A DNA stretch of 64,000 bases from Pholiota molesta. Lineage: Eukaryota; Basidiomycota; Agaricomycetes; Agaricales; Strophariaceae. The notes beneath the pieces are model-generated. The model did no database searches, had not been told where the DNA came from, and was given only the letters and a program-made list of their open reading frames with translations. Location of the stretch: the NCBI GenBank assembly GCA_014925825.1, contig JACGCK010000169.1, forward strand, positions 1 through 64,000. Direction: 5' to 3'. A program made the translations under genes and the position numbers. This document shows positions 1 through 64,000 of the stretch, piece by piece (within the stretch, counting starts at the first letter, position 1; the number at the start of each line of letters is the position of its first letter).

Positions 1-1229
1 TGTGCGCCGGTAATCTGTCGTAGCTGAGTTCCGGCCCAGCTCGTCAATAAATGATTCCAAGATTTCATGAGGAACGTAACGTGGATAGGGTACATGTGGA
101 CAAAAAGGAAGATTTGCGAAAAAGCACGTTAGAGTATGTGGTAGTAGAATGCAACGGAAAGGGGTTTCTTGCACGAGTGTCACCGCCATCATTGAGGTTT
201 GAATTCGTTATGAATAGGAGATAGGCTGCAAGCCGCAGGATGGAGGCGTCCACATGATATCCGGCCACCCCGACTACGGCGGAGAGTTGAGCGGGCCGGG
301 GCCGACGCTGTGGGTACCTTTCCAAACGTTTGGGAATCTCAATGCTCTTCAGAGGATGCATAATCAATAGCCTTGTCGCAACCTTTTGCCGACGGTCCGC
401 ACGCGAATACTGGCCAAAGAAGTCGGCAAGAATATGAGGAAAAATTGAAATGACTGGTGACAATGGCTCCAGCACGGTCTCAGCGAATCAGATATGAGAG
501 GAACCCTCCGTCCACATATAGACACGGAGAATATGTGAACGTGGAAGTCACAGAGTAGCGACGTGTGTAGCCGTTTGGGTTTAGGCTCGGTTTTCCCAAG
601 CAGTGTTCTCCCGGTGCTCGAACCAAAATTCAGGGCCTTGATAAAGTGAGTCTTCCTTCCCATTGCAAAATGGATCCGCATTGTTCATGAGACTTCTTCA
701 ACTCGACAAAAATTGACACCCAAAAGAGCTGGTTAAGCCGGTGTATAGAGGTTGGCGATCTTTATTATATTTGCCAATGTCCAAAGTCTGTTCAGCGACA
801 GGGTTGTTATGCGTCTTGATGAAAATTAGTCCTTGAGCAAAGATTTTAAGGCGTCGATCTGCGATAAACTCAGCATAGACACGAGGGCTATGTCCCATTG
901 AAAGGACTTACAAACGAGGGATATGTCTCCAAATGACTTTTTGTAGACAGTAGCACATCGAAGCGTCCTTCAAGTTGAGCTTTCGGAAGGCTTGAGGAGG
1001 CGGCATGGCGCCTGCGGCCTAAGAAACGTCCGTCCATTCATTGGCAAGGAGTCCAAGGCTCATGCTGGCCCTGGACTCTGTTCGGAACGCGCAGCAATAG
1101 TAAATTTGTTCAGGATGGAAGTACGAAAGTCAAAGAGAGTTTGTCGCGTGATGTATTATAAGTGTGACATTGATTATATAATACAATTTCTAAATAAGGT
1201 ATTTAGCGTCACGCCACGCACAATGTGAC
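1..1229. other. Left flank, no gene recognised
   Basis: Several short open frames lie on the minus strand (for example 698-898 and 65-475), but none carries a motif I recognise and they are separated by stops. They could be exon pieces of a minus-strand gene running off the left edge of the window. The last 100 bases are AT-rich and abut the large element that starts at 1233. I make no functional call. Confidence 0.4.
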
Positions 1230-1232
1230 AGA

Positions 1233-3150
1233 CACTGCTGCGGTGGGGATCTTTTCAAACGTGGAAAAATCTTTGGACGTTTTGTGACATTTGTACGATA
1301 CATTTATTAGGTAGGAAAATGTATGTAAAAAGTGAGATTTTTAGCCCCGGAATAAACCCCAAATATGTCAAGTTGTCCAAAAATTCTTCAACAAGACAAT
1401 TGAGAGATCTTCCGTCACTTTCTCTCAAAGGAAAAGAAACAATAAAGGTGACATTCAATAAGACTTTACCAAAATGGGAAAATTGCTTATTTTTGGACCA
1501 GGCAAATAATAAGGAAATGTCACGTACAACAGACCTTTTTGTGTCTGTTTATTGTCTGATTTACCAATGGATTTAGCGTTCTAGGATATCTATTCTTAAA
1601 GGAGACATTTTGACGAACAAAAAACCTCAAGTATTGGGATAATATTTTCCTAATTGCTGAATCACTCATTCTTCTCATTCATTTTTCGTTTGCACAAATA
1701 AAACTGAAAATATCTCATTCACCTGTTTGGAAAATTGATCGCGAGATCAGTACGTCGCTCATCCCGTCGCTCAGTCCCTCGCTCATCGAGTGATGTCGCG
1801 TTGGCTGAGCGCGGGAATAATTCACGTGATCCGACGCGACCGATGTTTGCACTCTCTGCTCATGTACTACCCATCTCCTTCCCTCCTCGATGTGCCCTGG
1901 GTCTCTAAGGCATATCACTCCTACTTCCCAGCGTGTTGTCATTAATACGGACCTATGCGATGCCTAGTGGCCAACATCATACGATGGCAACGACGACCGC
2001 AAGTACGACGCACCACCGCACTTTTGGTTGTTTCAGCCCCGTCGATGCGCCTTTTTTAAGCGGTGCTTTCAGCCGGTCGAAAACTATGGGACTTGAGGGG
2101 CAAATAGCCAAGGAAACAGGCTGGGACTGGCTAACAGGAGTCCAAAAGGTGCGCCGGAATACTAAATTGAGCGTCTACCCTCCATCTGACTTTCCTTTCT
2201 CATCCAAGAGTCCTATGCTAGCTACAAGCGCCGCATCTCCTCGTCACCCACAACCCTCAACGTCAACGGCGTTCGCGCCCTCCAAACCCCTTCGACCCCA
2301 ACACGTGTGATACGATCGCAACGCCAAGCAGCCGTCGACGAGATAGACGACGACGGACCCGCCGCTGGTTTGCGCTTGCACTCGCCTGCGCCGACTCTCC
2401 TCGACCTCGACGGCGATTCCAGGATCTAAGGACGGAGTGGTTAGCCAACTCGCGTATGGGATGGGCATGGAGGAACACACGAGGCGGGTGCGAGGGTGCG
2501 TACGGTACGTCCGAGCTCATCACGTCGTTCTGCGCGTCAAGTTGACGACGCCTTGGCACCGCAGGGCACGAACATCCTCTTGCCACCCACGACGACCCAT
2601 TCGACGCCGCGGGAGGCGTCGTTCGGTGCTGGTGGACGATGCCAACGTAAGCACACTTCCGTTGGACTGAACTTGTACTTACTTCGGTCATGCAGTTCCC
2701 GCCCCATTAACCACCAACTCGCGCGGCATCCGCGTTTTCGAACCGCCACGATCGTGTGCAACAATGTTCGCAAGACAACGACGATGGAGCCCGAAGTTTG
2801 CTCACGCCCTCGACATCGATTGCACGGCCTAGCGACGGCACAAGTCAGCCAGAGGTCAGACGTCGTGCCTGGGACGTACGCGGCGGAAGAAAGCGGGCGC
2901 GATACGGCGCACGGCCACGTATACGGCACGTCTCACCGCCGCAGGAAACGCTGATGGTGGCGGCGCGTGTAGCACTTGCACAGCAGGGCACGTACACACC
3001 GCTTGCCACCCCCGGACGGCTGCGCCCACCGATCCCCGCACTGCTCGACGCATCGCTCGCCGACGAGCCCGCCCTCTCATGGCCCTTGCCCATCTGCGTC
3101 GATCGTCCTGGACGGCGCCGTGCCCTGCGGGAAGGACGGCAGTGATCGTC
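1233..3150 (+). repeat. Left arm of the long inverted repeat
   Basis: This stretch is repeated in inverted orientation at about 9530-13052 once the nested element there is removed. An AT-rich outer part (1233-1790) is followed by a GC-rich inner part (2200-3150) full of unstable open frames in all six phases. The inner part around 2756-3090 matches the reverse complement of 9560-9900 almost base for base. This arm lacks the nested element and therefore preserves the empty target site, near 1788-1795, for the insertion in the other arm. Confidence 0.75.
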
Positions 3151-6100
3151 AGCAGGGGGCAGCACGGATTCCTTGGGACGTACCAAACACGCTCGCGCAC
3201 GGATCGCCGCGAGGGGGTGGCAGGACGCGGCGCGGGTGGACTGTAAATGCGAGAGAACGTTTGACGTGCGGACAGACGAGGCAGACAGCAGCGCGAATGC
3301 CACTAGTAGTAGCGCCTCGCAGACACTCACCCATGCGCAGCGCATTCATGCTCGCGTTCGTGCTCGTGCCATCCTCCCCAACCCGCCCGCACTCACCGTC
3401 TACACGTACAATTAGTGCTGCGTATGCAGCACTGTGCGGCGTGGAGACGCGTCGTGCCTAGTGTGAAAGCGACACTCACCGGATGCTCATCGCTTTCAAG
3501 TTGTATGCAGAGTACATTGTCCGAAGTAGGATATGTGCCCTCAATAAACTTTGATTTCTCTACTTCTGCATTCTAATGTTCACAAGAACCGTGCTAGTAG
3601 AGTTGAATGCCAGTCCATGACAGTGTAAAAATTGCGTGCAAATTTTGGCCTCCCAATAAAATGAACAGTGCTAAATAGAAAGACGATCATTCGTTGTTCA
3701 TTGCTTTCCGTCGTTTTTGGAAGACACTGATGCCTTTAAGCACCAAAACGGGATGTGTGCTTTCCATTTTGCACGAAAATAGCGAGATAATTGTGTTAAT
3801 TTGTTTGTTGCTTATCGCTTTCCACTATTTTTGGAAGACGCTCATCTCATTTGGTACAAAATGCTTGAAAATGACATGAGCGTCTTGTGAGCGTCTTCCT
3901 AAATGATGGATGTCATTGGAAAACAATGAGTGTCTTGTGTCGTTGGTCAATTATGCATGGTTTTGACATTAAATTATTACAGTTGGCAAACCGCAATCAG
4001 AATTATGCCGAAGCTCTGGGTTAAGGCTATTGTCCTCGCTGTTTGGGATGAGTATCTATCATCGCTTTTGATTTTGGTGACATGCTGGAAACAATAGGAA
4101 CACAGATATCACGGTTTATCTTAGACTGGGATGACCGTATATCATTGATTTTGGTTTTGGCGACATGCTGGGAACAATAGAAACATGCCCAGGTAGTTTT
4201 TCAACAAACTGAACGTTATATTTATATAATATGTGGGAGAGTGGGTGATCACAAATTTTTGAACGCCTGAACACACTGTGAGTAGTGACCTTTGCAGACT
4301 CCTTAGTGATGAACATAGGTGATATCAGCTTTATATTTATGGGGAAGTGTTACTTATAGAATATCTTTGGAATATCTATGTGTAAAAACAGTAAAATAGC
4401 TACTCGTACTCTCCAATCCTTGCCAACGCCATCGCCGACGATGAACGCCTAAAATTTGAACTCCGTCTGAAATCAAATATCTATGCAAAGCGACGTAGTT
4501 ATTGATTTTGTCTTATCCACCATCCAAGTCAAATCCAAGCCCTCCCACCCCTCTCCACACATATTTCTCTGCCCCTCACATCCCTCAAGTGCTGGGCTGG
4601 AGCTCATCCAAGTGCGATCGCCGATCACCCAAGTGTACACCCTCGAATGACAACGCGCCAACGACACAACAAGTTACGATGCGAGGATGATGCAATGATG
4701 TGAATACTACATGGCGATACAACGATGACTGCGACGCGACAATGACGACACCAACACGACTGCACCTTTTATTGAGGTGATAGGACAGAGCACGGATTGA
4801 GCCGCGTGGCTGGTTGGAGGAGCCGAGTGGAAATTTAAATGAAGGCAATAGGTGTGTCCCCTGCAACTTCCATCATCTCTAGATGCTCATATCTGGCCTC
4901 CTCCCCACAGCATCTGTTCACAGCGGCAAGGAGCAAGGTCACCACTATGTGTATCCCTGTCTGCCGGCAGCGGCCGCATCCTGGCCGCATCTTCATCGTC
5001 AGTGCCGCTTCCCTTTTCCACCGCCTCCCTTCGCCGCGCACCGGCTCCACACTTGCTGCCAGGTCATCGTGACAAAGCGGTGTGCACAGAGGCGCCGATG
5101 AATGAGATTGGGGCACCTGCAGGCAAGTCTCATTTTCTACAAGCAGCTTGAGCTCACGCCTGGGCTCGTCATTTGTTAACATACCTTTCCTCAAAGTACT
5201 GACTCAATTTGCAAGAATATGAAAACAGAATCGACCCAAGTACCTGCCCACCGTGCTGCCCTCATCCAATTGACATTGCCAAACGAGCCGAGCACCCATG
5301 CTCTCGCCGGTTCGAGCACCATCGGTGGTTTGAGCGCCCGAGGAACCCCAACAAGCCATCAAAGGTTCAAGCGCCTAGCACCCGCCCTCGTCCAGCCGCC
5401 GTCGCCATGTTCTTGCCGGTTCGAGCGCCTGTGAGCCCCGATGGCTGCGAGACTCCTGGCAAATGATGCAAGCCACATAAAGGCTTGCATCGCGTCGGTC
5501 GCTCTGATGCGGCGTTCGGCGGCTGGGCTACCGATGAACATATGGGCAGTCCCTTCGCGCCCGAGCATGCCCGAACGTACAAATGACATCGACCAAGCCA
5601 CCTCCAGATGGACATGCAAGCAATGTTGACCAGCTCGACGAGTCGACGATGACGAATGTCTCCAGGCCCCCACATCTGGAAAATGGCTTCCAAGTCCAAT
5701 TCCTGCCCATCTCCGGGCCTGGCCATCGACGACGACCCCCGAGCGACGACCACTGTGATGACGACGACTCCATCAGACCCGGCGTTCGGCGCCTCGTGAG
5801 GTGTCCACCACCTTCCAACTGCAACGGCATTCGCGACAAGCGCCGCAGCATCGACAATCCGACCACCAACTGCCATTGGGACCCGGCAATGAATCCACAA
5901 TGCAGAGCCAACGGTCGACAAAGACGACGAGAACAAAACATTGACGACAATGCCCTGCGAAGCGCTTTGGGTGATGACGGCAAGTCCAGCAAGCACCGTG
6001 TTCGATGCCGCGGGAGACGCTTGACTGGTGGTGTGGGCACTTGCATCATGTCTCAGTAGAACAAAAATATGTAATTTGGTGGAAAATACTATAGCCTATA

Positions 6101-9100
6101 CACAATCTCTGCCATCGTTGTGAATTGCAGGTCCTTCGAACTGCTGCCTAAGGTGGCCAAAGTGTATACCTCTACTGCTGGAGATAATACTGATTGCACA
6201 AGCCCACTTAAGCATCTCCACACCGCGGAGACTGCAATATGTGCAGTGCTCTTTGTGTGTGTAGATGGTACAGTGGACCTGGGTGCAAACTGGCCTCGGG
6301 CAAACCTAAGCAGGCTGAGCTCCCGCGCTTGACATGCTTGTGTTTGAGCAGGTGATAGTGCTACTTGCTCAAGCGCCCACCATGCTGGTGTCGTTGTCCT
6401 CGAGATCTGTTTCCATGAGGGGGCAGCTGCTGGGCAATGTTGCACGGCACCGCTTGCCCTCGCATCTGTTGTGTTCACAGGGGGCCGATGGTGCCGTCAT
6501 CCTCGATCTCGTCAGGAGACGTCTGCTGCGGCATCTGTCATTGGGTGATGTCGTGTGGCACCATCTGCCTTGGGTCCGTCGTGCTTGTAGGGGGCCGATG
6601 GTGCCGCATACGCCATTGGGAAATGGTGCCACGTCCGCCATTGGGCGATTGGGCGCCAGTGTGCATACAGATGTGGGTGTTGTGACGTGGGATACGGTGG
6701 GGCAGGCGATGGCACCGTCGTGGCACCTGTTGTCGCGATGTCGCCCTCATTGAAAGGGGGTGGTAAGTGACTTAGAGTTCGGTGGTTGGTGGGTCATTAC
6801 TCACCTTGTGGCGTTGCTCCTACCACTCATCTCTCCGCCACTGCCATCACGGACCCTGCAATCGTATGTTTGTGTGCCAATGGGATTGCTGCTGTATTGA
6901 GAGGGGTGCATGGTGAAATGGAGGGGGTTGTGGTGGAGGAAAGGAAGAGAGCGATGTGACGTTTGGTGTTCGTCATGTCCCACCTATATTGGTGCCGGTG
7001 AGCGAGTGCCCAAAATGGAAGGTCTCCGTTCATTTGTAATAAGCGTCTATCATCGCTTTTGATAGTTGGTGACATCCTGAAAACAATAGAGATGTACTCA
7101 GATAATTTTGAATGAAATGCAGCTTATGTTTATGTGATCTATAATGGAGTGAGTGATTTGTGAAAACTTACCTGAATTTGTTGTAGCCTGTGAATGCATG
7201 CCCACTGTTAGACTGAACAGTGAACAAAAAAAATGCATGAGCGTCTTCCCAAAACGGAAGGCGATGAGCTTCCACCCTCCGCCTTCATATACCACGCCTC
7301 AGGCATGTCCACATGCTGTAGAGGATACAATGACGATTGCGGCAGCGGCGCCATCAGCGATGCATACAGCAGCGACACCGAGGTGCCCGGGTTATACATC
7401 GCCGAGTCGCCTGGTATGTTTGCGATGCTGGAGGAGGGGTGGTAGTATGGCGCGAGCATAGGTGCATGGCACCAGAAGGGTGCATGGCAGCGGCAGGCAG
7501 GAGGCACTGCATGGTGCTCGAGCTACTCGCAGCATGCAGACTTGCAGTAAGGTGCATCAACTCCGTGCGGAGATGCTCGAACTCGGCCTTGGTGGCGTAT
7601 TTCTCGCTGTTCGCGCACTGTTCATCATCCATATAATGCAATAAAACAATTATATCCTATTGATTTATATTCTACATAAACTAGAACAGCTTGAGATATG
7701 CAATGGGTATACATGGGTAAGGGGGTATAATTCATAGGTCGCGGGGTTGATATCGTGAGTGGGAGAAGTGGGCGCCGCAGAGGGACGGCGCGAATTGAAC
7801 ATGTTCGCTTCGCTTCACTTGACGATTCCGGCGTCTGACCCTGCGCCGCTTGAACACACGCTCCCCTCCGTTGGGAAGTCGTCCGGCCTGTCGACGCTCG
7901 TCAGGGCTCAACGCGAGATTGAACAGGCGGGGTCGCTGTACAGCAGACGGGGGCGCTGAGGAGGACGGCGCCAGCCCGAACGCACCGCCCGTCGCTGAGC
8001 AGCGTCCGCCCTGCTCTCCGACCTTCGCAGACCACCCACGCCGATCGCCATCGTCCTGCGCAGCGGTAGCAGCATCCGGTTCGCGAGCACGTCGTGCCAT
8101 GCCACCCGCGGCGATCCACGCTCAGTTCGTGCGCGAGCGTGTCTGGTACGTGCCAATGGATCTGTACCCCCGTGGACCGACCAACCGCAACTGACGGAAT
8201 GGACTCTCTCCTTCCCGGAGCGCATCGCCGTCCAGGACGAACGACGAATGTGGGAAGGGGCTACGTGAGAGGGCCGGTGCTCGTCGGCGGGGGCGTCAAA
8301 GAGAGTGGCAATGGGCGGGAGGCGCCGGCGTCCGGGGGTGGTAAGTGGCGAAACGATGTTGCTACCCTTCCGTGTAAGCACTAACCATCCTGTCGAATGT
8401 GCCCTCATGTTGTTTCGAGCCCGTGTCCGCCGCCTCGTATATTCAAGTTTGTCCATTCCACCCGACTTCCAGCTGAATTAGTCCCTAGTGTCTGCCATCG
8501 AATCGATGAAAAGTTGTCGACGAGAGCCATTGAGAGCGAGGGCATACGGCAGGTGTAGTAGCGGTGGGGCCCCGTCGCCGTCGTCGGCTAGCAACCAACT
8601 ATGCCTCACGCGGCGCCGAACGGTGGCCTGGTGTTCATACGGGACATGTCGTCGTCGCCCATGGCATGGTCGTTGGGACAAGATGGGATAGCGCTCTAGA
8701 TCCCACCATGATACCACGGGCCGAAATGAACCGGCAGGCCGGCGTGTTTAGCGTAAGTAACAGAAAATGGAAAGCGATGAGCGTCTTGCACGAGAAGGCG
8801 ACGTCGACTTGCTATGTAGCAATGGAGTTATAGCAACACAACATCGCCTGCCCGCGTAAGACGCTCATTGCCTAAATAATCACTACACAATAAAAATGTG
8901 CTACACAATAAAAGAGCATTGATGAAATAGGTAATAATTCATGAGATTCGTGTTGATACAATGGATGCACTTGTGACTTACTCGTCAAACACCATCGCTA
9001 CGTAGCGAGTCGACGTCGTCTTCTCGTGCAAGACGCTCATCGCTTTCCATTTTCGGAAGACGCTCATGCGAACATCTTAGATCCAGATTCCAAGTAATCA

Positions 9101-9529
9101 ATTTAATTGTAATATAATCAGTAGCCTACTTTTTCATAAAGCAGCCGCTCATCAAATGGCTGATAATTGAAGTATGATAACCATTATACACCAGTGGGCC
9201 GGGCTGGTGTATGGCACGGGTAACCCCCAGGCCTCGGAGGCCAGACCCCAGCCCTTACTCTCCAAACCTGTCACTCGTGCATAAGGGTACGAGATTTAGT
9301 GGGTTTGGGTAGCCTACTAGCGGGTAAGGACCCTCAGGCGTCTGCATACCGCAGAGGCTGCAATTGCGGCTCTCGTTGTGTATGCAGACGGCTGATGCAG
9401 ACGGCCGAGGTGCCACCCTGCATCATCGAATGCACCCACTGTCCGCGTCATAACTCAGCCGCCATCGGTGCGCTCAGATGCAGTCTGACATCCACAGCGA
9501 GCGCCATCTGTTGCCGCGTCATCGTTTGT
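3151..9529. other. Interior of the long-TIR element, no coding gene seen
   Basis: This 6.4 kb interior alternates GC-rich blocks (3150-3460, 5200-6060, 7740-8400) with AT-rich stretches. Many long open frames in the GC-rich blocks overlap on both strands and show no protein motifs, so I treat them as by-products of base composition. The block at 8090-8400 repeats 2990-3215 in inverted orientation. A phrase containing atcatcgcttttgat followed by ggtgacat recurs near 4054 and 7045, with a diverged copy near 4140. Text near 6205-6260 resembles 9340-9390. No transposase was found. Confidence 0.5.
8763..9054. repeat. Small foldback repeat, about 58-bp arms
   Basis: The arm at 8763-8820 and the arm at 8997-9054 are inverted copies with only a few mismatches, separated by about 175 AT-rich bases. 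The arm core contains AAAGCGATGAGCGTCTT. Related text recurs near 3697-3740, 3810-3855 and 7233-7270, so this core is a dispersed short repeat. The layout fits a foldback MITE, but I could not define a target duplication. Confidence 0.5.
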
Positions 9530-10882
9530 TGTCGTCAGCCGCCATCCAGGACGATCGACGCAGATGGGCGAGGGGCCACGAGAAGGCGGGCTCGTCGGCG
9601 GGCGATGCGTCGAGCAGTGTGGGGATCGGTGGGCGCAGGTGTCCGGGGGTGGCAAGCGGTGTGTACGTGCCCTGCTGTGCAAGTGCTACGCGCGCCGCCG
9701 TCGTCAGCGTTTCCTGCGGCGGTGAGACGTACCGTATACGTGGCCGTGCGCCGTATCGCGCCCGCTTTCTTCCGCCGCGTACGTCCCAGGCACGACGTCT
9801 GACCTCTGGCTGACTTGTGCCGTCGCTAGGCCGTGCAATCGATGTCGAGGGCGTGAGCAAACTTCGGGCTCCATCGTCGTTGTCTTGCGAACATTGTTGC
9901 ACATGACAATGGGGGTCAAAAACGCGGATGCCGCACGAGGTGGTGGGTGATGGGTGGCGGGAACTGCATGGCCGAAGTAAGTGCGAGTTCGGTCCAACGG
10001 AAGTGCACTTACGTTGGCATCATCCACCAGCACCGAACAACGTCTGGCGTCAAATGGATCGTCGTGGATGGCGAGAGGGTGTTCGTGCCCTGCGGTGCCA
10101 AGGCGTCGTCAACTTGACGGGCAGAGCGTCGTGATGAGCTCGGACGTACCGCGTACGCGCCCTCGCGCCCGCTCGTATGTCCCTCCACGCCCATCCCATC
10201 CGCGAGTCGGCTAACCACTCCGTCGCTAGATCCTGGAATCGCCGTCGAGGTCGAGGAGAGTCGGCGAGGGCGAGTTCAAGCGCGAATCAGCGGCGGGTTC
10301 CATCGTCGTCGAGTCGTCGACGGCTGCTATGACGTTGTGATCGTATCACGCGTGTTCGGGTCGAGGGTTTGGAGAGCGCGAACACCATCGACGTTGAAGG
10401 TGGTGTGGTGACGACGAGACGCGGCGCTAGTAGCTAGCATAGGAATGTTGGATGAGAACGGAAAGTCAGATAGAGGGAAGATGGTCAATTTAAGCATTCC
10501 GGCGCACCTTTTGGACTGCTGTTAGCCAGTCCCAGCCTGTTTCCTTGATTATCTGCCCCTCGAGTCCCATAGCTTTCGACCGGCCAAAAGCACTGCTTGA
10601 AAAAGGTGCGGTGGTGCTTCGTACTTGCGGTCATCGTCACCGTCGTATGCCGTTGACAATTAATGACAAATGCGCTGGGAAGTAGTATTGATATGCCTCG
10701 GAGACCCAGGGCACATCGAGGAGGGAAGGAGGTGTGTATGCGTCGTCCGATATGCCTAGGCGACCCAGGGCACATCGATGATTGAAGGAGATGTGTACAC
10801 GAGCAGTGGGTACCAACGCCGGTTGCGTCAGATCACGTGAATTATTCCCGCGCTCAGCCAACGCGACAGCACTCGATGAGAG

Positions 10883-12498
10883 TGGGGGTGGGCATAGCCC
10901 GGTTGCGCGGCGTGTTGATTAGTAAGCAGATCAGTCGCGAAAAGTTGACCGATCGCTATCTTCGCTCTTGCTACCTGTCTTTACCTCTATACACGCCCCG
11001 CTCTGCCTTGTTTTCATCATCTAAGCATTGAATTTGATCTAAGGTATGGTACACTACATTAAGAAGGCTGTATTCACTGTTGATATTGCTAAATATCAGT
11101 GAAATTGTTGTAATCATATCTCAATGGCCATCTCCACCTCTTCCCAGGTATCTTCGATGTCGCCATCCTCTGGTTCATCCAATTTCTCAAGCTCACTGAG
11201 GCTCTTTAGGATGGATTGCTGAATAGTTGCCCCTCCTCCATCAATCCAGTCTTGATATCGCTTTAAGGAAGCTCGGAGAAGAATTTCTTTGTTGTTTCGG
11301 TTACCCCAGTCTTTCTTCGTCTTTGGAAGATCAGTATCTCCACTGTATTTCTGAAACAAATCGAGCTGTAAGTCCATCTCTTTTACAATTAGAGTTTTGA
11401 CCTGATTTTCGTGTGAAATCAGCTTGCTTTGGCAGAACTCCAAGGCAGCACGTATGGTGGCAAGCTGCTGCCGCTTTTTATCTGCGTCTTTGTCTCGTTT
11501 CGATTGGGCTAGCCGTAAATCGTGTTCAACCTGCTCCTTTCGTTGTTTAGCCTCCAGGCCACTGGAGTCCACCTCCCGAGCTTTGCGCATGATATATTCA
11601 TGATCGTCTGCTTGCATCAAGGCATCCATAAATACCTGTGTGTTATTCCAGTGGTACGTCGATCCCGCATTGAACTGGTGTAATGTCAGGCAAGCTGCTT
11701 CGCGAAAGCGAACGCGGAGAGCCCCTAATGTTCCCTCGTTATGATCATTTGTTGCAGGCATCCATGCAAGTGCCAATTGGTCCGGAGTAGCGCTGTCAAT
11801 CAAGCCACCAGGTGCAAATTCCGATGTAAACCGTCTCCAGGCTGTATTCTCCTTGTTATTATGTCTGTTTAACCTGGCCTCTTTCAGCTGCTTCTTCCTT
11901 CCCTCCGACACTGATTTCTTTAAACCCATTATGGATCAATTATAGCTGCATTAAGTTGATTATGGTGCTTCCTTGGGCACAAAGTATTAGAAAAATAATT
12001 GGGAGCATAATAAACTACTGGGACATACTTCTAGTAGTGTTTCGAGCGAGAAAATAAGCTTAGATATGTTCCGAGGCCAGTTTTTCGACACTCATCACCG
12101 CCTTGCGACGCGACATGTCACGCGATGTCACACTCTAATTACGCGCCCGGACTGAATGGGATATAAGTTAGCACGAACTCACTCTTATGGTAAAATTTGA
12201 CCTCAGACAGTTTTTTTGCATCAAGTTTCGAGTTTTGGCCAGAGGATTTGCCTGTCGTGATCCTCGTTATTGAGATAGGGTGGGTGATCATAAGAGATAA
12301 CATCCTTCCAACGCGTCATTCACTTATTCCTCTGGCCAACCTCTTTATTGTAGACTTCTTACATCTGTAGATACATAAAATATATGGTAGACTTTGTGGA
12401 ACATAAGTTATTGGAGTCGGACACCTCGAGAGTCTGCTCTGAGTGACGCCAAATACTGGCAAACAAAACGCCGGCAACACGGGCAATGCCCACCCCCA
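10883..12498. mobile_element. 1.6 kb nested TIR element with 7-bp target duplication
   Basis: Both ends read inward as TGGGGGTGGGCAT followed by GCCCG and a GC-rich tail ending near CGGCGT, giving imperfect inverted repeats of about 35 bp. ATGAGAG lies immediately outside both ends (10876-10882 and 12499-12505). The matching place in the other arm of the host repeat reads ATGAGCG without an insertion, which is a direct empty-site comparison. The element carries one minus-strand reading frame (11114-11929). A 7-bp duplication does not point cleanly to one superfamily, since hAT, P and KDZ-type elements usually give 8 bp. Confidence 0.8.
11114..11929 (-). CDS. Transposon-associated protein fragment, 271 aa
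   Basis: This is one uninterrupted frame inside the nested element. The central part (about residues 60-90) has a stretch beginning HNEGTLGALRVRFRE and continuing into LHQFNAG, then a charged lysine/glutamate-rich coiled-coil-like region (about 120-190) and an acidic C-terminus. I recall similar HNEG...LHQ(F/Y)NA segments from repeated, unnamed Agaricomycete proteins that sit in DNA transposons, usually as the C-terminal part of a longer protein. The frame starts 10 bases inside an AT-rich leader and no catalytic DDE domain is visible, so the element is probably an internally deleted derivative. The function is unknown. Confidence 0.55.
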   Translation of the reverse strand: MGLKKSVSEGRKKQLKEARLNRHNNKENTAWRRFTSEFAPGGLIDSATPDQLALAWMPATNDHNEGTLGALRVRFREAACLTLHQFNAGSTYHWNNTQVFMDALMQADDHEYIMRKAREVDSSGLEAKQRKEQVEHDLRLAQSKRDKDADKKRQQLATIRAALEFCQSKLISHENQVKTLIVKEMDLQLDLFQKYSGDTDLPKTKKDWGNRNNKEILLRASLKRYQDWIDGGGATIQQSILKSLSELEKLDEPEDGDIEDTWEEVEMAIEI

Positions 12499-13055
12499 AT
12501 GAGAGAGGGACTGAGCGACGGGATGAGCGACGTACTGATCTCGCGATCAATTTTCCAAACAGGTGAATGAGATATTTTCGGTTTTATTTGTGAAACCGGA
12601 GAATGAATGAGAAGAATGAGTGATTCAGCAATTAGGAAAATATTACCCCAATACTTGAGGTTTTTTGTTCGTCAAAATGTCTCCTTTACGAATAGATATC
12701 CTAGATCACTAAATCCATCGGTAAATCTGACAATAAACAGACACAAAAAGGTCTGTTGTACGTGACATTTCCTTATTATTTGCCTGGTCCAAAAATAAGC
12801 AATTTTCCCATTTTGGTAAAGTCTTATTGAATGTCACCTTTATTGTTTCTTTTCCGTTGGGAGAAAGTGACGGAAGATCTCTCAATTGTCTCGTTGAAGA
12901 ATTTTTGAACAATTTGACATATTTAGGCGTTATTCTGGGGTCAAAAATCTCACTTTTTACATACATTTCCCTACCCAATAAACGTATCGTACAAATGTCA
13001 CAAAACGTCCAAAGATTTTTCCACGTTTGAAAAGATCCCCACCGCAGCAGTGAGA

Positions 13056-14607
13056 ACGCGTCGATTCAGAAGACTCGAGTCGTCGAAGTTACCCGTTCTT
13101 GTCACTAGTCACTGCTCTGCCATCCCGCCACCAGCCGCCGCTTCGTACGCGTTTTGGTCATGACTGTTGCACGATGCCTCTTCAGTCGCTGGATTGTCTG
13201 CGCTACATCAAGCTCTACGTGAACGTTGCAACCTGAACAGAAACGGCTGGATCTTATGGTTTCAAGCTCAAACTTGAGTCATACGCTGGTCAATACCCTC
13301 AGCACCATACAGCGGTCAAACATAGGAGTTCTCTCTAGCTTTATCGATCATCCTTCTAGAATCAGTATCTGATGAACCAGAATTCACAACTTGATTGTTC
13401 TTCCAATTCTACCTCTACCAATCACACCTCGAGTCGTCTTAGCTTGGACTCAAGCATTGAGCACAAGCCCCTCAGCGGTAACCTCTCGGACGAGTTTCGA
13501 GTTGGAAGTATACCGAGTGACTGGCGCGACGCAATAGCCCGAGCTACTGGCTCATTCATTTCACGTTTTCTGCCGGACAATTACACCTCAGAACAATTTC
13601 ACTATCGGCGGCTACAGAGGGCCACTGTCGAACTTGGATTTATATTACGCAGTTCACAGCAATGGACTAATTGTACCCATCATCTCTTCATCTCTGGAGT
13701 GCTCCGAGCCTAGGGGCGATAACCTTCTATAGATGTCCGTATGATGATCATATTCCTCGTTTCAATGAACTGTAACTCGCTATTTTTGGCTCACAGCTGT
13801 CTATCTCGTCTCAAAATATCTCTCTCTTCAACCTTGGAGTTTGAAATATCGCGCTTGTGGCAAGCTAATTGACGAAAGCAAGCAAGCCGGCGATGGTGTG
13901 TGATTCCCGTTCTCCACTCTATCATGATCAAATTTGTGGCTGGATGATAATCACACGTCATGAATTATGCATGCCTGCCCCATAGCCTGCTTTTTTCATG
14001 CACTCTGGTACTTCGGTTCCCTGTGTGCACTCGAGATCTACATCAAGGCCTTTTCATAATGCCGAGACACATGATCGCTGAGTGAAAGGCGCTTTCGCTA
14101 AGGTCACCCACGATCCCCATGAATAATGAGAAGGGATGGACGGCGTACTAAAATTATACAACCACAGGATAACCCATTCGAGCTCTCAACTGGTTTAGGA
14201 CGTGAGATCCGAAATGCGTTTTACAGCCTGCTAATTCGGACATTATTTTCATTGGCGCCTATCCGATAAGGCTCAAACATTTCTGGTTCCGACGGCTTGC
14301 TCCACTCGCAAGAAAAACTAGAATTGCGATAACAATGGCACTGCTATCATGATCGTTCTTATAAGCGCCTTGTTTCTGCCTGCTTTCAAACATATTTTTG
14401 GAGCTATGTCAAAGGTGGTGCTGATGACTTACCGCTCAACTCTGGTGAGTTTCAATCAAATATCGGCATCATAACAGCTCGCTCGCTGTCGGGCTTGAAT
14501 AAACTAATCTGGAAAGTTGTTCCCTCCTGACATATGAATAGTTCACTCGAACTCGTACATATAGAGCAAGCGCCAAAGTCGAAAGGGTAGTCCAAACCTC
14601 ACCTACA
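13056..14607. other. Intergenic stretch, one unassigned small frame
   Basis: No recognised gene. A 113-codon plus-strand frame at 13372-13713 begins with a serine/threonine/asparagine-rich segment and continues with a more ordinary composition. It may be an exon of an unannotated gene, but I see no homology signal or convincing splice partners. The rest is AT-rich spacer. Confidence 0.35.
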
Positions 14608-15946
14608 ATGTTCCTCGCCTCCGACTTGACCAATGCCACCACTGCGGTGCCGATTTACGACTCTACACCACTCATTTACTTCCCGCACGAATTGGCATAT
14701 CAAATCAGCGTCGCGACTTATATTCATATTGGATGCATGGCGGTAAATATTAATTGCTCTCGTTTCCGTTCAGTGAACATAACTTGACGTGTATTTTGTC
14801 CTAGGTGCTAGTTTGGGACGTCATTGACAATCTCAAGGGTGATTTCAAGCTTTTATTTTACCACCGAATCCAACTGCCGACTATTATCTACTTTATCAGT
14901 CGGTACGTTGTAGTTGATCACCTTTATTACTGACATTGACCGACTGTATGCTTTGATATCAGAATCACCCTTTTGGCCTATACATTAGCACGAGCAGTCC
15001 TCCTCACTGAGTCGGGACCAACTAGTTTTTTTACACATAATATTGACAATATCTCTGTAGCGCTGCCGGTGAATGACTGCGGGAGAATGTACGACGCTAT
15101 CAATGCCCTTCTCGTCATATTTGTGGCTGCGACAACGGCGATGTTCTATCTCCGCGTTTGTGCCGTATACTGCATGAACAAGTTTATCATCATCTTCTAC
15201 GGTCTTCTCTGGCTTGCTGTACTCGCCATGCTTTTGACTCTTCCAGAGACGTTTACCGCAGTACATGTTGCGACGACAGGCTATTGCATAGAGAGCATCA
15301 AAGGCCCTTTCCTTGGTCCCACTACCGTCGTACTCATGGTCAACGACGCGGTGGTTTATGGCGGTATCGCGTATCAATTATTCCACATGTATGCGGAAAC
15401 CACTCCAAACGCCAAATTCTCATTCCTCACATCCGGTCGCGCTCTGCCTATAATTTCGAAGGCATTATCAAGGACAGCCAGCTTTACTTCATGTAAGCTT
15501 GTTCTTCCATTCTGTTATGTTTCAAGGATTGAATTCATTCCGCATATAGGGTTGTTCTTGTCACAAATCCATTCCTTGTTGCATGCGTCTATGTGTTCGA
15601 AGGACCACTTAGCGTCATGTTTCTTGTATGCCATCTTGTGCTAGTGAACATCCTCTCGTGTCGCGTCTATCACAACATGAAGCTGGGGACCACTGCCGAC
15701 ATTGCGGTGCCCAAAAATGTACCGCCGAATTCTGGAAATGGATTGGCGGTATTCCTCAGTGCGGAGTCCACGATCAGCCGAGACAGAATGCCTTCGGTAT
15801 GGAGTGGTAGAGCGACAACCGAGTCCCACGGCATAGAAAAATCCACCACGATGAGTTATGAAGCAGCTTCAATCCATGCCAGCGAGACAGAGGCAATGTC
15901 TAGTTTTACTGACGTGGAGAAGGCTCAAATTCCGAGGGCTTTCTAA
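14608..15946 (+). CDS. DUF6533-type serpentine (7TM) membrane protein
   Basis: Four exons can be read: 14608-14742, 14805-14902, 14963-15492 and 15550-15946, with GT-AG introns of 57-62 nt. The N-terminal part has the family pattern of a helix, then WDV(I)DNL and a tract leading to FYHR and a YFISR turn. Several hydrophobic helices follow, and a CRVYHN motif sits before a hydrophilic serine-rich tail. These proteins are abundant and mostly uncharacterised in Agaricomycetes, and a sensor or receptor role is only inferred from the 7TM layout. Near 15464 the frame must gain one base (from SKA to IIKDSQLYF) to keep the conserved sequence, so the gene is either newly broken or carries an assembly deletion. 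It is the only ordinary cellular gene among the repeats of the first 29 kb. Confidence 0.75.
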
Positions 15947-16567
15947 AAGACTTGATGAGAATCTAAACATATTTTTAAATGTTCCACGTACCAGTCGTTT
16001 CATTTTCTATAGTAATAATTTGATGATTTATTTAACTGGTTTATTGACTTGAGCTTGCAAGTTGGCTAGTCTTGAACTACAAGCATCGATGAGTATGTGG
16101 ACATGATAGATTAACATAGTGTTCATTAGGGCAACTAGATTTTCGCGTGAGTTAGCGTGGCTAGCGTGTAGCTAGCGTGAGTCACGTGCACGCTAGCCCA
16201 CGCTAGCCCACGCTAGCCCACGCTAGCAAACATCATTTGCCCAATTCCCGACGCTGTGTGGCCTCGAGAGTCGGTTCAACGGTACTAGGTGTATTGTAGA
16301 TATACTAGCCTCGTAAAAATATCACTTTCCAAATTTCTTTGGGCCAAGAGAGTCAGAAAATGGATTATCTAGTAACTTATGGACTTTAAATGCTCATTAT
16401 CTCTCCTAAAACACTTCCGCATCATTATTTCTCTTGATATTCAGTCCAATAGATAATATGCTCTCCAAATATATGTTTTGTTTAGACGTTTAGTTCATGT
16501 AGCGGGCGCACAGACCAGAATTAGTGTTAAAACAAATCTGTCACACGTTACATTATTTCTGTGACAA
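15947..16567. other. AT-rich spacer with one CACGCTA cluster
   Basis: Apart from the CACGCTA cluster at 16146-16227, this stretch shows no coding or RNA signal. It ends at the TRIM-like element. Confidence 0.4.
16146..16227. repeat. CACGCTA array, partly inverted
   Basis: TAGCGTG copies (the reverse complement) at 16153-16180 face CACGCTAGCC copies at 16189-16227, meeting at a central GTCACGTGCAC. The right half has an exact 10-base step. It is the only array in the window with both orientations. Confidence 0.8.
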
Positions 16568-16998
16568 TGTAAGAGGGCCGTACTTCTGCAACATTAGCCA
16601 TTACACCAAAAGGTCAGATAACTGAATGAATAATCATTCAGCCAGCCAGAAGTATATATGCTGAGTAAGTCCGCCAGGCTTACACCCTCCCAGGCTTTAA
16701 GAACTTTATTCCCCGGTGGTGGGATTTCTTTTTGGGATTAATTGTTCATATAAGCGACCCCAGGGAATCGAACCCTGCCCTCTGCCTCCCGCTACACAAG
16801 GATGTCAATCTGCTGGCAATGTATTTTGCCTCCCACTAGGATTGATCCCTCGCTGCTGGCAGAAGTTATTCATTCAGTTAATGTAAGAGGGCCGTACTTC
16901 TGCAACATTAGCCATTACACCAAAAGGTCAGATAACTGAATGAATAATCATTCAGCCAGCCAGAAGTATATATGCTGAGTAAGTCCGCCAGGCTTACA
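16568..16998 (-). mobile_element. TRIM-like mini LTR element, 431 bp
   Basis: Two 117-bp direct repeats, at 16568-16684 and 16882-16998, appear identical. They begin TGTAAG and end CTTACA, as retroviral-type LTRs do with TG...CA ends. The internal part is only 197 bp. Read on the minus strand, a GGGAGGG purine tract lies directly before the downstream repeat, and near the upstream repeat a stretch with TGCCAGCAGCGAGGGATCAA resembles a tRNA-derived primer-binding site with part of a T arm. Flanks read GACAA (16563-16567) and GACAC (16999-17003), a 4-of-5 duplication. This fits a terminal-repeat retrotransposon in miniature, a non-coding element moved by a full-length partner. Identical LTRs suggest recent insertion. 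Confidence 0.75.
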
Positions 16999-17327
16999 GA
17001 CACATAATTATTCGCAATGCAACCAACAGATTTTTTGTCATCCAAGACAGCCAAATAGATCCATGGAAAAATGTAAGTATTAAATGGCTATCTGTCTGTT
17101 ACGTTTTTGTGTCTCATAGGTGAAGACGTTACATAGAATTATAGACTGGTTGAACTGTTTAGTATACTCAGAAGGTCTAACCAAACAAGGATAAACATCA
17201 CTCCAAGCACCGCAAATCGTCACGCTTATGCAGAATGATGTATATATGATATAGTAACAATGCCCATGACTTCCTGCATTGCCCTAATTTAATTTATATG
17301 AAGATATCCTCAGTTCTTTATATGAGG
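16999..17327. other. AT-rich spacer
   Basis: No coding, RNA or repeat signal was seen between the TRIM-like element and the CACGCTA array. Confidence 0.4.
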
Positions 17328-17561
17328 CCACGCTACCTCCACGCTACTTCACGCTACCTCCACGCTACTTCATGCTACCTTCACGCTACCTCCACGCTAC
17401 TTCACGCTACCTTCACGCTACCTCACGCTACCTCACACTACCTCACGCTACCTTCACGCTACCTCATGCTACCTTCACGCTAATGCACGCTACCTCACGC
17501 TAATGCACGCTACCTCACGCTGCTTTTCCCACTTCATGCTACTCCACGCTGGGCCACGCTT
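17328..17561 (+). repeat. CACGCTA array, 10-11 bp step
   Basis: About twenty copies of the heptamer CACGCTA (some CATGCTA or CACACTA) are separated by short CCT, CTT or ATG spacers, so the step is 10 or 11 bases. All are in the same orientation. The array ends about 240 bases upstream of the start of the large transposase gene. Confidence 0.85.
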
Positions 17562-17798
17562 AGAGTATATATACAGAGAAAACACATACTTATCCATGCT
17601 TATGAGCGCCTAAGACAAATATATCAGAGTAATTGTTACTTGCCTTATATAGTCATGTATGATCGAGTCAACCATATTTGGAATATAGATCAAGTGATTG
17701 TTTTTTTTTCCTTTTCGAGAGATTCCTCATCGCTACCGTCCTTTGCCTGATAAAATTTAACTCATCTTCTGGAACGCATATCATTACCTCTCCCAGTA

Positions 17799-20700
17799 AT
17801 GCTGGTAAGTCAAAATATCACGTTTTTCGATTCTTTAATTCACTCTGACTTGATATAGGGCTTTATACACCATCTTTTAAATTACTTCAAACCTACGAAT
17901 CAAGTTAGCAACCAAGTTACTACAATACAATCACAACTTATACCAATTTATGGTCCTCATGGTAGCCAATAACTCTGCTGGGATTTGAATTAAACCAACT
18001 CATTCCCATTTATTAGGAAATTTAACTGGATATACTCAGCCTGGACTGTCGTATCAAGACACCTCCAAGATCACGAGCAGTAAGTGAAACCTTCCATCTC
18101 GCTGACGCCATTTATGCCTAAGGTCTCCGTAATCTGTAACTAGATGCTCAGCAAGAAAATTCAACCTTGTACACTCGTACTACCGATGGTACCTTTATTC
18201 CTGTTTCATCCCCTTCCACTGGACCAAACCCTCCTTCCGCTCCTCCTCCTCCATCACTGCCGGCCCCTGGCACTGTCTCGCCTCCTTCAGTGCCACCACC
18301 TGTCATCTGGGATCCATGGCCAGATGGATTTATTGAACAAGACTTCACACATGAAGAATTCAAGGCCACCGACAATTTTCACAGTCACTGGTGCTGGAAG
18401 TATAATGGCGGATATACCGGTCAGATAAATGCAGAGCAATGGCAGGATGGACTTACAAGAACAAGAAGGTGCCGTGGTGTTATTCTATGTCGAAACGAAG
18501 ACTGTGAAATTGTTGTACGGCGGCCTACCACCGACAAAGGCTCCCATAACAAGCTTCAAATACCATGTAAATGCGGGGCGGAACTCTATGAAGAAGAGTG
18601 CGGTATCCTTTTGACCACATGGGAATGGAAAGGTGGCATACATTTCGTTCATCCAGGTTATCACCCACATCCGCGGCATCCTCCTATCCACCTTCTCCAA
18701 CATGAACGCGCACAATTCAATAATATTGTGAAACACCACCCTCAAACTGGACCTCTAGGACTCCTTGTGGGTCCACCTGAACTTGGCGGGCCTGGCAAAT
18801 CAGTTGCGGATATTTCACCTGCCCTTTCCAATCCAGATCGCATTAGCTACGAACGAACGAAACTGAAGAAAACCATAAATGGAACAGGAACAGCGGAGAC
18901 CTTTATCCAAGCTTTTGAAGACTTCGACACAGAACATCCCGGCTTTCTTATTCACTCATCCCTCGGAAAAATCACCGTCTTCTGCTTCCAGTCACCGTTG
19001 ATGCGACAACAGCTTTTCAAAGAGAATCTCTTGGAGGGCCCTATCAATGGAATGGTCAATGATGGGGCACATGGTTGGTGGCGAGATCGCGGGGCAATAT
19101 TAATGGTCACCTCATCCTACTGTCCACTTCTTAACTGTTGGATCCCTGGCGTTTTTTCATATACAAATGGCGCAAGTGCTGAGCACTTCAAGCATCACTT
19201 CCGTGCAGTGTTCCAAAGCATCGCCGAGGAAGCAAAAGCCAGGTCTATCGAAGTCGTTGACCGTTTTTTTGCTGGGGTACGTTTTTAGAATGTTAATATC
19301 TATATGACCATCTTATAAACCCATTTCCTAGGTTATGGACTTTAGTGAGGCTGAACGCTTAGGCTTTATTGACGCATTCACCGAATTCTGGCAACTTCAA
19401 CCGGGAAATTCACGTTCCATTGACGAGCTCAAAGCTGCTGGTCAGGCTTTGCTCAAAGGATGTAGGGAACATTTCAGAGCAGGAGTTACCCGAGTCAGCC
19501 GTATCAGCGCTGCTGTAGACCCATCTATGGCTGATTATTTCGTTTCACGAGCTCTTGCCCTTCTCGATGCTCCCAATAGCCAGGAGTTCATAGCCCGAGC
19601 AGAACTGGTCATATCCGAATATCCCAAACTCACAGCATGGATGAAATGGTGGACCCGACCGGCGCACACTGCAATGCTTTGTGATTCCGAACGCAAAATG
19701 GATATCGAACTCTGGGAGAGCCTTCCAGACACCAATAATGCGGAAGAGGCGATGCATTGGAAGCTCTATAGTGCCTGTGGTCGTGACCATAATGTATTCG
19801 GAGGATTAAAAGGCTTGTATGCGGTCGCCAAATATTATGAGCGGATGTATAACTCTGTTTTAAGTGCGTGTTTTTGTTATAACAAATTCGGTGCTACTGA
19901 ATACCCAACCTGTGATTTAGCTGGTATCAGAACACATTATGGGGAAAAGGAGCCATGGAAAGTTTTGGCTGATAATATTGGACGAACCAAAAATTCACGG
20001 GCCCCCGATCCTTCAGCCAAAAAGAGAAAACGTAATGATGGGCGAGCTCCAGATACAAGCAAAGAAATCCTCAAAAAACCTACTAAACGCAAAAAAGTCA
20101 ATAATGACGGCCGCCCACCGGATACTGTTAAAGCGCTCAAGCTGACAAAATCATCAAAGAAAGACGCACACCCACAAAAACGACAAACGCGAATCCAATC
20201 TAGAAAACCCAAGCAACCCAGCCCATCCTCCTCAGATTCCGGCACTTCCTTCAATGGTGATTCAGATACCGATAGTACCTCTGAATTTCCGGTATCACTG
20301 GCAGCCCCCCATGGATCCGAATTTGGCCCACAGAGCTATCGATGGGACAAAAATTCTTGCTGGCTTGACACCTCGAGCTAATCTATATCGCTTTATCCAC
20401 AGGGGGCCTAGAGGAATTATCAACGCTTTGTAAACATCTCCCGAAAACCTCAGCAATATTGACCTTGTATGCTACCCTCGCAGGCCGTCAGAAGCTCATG
20501 CATGCTCCAAACATATCAGGCAAAATAGCTCAAACACTATCATCACAGCGCGACAAGTTCCGAAGGGAGCTAAGGCAGCGTCGATTAATTGCACCCATTG
20601 GGAACTTTGACTCCCTTTGGGTAAGTCATTTAACATATATTCTCATGTTCAAATGCCTTACCATACCTTTTGTGCATAGGTTTACGTCGGTGGTCTTGTC

Positions 20701-23338
20701 CGCATGGATTATGACAAAGCCGGATGCCAGCGAGTGGTCAACTACTTTCAAACACTTCTATTGGACATTCGCGAGTGCTCTGGAGGTTCCGACACTGGTG
20801 GTCGCCATGTTGAAATCCTCCAGACTCCACGGCGACAACCATTTCTACATCTGGGGAACAATGTTAGGCGGTTGTATTCAGGAAACGTTGCCGCATACCT
20901 GGATGAGTACTTCTCCATAAACAAGTCTCCTGTAGACCGACCAGGATGTTGGCGGGTAAAAGATAGCATCTGCTTATGCCCTGGAGATCGACAAGACATT
21001 ACCGACCTTGTGGTATCCATTCCAGTCCTGTTTCCAATCGAATTAGAGAAGAACTTGGACGAGAAAGACGATGAGAAGGCAGACTCATGGGATTTACCTT
21101 CAACGATTATTCCACTCTCTGAAGAAGCTGCTCAACATCATAATATTGTTTATGACCTTGTCGGATATGCGATGGCCACCTCAACCTCAAATAACTCGCA
21201 CTTCACCGCCAAATATATTAGCGGCAGCCCAGGAGCCCAGAAAGTGTATGCATATAATGACATGGCAAATCAAGGGCGCCCGATTCGGCAGGATGTTGAA
21301 GGCCTAAATTCAGATGTCAACCCTGGTGAATCAATTCATTATGCATTCTATTACCTTTGTGGGGGTGTCGAGGCCCAGAACATGTTTATCAAACTTCGAA
21401 CCAAGCAGTTATCGGCCCAACATCCACTGGCCTTCCCGAACACTGATCTGGCGTCACCTATCACAATCAAATATTCTTCAGAAGATTTATGCTTAATGGA
21501 TCCCAAAAAACGCACCTGGCTCATCAATCCGTACAAGGCCAATACGTCCGAATACATTCCAATTGATGTGCCCAGTGGTTCCTCCTCGCCCACAAAGTTC
21601 ATCGAGTCTGAGGATGAGGAGCAAGATTCAATGCCGATTGACGAGAAGTTCATTGAGTCTGAGGATGAGCAGCAAGATTCAATGCCGATTGACGAGAAGC
21701 TCATCAAGTCTGAGGGTGAGGAACAGTCAATGGCGATTGACGATGAATCAGCCAAGATGGATGGTCAATCTGAAGACAATTCGTTAACTGGTGCGAATAT
21801 TGTCCAACCACCCATTACACACCTATCCCCGGCACCATCTTCTGAACCTGATTCGTTATTCCCCGTCCATTGTCGCTGTGGAGTCACTTCTGATGGGAAT
21901 GTTTTCTATGATGCGGACGACGTTGGCGAGGCTATCCAATGTGATCAATGTAAAGACTGGTCACATATAGCATGTCAGAAAAATGGCAGGGCCAGCCAAC
22001 TAAGCCCGGGCGAGATCTTCGTATGTGATTTCTGTGATTTACGACGCCATCCTGCCCTCGCCTCTCTTCATTTTAACATGTACGTTATTGTTTAGCTGGT
22101 TACTGTGCAGCCTAACATTATCATCAGTCAAACCCAATATCCAAGCAAAAACATGATGAAGAAACCTCTGAAAGAACGTCTAGTGCGAGGACGTGGAGCA
22201 CTGGCCCGACATGGTGACTTCTGGTATCCTGTACGCGTTATTAGTACCGAAGATGGAGAAGACTGGCGTGTGCGGTGGTGGATGGGTTGTACCTTCAAAG
22301 AGCCTGGTATTGATCCTGGCTCAATCACAATCGTTCCGGTGGCCAACCTTATTGATTCGCTATGGCAAGACCGAGCTGGAAGGCGAAACATCAGGGCAAG
22401 TTGCATTGAAAGTCCCACTAAATCTGTACTTACTTCTTATGACAGCTCGGACGCTGGTTACATGCAAATCAGAGACCAACGTCTGAAGATATCTTATCGA
22501 ACCCTTCATCTACACCATACACAAAAGAAGTCAACAATATAATGACACCAGCATCTACTGTCCTCAAAAGACTATTACTGGACCCAGAGAACACTGGGAA
22601 GCACCGGATTCCTGCCAAAAAATGGCTTCAGGAGCAAAAGGCACCACTCCATGATACGATGATACCCTACGCTTGCACACTGAGTCTGATTGAGCGTGCT
22701 ATGATCGCAAACTGGTTCGAGGAGAAGATCTGTAATGGTGATCAGAAAATGCGACGACACTGGCTTGGCCTCCTACCAATTGCACATGCACACACGGTCT
22801 TCATTGCACATCGCTTGAAAACGACAGACACCTTGAAGGGAGAGCAGATCAACACTCGGGCGGAATATTTAGATGAAGCGTGGCTTCTTCTCCTTAACCA
22901 GCGCGAAGACGTCCAGATTGCCCAAAAAGACAGTCTACTCGACGTAGATATCGACAAAGAATGCCTAGAACAACTTGAAAAACTTATGTTTGAAAGGTCA
23001 GCAAGGGCAGGAGCGGCTGGCCATTATCAATGGGGTTTGGATGCTGGTAGCCATCAAGATGGATGGGATCCGTATGCAGGCCTGCCACCAGAGTGGTACC
23101 ACAATGATCGAGAAGAGCAGGAAGGTGAACTTGAGGTGAGTGGATCTCAACGTCTCGTCTTCAACTGAATCAATTAAATTGTTGTCAGCGCGGGCCTGGT
23201 TTTGTGGATATCGAAGTTTCACAAGTACCTCAAACTGTTGTCCAGCCCACCGCCCAACGGCCACGACCACAGCCACGTAAGCGTGCAAAAAGGAAAAGAG
23301 GAAGTGACGAAGTTGAAGCTAAAGCTGAAGCACCGTGA
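17799..23338 (+). CDS. GCM/MULE transposase with USP-like and PHD domains
   Basis: Nine exons: 17799-17804, 17859-17961, 18017-18079, 18144-19276, 19332-20620, 20680-22079, 22128-22395, 22446-23135 and 23189-23338. They total 5102 nt, one short of a 1700-aa frame. A proline-rich leader is followed by a GCM/WRKY-like zinc region (about residues 140-236, six Cys plus a His-rich end). A MULE-type DDE core has D364 (VNDGAHGWW), D438 (MDFSEAE) and E573/574 (NNAEEAMHW). Next come a basic hinge, a USP-like segment with NSCWLDTS (Cys near 778) and a distant HFTAKY...VYAYND box, a C4-H-C3 PHD finger, a possible Tudor/PWWP-like barrel (WYPVRVI...WRVRWW) and a basic tail. One base is missing near 20374 (TCG-AG). 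Intron 22396-22445 has a GC-AG border. The DUB role is inferred. Confidence 0.8.
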
Positions 23339-24228
23339 GCGTCTTGGTGTTTGTGTGCGTATGGGCCCTCGCACACATATTCGACGGCTAAGCCTCCACA
23401 AAAAATCATACGCCTTCGAGGTCGTATATGAGGAATCTAGTATCGAGGACGGTCGTTTTGAGCCCACTTAGATAGACCAGACATTGAAACTCACCTAGAT
23501 ATTGGTGTTTGTGTGTACGGGCCGACATACACATATTTGACAGTTAAGCCTCTGCAAAAAACCGTATGCCTTTGAGATCTTATACCAGGAATCTAGTGTC
23601 GAAGACGGTCGTTTTGAGCCCACTTAGATAGAATAGACGTTGGAACTTACAGAGATATTGATGTTTCTGTGCATATGGGCCAACATACGCATATTCGACG
23701 GCTAAGCCTCCGCAAAAAATCGCATGCCTTTGAGGTTTTATACGAGGGATCTAGTATCGAAGACGGTCATTTTGAGCCCATTTAGATAGGACAGAAGTCG
23801 AAACTCACGGAGATATTGACATTTGTGCATATGGGCCCTCGCACACATATTCGACGGCTAAGCCTCCACAAAAAATCATACGCCTTCGAGGTCGTATATG
23901 AGGAATCTAGTATCGAGGACGGTCGTTTTGAGCCCACTTAGATAGACCAGACATTGAAACTCACCTAGATATTGGTGTTTGTGTGTACGGGCCGACATAC
24001 ACATATTTGACAGTTAAGCCTCTGCAAAAAACCGTATGCCTTTGAGATCTTATACCAGGAATCTAGTGTCGAAGACGGTCGTTTTGAGCCCACTTAGATA
24101 GAACAGACGTTGGAACTCACGGAGATATTGACATTTGTGTGTATGGGCTAACAACATATGCATATTCGACGGCTAAGCCTCCGCAAAAAATCGCTGCCTT
24201 CCAGGGCATATACGAGGGATCTAGTATC
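23339..24228 (+). repeat. Satellite array, about 157-bp unit, part 1
   Basis: Five to six head-to-tail units begin directly behind the transposase stop codon. Phrases such as GACGGTC followed by TTTTGAGCCCACTTAGATAG recur at steps of 155-158 bases. A block of about 270 bases starting at 23363 is repeated almost exactly at 23833, so three units form a 470-bp higher-order repeat. The array is cut at 24228 by the palindromic element and resumes at 28061. Confidence 0.8.
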
Positions 24229-24235
24229 GAAGACT

Positions 24236-27200
24236 CAGCCTTGTCTGTTAATATTATGCATGAAATTGTGGGAGTTGCCCGGATAAAAATATTGCATCCA
24301 GAGTGGGAACTGCCAGGGCGCAGCCACCTCACCTAGCTGGCTTTGAATATTTTCCGCTCGTTTCTGGTCTCTCTGCTGCTCACTAGTGGCAGTGCTAGCT
24401 CGACACCATGCTCAACAGTGTCGAGCAGTGCTCGACACCATTGTCAGGGTCGTCCCAAAAAGGAAGCCATCAAAAAATTTCCAAAAGAAGAATGACAAAT
24501 TTGTAAGCTGTTTTTTCCCATCATTTGTCAGCACCTCAGCATCTATCATTAGATTTGACCCATTTTGGGACTTTCTGCTCATTGGCCCATCAAATATGCC
24601 ATCAAGGACCAAACACATGACCTGGTACCTAACCACATGACCACACATGACTGCAAATGAGGCAGGGACCCTCCCAGGGGTGGGAAATGCCTAAAATAGC
24701 ATTTTCCCAATATCATTGGAAATGCACCTGGGTAGCTGGTGCACCCTATATGGGAGCCACTGAGACCATATTATACCGAAAGATGCGGAATTAAATTCTC
24801 AATCCACCTGTGAAAGAATCATAGTGATAGCTTCATTGGTTCGGGCCCTAGAAGCGAATTGCTATTTGGAATAAATAAGCGCACACATTGATGGCTGCTT
24901 TCCTCCGCAACCGCTGGGTCTTTTTCCATGATCAAAGCTGCTGTCTGTAGGTATTAAAAGCGCGCTTCGAATGCGTTCTTGATCATAATTTTACGTCCGT
25001 TGCTCGCTCCGTAAAACGCTCCGGATATATTTGCGCTCGCACCGCATTAGCGCCGGCTACGCTTCCATAATTCGCGCGCATATTATATCATAAAATAGGT
25101 TAATAAAACACCTTTCTAACGGTACCCTATTCGTGTTGATTGAACAACTCTCCGAGGCCCTATAAAGGAAATGGTCGTTTGTGAATAGAATATTAACCGC
25201 GGATCGCGCCGGAACGCGCGTAGGTACGTTGGATTCTCCTGAATTTACTGGATTTAACGACACCCTGATTATAGGAATCAGAGGCCGGGAAGGCACTGAA
25301 CTGGACATGGGGATGGGCTGGATATTGCTCTGCTGGCCGGAAAATGCTATTTTTAGCGCTGCCGAGCGCGGCCTCACCCAATCCGGGCATGAAATGGTGG
25401 CACTCTCCCCCTCCCCCTCATATTGGAAATTCATTTCCTCCCTCAATTCCTATCCAATTGCTTCGTTCTTTTTTCTAATATTCAATATAAATAGGTTACT
25501 ATGCGCCTATAGCATTTATACACCACTATAATACATGCAGCATTTGTTATTTCGATATCTCTGTATTTTCGACACTGCATTTGGGGTTTTCACTGTATTT
25601 ATGATGCTTATTGGCACATATAGAGCGGTGGAAAGCTAGAGGTAGATACCTACTACAATTCCTGGTAGTTTAAAAGTCATCTGGATACTGTCCTATAGCT
25701 CCATACCCATAAAGAGAGACATTACTGTATATCCTCTTTGATAAATCCATATCTCAACCAATACTGTAGCTATAAACAAGCTGAAGCGTGCATTAGAATA
25801 TTAGACATGTTTTCTTTACTTCTGTTACTCAAGAGTTCTCTTCTCAGCGCATTTCATTGGTCATATGACAAGAATGGTTAGATATAGCAGAAATAGAGGT
25901 ATTTGGCCTATAGCAATTCACATAACCATTCTAAAATTCTGTAGAGCTGGGATATTATAGCTCTCATCAATATCTACGATTAGAGATAGGCCGAAAAGAA
26001 CTAGAGTGAGTGAGTGGAAAGATATTGTGGAAACATTCTACTGAAACATGATTTAAACATGTCTATGATAAGTAACATAGATAGCCTTGATCTAGTCCGA
26101 TGTTTTGACTACTAATTCCACCATATATTTCCACACACTTACTCTATTTCCTTCCGGCCTATCTTGAATTGAAGGTATTAATGAGAGCTATAATGTCCTA
26201 CCTCCATTGAATTTTAGAGCGCTTATGTGAATTGCTATAGGCCAAATACCTCTATTTCTGCTATATTTAACCATTCTTGTCATATGGCCAATGAAATGCT
26301 CTGAGAAGAAAATTTTTGAGTAGCAGAACTAAAGAAGACCTGTATAATACTTTAATGCACACTTTAACTTGTTTATAGCTACAGTATTGGTTGAGATATG
26401 GATTTATCAAAGAGGATATACAGTAATGTCTCTCTTTATGGGTATGGAGCTATAGGACAGTATCCAGATGACTTTTAAACTACCAGGAATTGTAGTAGGT
26501 ATCTACCTCTAGCTTTCCACCGCTCTATATGTGCCAATAAGCATCATAAATACAGTGAAAACCCCAAATGCAGTGTCGAAAATACAGAGATATCGAAATA
26601 TAGGACAGTATCCAGATGACTTTTAAACTACCAGAAATTGTAGTAGGTATCTACCTCTAGCTTTCCACCGCTCTATATGTGCCAATAAGCATCATAAATA
26701 CAGTGAAAACCCCAAATGCAGTGTCGAAAATACAGAGATATCGAAATAACAAATGCTGCATGTATTATAGTGGTGTATAAATGCTATAGGCGCATAGTAA
26801 CCTATTTATATTGAATATTAGAAAAAAGAACGAAGCAATTGGATAGGAATTGAGGGAGGAAATGAATTTCCAATATGAGGGGGAGGGGGAGAGTGCCACC
26901 ATTTCATGCCCGGATTGGGTGAGGCCGCGCTCGGCAGCGCTAAAAATAGCATTTTCCGGCCAGCAGAGCAATATCCAGCCCATCCCCATGTCCAGTTCAG
27001 TGCCTTCCCGGCCTCTGATTCCTATAATCAGGGTGTCGTTAAATCCAGTAAATTCAGGAGAATCCAACGTACCTACGCGCGTTCCGGCGCGATCCGCGGT
27101 TAATATTCTATTCACAAACGACCATTTCCTTTATAGGGCCTCGGAGAGTTGTTCAATCAACACGAATAGGGTACCGTTAGAAAGGTGTTTTATTAACCTA

Positions 27201-28060
27201 TTTTATGATATAATATGCGCGCGAATTATGGAAGCGTAGCCGGCGCTAATGCGGTGCGAGCGCAAATATATCCGGAGCGTTTTACGGAGCGAGCAACGGA
27301 CGTAAAATTATGATCAAGAACGCATTCGAAGCGCGCTTTTAATACCTACAGACAGCAGCTTTGATCATGGAAAAAGACCCAGCGGTTGCGGAGGAAAGCA
27401 GCCATCAATGTGTGCGCTTATTTATTCCAAATAGCAATTCGCTTCTAGGGCCCGAACCAATGAAGCTATCACTATGATTCTTTCACAGGTGGATTGAGAA
27501 TTTAATTCCGCATCTTTCGGTATAATATGGTCTCAGTGGCTCCCATATAGGGTGCACCAGCTACCCAGGTGCATTTCCAATGATATTGGGAAAATGCTAT
27601 TTTAGGCATTTCCCACCCCTGGGAGGGTCCCTGCCTCATTTGCAGTCATGTGTGGTCATGTGGTTAGGTACCAGGTCATGTGTTTGGTCCTTGATGGCAT
27701 ATTTGATGGGCCAATGAGCAGAAAGTCCCAAAATGGGTCAAATCTAATGATAGATGCTGAGGTGCTGACAAATGATGGGAAAAAACAGCTTACAAATTTG
27801 TCATTCTTCTTTTGGAAATTTTTTGATGGCTTCCTTTTTGGGACGACCCTGACAATGGTGTCGAGCACTGCTCGACACTGTTGAGCATGGTGTCGAGCTA
27901 GCACTGCCACTAGTGAGCAGCAGAGAGACCAGAAACGAGCGGAAAATATTCAAAGCCAGCTAGGTGAGGTGGCTGCGCCCTGGCAGTTCCCACTCTGGAT
28001 GCAATATTTTTATCCGGGCAACTGCCACAATTTCATGCATGAGACTAGCAGACACTGGTG
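24236..28060. mobile_element. 3.8 kb near-palindromic foldback element
   Basis: The left half (24236 to about 26045) and the right half are inverted copies around a centre near 26050. The outer 1.3 kb appears identical: reading frames of 116, 129 and 84 codons in the left arm reappear unchanged on the opposite strand in the right arm. Towards the centre the arms diverge, and the right arm has an extra ~145-bp tandem copy (about 26450-26745). The ends read inward CAGCCTTGTCTG and CACCAGTGTCTG, and GAAGACT flanks both sides (24229-24235 and 28061-28067), a 7-bp target duplication inside a satellite unit. No transposase is encoded. The shared frames have no recognised domain, so I regard them as non-coding. 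Confidence 0.8.
24418..24438. repeat. Short perfect palindrome in the foldback arm
   Basis: GTGTCGAGCA and its reverse complement TGCTCGACAC flank a single G. The same palindrome occurs in the right arm near 27858-27878. It could extrude a small cruciform inside each arm or bind a dimeric protein. Confidence 0.6.
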
Positions 28061-28590
28061 GAAGACTGTCATTTTGGGCCCACTTAGATAGGACAGAAGT
28101 CGAAACTCACGGAGATATCGACATTTGTGCATATGGGCCAACATACGCAAATTCGACGGCTTAGCCTCTGCAAAAAATCGTATGCCTTTGAGGTTTTATA
28201 CCAGGAATCTAGTGTCGAAGACTGTCGTTTTAAGCCCACTTAGATAGACCAGACGTTGGAACTTACAGAGATATTGATGTTTGTGTGCACGGGCCGACAT
28301 ACACATATTTGACAGTTATGCCTCTGCAAAAAATCGTATGCCTTCGAGGTCTTATATGAAGGATCTAGTATCGAGGACGGTCATTTTGAGCCTACCTAGA
28401 TAGAATAGACGTTGGAACTTACGGAGATATTGATGTTTGTGCGTATGGGCCAACATACGCATATTTGGCGGCTAAGACTCCGCAAAAAATCGCATGCCTT
28501 TGAGATCTTATACCAGCAATCTAGTGTCGAAGACGGTCATTTTGAGCCCATTTAGATAGGACAGAAGTCGAAACTCACGGAGATATTGCT
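28061..28590 (+). repeat. Satellite array, part 2
   Basis: The same ~157-bp unit continues in the same orientation for about three and a half units after the palindrome. It stops in mid-unit at about 28588, where the text changes to a CACGCTA array. A degenerate satellite scrap (gagatattgac context) recurs near 28765, between the two CACGCTA clusters. Confidence 0.75.
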
Positions 28591-28591
28591 T

Positions 28592-28866
28592 TCACGCTAG
28601 CTGGCACGCTACTCACGCTAGCCCACGCTACTCACGCTACTCACGCTAGCCCACGCTATTCACGCTACTCACGCTAGCCCGCCCACCCGCTATTGACAGT
28701 GCTATTTCAACAAGCAAGACAAGTCATTGTATGCCTCTGGACACAGAAGGTAATATGAGACTGACCGAGATATTGACTTCCGTGTCCGACCCATGCTATC
28801 CACACTATTCATCCCAGCCTACCACGCTATTCACGCTAGTCCACGCTACTCACGCTAGCCCACGCG
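28592..28866 (+). repeat. CACGCTA arrays, two clusters
   Basis: Nine copies occupy 28593-28680 with steps of 9, 10 or 12 bases, and a second cluster lies at about 28801-28866. Both have the same orientation as the array upstream of the transposase. Between them is about 120 bases of satellite-like text. Confidence 0.8.
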
Positions 28867-29526
28867 AGCCCAAAGTTTTGCGGTCCTATCCACTTGCCAT
28901 GTTTCAATGGTGTGTGCAAAAACTGCAAAAACACCGAGTCTGCGGTAAGCATGCATCGCACGTCTTTATGTTGAGTGACTTATACCTTTGTTCACTAGCA
29001 TTCTAGTTTTATTCATTGAGTCTTACACTATTCTAGCGACCTTTGTTCACCTTGTATTTGTATTACAACAAATCGTATACTACGTCTTATTTCTACAATA
29101 AAAGGGGAACTAAGTACATGGTGGTTCGAGAAAGAGAGAAAGGCCGTGAGAATACGATCAGCCGCTGACCATACACCCACCGTCAGCCAAACCGGAAAGC
29201 GGCTCCCGCTTTCCGGTTTGGCTTGAGCGAGGTATATCAACAGTGCCTCGATATGTTCTCACGCCTTCTCTTCCTCATACTCCAACACTGCGACGGCAAG
29301 CTGCAACGACCATAAGGTGAGCAATTGCAACTATCTAAGTACAGTAGATAGTAGTATGAGTTCCCAGTATTCATTACCCAAATACATTGAGGTCATGTTG
29401 AGTCTGTAAGAAAAACATGATAATGAGAGTGCTAGGATTGAGCGCGCACATAACAAAGTTTCATGAAAAGTGAATAAAATGTTACACAAAAGACTAACTA
29501 TATTGATAGGACGACATAGACACATC
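28867..29526. other. Spacer upstream of the Spt5-like gene
   Basis: No gene is called. A frame at 28731-29006 runs out of the array and may include an exon-like scrap ending at a GTAAGC donor near 28943, but nothing identifies it. A strong hairpin lies at 29185-29223. Confidence 0.35.
29185..29223. repeat. Perfect 18-bp hairpin with 3-nt loop
   Basis: GCCAAACCGGAAAGCGG at 29186-29202 is followed by CTC and then its exact reverse complement at 29206-29222. The next outer bases (A and T) also pair. No T-run or RNA gene context is visible, and it lies about 300 bases upstream of the Spt5-like gene. Confidence 0.75.
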
Positions 29527-31852
29527 ATGAAAGGTGGACGGTCGTTCTTGGATCTTGAAGCGCGGGTGGAGGAGGAAATTGAGACGGATGAGGATGAAGA
29601 GGCAGATATGGAAGGTGCGTTATAGTGGCTATCAAAAGGATATTGTACTAATCCTATTTCTACCTGCATTTAGATGGCTTTATCGACAATTCAGGCAACG
29701 AAGAATCGGAAGGCGGTCATCAACCACAACATCAAGATGTTCAAGATATGTACGACACATGGTATGATGAACTTTTGGCCAGTGCGTACAATCGGGCAGA
29801 GGCATCGGCAGGGCCAAACTATAGGAACTACGCATCCCAAACTGAAGCGATAATTGGACATCCTGGTGAAGATGACTATCCCTTATGGAGGGTGGAATGC
29901 AGAGTGCGTCACAATAGCAAATTCTTCGCCGCGTTTTCACTCATTTCCATCAGATTGGCTACGAAGAATACATTTTGGCCTATTTACTTGAGGCTGCCCA
30001 ACCATACCATGAGCTGCGCTCAGTTTCCATGCGCGGATCGATACGAGGTTGCGTCTATCTCGAATGCCAAATGACGCGCGACCTCATTGACTTGCTGAAG
30101 AAGACACCTGGAATAAAACAGACCCATCAAGGTTTAAGATCTCGTCAAATAGATAACACCGACTATGTTAGTCTCTTCACCATGATAGACAGCGGGACAG
30201 ATTTCGCAGTTGGAAATTGGGTTATAGTCAAGAAAGGTTTATACAAGGGCGACATCGGCTTGATTTCGGGTGTGAAAACATGGGGAGTGGAAGTACTTCT
30301 CGTACCTCGATTTGCGTACCGCCTTCTGGACAAGAAACAAAAGCGAAAAGCGACTACGATCAGGCCAGCAGCAGAATTATTTGATGCTGCAAAAGTGGAA
30401 GGACCGTTATCCCACAAGCTCGTACATCGCAGCGATGGTTCGTACAAACTAGGACAACTTACTTTTGAACATGGGCTATTATCAAAACAGTACAACTACC
30501 ATTCCATCGGCCTACAAGTCACTCATATGCCATGGACACTATTCCATTATTTTGGGTTAAGCAAGCACCCATGTATATTCGATTCACGTCCCCCCCGTCC
30601 ATCGGAATGGTCTTTTGTGGAAAACGATAGAATCACCATATTGTCTTCCGGTAAACAGGGCGTCATAATCTCTGCCGAAGCAAGCTATGCAGAAGTTGAA
30701 TTACCTTCGGAGGGAACACATCGATTGCCTTGGTATGACATTCAGAAGCATCTCGTAGAAGGCGACTACGTACGCATAATAAGTGGATGCCAACAAGGAA
30801 AGGAAGGATGGGTTACTGAGGTTGCAGATGCAACTGCGACGGTTTTGATCGAGTCGATGGAAGACAAAATCAATAGTGATATGTTGCATGTAGAAGTGCA
30901 TGTCAATTGCGTAGTTGTGATGGAGCCACCACACCTTCTCGTATTGCGACCATCGATTCAAACGACACCGCCTGAGAAACATACACGTCATCCTTGGTGC
31001 GATACAAGTATTATTATTACAAAGCTGGGCCATGGACGAAAAGGACAGAGTGGTCAAATAAAAGACGTACTGCTGAACCAGCAAACATCAAGCGGTATAA
31101 TGGTGGTAGTACAACTTTCGCAATTTGACCCTGTCACCCCTTTCCCGACTATAACCATCGACCATGATCATGTGGCAGAATTGAAGTGAGCAGTTTAATA
31201 TTATACAGGCTGCTTGATTTACCTAACTCTGTAATGTAGAACACAGAAAAGTCTCTTGGAGTTCTTCGAACCCAAGGGCAATAGCGATAACGACAAACAG
31301 AAATATATATCGACTACACATAAATCCACTACGATTATTGATGATGGAGGCAGCGCTACGCCGATGCCAATAGCCTCATCCTCGACACCTGCTTGGGACC
31401 CTTCTTCACAGACACCGCTGAGTGTATCATCACCGGAATCACCTCCACAACTAAACGCAAACAGTACTTCATCCACGCTGCGGCACATCCTACTTCATAC
31501 TTCATTTCTGAATGTGACATTGAACGTTATAGCAAATGGTGGCAAATACAAAAACCAGGTAATACCTGCGATTATCAGTATAGTGGATGGACATCTGGCA
31601 ATGCGTCATATCATTCGCAATACATCGTATGCACTCGAACCCGATTGGATTAAACCCAAGCACCCTAGTCCGACTCACGACAATGGATTAGTGTTGGTTA
31701 TTAAAGGCGAACATCATGGAAAATACTTGCGACGGCTCCACCACGATGGCTATGGGCATACAGCATTGATGATTGCTGCTGTTGTCGAAAGGATTGAAGG
31801 GTCTGTGGATCGCAAGGGGTATGCGCCGGCAAAATCCGACATATCGGGGTAG
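29527..31852 (+). CDS. Spt5-like KOW-repeat protein, repeat-associated
   Basis: Four exons (29527-29614, 29674-29903, 29954-31185, 31240-31852) join to 2163 nt, a clean 720-aa frame. An acidic N-terminus is followed by an NGN-like segment (RGSIRGCVYLEC...TRDLIDLLKK) and at least four KOW-type motifs: GNWVIVKKGLYKGDIGLI, NDRITILSSGKQGVIIS, GDYVRIISGCQQGKEGW and ITKLGHGRKGQSGQI. The last part (GGKYKN ... KGEHHGKYLRRLHH) looks like further KOW-like barrels. Spt5 is an RNA polymerase II elongation factor, but true Spt5 genes are longer with a CTR tail. This shorter type occurs in many copies in Agaricomycete genomes and here sits between CACGCTA arrays, so it is probably a proliferating paralog. 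Whether it still acts in transcription is unknown. Confidence 0.8.
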
Positions 31853-32822
31853 GGAGGGGGGGTATGTCAGATTGGCTTATTTTTTTTTCTTATATATACT
31901 TTGTATGGTGCTCAAAAGTCAAATTTAATTGCATTTACAACCTCATATTCTTGTATATTGACATTTGGCACAATTTAATTCGCAATTAAAACTCATTTGC
32001 ATTAAATACCTGTGTTTCAAGCCACACAGAGCTTGTCAAGCACTACTCTTGCACCTACAGCAAGCTTGTCAAGTGCTTCTCAGTATGTGTCTTCATATAT
32101 TTATGCTATCAGGATTCAGCATTCAGCATTACTGACAGCTTTAGTCTAAGTAGCACCAATGATCCAACACTATTAACAATCAAATAATTTGATGTGACCT
32201 GGACACTGTGCCCTTTAAGTTGCACACAGCAGCCATACTGTTTCCAACTTCCCCACCATCTTAGTATATACACTGCTACTGTGTAGGCTTAGCTTTGCTT
32301 CCTAATCATAGTGCCTGGGACTATATAAACTGCTGCACAACAATCTCCATTACCACAAACACTGCACTGGCAGTGTTCTGTGGCACAGAGACACAACATG
32401 GTAGACAATTGGCACTAAGACCTAGAAACCCATGGTCGGGCTATGGAGCTCACATACTATATTTAGCATGCCCGGATCATTCCGGCCATCAAAAATGTCC
32501 ATTTTAGGAAGGAAGGGGGGGGGGGGAGGGGGACCCAAAATTTGCTTATTTTCGTAAATCGACATGATATATATTATTTTTTTCTGGCATACCCCTTGGT
32601 GGATCGCATTACTGGCGAGCAGGTCAAGATTGAATGCGACTGTCTGTGTACTGTCAGGGAGTCTGTTGAGCAAGTGAAAAGAATGAAGAAGGCTATGGAG
32701 AATGCGCGTGTTACTTACCGTCAAAATCTACGTTTGTGATTCTTGTCGTTCTTGTTCGCTAACGTACTATGTATCGCGCAAGTATGGGAACCTCAGTTCA
32801 AATCCTTCGTTACCGTCTCCAT
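31853..32822. other. AT-rich spacer with a 12-G run
   Basis: No gene is called. A run of 12 guanines lies at 32515-32526, on the edge of an open frame (32542-32739) that ends in a charged helical-looking segment. That frame could be a stranded exon of a broken gene, but I do not recognise it. Confidence 0.4.
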
Positions 32823-34427
32823 TAGGGATGCCGAAGTTCGGTTCCGAACTGGCGCAGAGAACCGGAACCGGCCGAACCGGACCGACGGTTCTGGTTCAGT
32901 CCGGTTCCGGTTCGGGCATTCTGGCATACGGTTCGGCTCTCGGTTCTGAGAATCCTGGGGGTACCAGAACCGAGTTCGAACCGGTTCGAACCGAACTTTC
33001 TGTACTCAAAATCTGGTATTTATTGGCTCAGAATTGAGCAAGCTATGCTGAAAACGTTGAGAACTGGCAAGAATTGATGCACAGAGGCAACGCGGCACGT
33101 GCAGATGCCGACACGTGCCATCAACTTGTTTGTTGATGGCTCGAGTTTCAACCACCAACACGACAGAACACGACCTCGACACCACGACCTCGCCCGCGCA
33201 TGCACCGCGTCGCCCCCACTGCCCGCCACATCGCGCCACGACGACACCCGCCACGTCATTCTTCTCGCTCACCCGCCATGACGATGGACAAAGCGGTGTA
33301 GGAAATGGAAGGGGAGACCCGGGAGCGGGAGACCCACCAGGTACGCCCGCTACGCCCTTCTTCCTCGCTCCATACTGACACCCCTCCCCTCCCCACAGCT
33401 TCCTTTCACGGCGACGAGGAGCCGCAGCCACCGCCGCCCGTCACGCCCCTTCTCCTCCGCCGCGACGCCTCCTGGAGCCAGCGCCTGTGCTCGACGCATC
33501 GCCCGCCAACGAGCCCGCCCTCTCGTGGCCCCATCCCATCCGCCGCGCTGCCCGCACACCACGATGATGGCCACCCACCACCAACCATGTCGTCCGGCGG
33601 CACACGAACACCCCCGCCCGCCCATCACGCGCCCGCCACATCGTGCCGCGACGACACCCGCCACATCACCCCCAACCATCCACCCTCCACCGACCTTGCC
33701 ACCGCGACAGACCACCGACATGGTGACATGGCCCCTGCTTGGCGGTGGCATGCCCCCGATGCCCGCACACCACGACGACGGTTACCCATTGCCCACCATG
33801 TTGTCCCGCGGCGCACGAACACCACGACGACGGCCCCACACCCGCGCCATGTCGTCCCGCGCAGGACGCGTGCGGACAGACGAGCAGCGCGGACACCGCC
33901 AGCGCCTCGCGGGTGTTCGTGCTCGCGCCATCCTCTCCAACCCACCCGCACTCACCGTCTATATGTACAATCAGTGCTGCATATGCAGCGCTGTGCGGCG
34001 TGGAGACGCGTCGTGCCAGGTGTGGCCATACCCACCCGTGCGGATCGGAGGTCTGCTTGCGCCTCTGTCACCATCCCCCATCTCTACCCCCTGGCATGCC
34101 TGCCCTTCCCTCGCCCTACCTCCGCTGGTGGTACAACCATCTCCATGTCCAAAGGGCACCACATTGGCGGCGCCTGATGGTGTGGAGACGCAATGCAATG
34201 GGTATAATTTCCTGTGCTTGTCACCGCGGAGGCCCTAGAGTGTATAGAGGGAAATTTTGGCCGGTTCGTCAGTTCGAACCGGTTCTAGAACTGGACTGAA
34301 CCGAAAGAACCGACTCTGTCGGTTCTGGTCCAGTTCTGTTCCGGTTCAGGCGGTTCTTTGTCGGTTCAGTTCTCGGTTCTGGCCGAAGGGGTCAAGAACC
34401 GGACTGAACCGAACTTCGGCATCCCTA
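32823..34427. mobile_element. hAT-type non-autonomous element with 8-bp duplication
   Basis: Both ends begin TAGGGATGCCGAAGTTCGGTT when read inward, and the 8-bp sequence GTCTCCAT flanks the element exactly (32815-32822 and 34428-34435). An 8-bp duplication with short TIRs is the hAT signature. About 180 bases inside each end are packed with GGTTC/GAACC motifs in both orientations, like subterminal transposase-binding repeats. The 1.2 kb interior is GC-rich and related to the inner arm sequence of the element at 1233-13052. No transposase frame was found, so the element must depend on a partner elsewhere. Confidence 0.85.
33440..34030 (+). repeat. GC-rich module shared with the 1.2-13 kb element
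   Basis: The stretch around 33905-34020 matches 3345-3460 at roughly nine bases in ten, and 33480-33525 matches 3040-3090. Two elements with different termini and different duplications therefore carry the same interior module, so one has captured it or both took it from a common source. Confidence 0.65.
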
Positions 34428-34435
34428 GTCTCCAT

Positions 34436-34776
34436 CATATATTTTCTCAATGTTTTATAATTTACGATATGTATATCTTTCTACTCATTTTGAACGCTTT
34501 TACCCGCCTCTCACGCATTAAATTTCTGTACGTTCCGTAAACGTGCGTAAAATGAGGTGTTTATGTTACCTATTCAACGTAAAAAAAAATTAGAATCATT
34601 GAATGCGAACTGACCAAGTTATAAGCAAAAGCGTCCAAATCCGTTGACGTATGCTCGTGCGTCATACCGGCTATTTAACCATGTGGTCGCTGTGCCGTGC
34701 GCTGTGAGCGTGTTGAGCGCGTGGGCCGCGGAGATGTCAGACTTGGAAGTTCAGCGTCGGCGTGAGCAGCAGAGTG
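34436..34776. other. AT-rich spacer
   Basis: After the hAT-type element the sequence is low-complexity and AT-rich to about 34670, then mixed. No coding or RNA feature is seen. Confidence 0.4.
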
Positions 34777-34780
34777 GACT

Positions 34781-35093
34781 CACGCTAACACACGCTATGA
34801 CTCACGCAAGCGCACGCTAGTGGCACGCTAGGCCACGCTTACACACACTCATCCCAAGACTTCAATGACCTTAAATTATATTGCCTAATGGTATGTTTTG
34901 TTTTGTAATGCAACCAGGGATGCTTAAGACACGCCTACGCCAATTCTGGCGGCTGGGGAATTCTTGGATGACGCGGAACGGCCGCAAAGGCGGTTTACGA
35001 CGTCACGCTAGCGCACGCTAGTACTCACGCTAACGCACGCTCGTTCACGCTACCTCACGCTACCTCACGCTCACCCACGCTACCCCACGCTAA
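34781..35093 (+). repeat. CACGCTA arrays flanking a short spacer
   Basis: A loose cluster at 34781-34841 and a regular one at 35003-35093 share the orientation seen elsewhere. In the second, nine copies follow each other at steps of 10 bases (one 12). The spacer between them shows no gene. The VPS4-like gene starts 186 bases after the last copy. Confidence 0.8.
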
Positions 35094-35278
35094 AATAATG
35101 GTGCCCTGTTCATTAACGTTCATTGATCAGCGCTTAGCAGGTACTTCAGCTGCCAAGACACTTCTGAGTTTGAATTGTGGCTATGACAGTCATCAACGAT
35201 GAAGTGGGCTACTAAGGAGTAGAGATAAGTATCTCTTTGTATTCAACACAGTTAACATCAGCACTCCCTCTTGTATGT

Positions 35279-36114
35279 ATGTCGAGCACAAACTCCCTAG
35301 ACGTAAGTGGTGCCTGTTTTTTTCTGAACAATATTGACCTTGGTCGAATAGCGAGCTATTGAACTAGTGCGCACGGCCATTGATGAAGACACGAAGCAAA
35401 ACTATTCTGAGGCTCTGAAGAACTATCAAAATGCTCTGGATTATTTTATGATTGCCCTCAAATGTGAGCATCCTTATTCTTCATTACGAGCTTTGTTTAT
35501 TAATATCCTTTAAGATGAAAAGAACGAGCAATCGAGGCAACTAATCAGGGCAAAAATCAATGAATACCTCAGTCGTGCCGAGAAGCTCAAAGATTTCCTC
35601 ACGACACAGAATCGCGGAAGGACTACTATTGGCGTGAACAGAAGTGGTGGTGCTACCAGCTCAACATGGAAATCGTGAGCATAGATGTTCTTGTGGTCTA
35701 TTTATGTTGAGATCATTCAAACACAGAAAGCAAGACGGTGCCGATAAAGACGAAGGTCTGGAGATAGAACAACCCATTCTGACAGGGAATGTAAATGTGA
35801 AACGAAACGAGGCTGCTTTTCTCGATGGCGCTGGTGATGATGACGTTGCTCCGAGTCGCCTCGACGGCGCCGGCGACGACGAAGTTCGAGCTGCTGATCT
35901 CGATGGCGCCAGCGGCGGTGGCGGAGATCCAGACGCACAGCATCTCATTACAACAGACAAACTAAATGTGAAGCTGGACGGCGTTGCTGGTCTCGACGGA
36001 GCCAAAACATCCTCCAACGAGTCTCCCAAACCTTCAACTGTAAACGTCCAATATGGAAACGCATTTTCACGCCTTCCCGATCCCAACCACAGAATGAGAG
36101 ATCATAGAGATTAA
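35279..36114 (+). CDS. VPS4-like MIT-domain protein without the AAA ATPase
   Basis: Four exons (35279-35302, 35352-35463, 35515-35674, 35727-36114) give a clean 227-aa frame. Residues 1 to about 85 are a complete MIT domain of VPS4 type (LDRAIELVRTAIDED, then NYSEALKNYQNALDYF, then RAKINEYLSRAEKLKDFL). In VPS4 this domain binds ESCRT-III tails. A linker follows with four LDGA-type echoes, the last (DKLNVKLDGVAGLDGAK) resembling the segment just before the VPS4 AAA domain. The protein then ends about 35 residues later with no Walker A or B motif. It is therefore a truncated VPS4 relative that could only bind, not disassemble, ESCRT-III. A role as competitor is inference. If exon 3 is not spliced at 35674, the protein stops at 35678 after the MIT domain. 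Confidence 0.7.
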
Positions 36115-36611
36115 ATCTGTGGCCAGGCAGGTGGGATTATGGTTGCCTCCATGATATCGGTGTGCGTGGCCTTGCGGACGTGATACGCAAAGGCTATATT
36201 CGTGGCTCAGGAGCACTATGTGGGTTATTTAAATTCAACATATGCATGTACCATGATAATATATGAGATTACTCATGCGCTTCCCGAGTCCGATGTGATC
36301 AAAGAACTGCAAGAAACGCCATACAGAAGATCCAGCCTACGGAGAATCAGAGGGGGAAGTGCGGAAAATTGTGTTTTTCTTTGTATCGGACAGCAGCAAA
36401 AGTAGTTCGTCGATTTCCTGGAAAAGCAACCACGGTTCAGTTGATGTCGACATGAACATAGAGAATCACGTTCTGACCTTGACCATGGTTGCAAAGTTGA
36501 CGACGGCTACAAGGAACAACATTGATCAGCTTTGGGAAGCGAAATAATTGAATAGAAGTCAGTGAAACTCACCCGAAGATAGTATGAGCAGTTCATTATC
36601 CTATTAGTACT
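36115..36611. other. Intergenic, converging genes
   Basis: The VPS4-like gene and the membrane-protein gene on the other strand converge here. Short frames on both strands have no recognised content. Confidence 0.35.
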
Positions 36612-39600
36612 TCAGAAGGTTTGTGAAGATAATAAGCTGAAAGCGCCTACCGATACATTAGAATCGACACTCTCCAGCGAATGAAGCGCGTTGAAATCTC
36701 CTGGAACTTGTATATTGTCGCTAAAAATGTGCAGCTGCGGTAGTCCATCATTTTTTTCTATAAGCAGGCCGATACGATCTTGAAGCTTTTCCAACTAGAA
36801 GAGAGATTGAAAAGCTGAAAAAAACTATCCCAGAGGACACACCATATCTGGTTTTAGACAAGCTATATAGACAGACAAGCTCTGGCGGACAGCCGTGTCC
36901 AGTCTTCCCAGTGCTTCAAGATAAGTAATGCTGGCATCAACTAGTCGCTTTCTGTATAGGAAGCGATGTCATAATAGTGCGTATGAATAAGCATAAGGAA
37001 ACTCACTGCGCACAAAAAATCCGGTGATAAAACGAAGAAGGTAATGCTCTGAAGACATATCAGTCGAAGGATAAATCAATCGCTGGAATAATGACTAAAA
37101 CGCACCTGATACAAGGATCGAATTTCATGGTTGTCAAAAATGCTCCATCGTCTCTTGTTTTTGCTAGTTGTAGTAGGATTAATATATACGCCGATTTCTT
37201 CAATATATAATACTTGCCATCATAGAACATATAATTTCTGCTCTCGAATCGTCCGGTGGAGAGGAAGGCGTTGTGTTTTTTGTCCGATAATACTGAACGA
37301 ATCCATTCAACTCAATCAAGGAAGACGATAATGTGTCATGAAAGCCTCGGCGTGAAGTGACAGGGAAAGGTATCATCATAACAATAGCCTACTCGTTGGT
37401 AATCATCAGAGAATGCGATGTGGTATGCGCCACGGAATTGACTCACGGAGGCCACAAATCCTATCACATCAAGAAGACTGAGGGTCTCAACCGGTTAAAC
37501 AAGGGAGATGATTGGATGGATTTCGGGATCTGACTCACGCTCGAAGCCATATGTTCTTGAATACAATTTGGAGGGGAGGTGCGGTGTTCAGTTTTACTTC
37601 GCCCCATGTAAATACCAATGCTGTACAGAAGATGGTGAGCATCCCTAGAATCGGACTAGGCAGCGGGTACGACAGTGACTGACTGGTTATTACAGTTGTA
37701 GAAAATATAACTCCAAAGAGGATGTGGGTTCTCTTCGAAGAAGAGACCGTTATTAACAGGGTACACAGGCACGTCATTGTCTAATGAAAATGTGTTAATC
37801 AGCTCTTCAAAATTCATTTCAATAGGCATTGAGATCATACAGCCATAACGACGAATGCATACGGATTTATTGGACCCTCTCCAGCTGTCGACAACCATCC
37901 TCCTAGCGCAACTACACGCCAAAGGTCAGTAGTTGTCCAGAATAAAGAGTGCATCATCATGACTGACAAAGTAAGGCTTCCACAGTTGCGCAAAGGCGGA
38001 CGATGAAAAAGAAAACCTGTGAACGGGCATTACACTCAGCCCAGGAATATGCCAAATATCAACTCGAATGGACCTGATCTCCGGCGTATATGCCTACATA
38101 TGACTGTTCAAAAATCAAATCTTGATTAGTGAAAATGACCAAGGTTTCATGTAAGAAGAGGAAAAGACAGACTGAGCCAAAATCGTCGATACAAAACCAC
38201 CATATGAGAAATACGTCGATGCTGTCTTTTTACAGAGCCCAAGTGAATACAAGGCAATGCTCAGGAAGGCCACCCGGAACGCGTATATCGTTTGGGGTGA
38301 CGCTAGCCATGCAAGTAGTGCAGGTCGTTTTCTTGTAGCTCTTGACACAAGTGGTAACGAAGCAATCGCAGTATCATCTTTCGGTGGTACGGCGCCAGTT
38401 ATCTGGCTCTCCTCCTCCTCCTCTGGTGATAAGGCCATAGGAAGGGTCGGTGGTGAATGAGGGGCATTCACGTGAGTATGCTTTGGACTTCTCGAAATGG
38501 ACCTGAGGAGACGAGGAAACCGAGGGACTGGCTTTGGATATCTATCTTCGATTTCATCAAGAAAGAGAGAAGGCTGGCCGTATTTGTGGATAAGATTCTG
38601 TAGCGTCAGCAAAGTTAAGATATTCAACCATTCCCTAGAGACTCTATGAGTGGCCAAACAACTTTTAGTAGATCAAGAAATCATACCTATGAGCATTTGC
38701 AACAGTTTCCTGTTCCTGAATGGGCTCCGCCGACCTACCGAGGGAAACAATATCCCCACTTCTTCATTTTGAAATTGGATTTTTGCTTGGAGAAGGTTTG
38801 ATCGCGAAATATCTAGCCTCTGGCGCCTATATTCGACCTTCCGGGTATCCACTGAGGCGAACGTATCAGTCCAGGAATCACTAATACATTCGCGGAGCCA
38901 TTCGTCGACATCTGATAGAGACATCGGCAAGCCAATCGTAAACTGTGACACAATTGAACGACCTTGAAGGGCGCGTCTTCTCTTTCGGCGGCATTTTCGG
39001 CGAGCGTCAAATTTGAAGTAACTTCATACATGCGGCGTTGGCAAACTTCTAATGCTCTGCGAAGCCAGTTAGCAGTTTGAAACAGTTACATTATGTTACG
39101 CGCAAACTTTACTGTTCCAAAAAGCTGTTTGACATGTTTGAGTAGCATGTTGAACTCCGAGGGTCCATCCTATGAATAGAGAACTCGGTCTCAAAAAGTC
39201 CCTTCTCCAACTCGTATGTGTTGATGATGCAGTCGAGGTCAAAGATAGGCTTCAAAGCTTGCTGGGTTTCCTGCTCGAGGAATTCGATTATTGGCTAGAA
39301 ATATGGGGTTTTATTCTCCAAAGGACCGAAACTTAAATCCAGAAACTTACTAGAAAAACGTCCCTTCGTAAGCGGGGTCTGATTATTCATGTCATTAAAT
39401 GTGAGTGAGTAGTAAAGAGATGACCGCACAGCCAGGTATGATTATAACTTTCCGGAAAGACGAAAAGCAAAGCGGCAGTGGAAATCGCTGAATAGAACGC
39501 AGCTCCTGTGAGAAAGTCACGGGCTGGAAGTACGACGCAAAAGGGAACACTACAAATGATCAGCTTGATGGTGAATGAACACAGGATGTAAATACGTACG

Positions 39601-40370
39601 AGGATTGACCGAGAACAATAAAACCATCAGCGTCAAACCGAAAAAGAGCGGAAGTGTCAACCGTGGTGCGCGTCCGAGCCAAAATGCGAAGAAAAAAGAG
39701 CCAATAAAGAAGCAAATGCCAAAATCGTCGACGATCTATGCCAGATAAGTAAGTCCATAGAGGCAAGGGTCTCATAAAATTTATACCGTGGGTCAAGAAA
39801 GAGTCCAGATTCAATGAGAAGGGTTTCTTCCAATACACTTGGAGTACCTTGAGTCGTCCTTTGAAAGGTTTCATCAGCGTATACGAAGGACAATAATGAA
39901 CATACCAAGATGCTGCTAGCTGGGGCTGCTTCTGCGATAATGATTTGCTGCGTGCATGAAATGCTATTGTAGTAGAAATGGAGGACCATGCCCAAGAAAC
40001 CGGTAACACTTCTTGATAATGAGGTTTTTCCCTCATGAATTGGATGTCATATAAAGGAATCTCACAGAAGAGAAGCACACATATCATATATATATGCGCT
40101 GATACGGGCAGAAACGGCGGTAGGGCTACAGCAAGAGCGCTGGTGATTTCAGATCAGTGGTAGATATCCGAGATGAAGTAGTGCAGAAAGATTTTACGCG
40201 GTATATATGCCAGCTTCTCCTATCATTTGCGAAGTTGACGGATTGACGATGAAGAGTAAGGTCGCTACGAGGGTGACCGTCGCTCGCAGCCATTTCTTAA
40301 GATAGTAGGGAGACGATAGCCTGGTACGCAGCCAAGACCAAGCATTTGCCATGGCCTGGCATTTGGCCAT
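36612..40370 (-). CDS. Aromatic-acid-exporter (FUSC/ArAE_2-like) membrane protein
   Basis: A multi-exon gene reads right to left from an ATG at 40370. The first exon has WLRATVTLVATLLFIVNP, a first membrane helix as in the ArAE_2_N family. Exons near 39900-40130 add LLPVSWAWSSIST, and 39600-39730 gives a hydrophobic IGSFFFAFWLGRAPRLTL run. A linker follows (39000-39310), then at 38115-38657 a second hydrophobic block opened by SPQTIYAFRVAFLS, typical of the FUSC-like half. Family members are plasma or internal membrane exporters of about 1000 aa. The exact C-terminal exons (36612-37920) are uncertain. The frame needs an added base near 39162 (DPSEFNMLLKHVKQLF) and again near 39730, and 37650-37920 contains stops, so the gene is either damaged or affected by assembly deletions. 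Confidence 0.6.
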
Positions 40371-41408
40371 TATGTGGAATGGATGGAAGGTGGTTGAGTG
40401 CTGGTCCCTTCCTCTTAAGTCCAGCCAACACCCAGATCCCAGTGTATAGGGGAATGACGACGTTAGCGACACATAAGATGCACTAAGAAGTAGACAGAGT
40501 TTCATAGTTCGAACGCTCAGCGCTCAGCGTTGAAAACGTTCAATGTTCTCTGAGGGGTGCGAGTGTCACATTAGAGCTTTCGAGTGCCGGCTGGTCTAAG
40601 CATTTGCCAAGGTTGCCAAAGATCAATCCTGAGTAGCATGGGATGTTGCTGGATCCTGGACCATATTTGCATGATTTGAGTTTCTTGGCACTATTAGTAG
40701 ACGTTCGGAGAGGATACTGAACATCGTGAATGACAATGGAAGTAAATGCTGCCAGTGGCTCAAGCGCCAGAACCCGTTTTGGTGGTCCGCCATGGGTCCG
40801 ACAGATGCCGACGTTGCCTGGATTGGATCGGATGAAAGCAATCTGAGTGGCATATGCTCCTGGCCCAATCACACGCCGTTTATATGCTAGTAAATTAAAC
40901 AACTGACTACCAGCATTGACGATAGCTTTTGATTCACTACCTGTTCACTACCCAGCCTAGAATCAGGACGAATTCAGACCCCAATTCAAAAGCGCTGACT
41001 CTGACCGCCAGTTAGTCGTAGCATTAATTTGTCCGAGTCATCTCCACTGAACCCAATTGCCCAAGATTTGCCCAAGATGGCTCAAGGACCGAAAGATTTC
41101 ATTGGTGTATTGAATTAACCTTGAGGTCAAGTACCTAGCACGCGTGTCAATGGCCCCGCATGCACTTCGATGACTATATCTCCGTCTTCTGCTGTCTCAC
41201 AGTCCAGGCCTTACCATAAGTGAAAATCATATGACAGGTGTCGAATCGAAGCTTCATTATAGTTTATATTGCAAGGCGTCTAAGTATACAAAGTAGGTAA
41301 GTAAGTAAAGATCATTTGGTTGACATTAATCACAAGTGCGGAGATGGGCGCGTTAGAAACCCCTTCAGATACATTAGTCTGTACCAACGGGGCGATCCCC
41401 ACTCTAGA
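40371..41408. other. Intergenic
   Basis: Two overlapping minus-strand frames (40540-40902, 40623-40868) have no recognised motif. The remainder contains no clear feature. Both neighbouring genes are on the minus strand, so this holds the promoter of the exporter gene. Confidence 0.35.
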
Positions 41409-43433
41409 CTAGATGGTGTAGTAGAAATTTTCTTGGCCCTCAAGTGGACCGATCTTGCCCTCGCGACGTAAGTGGTTCCGACGACTGAATACGAAGGTGG
41501 TGATTCCGAGCATGACGATCATCAGGAGTTGAAGGCCAATCGTGGCCCACATGCCGTTCACATATCTAGATGAATTCCTTAGCACCATTGACAAAGATCA
41601 CAGATAGTCTCGTTGCATACCTTGGGAAATCTTGCTGGCGGAAGACGGTAGTTGCCATGATTCCACCAACACCGCCCCATAAAATGATGCTAGCTGTATG
41701 AACAGCGCGCTTCGTATGAGTCGTAATATTGTTGGCGCTCTGGTTTTAACCATCTAACATCAGTTCAAGCACCAGAGGGGAACTGTTGAGTGACTAACAT
41801 ATGCAAGACTCCTGGAATACAACCCGTGGCACCTCCATAGACGAGGAACAATCCGAAGTAACGGATTGGGTTACTGACAGCATATGCTGCAACAGCGAGA
41901 CCGGTAATATTTATAAGATTCTGAACAACCATCCATCCAGCACGGTGCTTGGTTTTATCCGAAAGCCAGGCAAAAAAGTAGCAGGAGATAGCCTAATATC
42001 ACATACATACAAGGCAATATAAGCACGCATTCTAAGCCATCAAGGCTATGGAAATATCACTCACAGCCCAAATACCAGGGGGAGCGGAAAAAGAAGTGCA
42101 TTCGCCGTGAGAATCCCATAGCTTTTAGAATGATTGTGATGAAGAATGCAATGGCATATGCAGGTACCGTAGAGGCCAAAAACATCAAACCTGGTCGGAA
42201 GGTATAAATATAATATATACATAAATGAGCCCGTTTAGCTCACCAAAGCCCACAACATGGGATCCTTCAAATGGTTGATGACTTTTGCTCTAGTTAATTC
42301 ATCAGGGATGGAATCTCCTCTGTCCGCCTCAACTCTGTCCAGAATCATCTGCGAAATTCGTTAAACAAGGGCAACCACGTAAAGTAGATATCACACACCT
42401 TGCGTTGCTCCTGGTTGAGCCATCTGCTTTTATCAGGGAAGTCGGGAACGAAAAACCATGCAAGAACGCCTAGGCAGATAGTAAGAGCACCCTCAACAAG
42501 GAAGATCCATTGCCATCCATTCAGACCCGCCTTTCCGGCGAGAAGTTGATAGCATAAGCTGAAAATAGCTGTCAGTCTCATGAATTTTTTATAGCATCGG
42601 AAATAGTTTACCTAGCGCAGAACTGAAGCTTGATATCGCGATAGAGCTGAGGTAGAACACAGCCAATCTTTGTTGGACCTCATAGCGCTTATACCATGTC
42701 GTGATGATGAACACGAGAGAAGGGAAAAATACAGACTTTTCAAGTAGAAAATGGAAGTATCAGCGTCATGTTAAATGAACTGTTTTCCGTACATACCTCA
42801 AAGGCACCGAGGAAGATGCGGCAGAGACATAAGATTCCCCATGTCTTTACGAAGGCCATGCCAAGCTGCGCAATGCCCCATCCCACTACACATATCGTTA
42901 GCAAGGTCCGCGGACCGATCGATCGCAGAATGAGATTCCCAGGGATTTGTCTGAATTCATGGTATCAGTGGCGGTTTGCGATAGGGATGGAGAATGGGCG
43001 ACGAACAAAAGCATGTAAGGGAAGAAATAATCATTGAGGCAATGCTGTATCGATTTCCGACGGCGAGGTTCTGAAAGCACCAGGTGGATAATATAATTGA
43101 GAATCCGAAAGCTTTACCCATGGTTTGGGACGTACCAAGTCTTTTTCCATTCCTGCCGTGCGAGCAACACCGAGATTGATCCTGTCGATGAGAGCCACAG
43201 AATATAAGAGACCGAGTATGGGAAGCATCCGCCAATCTATCATTCGTCTAGAAATGTTGTATAAGATGCAACTGGCCTTCAGATGTTTGGAAGAGTACTT
43301 ACAAAGTCTTCTTAACGAAGGTAGGGTCATAATGAGCGTCGATAGCTGGGACATTGACCTTCTCCATGGTTTCGATGCCTTGTATCTCGTCTTTGAGGTC
43401 CTCGCTACTGTGTTTCGAATTTCTAGATGTCAT
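41409..43433 (-). CDS. MFS transporter, allantoate-permease (anion:cation symporter) type
   Basis: The gene reads right to left. Exon 43303-43433 starts MTSRNSKHSS and leads through a spliced junction to MIDWRMLPILGLLYSVALIDRINLG, the family's first helix with the conserved D-R-N(I) signature. Later exons give IPGNLILRSIGPRTLLT, GWGIAQLGMAFVKTWG, CRIFLGAFE, a WQWIFLVEGALTICLG segment (42345-42581), a VPDFPDKSRWL loop, and a final helix ending at 41409. This is the fungal Dal5-like group that imports carboxylates, vitamins or ureides across the plasma membrane. The substrate cannot be read from the sequence. A base is missing near 43030, where YFFPYML must follow SIASMI. Confidence 0.8.
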
Positions 43434-44756
43434 GTCGACGAGGAGGAGAAGCTGGGAGCTACCTGAGGTGTCAGAAGTTAGGACAGGCAGTTTATATGTC
43501 TTCGCTTGTCTTCTCCATTGCGGTACGTCTAGATATGTATCAGGAACGTATGCACTGTTATAGCCGCATGTCACAAACCTTTCCGTTAGGACCAACTGTA
43601 AAGATATAAAATGCATCGGCCCTTCAAGGTTCAAGTTCCAAGGACTTTACTAAAAACAGGGTTTTCTTGGGCGACATCCGATAGGGACGCCACAAACAGC
43701 GTAACCATCGTGTGCGGAGGAGTTGAATGAAGGGGTAGGGCCTGCCGAGGGAGAAACTCTAATTGACCTGTCACAAGGCCGTTCAATGACTGAATTCTGA
43801 GATATCGCGGCGGAGAAAAATAAGTACATCACCAAGCGGAAGGGTTACGAAAGATGTGACACGCGAAATCTGCGAAAGCGCTGTTTAGGCGTCGAGAAAA
43901 GGACTTGAAATTTTGAAGCACCGTGTGCTTGGCGTGTGGCTGCGTGTGGGCAAACAATTCATTCAATGAAATGAGGCCCCGCGGCTATAAATTGGCGGTA
44001 TGTCTCCCGTCCTCGCTATCTAAGTATATAAATTAGTATCCAAAAAAAAGTTCTGCTCACGGTGGGTCCACCTACAGCTAGGTTAGCTTTTTAGCCCTTT
44101 ACCTCGGACCCTTTCCTGGCCAATCCTGGCCTGGAACCCTCGCGTTGCGGATTGTACCTTAACGAGATATTTGATCTATTGAGCCTCGATTGAGCCATCA
44201 TCCCATCTTCATCAGAAAGCGCCAGAGAGCTACTAAGAGGACATACCTGATGCATCCGATCGCCAGTGAACTGTCAATGATTGGATGGCTGCGACACATA
44301 CAGCACAATTGGCTTTCCGAAACTGCGACTGGGACACACTGCATAACTCTAAAATGACATTGGATGGAGCTACAATGTTTGTAAAAGCATCGTGGTTCAG
44401 AACCTCAACGTGGATATGTAGAAACTGGTAGTAGCGATTGATGCAGCTGGCTTGCAAGTTGCGAGCACCGCCGATCGGCGCTTGCCGAAATAATTACCAA
44501 TGCTTGGCTCTGCCTACCCAAGCGGGACCCTCATTCTCGTGCATTCAACGCCAGCTTCAATCTCGAATGTAAAGTCGCCTTGATTTTAGATCTACAACAA
44601 TTTTCCACCTTGAGATGTTGAGCCAGCACAATTTTTGAAATGGCATGTACAGAACATGTATCGATGGCCTTGCTGACTTAGATAAGATAAGATAACAGAG
44701 AAGAAACATTTTCTCGCGCAGAGATACCGAGATCGATTCCCATTCTCTACAAAACC
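43434..44756. other. Divergent intergenic region
   Basis: This 1.3 kb lies between two divergently transcribed genes and must hold both promoters. Short frames (for example 43650-43835, 44233-44457) show no motif. A TATAAATTAG stretch near 44028 is the only TATA-like text noticed. Confidence 0.4.
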
Positions 44757-45901
44757 ATGGTCAAACGAAAGCAAGGTTCAGACGACGAGGCCGACGCATC
44801 GTCCTCCTCCGACGTCGTGAGCACACTTCCTTTTGCCCTGACGAACAATCTGACTTAGACAGACTATCCTGGAAGAGCCTTGTTGATGTCTCCTTCGAGT
44901 TCTTCGACCCAAACCCCAAAGTCGACTACCACGCCATCAAACGACTCCTCACACAGCTCTTGCAGCGCGACGCTGAACAACTTTATCTGAATGAGCTGAC
45001 AGAGCTTATACTCTCCCAGCCAACTGTTGGCACGACCATCAAAACCGATGGGATCGAGAGCGATCCATTTGCACTCTTTACTGTGCTCAATATGCACCTT
45101 CACCACGTGCGTTTTTGTTATTCCCAGTCAGTTTAAATTACATTCTCACTGCAGAACCCCCCAACAGCAAAATCCCTCCATAAAAGCGATCGCGAACTAT
45201 ATCCTCTCCATAACCGCCGCGCACGACCCTGCGTTCCATGAGACGCTCAAGGCTCTCTTCTCCCAATCAGAAGCCCATGTGGGCCTCGTTCTCTGCGAGC
45301 GCTTAATCAACATGCCGTACAAGTGTTCCTCCCATGTATTCCATGCTGGCAAACGAGATCAAGTGGGCGAATGCAGATGTGTGTCTGTTTCCGTGCTTGT
45401 ATCCATTCCCCAGCATCGCTGATCCGCATTTTTAGGGAGAGCCATACCAGTTCACGCACCTGCTCTTCATTTCTAGGGTATATCACCTCACAGAAGAAGA
45501 GGAATCGATACTTGCCAATTCGGCTTCATCGCGCAGACCCAGATCTTCAGAGAACCCGTCAAAGAAGAACAAAAAGCAAAGGCCTCCGGACGCAGAGCAG
45601 AATGGAGCTGCGCGCCCAGTGGATGGAGTTTACTCTTTCCATCCGGAGGATGATGTAATCCTCAAGTTTGTCACCTTGAAAATTCTCCCCTTGTGATACC
45701 GACTGAGCTTCTTTAATGTAGGCTGCGACACATTCGTTGACATACCCATACGTCGCACCTCTGCCCGCGCTCGTTCAGGAAACGCGTGGACGCGACGTTT
45801 TCGGACTCGATGTTCGGGGTCGTGTGATGCTCGTTGCTGGGGGTGGGGAACTATTGAGAGATCTTGGGGCGAGGATGTCCGAGATCTATGGACAGGGATA
45901 A
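44757..45901 (+). CDS. BCP1/BCCIP-family nuclear export chaperone
   Basis: Exons begin at 44757-44816 (acidic leader, DDEADASSSSDV) and 44876-45106 (SLVDVSFEFFDPNPKVDYHA, then LTELILSQPTVGTTIKTDGI), then from 45168 (QNPSIKAIANYIL). A later exon after 45436 carries GEPYQFTHLLFISRVYHL and a basic patch, and the last exon ends at 45901. These are the hallmark blocks of BCP1, a chaperone of ribosomal protein Rpl23 and an export factor in yeast. Length is near the usual 280-300 aa. Between ERLINMP and PPMYSMLANEIKWANAD the frame loses two bases within 12 nt (about 45316 and 45324). Since BCP1 is essential in yeast, sequence error is the likelier cause. Confidence 0.85.
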
Positions 45902-47242
45902 GGATTCCTCCGACTAGTACCAGTTATATCCGCCTCCGCTTGCTTTCTTGGATCTACTGCTATTCAATGCGACTACTGTAATTGATGCCATTCAGTTCAG
46001 CTTTTAAGTCGGCTTCTTCATCTTAAGGTTCGTCATGGATGACAGTTTATACTAGTGATTTCTATGCATACCTGTAGATAATGGTGTGATTATAAACAAT
46101 ACCAGGAATACGATTACAGGTGTACAGCAGTTTGGCATCTGTGAGACGATAGTCCAAATTGTTTGAATGGCTGATCCACGGAATGAATGAGCGCTGCAAA
46201 GGTATGTCGCCCCGTAGTATATGAATAAATTGTGAGAGAATCAGTATTTGTTACTTGTCCAATACATATATCTACCCTGTCGGACACTGAGTGGCTCCTT
46301 ACTGGCGGTGGGCGCGGGGTTTATTCTGATTTATATTTGATTATATCCGTTATAATTGCCATGGATAGTCAAGTATTTTTCGGAATTTTTGACCTGTATG
46401 CGCATGCGAATTTCAGAGCTGACGTATGTCAATACATTGATCAGTATTTTGTACCAGGACGATTGGTCTATAGGTCTTACTATCATACAGCGTTTATATT
46501 TAAATTGTATCATCAAAAACATTCGAAGTGAAGTTCGATTTCTTGCACTTGCAGGACCTAGACCGCAGATTTCGTTCCCAACTCACCTGCAACACTTTCT
46601 CCAGAAGAAACCGTTAATAAGACAAATATATTGTTAGTGATCTCATAAAAGATTGGAGATTCCAACTTGGTGGATAACCCGTTAGTTATGATTTTCTGAC
46701 TAGCTCAAATAATCCGACGGGTATGAGCCTCCAGAGTATAAGGTTCGAAACGCTCTTGGCCGCGTCAATGTTCAATATTGACCCTTGGACTTGCCTTGAA
46801 AGGATTCTTGCATAGGTACGGATCTTAGTGGCTGGTCCCGGCAAGCAGTCAGGAGGTGGTTTCGTGCCACAGCTCATGCTAGACGCAAATATTATGCTAC
46901 GCCCAACACAAGATACTTCATATCTTTAAGAGTGTAAATGAAAGGGATACTAATAAGACAAAATCAAAAAACTTCAGACCAAACTCACTGCTCTGGCCAA
47001 GCTCAAGATCAGATTTGGGCGCATGAGGAGGGCCTCGCTTGACCGGTTCGGAGCACGGATCAAAGGATCGTCTGCTCAATGAGCACCGGCATATCGGCTA
47101 CGCCTTTGGGGTTTTTTGCCGTGATCCGATTCGGCTGCTTGTCCCGAGCGTCATTTGAAGTTCCTTACAACATGGCCTAAGATAACTCACTTTAAACGAG
47201 CCGCTCGATTATTTATGCTTTCTCTCCTCTTCCCCCGCCTCC
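45902..47242. other. AT-rich intergenic region
   Basis: No gene is recognised. Short frames at 46232-46637 are in low-complexity AT-rich text. The last 80 bases are the pyrimidine-rich leader of the proline dehydrogenase gene. Confidence 0.4.
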
Positions 47243-49446
47243 ATGTTGCGTTCTCGACTAGGATTTAATAGTCTTTCAAAGCTTAGATATCCAGCTCATA
47301 CTCGGTCCTTCACTGGAGCCAGTTCCAACGTCCGTTCGAGATGGACCCGGCGAACAGTCGCGGGGGCTACCATGCTCACAGCGTCTTCTGTTATCTTGGC
47401 CTCGACGATCTACGCCGATAGCGACGAACTAACACCAAATGCAACAATAGGGTCCTTGGTCCGCACATACTTAGTGTATTCGATGTGCTCCATACCGGCT
47501 CTGGTCGACGCATCTCCTAAACTCCTATCCGGGTTGTCTTCCGTGCCAGGCCTGAAGCAGATAACAGAGGCTTTCGTGAGGGTTACATTTTTTGATCAAG
47601 TGAGTTATCAAGCGTCGTATCTTGATCTCGTCAATTTGACACGTCCCAGTTTGTCGGGGCAGACACTGCTGAAGAAGCCATCCCTCTCCTCCGTTCCCTT
47701 CGCGCAGGCAACAAAGGCGTTTTGTTCGCTTATTCCGTTGAGGTCGACGAGAACGAGGCAGCCGGTGCCTCTATTTCTCTTGCCTCTGTTGACGACACTC
47801 CTGGCTCACCCCCTCAAATTTCCGCAGCCGACGATCCCTTCCATATGAACATATTGTCGATGAGACGCTGCATTGCATTGACGTAGCTGCTGATTTTGAA
47901 GACGGACTAGCGAATAAATCTCCAGGAAGTACTCATCATGGGCGACGAACATGGGTCGCTGTGAAAGTGACAGCCCTCTTACCCGACGCACATGCCCTTC
48001 ACGCACTGTCCTCTCATATCGTTGCCTCTAGAAAAGCTCTCCCGAAATCCTTGAAGCAGCGACGGTCCCTTTCCCTGGCTCAGCTAGAATTGAAGATCTA
48101 GACATATTCTACGCGACTCGTCGTCTGCTGATCGTCTTCCGCTCAGCCCTGCTGATATCCAACACGTAAAAAAACTATACGCTGACCTTTCTAGAATTTG
48201 CGCTCATGCCAGGGAGAAAGGCGTGAAGATCATTGTGGATGCTGAATATAGGTAATTAAGTTTCGGATCAAAAATCAAGTGACGCTGACGATCATTAATC
48301 ATTCTCGCCACATAGCTGGTACCAACCTGCGATAGACGCTCTAACCTTAGGGCTCATGCGAGAATTTAATTCTCGTGCGCCTGGTAAAGCTGGGGACGTC
48401 CAACCACTCGTTTATGCGACTTTCCAATGTTATCTACGAAGGTAGGCCAGCTCGTCTCTTCCATATGTCGTCAATATCTTCGACTCATATTCACCGGCAG
48501 AACACCCGAACAATTGGCCTTGCAATTGAAGATTCTCGGAAACACAACTACTCTCTCGGTGTCAAACTCGTGCGTGGTGCATACCATCCGCATGAACTGG
48601 AAGCCCACAGACTTGCCACCGAATTCGACAACTCTCCCCATGCTGTCGGCGCCCCCCGACCTTCGTCCTCTATTTCTCCTGATGCAGAGCCGCCTGTATG
48701 GCGCGAGAAGAGGGACACGGACTACAATTATAACGAGTGCATTAAGATGCTGGCGAGGGTTGTCAAGGAAGACGTGGACCAGTGTTCAAGGAGCGCGTCG
48801 GGCAGCGCGTCCGTGGCATCTGTAAAGGGATGGTACGATTGGGTCAAGGGAACTAATACGCCTACAACGATTATCCAAGACACACCTCCATTGGCTTCGA
48901 GTCCTGGGATTGGTGTGCTGTTCGGCACACATAACTGGGAGAGTTGTGCCTTGATCCTGAAGGAACTTGTCCGCAATGGATTGGCTGTGGAGGACAGCAA
49001 GATCGAAGGCGGAATTAAGGTTGGAAATGAGACGGTAGAGAGAGTGGCTATCGGACAACTTTACGGTGAGCACTACTCTCCGGGTCCATTCCACCATACT
49101 TACGTGTGGAATGAAATCTAGGAATGTGTGACGATTGACAGACTCGGTTGTCAGTCGGATATCATCAACTACGCCTTTTGTTCTCAAGTGAGTTATCATT
49201 GAGAGTACTCCTCATACGTGGATTAATAAGATTGTTTCTAGATATGTGCCTTATGGTGCCTTGGCTGAAGTAATGCCCTATCTCAGCCGCCGCGCGATCG
49301 AGAACAAGTCCGTGTTGGGCGAAGGCGCTGCGCGGAGAGAGCGTCAAAGGGCGGCGCAAGAAATCAGGAAGCGCATTTTTGGTAGAAAATGTTTCATATC
49401 GGCCATAAGGATCGGTGTTGAATTAGAGCTGGGACCTTGGTCATGA
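47243..49446 (+). CDS. Proline dehydrogenase, mitochondrial
   Basis: Exons are 47243-47599, 47650-48251, 48316-48441, 48501-49065, 49142-49187 and 49242-49446. The first carries an Arg/Ser-rich mitochondrial presequence and a transmembrane-like stretch, then LVRTYLVYSMCSIPALVD. Conserved PRODH blocks follow: NKGVLFAYSVEVDE, KVTALLPDAHALHALSS, GVKIIVDAEYSWYQPAIDALT, VYATFQCYLRRTPE, YSLGVKLVRGAYHPHE, FGTHNWESC and YVPYGALAEVMPYLSRRAIEN. The enzyme oxidises proline to pyrroline-5-carboxylate with FAD in the inner mitochondrial membrane. Four single-base deletions are needed to explain the frame, near 47838, 48042, 48116 and 48528. Because every conserved block is intact, assembly error is more likely than decay. 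Confidence 0.88.
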
Positions 49447-50478
49447 TTACGAGCATTTAACGACATACGACATGTGTCCACGGTTTTTATAACTGGATTT
49501 TCTCAACTTTATAAATAGATAGTTTCGTGTTACGAACTATTGTGAACCCGTACACTTTATTGCTGTTGCAGCACAAGTTAGCAGAGAGCCATGGCGAGGT
49601 GGTGACAAGGTGGCGAAAGGCGGCTTCTTCGACGCATACGGGGTCGATCATAAATATCATGATAGACAAACTTTTCCTGCCTATAACCCCTTGGTCCCGT
49701 GAACAATATGTACTTGTAATGCTCGTAACCCAGTGTAATTAACGGCTATCAAATCTGACACTTCCACGCGTGTTTGCTACATGATCCACTGAACTACACA
49801 GCTCATAAATGAGGGTTATTACACGCACAAAAACATAAGCAGAAAGAATTTGACATTCCGATATTTTTCCATGGTCTACGGAGGTCATCGGAGAGTGCGC
49901 TTTTGAATGATTACGGGAGATAGGCTCAGATAGCGTATAAGTTGAGAGAATAGGAGATCGAGAGTCGAAGATCCTTTTCAGTTTAAACTTCTATAGATCT
50001 TCGGCTGGATGCCATTCCGCGGCAAGCAAATATGAAACCAAGTGTGAAGTTCCTATAGAGGCATTAAGCGCTCAGTGGCACAGGCGTCAGTACTATAAAT
50101 AGAATTCAGATTGATGCCGATGACAGACCAATAATCACTGAACCTACTTGGGAGTGTGTGCGATGCTTTGATAGACCGGAATTTTGGTCGGATGTCAATT
50201 GCACCATTTTGATATCGAATAGATTCTCAAACTGTACAAATACTACAAAAAGTGCGTAAAGCGTAAGTAGAAGCAATAATAAACTACTGTGGCTCGAGCG
50301 TGGCAAATTTGCGCAGTCCACGAGGTCATGTTCTGTCATGTTACGTGGACGTCTTTGTGAACCAGGGTTGAACCAGGGTAAACATCAGGCAATCCTTCGC
50401 TTTTACTGCATTCTTATATCCATCCTTTTCTGGCCCGTACGTCTATAGCCTTTGAATCAACTGCATATCGAGGCCTCG
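49447..50478. other. Intergenic
   Basis: No gene is recognised. A minus-strand frame at 50106-50339 contains one leucine-rich hydrophobic run and could be a small membrane peptide, but nothing else supports it. Confidence 0.35.
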
Positions 50479-51412
50479 ATGTCTCTTAACCCTAACGGTG
50501 TTTATATATGGCAAGTTGAGTAAACTTTCAACTATAAAGTCGAGATGTCAATTTTTATTATTTCAATGCCAGATCTGCGACACGCGCAGAGATTGAGCTT
50601 CGACCTGCAATCCCAGAGAATTTACGAGGGAATGCTGAACGAATAGAAGAGTGGTCAAGCTCTCTTATCGAATCTATGAGCAAAGATCTCAAGCATTCAG
50701 AGGAATGGGCTTGTGAAATATGTGGTGTGTTATTCTTTCTTGTAAGTAGTAGATAATCTAGTCCAACTTGAATCTCGTAGGTGAACCAGCCAGAGGAGCC
50801 AAATACGACATCGCATCGCGAACGCATCTCCCAGAACCTGACGTCGTGGTCTATGTAAGTTTCTAGAGCTATGGATCGGCGATGTTGTCTCTGATTATGG
50901 ACTATAAAGATGCACCAAGTTTGCGACTCGACGGGAAATAATTTCTGCTGCGCAATGCTAGACAAGCAATCAGAATGGATGGCTGCTTTCGGCGGCTTGA
51001 GCCCCGATTTTCCGAACCTCCACAGATTAGCCGGTCTGCAATTCCCTCTCTCGGGCAGTTGCCTCAATTGCGAAGATAATAAAACTGCTCAATCTCAATT
51101 GAATCGCTGCGGAGGATGTGAATTAGTACGGTGAGTCTCCTAAACGTTGTAAGTATTCTAGATCTTCAATTTGAAAACCTGGATTACTCGCTAGATATTG
51201 TGGGTATGTAGTTGGTCACTCTATATACTCACCATCAACTACTAAAGTTGTTTATTATTACAGTGCTGATTGTCAGAAAAGCGATTGGAAAAGACACAAG
51301 AAGGTTAGCGCAATTTCATTGGTACAAATCTGAATTGGTATTCTGATTGTTCAATTCTCTTTCGAAGATCTGCAAGATAATCAAAAGCCTAAGATGGGTG
51401 GAGGGAGAGTGA
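50479..51412 (+). CDS. MYND zinc-finger protein A (tandem pair)
   Basis: Exons that can be read: first exon from 50479 (uncertain), about 50574-50724, 50781-50854, 50910-51130, a 9-nt micro-exon at 51195-51203, then the exon starting near 51264 and a last one ending at 51412. The body has AEIELRPAIPENLRG, a first Cys pair (CEICGEPA), VYMHQVCD, and a C-terminal MYND finger: CLNC, RCGGCELVRYCGADCQ, WKRHKKICK. MYND fingers bind proline-rich partners, and this group is common and uncharacterised in mushrooms. Compared with its neighbour B, the first exon lacks two bases, so the start region may be damaged or missequenced. The intron after 50510 would use a GC donor (GCAAGT). Confidence 0.7.
51195..51203 (+). 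other. 9-nt micro-exon of MYND gene A
   Basis: ATATTGTGG lies between a CTAG acceptor and a GTATGT donor. Joining it to the exons ending at 51130 and starting near 51264 gives VRYCGADCQ in frame. Skipping it would remove a zinc-binding Cys of the MYND finger. Confidence 0.75.
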
Positions 51413-51974
51413 ATCATTCAATCCATCTCGAGACCTTTTAAACCAGCATGGAAAACTTGAAGCACTAGCTCTTTTGAGAAACCTTGTATGCTGTATTCCC
51501 AGCAAAATAAGCGCCCATGACGCGAATATACAACAGCAACTTGTAACGGAACACCTCCTCGGAAATACTGATGCTATAAAGGACAGCCTCCTCTTGAGCG
51601 GGTAAGGCTACTGGCCTAGCGGTAAGTTCAAGGTAAATTAAGTATTGCCTTCAGGTCAAATGTCATAGCCCTGAAATGGAAAACAACTTGGCAGCTTGGG
51701 AAAACTAATCTACACTTCAATATCACAAAGCTAGGCATCATCTGCATCAAAGATTAAAGATAGTCAAGTCGTATTTCGAAATGAAATGGCTCGAGCGCAA
51801 CAATTCAAGTAAGTAGTAGAGTCCAAAGGGTCACGTGTGCGTCCCTTCGTAGTCCAAAAAGTAATCACAAAGTACAAAGGAGGTTGTTGAAACTATCCTT
51901 TAATCTTGCATTCTTGTATCGTCCCCATTCCAACTCCTGCCGCATTATTCTCTTGACTGCATCGTAAAGACTCG
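51413..51974. other. Spacer between the MYND paralogs
   Basis: No gene is recognised. The text just before 51975 resembles that before 50479 (a pyrimidine-rich run ending near CATTCTTG/CATTCTTATATC), as expected of a duplicated promoter. Confidence 0.4.
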
Positions 51975-52955
51975 ATGTCCACCTTAATTCTAACGGCGTT
52001 CACATATGGCTCGTTGAGTTGGCCTTTCAAATCGAAACCCGGGTTGGGTTCTCAATGTCTGTTTTCGCCAGAAATGGGAAACGCGCCGAGATAGAACTTC
52101 GACCTGCAATTCCCGAGAATATCCGAGGGAAGGTTGAAGCCTTGAAAATCTGGTCGCAGTCTCTTGTTATGTCCATGGGCAACGATCTCAAGCATACGGA
52201 TGAATGGACTTGCGAAATATGCGGTATGCCATTCTTCATTGTCAATGTTTAGATTGGCGATACAAAATCTGACGCCCTATAGGTAAGCCCGCCAGGGAAA
52301 CTAAATACGACGTCGCGTCGTGGACACATCTCCAAGAACCTCGAATCGTCATATATGTACGTTCCTTGACCTCCGTATTGGGAGGTACTGTCTTTTGACC
52401 ATTACTATGCCGTGGATCTATAAAGATTCACCATGTTTGCGATGCGGGAAACAAGACCTGCTCTACCACAATTGACAGGCAATCAGCCCAGATGGCGGCT
52501 ATGAGCGGCTTGAGAGCTGATTTTCCCGAGTTCGACTCAGATGGTGTGGAATACCCTCTTGCGGGAAGCTGTCTCAACTGCCAAAAGGACACTTCTGCGA
52601 AGTCGACATTAAGTCGCTGTGGAGGATGTAAGCTGGTCAGGTAAGGTTCCTTATAAATTCGAAATCTTTGCATATGATCTAATTCCTCCATTGTGCTTCA
52701 GATATTGCGGGTATGTTGCTTGTTCATTCTATATTCTCTGAACATATACTAGTACTGATGCGGGCCATCATTTTTGCATGACCATAGCACTGAGTGTCAG
52801 AGTAGCGACTGGAAAAGACACAAGAAGGTCAGCATTTATGGCACGATCTCATCGGCTCATTGGCTACGAGTCTGCACTGATATGCTGATTACTCAATTAT
52901 CCCTTTACAGATCTGCAAGATGATCAAAAGCGTGAATTGGGTGGACGGGATTTGA
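51975..52955 (+). CDS. MYND zinc-finger protein B (tandem pair)
   Basis: This is a paralog of the gene ending 560 bases upstream, on the same strand with the same exon plan. Readable parts are RAEIELRPAIPENIRG, EWTCEICGKPARET, YIHHVCDAG, PLAGSCLNC, LSRCGGCKLVRYCGTECQ and WKRHKKICKMIKSV, with the stop at 52953-52955. The MYND finger is again split by a 9-nt micro-exon (52702-52710). The start is unsure: the frame beginning at 52019 runs straight into the body without a splice, whereas an ATG at 51975 aligns with the start of paralog A. The two proteins share roughly half to two thirds of residues over the body, so the duplication is not recent. Confidence 0.72.
52702..52710 (+). other. 9-nt micro-exon of MYND gene B
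   Basis: ATATTGCGG lies between a TTCAG acceptor and a GTATGT donor. Joining it gives VRYCGTECQ in frame, exactly as in paralog A, so the micro-exon predates the duplication. Confidence 0.78.
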
Positions 52956-53169
52956 ACCTTCCATTAGAGCTGTCTCATCCGCGTCGGCAGACTCGGAATA
53001 TGGGCCATATGTAGTATCCTCGGCAAAATAAGCGCCCGTGACTAAAATACATACTTAACATCATCTCACGAGCCGCACAGATAAATTTCCTAAGGTGTAC
53101 CGTTTTCTAATTATGAGGTTCGTGTACACGATATTTTATAATACAAGTTTTTCTACATGTGTTATTTAA

Positions 53170-54744
53170 TTACCCTGTCTTTGCTTTCAGCTGCCTCCAC
53201 AACATCACATACATCACACCTCCGACAGCCACGACGACTATCTGTACGATAGCATAGTTCACCATTCCCATCTTCACTCCAGCGCCTCCGAGAATAGAAC
53301 CAGTTACACGGCCTACAGTATTGCTGTATTGAATGGCCAAACTGATCCTCCCGTTCCATGTGTCGGGAGTTGCTTTGAGAGCAAACTCAAGGTACATGTA
53401 CTGGCTAAATTAAACCCAAGGGCAATAAGGAACCAACAAATGAACAAAGATCCAACAGTGACTTTGTTGGCGAGTAATGTGCTAAGCATGATAAGAAGGC
53501 CGACGGCGCCCGTGAACGTTCCAACGGCGAGAATGACTCGGTCCTGAATGCGCCGAGCATAGCGTATGTTTAGAAGAAGAAAAGGGAAGGAAGAAATCCC
53601 ACCCAACGCAATGAGATTCCCTGCGTCGTACGGTGAATATCCAAGAGCTTTGGCCGTGAAGATAGGAATATTGGCTTCCCAGGCGTTAAGGACAAAAAAC
53701 ATGTCATCGCAAAATAGCACATGCATACTATGACACGCCATTGGTGAGACGATACATGATCATACATTGCCTCGACTGTCCGGTTAGGTGGCGTGGTTGA
53801 TGCTATTAATTCGAGAGGTTCTGGATGAGGTTGTGGAGGAACATCTTCAAAAATCAGAGCACTCAGAGCTCCAAATATGACCCAGGTCATGGCCATAACC
53901 CAGCCAGGGCTCGTCACCCCATTAAACACCCTGTTTTTGAATCCAATTTTATAGAGGAGACCTCCAAAGAACGGGCCGGTGGAGAAACCGAAGGTCTGGC
54001 CGATGATGAGCCAACCGGCGAGTGTGGTTCGCTGTCGGATGCCAACGATACGACCGTCCGAGCAGTAACGTTTACTATACAGGAAAGCGATGAAGCCAAA
54101 TCCGGAGACGATTCGACCGAGCAGGATCATATAAAGCCAATTGACTCGGTAGGCGAGGGCATATATGATGTTTCCTAGTATCGCAGCGCTGTATGCAATA
54201 TTCAAGGGCTTGGCATATTGTTCTGCACGTCCATAAAATAAGGGTCACTATACATGAGAATTTCATTTTCGAGATACTTACTTCCGTCTAACCTGGTGAT
54301 AAAGATCAGTCCAATCCCAGAAAATATAGTTGGGATTCCGATGGTCAACCCCGCAAAAATGGCCGTTCCTCCAAGGCGCTGAGTATAAACACTCGCAGAA
54401 GAGACAACTATAAAGAATGAAACCTAGATAAAGTGCAATTTCGTCAGTTTCATGTCATTCTGAGGTCACGTCGAATTCTGCACCTGAAATAATGCATTGC
54501 CTCCAAGAATGATAAACAAGGATCTCAGACTTGGAAGCTTGAATTCAGTATTTTCCGTTTGATCGTCTTCGCTTGTGATCTCCGAGTCAACTTGACGGGT
54601 AAATTCCTGTACATTCGAAGGAACAAGAACGTCAGGCCTGGGTGCGTAGACCGGTGAAAGGTTCTTGGATAATTTTGCGAGGTCGCTGTAAGCTAGTCTG
54701 GTGTAGCCAACCACAGACGGTGATTGTAAGCTTGGAGTAGTCAT
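53170..54744 (-). CDS. MFS transporter (drug/organic-solute type)
   Basis: The gene reads right to left from 54744. A hydrophilic N-terminus of about 75 residues (MTTPSLQSPSVVGYTRLAYS) is followed by LPSLRSLFIILGGNALFQV. Helices run through GLTIGIPTIFSGIGLIF, a loop, and LGRIVSGFGFIAFLYSKRY. QRTTLAGWLIIGQTFGFSTGPF resembles motif C of MFS exchangers. The C-terminal half has GYSPYDAGNLIALGG and IQYSNTVGRVTGSILGGAG, ending LKAKTG. The substrate is unknown. One base is missing in the run of six T near 53696 (frame FFVLNAWEANIPIF) and one in the CCC near 53366 (LPDTWNGRIS). A glucose- or proton-coupled role cannot be inferred. Confidence 0.75.
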
Positions 54745-55224
54745 CGATTCGGAGCCCTGTTAGCTTTTGAGGATCGTCCAGACCGAGCGTAGTCGAAGGG
54801 AAAGATAGAGGGCATAGGAAAAAGTGTCTCAACGGTTGTAAGTAGTCCCGACGAAAGTAAAATTATCGGGCCTGTGAAACTTTGGAACAACCCACTGCAC
54901 GAAGTGATGGATTGATAATTGGTGTCGGGCTTCGGGGTATCTGTGCGGAGCAAGATTAACACATGGGATTCCACAAGATTTGAGTAACACATTCAGTGAT
55001 CACACATCCAAGTCATAGAAAAAAATGATAAGTAAGTGGTATGAACAAAGAACTAACACGAGAGCGTGTAAAGCAAAGCTTTTCCAGTGAATGGGGGGGA
55101 TCGAAAAGGAGACTAAAAAATGATCATGTAGAATACAACAATAAGCACTTCCGGGAAGTCATAGCCGATCATAACTATTATTTCAGTGCAGAATAAAGAG
55201 GGCGGACAAATGGGGCAAGGAAAC
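54745..55224. other. Intergenic
   Basis: This stretch holds the promoter of the MFS gene and the 3-prime end of VPS35. Short minus-strand frames (54741-54992, 54632-54832) look like leader shadows. Confidence 0.4.
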
Positions 55225-58200
55225 TCATCGAGAAATGCCCATCTTCAGCAGTGCGCCGACAACATCCACCTCATCCCACCGCGAGTCTACTGCATCTGTG
55301 CCTTCAGATGCAGCGTGTTTCCTTCGCTGGATGTAGACAAGGGTATTCCTGAAGTGCTTCGTGATCATCTCGGGTGTTTGGACGCCTTCTATGAGACCCG
55401 GTGGCGCTCGCTGTGATGGGTGGACGTCGGGTGAGGAGATATTGTCGATGCTTGACGTGATCAACTCCACAAGGCTGTTAACAAATTTAGGGGCGACCTA
55501 GAAGAAAAATGAATACAAGGTATGTGGCTGAAAGAGTAATCATTCTTACTGCTTGGGCGCCGCGATCGAGGTAATACAGGTATTGATCGAGGGTATCGCA
55601 ATACAATTGCACAGTTACGATTTCTTCAATCGCGGAATTTGCAATCCGCAATGATTTCTGCAGGCATTCTAAAACGCGCTTACTATCTTGATGGGGATAC
55701 TGTCCACAAAGTTAGTATTCACTACAGGGCACAATGTGCAGACACTTACAGCTTTGACTGTTCCCTCTGCATCCTTGTCTACAGGAGGTTTCTCAACGAC
55801 AGCCGGTTTCTCCCCAGCCTCCGTGTCCCCTTCTGCTGGAGGCGGAGCTTCTTGCCACCAGAGATGGCTAGCTAGACCGACGGCCGTTGCTTGGTGGCTC
55901 TTCTTCAAGAGTTTAGCACCATGGAGTGCCGCCTTCGTGATCAGCGTATCGAAATTGTCGATGTTGAATACCTTCGCGCCTGCCAGCGTACCGATGATAA
56001 GGGTGATCGCTTGCAGCTGTGCTCGAGACTCGGAAATGTTGTCCTCGTACACGCTGAAGGCCTGCACGTAGAAATCGTAGGCGAGATCTTCGAAGCCGCA
56101 TTCATCTGCGATTTGTGCAGAGAGAAGGAAGAGCCGTAGAGCAATGGTCGGCGCCTCCACAGTTGTGGCTAGGATTGAGGTCAACTGCCGAACGAATTTG
56201 AGGATCGTCGAAACTTTAGTCTCCCATTCAGGTTCCTGATTTCGGATATGAGCAGTGAAGGCGCTCGCATAGAGGATTGAACACATACAACATGTTCACG
56301 ATTCTTGTAGCGCCGGCATAACTTAATAGAGGAGGTGATTAGCGCAGGGAACGTGAACCGCATTCTTTCTCCGCCGAGATCGAAGTGCCGGCGAGCGATT
56401 TGGAGGAGCTGATAAATTATGTGACTATTATTATTCGAGTAGAAGGGTAATGTCAATAATCGACTCACTTCGAATTGAGTGTCCAAAGACTCTGAGCGGA
56501 ACAGATGTACCATCCGCGCCACCCAGCCTTGCTCTTCCGCCATCTCTTCTCTTTCCATGAAGTAAGGCCCTTGTCTCCGCACTTCCCTGATATTTGCTTG
56601 TTGGCCATTAGGCAAGGGGGGTGCACCAGAGTCTGTCTGGTCCTTAATCAGAACATGACACAACTCCAGTACACCATCGACATCCTCGGGTGCCTCGATG
56701 ATAGTTTCGTTCTTGAGGACGGAAGAGACGATTGAGTGCGCAATCGAGCGCCGTGTGGTGAAAAGTTGTTTCGTTAGTAAGGGAACGTAGTTGGGGATAG
56801 CAAGGAGTGTGAGGACGGATTGGTAAGAATTTATCGGGGCAACGAGTAAGGAAGCGAGATTTGAGGTGGTTTGTTGGGCATGTAGATCCGGACTAATATG
56901 TAAGTTAGTTGATGAATAGTTGGAAAAGATAAGGTATGCATACCTATCAGAGTATTCTTTGATCTTTTCCGCAGCAAAACCGAGCACCTGGTCGACATAC
57001 TCCAGGCGGTCAGGATAGCAGCTTAATGACAAGTTGGTCAATGATACGAATAGTGCTGTGATGTCTTGGATAGAGAGATCAGGACGAGCCTAAGGAAATG
57101 CAATAGGTTAATAAGCGTGCTGATACAGAGAAGGCCCACTTGCCTTGATGAGCTCAACGACCTGTTTCCAGAAGACTTCGAAGAGTTGTACATCTTCAGG
57201 AACGCCTCGGAATTTACGCACGGGCGTTTCCTCCTTGCCTGTAGTAGGCACTTTATCATCAGAAGCATCGATCGGCGGCGGCTCTGTGACAGAGGTTGCA
57301 TCGGATTCATCTGTCGCAGTCGTCGGCGTGGGTGGTTCACCCCAGGAGGGCGTTTCCAAAGAGGGCGACGTCGGGGATGCTGCGCGGTATGCGCCTTGCT
57401 CGCGTGCTTTAGCTTTCTGCGTTTTCACCTTCTCAGCCAGGCGACGCGCTGCGGCTTCTTCTTGACGCTTCGTTTCCTCTGGGTCCTCGCTTTCTGCTTC
57501 TCTTGCTGCATACGAGGCGAGACGGTCGATTAATGCGATTACGATTTGTTTAATGTTAACTTTGGGATGTAATTGGGCGGTAGCAGATAAGAAAGGACCG
57601 AGAGTGTGCAAGTGGAATTCATCAGTAAAGACCTAGGAGACAGGTTAAGTATACAATCCATCCAGATTCCAGGAGGACACACCTGAATGACGACCTCCAT
57701 GAGGTATTCCTGGGCTATTACATCCTTGCAGTTAACTACTTGCTCCAGAATACTTGGCAAGATAGTTTTCTGGTACATGTCCAAGTCCACGCCATCCAAC
57801 TGACTCAATCTAACAAGATTGGTCCCTACAAGGATACGGAGTTCGCGACGTTCCATTTCACGCTTTTCGCGATCCCTCGAATGTCCTTGATGTTGGAGCC
57901 GTACCCAAAGTTTGTTCATCTCGATGAAGTTGGTGAGGACGAATGTTATGGAATCTTGGAGGTTTCCTGCAGGACTAAAAGTAACGTATTCAGATAACGC
58001 AGATAGAATTATGAACCAAGAGAACCATACCCCGGTTCTAAACCAACTGGAAGGTGGTCTCTCGTCTGCCCGCTCAAATAGTGTCGGAGGAACAGTCCAC
58101 GGATAGGATGCAGTACACCACGCGACATTTCCATCATGTCCTTCATAATTTCCTTCACCGGCGCGTCAGGAATCGACATGTATACAGAGCCAACAGTAAT

Positions 58201-58632
58201 CATCAGGTATAGCCGGGGGATGATATTGCCTGCGTATTGCACCAGTTCATAGAGGTCTGCCAGATGGTGTCGCGATTGGGTATGTGCCTCGTATAAGTAA
58301 TTCGATAAATATCGTAAAGCGTCGAATACCGCCATATCTGCATCAGACTGTTCAGACGCCGTGACATTGGACCGCAGCAGCAACTCACATAATTCATAAT
58401 ATTGTTTGGGCGACAGAGACGAGGTCCGCAATTCAGCAAGCATCAAGCTTGCACTCTTCAGAGCGTCCATGAGTTGGTCCAACTCCTATGATAATTGTGA
58501 ATAGGGAATCCATATGATACACCAACAGGAAATATGGCGTACGAGGTGCCGCTTCATCTGTTGGACCTGTATTTTGACGGTATTGATAGCCTCGCTCAGA
58601 AGCTTGCCCTCCTCCACCGCTGGCTGCGCCAT
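55225..58632 (-). CDS. VPS35, retromer core subunit
   Basis: The gene starts at 58632 ([20 protein letters not shown]) and runs left through about ten exons to a stop at 55225. Conserved VPS35 blocks follow in order: [18 protein letters not shown], the PRLYLM-type motif that contacts VPS26, then [20 protein letters not shown] and GLFLRHYLS. Next are [32 protein letters not shown], a charged low-complexity insert (57250-57500), and the C-terminal alpha-solenoid blocks [21 protein letters not shown] and [14 protein letters not shown]35 is the scaffold of the retromer that recycles cargo from endosomes to the Golgi. The reading frame is intact over the whole gene, unlike several neighbours. The Asp/Glu/Ala-rich insert is longer than usual. 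Confidence 0.93.
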
Positions 58633-59944
58633 GGTAGTAGTTGTGGTAGCCAGTGCTGGAAATGTTGGGGGATGGAGAGCAAGAGAACGATGTCGGTGGC
58701 AAGTCGAGACTCGACATTGGCGGCCAGGGCGCACGAATCCTGTTTGCACACGTTGGGGCCATCATTTGTCAGCTCTCCCATCCACCTTTCCAGAAGTCGA
58801 GACTTCACCTTGCTCTTACCAGTTACCAGCTTGCATTCCTTCACTCGTTGATCTCCAAGCTTGTCTCTCCACGGCTCCTTTCTATCCTAAAGTTCGTTGA
58901 ACTGATCATGGGAGGAAACTTCAAAAGTCTTTTCTACTGGAACTATCAGTGATCTGGTGAAATTTTGGTGGGATGGTGGCAGAACCGACCCATATTTTCC
59001 CAATTGCCATGCTCGTGTTCTAAACCACGAACGCAAATGCTGGTACGAGTGATATGGCGCCATTAGCTGGGTATATATTTGCGCCAATTGCATGACACAT
59101 TAGAAAGACATTGGCCGCTGTTGTTCAACGACTTTCTCCTTATGTCAATTTGACGAGTCTTTTATGGGAATTCACTTATCGGATTACAGATAATACTCGT
59201 CTCCTGAGTCACCAGGTTATACCAGTGAAGACGAAGAACATCGCGAGGTACGAAGCCACATGTCATTATTGTTCTCATGCCCATTCTAATGTTAAAACTT
59301 GACAGTTTCGTCTACTTTCACCCACGTTTCTTACACTATGACTATTATCAGGGATAAAGATTCATGATTCTGGACTCTCAGACTGAGCGCGCTTGGTGGA
59401 ACTCAACATACACAATGCGCTGAGCCATTAACGCTCTTCTCTATCCAAGGGTTTCGGAACCTTAGGACCGTTACTCGACCCCTTCTATTATCTTGCCGAC
59501 AACCAACGGAACAATCGAGTTCTCTGCCGGTACCTATCCTTCTTTTGTTGTGCGTTCCCCAACGTGTGCGCTGGATATCGTCCTGTGTTCCGTGTGTCCT
59601 TCGCTTGCGAATCTCGTCTAAGTATAGTCGGTGACTGGGATTCAACCTCAGTCCTCGGTGTTCAAACTTCTAATGAGGACATTACCCATGAAGTCTATTG
59701 TCGGGGCACCTCAAATTTCTACTACATGTCCGCTCCGAAACCCAGGTTCTGCCGACGTACTCTACTGTAAACAATTACAGGGTCTGGCTATTGTCTAGCG
59801 CATCTCATCTACATATCGAAGCACGTTATTGGGGTGTATAAAAGGTCTACTGTTTTTCGAGAGCGCCAGTAGTTTGGCCACCCAGTCCTACAGTCATACT
59901 TTCGAAGCTCATCTGTCCACCGCTAATTTCAGCAATCAGAAATT
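58633..59944. other. Divergent intergenic region with pheromone-gene promoter
   Basis: No further gene is recognised. A TATAAAA box at 59837-59843 lies 108 nt before the ATG of the pheromone-like gene, a spacing usual for strongly expressed fungal genes. The VPS35 promoter lies at the left end. Confidence 0.5.
59837..59843 (+). promoter_or_regulatory. TATA box of the pheromone-like gene
   Basis: TATAAAA stands in a GTGTATAAAAGG context and is the best TATA match in the surrounding kilobase. The distance to the ATG at 59945 allows a leader of about 75 nt. Confidence 0.5.
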
Positions 59945-60049
59945 ATGGACTCTTTTGCCGACTTCATTGCTGCCATCGACTCTGCCCCCGTTCCAAATGA
60001 CGAGGAGAAGCAGAGTAACAGTGGAAATGCCTACTGCGTCATTGCCTGA
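59945..60049 (+). CDS. Lipopeptide mating-pheromone precursor-like, 34 aa
   Basis: The 34-residue frame starts MDSFADFIAAIDSAPVPN and ends GNAYCVIA. The last four residues form a CaaX box (Cys31-Val-Ile-Ala), the farnesylation and carboxymethylation signal of basidiomycete pheromones. The short length, MD(S)F start, acidic middle (D19, E20, E21) and small polar mature region match known precursors. Cleavage near the EEK at 20-22 would give a peptide of roughly 9-11 residues ending in farnesyl-cysteine. Such peptides signal between mates through Ste3-type receptors. No STE3 gene is visible in this window, so it may be a satellite pheromone gene or the receptor may lie beyond the edge. The frame is too short for automatic callers and overlaps a longer meaningless frame. 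Confidence 0.8.
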   Translation: MDSFADFIAAIDSAPVPNDEEKQSNSGNAYCVIA

Positions 60050-60251
60050 GGAACCCAATCCTCAAGGAGCCCATACACGGGGCCTCAATCCCTCATCATC
60101 ATCATCACACCACCATGTCCGTATTCCATCATGCCACTCCTTCTAACTGAAGCTAATCCCTTAAATTTTTGTAGCACCTTCGTTGCTTGCTATCACTCAT
60201 TATTCGCATCTTGCTATCACTCATTCGCATCGTTATCGTTATTACCTCCTC

Positions 60252-60275
60252 CATCATCATCATCATCATCATCAC
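60252..60275 (+). repeat. (CAT)8 microsatellite
   Basis: Eight CAT triplets stand in a pyrimidine-rich stretch, with a shorter CAT run near 60088. Both are 3-prime of the pheromone-like gene. Confidence 0.85.
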
Positions 60276-60799
60276 TGTTTATTATGCATCTCACCCTTTT
60301 CCATCATGTCCACGAGTTGAAACATATTTATCGACCTTGAACACATTTTTTGACCAATGCATTTGCTGGCATATCTATTAGGAACATAGTCATTTCGCCT
60401 TCATCAATATCACTACGTTCAATCTGTATCATTCGACGTTTCCTAGAAGGTATATTTGTAGTAATAGTACTACCGTCGCTTTCTATTTGACTTCTTTATC
60501 GATCGACTTGAAATTATCATGTACTAAGGATTTCGCCGAGGAAACGGAATGCAAATGTTTTTTTTTTTGAGTTGAACAAGTAGTAAATCATCCCGGTCAT
60601 CACATTTGCTCTAAAGTGACTTGAACTGTAGTCTGACTGGAAACAAAAGACGCTGCTATACGGGTATCAAGCTCGATGTGCTAACACCTACCTAGTTAAT
60701 TGTGCGCAAGCTACAAGGTTGACTTCAAATCAGCTAGCGCTGCGGCACATGAAAGCACCGTTTGCATTTTTTTTTTAAATTGCCTAATAGGAACGCGGG

Positions 60800-60815
60800 C
60801 ACTGGCATGCCAGTG
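60800..60815. repeat. 16-bp perfect palindrome
   Basis: CACTGGCATGCCAGTG reads the same on both strands. It could be a dimer-binding site, but no gene start is adjacent. Confidence 0.7.
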
Positions 60816-61093
60816 CATTCGCTAAATAATGGTTACAATCGGTATGCTTCCGAGCAACTTCCGAGCGGTATCTACACTTATTGTATTTTCATGGGAACTA
60901 TCTTTAGGGAATACGATTTATTGTTATTGGACACCCTTTAAAGAACAGCGAAGATTACGGTATGTAGGATAAGATTTTCCCGAGAGTTTACCGCAAAGAC
61001 TCCTTGTTTTGGAGGGCTCTTTGGGTGCCAGGGAACGTTTGTCAAAATAGTCGGTATCCGTGTAGAAAAAGTTGATACTGAAGAGCGGCGCAA

Positions 61094-61177
61094 GGCGCTA
61101 TAGTGTAGTGGTTATCACTCGAGATTCTGATGTTTACAGATGTTCTCGAAACCCAGGTTCGATCCCTGGTAGCGCCT
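61094..61177 (+). tRNA. tRNA-Gln(CTG) with 12-nt intron
   Basis: The acceptor arms GGCGCTA and TAGCGCC pair fully. The D arm is GTG...CAC, the T arm is CCAGG-TTCGATC-CCTGG, and the anticodon stem is CGAGA/TCTCG. The loop reads TTCTGA, then TGTTTACAGATG, then T. Removing the 12 bases after position 37 gives anticodon CTG (Gln). The intron position is canonical for eukaryotic nuclear tRNAs. Internal A-box and B-box sequences are intact, and a TTTTT stretch about 20 nt downstream can end RNA polymerase III transcription. Confidence 0.9.
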
Positions 61178-61475
61178 TGCCAAAGAAGTTGAACCGTTTT
61201 TATTTTGCAGAAATATCTGGACATAATACGTTTGATTGAGTCTTTGAAGTTTGGCATCTATTCAAGACTCAAGTTCTAGTTAATAAATCTTACAATTTAT
61301 AGCACCGTGCGTCGTGTCACTCGTGTGTGCCTTGTAATATTGACCCATCCACTTTCGGCGGTACATATTTACTTTGTCTTGGTCAGCCAAACATGATCAT
61401 GTATGAAATCACCACCTGGTGCCTCTGCCACGTCTTAAACCTCTAGAAATTCGTCCTTGATCTCATTCTTCCACC
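61178..61475. other. Spacer between tRNA and GET2
   Basis: It holds the polymerase III stop signal near 61197 and the GET2 promoter. No other feature is seen. Confidence 0.5.
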
Positions 61476-62705
61476 ATGTCAGCGGCAGCGCGAGCAGAAG
61501 CTCGCAGAAAAGCAATCCTTTCGCGCGGAGGCGACAGACTTGCAAAACTCACCACGTCGGCGCGTGGACACGAGGGGCCGTATCTCCATGATGGTACGCA
61601 CTTACTGTTCTCCAACACCGCATCTTTTCATCGAAAATTCGTATGTAGATCCGCCGGTCCCAAATCTGCCAACTACGAGCACCCGCAAGTTTCTAGGGGA
61701 AGAGAGCAGTGATATGCCCTCGAGCTCGCTGAGGAGCCGCGCCAGTCTGTCCCCGTCGCCGAGTCCGCAACCTGCGCGCACGACGGCCACGAGCGCACCA
61801 CGGAACGCCAACGTGTTTGAGGGCCTCGCGGCTAACGCCCCGGATCCGTCTGTATGGAGCTCCGAGCAGCAGCAGCAGTTCATGCAGGCTTTGATGAACG
61901 CCTCGAGTGGGCCAGGCGGCGCGTTTCCTCAGTTATCATCCGACGCGGATTCAGGTGTTGCTCAGGACATGTCAATAGGCGCCATTGATAACCCGTTCGC
62001 TGCGCTGATGGGGTCGCAGGCTCCTGGAGGCGCTGGGGGTGGCGTATTCCCGCCTTTCGGGCCAGGGATGGAAGGGATGGGCGCTAAATTTCCAGGCATG
62101 ATGGAGCCGCCGAAGGAGAAGACCAAGTTGCAGAAGATGCTGCCTTTATTGCATCTCATTGCGATGTGGTGTATGCTTGCGTATTTCGTGCTGTGGGGCG
62201 AACCCAATGTGCATCGCGAAATAACTGGAGAGGATATTTCGTGGAATACGATGGGACTCTGGAAGCGATGGGCAAGTCTGGGTCAGCGCAGTCCTCTGCT
62301 GGCGACTTCGATGGAGACGTTCAAGATTCATGTTGTGGTGCGTATTTGAATTACGATGATCTGACTGTGTGGAGCCTCGCGTTGACCATCCTTATACAGC
62401 CGTTCTTCTGGGCATTTACCACTCTTGAAATTGTATTGCACTCATTGCGTATATTTTCTGGTTTCGTGAGTAATGTGGCAGCAGTTGATATGTTCAATGC
62501 TTATTTCTCCCCATCATAGGACTCTATTCAACCTCCAACGCTCTTGGCGCTTGCTCTACCACACCTGCCGCCGCCACTACCCTCCCTCATCGTTTACACT
62601 ATGAAATACATGCAAATGGGTTCCCAATTTCTCGATGATTTGTCGGGTCTTGTGGTGGGCATCGGGTTCATCATCTATTTCTCGGGTTGGATAGCGCAGA
62701 CATAG
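61476..62705 (+). CDS. GET2, tail-anchored protein insertion receptor subunit
   Basis: Exons 61476-61593, 61649-62337, 62400-62465 and 62520-62705 give a clean 352-aa frame. The N-terminus MSAAARAEARRKAILSRGGD is the basic Get3-binding helix (RERRKxKI-type) of Get2. A long low-complexity cytosolic linker with Ser/Pro and Gly/Pro stretches follows, then PPKEKTKLQKMLPLLHLIAMW and two further hydrophobic segments (VPFFWAFTTLEIVLH, LVVGIGFIIYFSGWI). This three-helix layout is that of Get2/CAML. With Get1 the protein receives tail-anchored clients from Get3 at the ER membrane. Confidence 0.85.
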
Positions 62706-62810
62706 ACGAGCAACATCTCACTTTTTCTGTGACACCATACTCTCCTGCATTAATTTGTATATTTACCGATAAATGATAATTTTGGAGTATCTCGTCCAGT
62801 GGAATGTAGT

Positions 62811-63697
62811 CTAACTAGTAGTTGCGGATGGCGAAGCCGACGCGTTTGAAGGTGTTGAAGGTGAAGCATCGGCTTTAGCATTATTTTTCTTCTCCTTCCG
62901 TTGGTCGGCTTTCTGCTGGTTCGCTGCGTCCTTCTTTGCCTTCTCTGGATGGGCCTGCAGGTATTCCGCTAACGTTGGCAATTTTTCCCCAGTCTTCGAG
63001 GGTTTCGCTTTCAGTTTGCGTTCTTCAATTTCGTGTACGTCCTCGCCAGGGAGTATCGGCAGGCCCGCGTTCTTGCTGGAAAAGACATGCCTCTGCCATT
63101 CTTCACCGCCTGTCAGGTTCATTAGCTCCTTCGTTATTGAGGTCGACCACTTTTCGTTCATATCGAGCTTTTCCACTTTGCCGTCGACTGTATACGCGGT
63201 CCACGAGTTATGAGAAGGGTGGTGTGGTGTGAGATTGAAAGAGAGCGGGAGAGGCGAAGGAGAAGGAAGGGAGGATATAGAGTATGAGAGCGAGACAACG
63301 GTGAAAATAGGGCTTCGTCAACGCACCGAGTTCAACCTCCATTTCCGGTCTCCATCTCTCGTCTGGTGCTTTCGGTACCTTCTGCACTTCGATATCCAGG
63401 TTGGGATTCGCATAACGTATTCGTGGCAGATGATTCTTCACGAAATCCCTATCAATAGCAAAACGGACCAGAGCACAAGAGCAATACCGAGGAAGCGATT
63501 CATCAACGGTCGGCTCTTTGAAACATGGAACGAAGGCCGAGGACTCACTGGGCACCGAAGTGGTCGCCCTTGGCTGCGAGGGAAAGGCGCAGACGCTTCA
63601 CAGCCGGCAGGACGAGTTTGGGAGGCGCGTTTAGGTGGGATAGCAGCTTGCTGAGGCGCACAATTCCCCCTGGGATTGTCTCTGATCTTGGTGGCAT
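62811..63697 (-). CDS. Mitochondrial ribosomal protein, L51/S25/CI-B8 fold (mL61/Mrp49-like)
   Basis: Exons 63549-63697, 63327-63448 and 62811-63187 (minus strand) give a clean 215-aa frame. The N-terminus MPPRSETIPGGIVRLSKLLS and the following LRLSLAAKGDHFGAQ resemble fungal Mrp49 proteins. The core HLPRIRYANPNLDIEVQK fits the thioredoxin-like L51/S25/CI-B8 domain. KWSTSITKELM follows, with a Lys/Ala-rich tail that is longer than usual. It should be a structural part of the mitochondrial large subunit. A small-subunit or complex I relative of the same fold is the main alternative. Confidence 0.75.
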
Positions 63698-64000
63698 GGT
63701 AAGGGAGGAGAGTGAAGTGAGGTTCGCGTTCCGACGTCGCTGCCAAGTCCCGAATTTTCTGTTTGCTCGTGTTAGCTGGAGTTACTCCAGGTGACATTGA
63801 CAACGTTGGCTGGGTTCAACATCGTTCAGAGCAATGCCCCAATTCAAAGCTGGAATTTTTGCATCCAACATAAATATAAGAACAAATGAAGAAAAATTGG
63901 GGAATGGTGCCTACCGGCGTCCCAGCTTTTGCAACATGTCATCCTCGGATCTCATCGTTTAATCAAAGCCGACAGAATTATACGTTCTCTTCAAGTTTAT
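63698..64000. other. Right edge, no gene recognised
   Basis: This is the promoter side of the mitochondrial ribosomal protein gene. No further feature is seen before the window ends. Confidence 0.4.

Follow-up and report, generated by a model that had tools for sequence, protein, structure and literature searches.

A 34-codon open frame lies near the right end of the window, the 64,000-nucleotide stretch of Pholiota molesta DNA analysed here, and its product ends in a CaaX box. The first-pass annotation took this frame for a functional gene of a CaaX lipopeptide pheromone precursor, with an STE3 receptor or further pheromone genes possibly just past the right edge of the window. Two questions follow: whether the frame is a gene, and which kind of signal it would encode.

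The peptide gene and its neighbours

The frame, its TATA box and both of its neighbours were recovered exactly where and as the first-pass annotation had described them (table 1). The translation starts with MDSFADF and ends with NAYCVIA; a stop codon stands in frame six codons before the ATG, and the frame contains no further ATG. There is one CaaX unit, and the gene is thus not a multi-unit tandem precursor of the rhodotorucine type. For the possible 3′-UTR intron, the donors on offer are just GTATTC at 60121 or GTCCGT at 60117.

Table 1. Features of the peptide gene and its surroundings, in window positions.
Feature	Position	Strand	Remarks
VPS35, left neighbour	55225..58632	-	spliced model of 1001 aa, PF03635; exon borders approximate
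TATA box TATAAAA	59837..59843	+	108 nt 5′ of the ATG; read from the sequence
34-codon CaaX peptide precursor gene	59945..60049	+	encodes MDSFADFIAAIDSAPVPNDEEKQSNSGNAYCVIA, stop TGA; protein 94% identical to the C69 copy
Predicted N-terminal processing region PNDEEK	59993..60010	+	charged motif before the core, from the translation; use in cleavage suggested by the literature
Predicted mature core QSNSGNAYC	60011..60037	+	same on C78 and C69; borders and modification predicted
C-terminal CaaX box CVIA	60035..60046	+	from the translation; CIIA in the C69 copy
Possible 3′-UTR intron	60121..60174	+	weak donor, then CTAAC and TTTTTGTAG; sequence inspection
GET2, right neighbour	61476..62705	+	spliced model of 352 aa, PF08690; exon borders approximate

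The neighbours were identified by Pfam matches of the spliced models: 868 bits for PF03635 (Vps35) with the first 827 residues, the part of the model tested, and 34.1 bits for PF08690 (GET2), above the cut-off of 25.5. The VPS35 model is 93% identical to two P. molesta VPS35 proteins, the identity remaining below 100% probably because the splice model is approximate. A tRNA gene that looks intron-containing lies to the right of the peptide gene (61093-61178); ARAGORN was unable to name it (anticodon ctga).

The chance expectation was estimated from 60 windows of 64 kb simulated with a first-order Markov model. On average, 0.98 loose CaaX ends on an ORF of 25-100 aa occurred per simulated window; the real window has one. 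Since about one such ending per 64 kb is expected by chance, it is weak evidence alone and was rejected as proof of a gene. An MD..F/L start combined with a strict CaaX end, present once in the real window, appeared in none of the 60 simulated ones; the family across the genome, described below, is stronger evidence than this combined pattern.

No Pfam match was obtained for the window protein even at E 10, so the PF08015 cut-off was not reached; the three paralogues tested all pass this cut-off of 22, with 22.3-31.6 bits. The predicted core has SGN and AYC in common with the published consensus of non-mating pheromone-like peptides and lacks the glycine run; the paralogues have GGSGNAYC.

Second copy and gene family

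The assembly comprises 65.6 Mb in 625 contigs. The window is situated on C78 (96,707 bases), and a second copy of the region is found on C69 (103,433 bases), where positions 9001-19000 are syntenic with window positions 54008-63974 and 95.9% identical over 10 kb. The two versions are most simply, and presumably, two haplotypes of a dikaryon. On C69 the peptide gene is intact at the same place, with no indel in its coding sequence, and its CaaX end is conserved, this conservation being one within the same genome. The two coding sequences differ at five bases, three silent and two replacements: proline to serine in the leader, and valine to isoleucine in the aaX tripeptide that would be removed. 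In this one pair the predicted mature core is unchanged. The silent excess is borderline for the C78/C69 pair alone (p = 0.05). Pooled over four pairs of equal coding length (C78/C69, two C500/C604 pairs and C74/C81, the last only assumed to be allelic), silent changes number 12 at 114.7 sites and replacements 4 at 386.3 sites (Fisher p = 1e-5). The C53/C81 pair did not enter this test, its coding sequences being of unequal length (183 and 189 nt).

The C-terminal unit of the window gene is shared by at least about 20 places, merged from all searches, on 11 contigs (C53, C69, C74, C75, C78, C81, C295, C445, C500, C522 and C604), presumed haplotype copies being counted separately. Ten of these places have one unit and ten have two. 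The protein search of the genome gave 22 matches at E up to 10, the two-unit query 13, and the pattern GNAYC[VIM][VIM] 26, against 0 for the reversed-pattern control. The looser pattern YC[VIM][VIM][AS]-stop gave 30 matches against 16 in the control and is not specific alone; 9 unrelated-looking places and 2 B-locus places were dropped from its matches. The places C445:5947 and C604:882516 are counted from their search matches alone. The C522 member is without the MD.F start and ends with CVIG. Three two-unit places are damaged: C74:5072 has lost the MD.F start, and C74:9100 (L063) and C295:58 (L076) are frameshifted between their two units. Some members of the family are thus decaying. On C78 itself, no second family member was found by the protein search or by the GNAYC, two-unit and looser pattern searches, and the further pheromone genes expected just past the window edge are thus not borne out.

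Of the roughly 20 family places, 15 were examined for a promoter, and 12 of them have a TATAAAA or TATAAAG box at -76 to -114, although alleles and recent duplicates among the 15 are not independent; the box is missing at C500b, C75 and C522. By a strict test, 10 of 16 family places have a canonical intron-like signal after the stop codon, against 3 of 66 control stretches of upstream DNA; two of six B-locus pheromone genes also pass. The window gene and its C69 copy gave no canonical 3′ intron signal by this test, only a weak donor. Upstream of the 15 family places, the search for pheromone-response elements yielded one weak match.

Two profile searches together yielded 131 relatives with E values up to 10 (115 from the first, 16 more from the second), 20 of them above E 0.001; the window protein itself is absent from the 131. 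Profiles including the window protein match two proteins named 'pheromone-like peptide', from Agaricus bisporus (E 5.7e-7) and Pleurotus ostreatus (E 7.5e-5), and a pheromone of Coprinopsis cinerea (E 2.6e-6). The relatives include P0079 from P. molesta and the metagenome proteins P0026 and P0027, identical to C500 members; to judge from such sequences, some of the 131 probably belong to this species or a close one. Of the 130 proteins that end in Cys plus three residues, 129 have an acidic residue no more than 15 aa ahead of the terminal Cys. There are 63 relatives with an internal CaaX-like and a terminal motif, 66 with one motif and 2 with neither, counts that are selected by the pattern used.

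The named species with two-unit precursors are five Agaricales: Hypholoma sublateritium, Hebeloma cylindrosporum, Dendrothele bispora, Tricholomella constricta and Coprinellus micaceus. The two-unit precursors of the P. molesta genome itself (L059, L065, L067, L071, L073 and L077, on C53, C74, C81 and C295) have an internal CVVA or CVVS and a terminal CVVA unit. The spacing between the two cysteines is 23-27 residues in 59 of the 63 two-unit precursors, and there is no constant dibasic spacer. The identity of the 10-residue cores is 0.889 within and 0.593 between genes for 62 precursors (P0032 was dropped, its first motif match being false). Compared with the nearest relative, the within-gene identity differs by only 0.033 (22 positive, 16 negative, 24 equal); relatedness therefore explains most of the likeness of the units, and strong concerted evolution was rejected. 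The internal Cys is lost in two further two-unit records, P0044 and the P. molesta protein P0079, which argues against the internal unit being essential there. In a sub-group (P0127, P0128, P0129, P0132, P0063, P0072, P0076, P0080 and P0103), an internal CVVF, CVIF or CVTF is followed by AK or AR, by its sequence perhaps a basic cleavage site.

STE3 receptors and the B locus

The whole genome contains 36 STE3 matches, all on C17, C593 and C13, which were read as 6, 5 and 1 gene places, respectively; C17:57087-57479 is a partial match only. There is no STE3 match at E 0.001 on the whole of C78 or C69, and the receptor predicted just beyond the window edge was therefore rejected. None of the 11 family contigs is among the STE3 contigs. 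PF08015 gave ten matches: eight correspond to pheromone genes (six on C17, two on C593), and the other two to the paired units of a single family member on C74. The contigs C17 and C593 correspond to the expected B locus in two versions.

Two STE3 genes are alike between these versions (96.6% and 94.2%), and a 3.2-kb stretch around the first of them, receptor included, is 94.9% identical. The remaining receptors have partial divergent matches or none between C17 and C593. Such near-constancy is as expected of non-mating receptors, and the two genes (C17:44027-45067 and C17:47758-48698) are candidates for the non-mating receptors known from other mushrooms and could well be the ones that read a constant peptide, a pairing that we infer. 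One further STE3 gene, C13:311867-312963 (L016, L020), lies outside the B locus and is related to the constant receptor C17:47758-48698; no family peptide was found on C13.

Function of the peptide and known systems

The sequence evidence makes it quite probable that the window gene is functional and encodes a short prenylated signalling peptide of the 'non-mating-type pheromone-like' class, which would be sensed as a mating-type-independent signal. The part of the first-pass reading that stands is the CaaX lipopeptide precursor gene, supported by the family, the presumed second haplotype, the promoter and the homologues. 'Mating pheromone' is probably the wrong sub-type, because C78 and C69 have no STE3 match and the ordinary PF08015 pheromones lie in the receptor clusters of C17 and C593.

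In the maturation of CaaX pheromones, the cysteine is farnesylated, the aaX residues are removed, the new end is methylated and the leader is cut off. The TATA promoter would thus give a short mRNA for a 34-aa precursor, in which Cys31 of CVIA would be farnesylated, VIA lost and the end carboxymethylated. A protease may cut near the charged DEEK stretch, and the exported product would be a farnesyl-peptide of about nine residues, QSNSGNAYC-OMe. An STE3-type receptor invariant between mating types would sense it, as a mating-type-independent signal of self or of the population.

A true mating pheromone, encoded apart from the locus and acting on the B-locus receptor of compatible mates, would account for the MDSF start, the charged motif and the CVIA end that the gene has in common with the pheromones of C17 and C593. 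We regard this as unlikely: the contig is without STE3, most receptors differ between C17 and C593, and the pheromones read on C17 differ from those on C593, whereas the predicted core is the same on C78 and C69. A peptide made alike by both mates cannot discriminate between them, which is why a mating-type-independent signal, for example self-sensing, is favoured. A general signal is also the probable role because the family is scattered apart from the mating-type genes and some of its members apparently have two peptides on a single precursor.

It is distinctly unlikely that the product is a small prenylated intracellular protein, anchored in a membrane and not secreted; a CaaX box by itself does not prove export, but the family retains the arrangement of exported lipopeptides, in which a charged motif and a short conserved core precede the Cys. 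The damage at C74:9100, C295:58 and C74:5072 would suit a relic, an old copy still open and out of use, yet both copies of the window gene are intact, with no indel, the TATA box is kept and the pooled pairs have a silent excess, making a relic very improbable. Against the preferred reading, a signalling peptide independent of mating type, stand the lack of any Pfam hit for the window protein, the core, less glycine-rich than the consensus, and the 3′-UTR intron, non-canonical in contrast to 10 of 16 relatives.

More broadly, we propose tentatively that the Agaricales might possess a dispersed, mating-type-independent lipopeptide family with many two-unit precursors. The internal CVVA/CVVS box would be exposed by cleavage and prenylated, so that one gene would yield two farnesyl-peptides in a rhodotorucine-like manner, read by conserved non-mating STE3 receptors. 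A literature search of little subscription content and partial texts returned no description of a two-unit CaaX precursor in a mushroom, and this architecture may be undescribed there so far. The genome supplies candidates for both sides, about 20 ligand places with similar cores and two receptor genes near-constant between the B-locus versions, and the ligand question is therefore testable in yeast. Screens that discard CaaX frames far from STE3 as false positives, as the available part of PMC8970355 describes, would lose the class of the window gene.

The window gene is a new member of an already known gene class. To judge from its sequences and from the accessible text of PMC8305134, the family fits the non-mating pheromone-like class described there, with the core consensus GGGSGNGAYC / GGGSGNNAYC and cores alike between strains. 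They share a short MD(S/A)F...CaaX precursor, a core with SGN and AYC and the same predicted peptide between versions or strains; the window gene differs in the core and the intron, as given above, A. bisporus ESTs having 3′-UTR introns in genes of this class (same text). The portions available of PMC8161036 and PMC8305134 describe mushroom STE3 receptors of the non-mating kind as orphans or as having no known function, and PMC8161036 brings up self-sensing as an idea for the orphan receptors in Schizophyllum.

Extra unlinked pheromone-like genes are already known, in the sections available, from Pleurotus tuoliensis, with pheromone-like peptides away from matB (PMC5755439), and from Flammulina, with predicted pheromone-like genes and more without a mating role already expected (PMC3140503). 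As in P. molesta, these genes are on scaffolds without the B locus; few are reported there, in contrast to about 20 places here. In Pycnoporus cinnabarinus, seven precursors of 39-65 aa comprise four mutually similar, presumed non-mating ones and three divergent mating ones (PMC4101180, in part), similar CaaX precursors thus standing beside divergent mating ones as here. The B mating-type pheromones (PF08015; C17 and C593) resemble the window gene in the MDSF start of most, the charged motif and the CVIA or similar end, whereas the window gene is shorter, does not lie beside STE3, has no PF08015 score and has the same core in both copies. Multi-unit precedents are the rhodotorucine A precursors of Rhodosporidium and HPP1 of Trichoderma (PMC3068285), and repeats are discussed for the MFA precursors of cereal rusts (PMC10977897), both cited from partial texts. 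The two-unit relatives in P. molesta, with their internal CaaX-like motif, resemble rhodotorucine A and HPP1; the window gene, with its one unit, and the mushroom two-unit precursors, without a constant dibasic spacer, differ from them.
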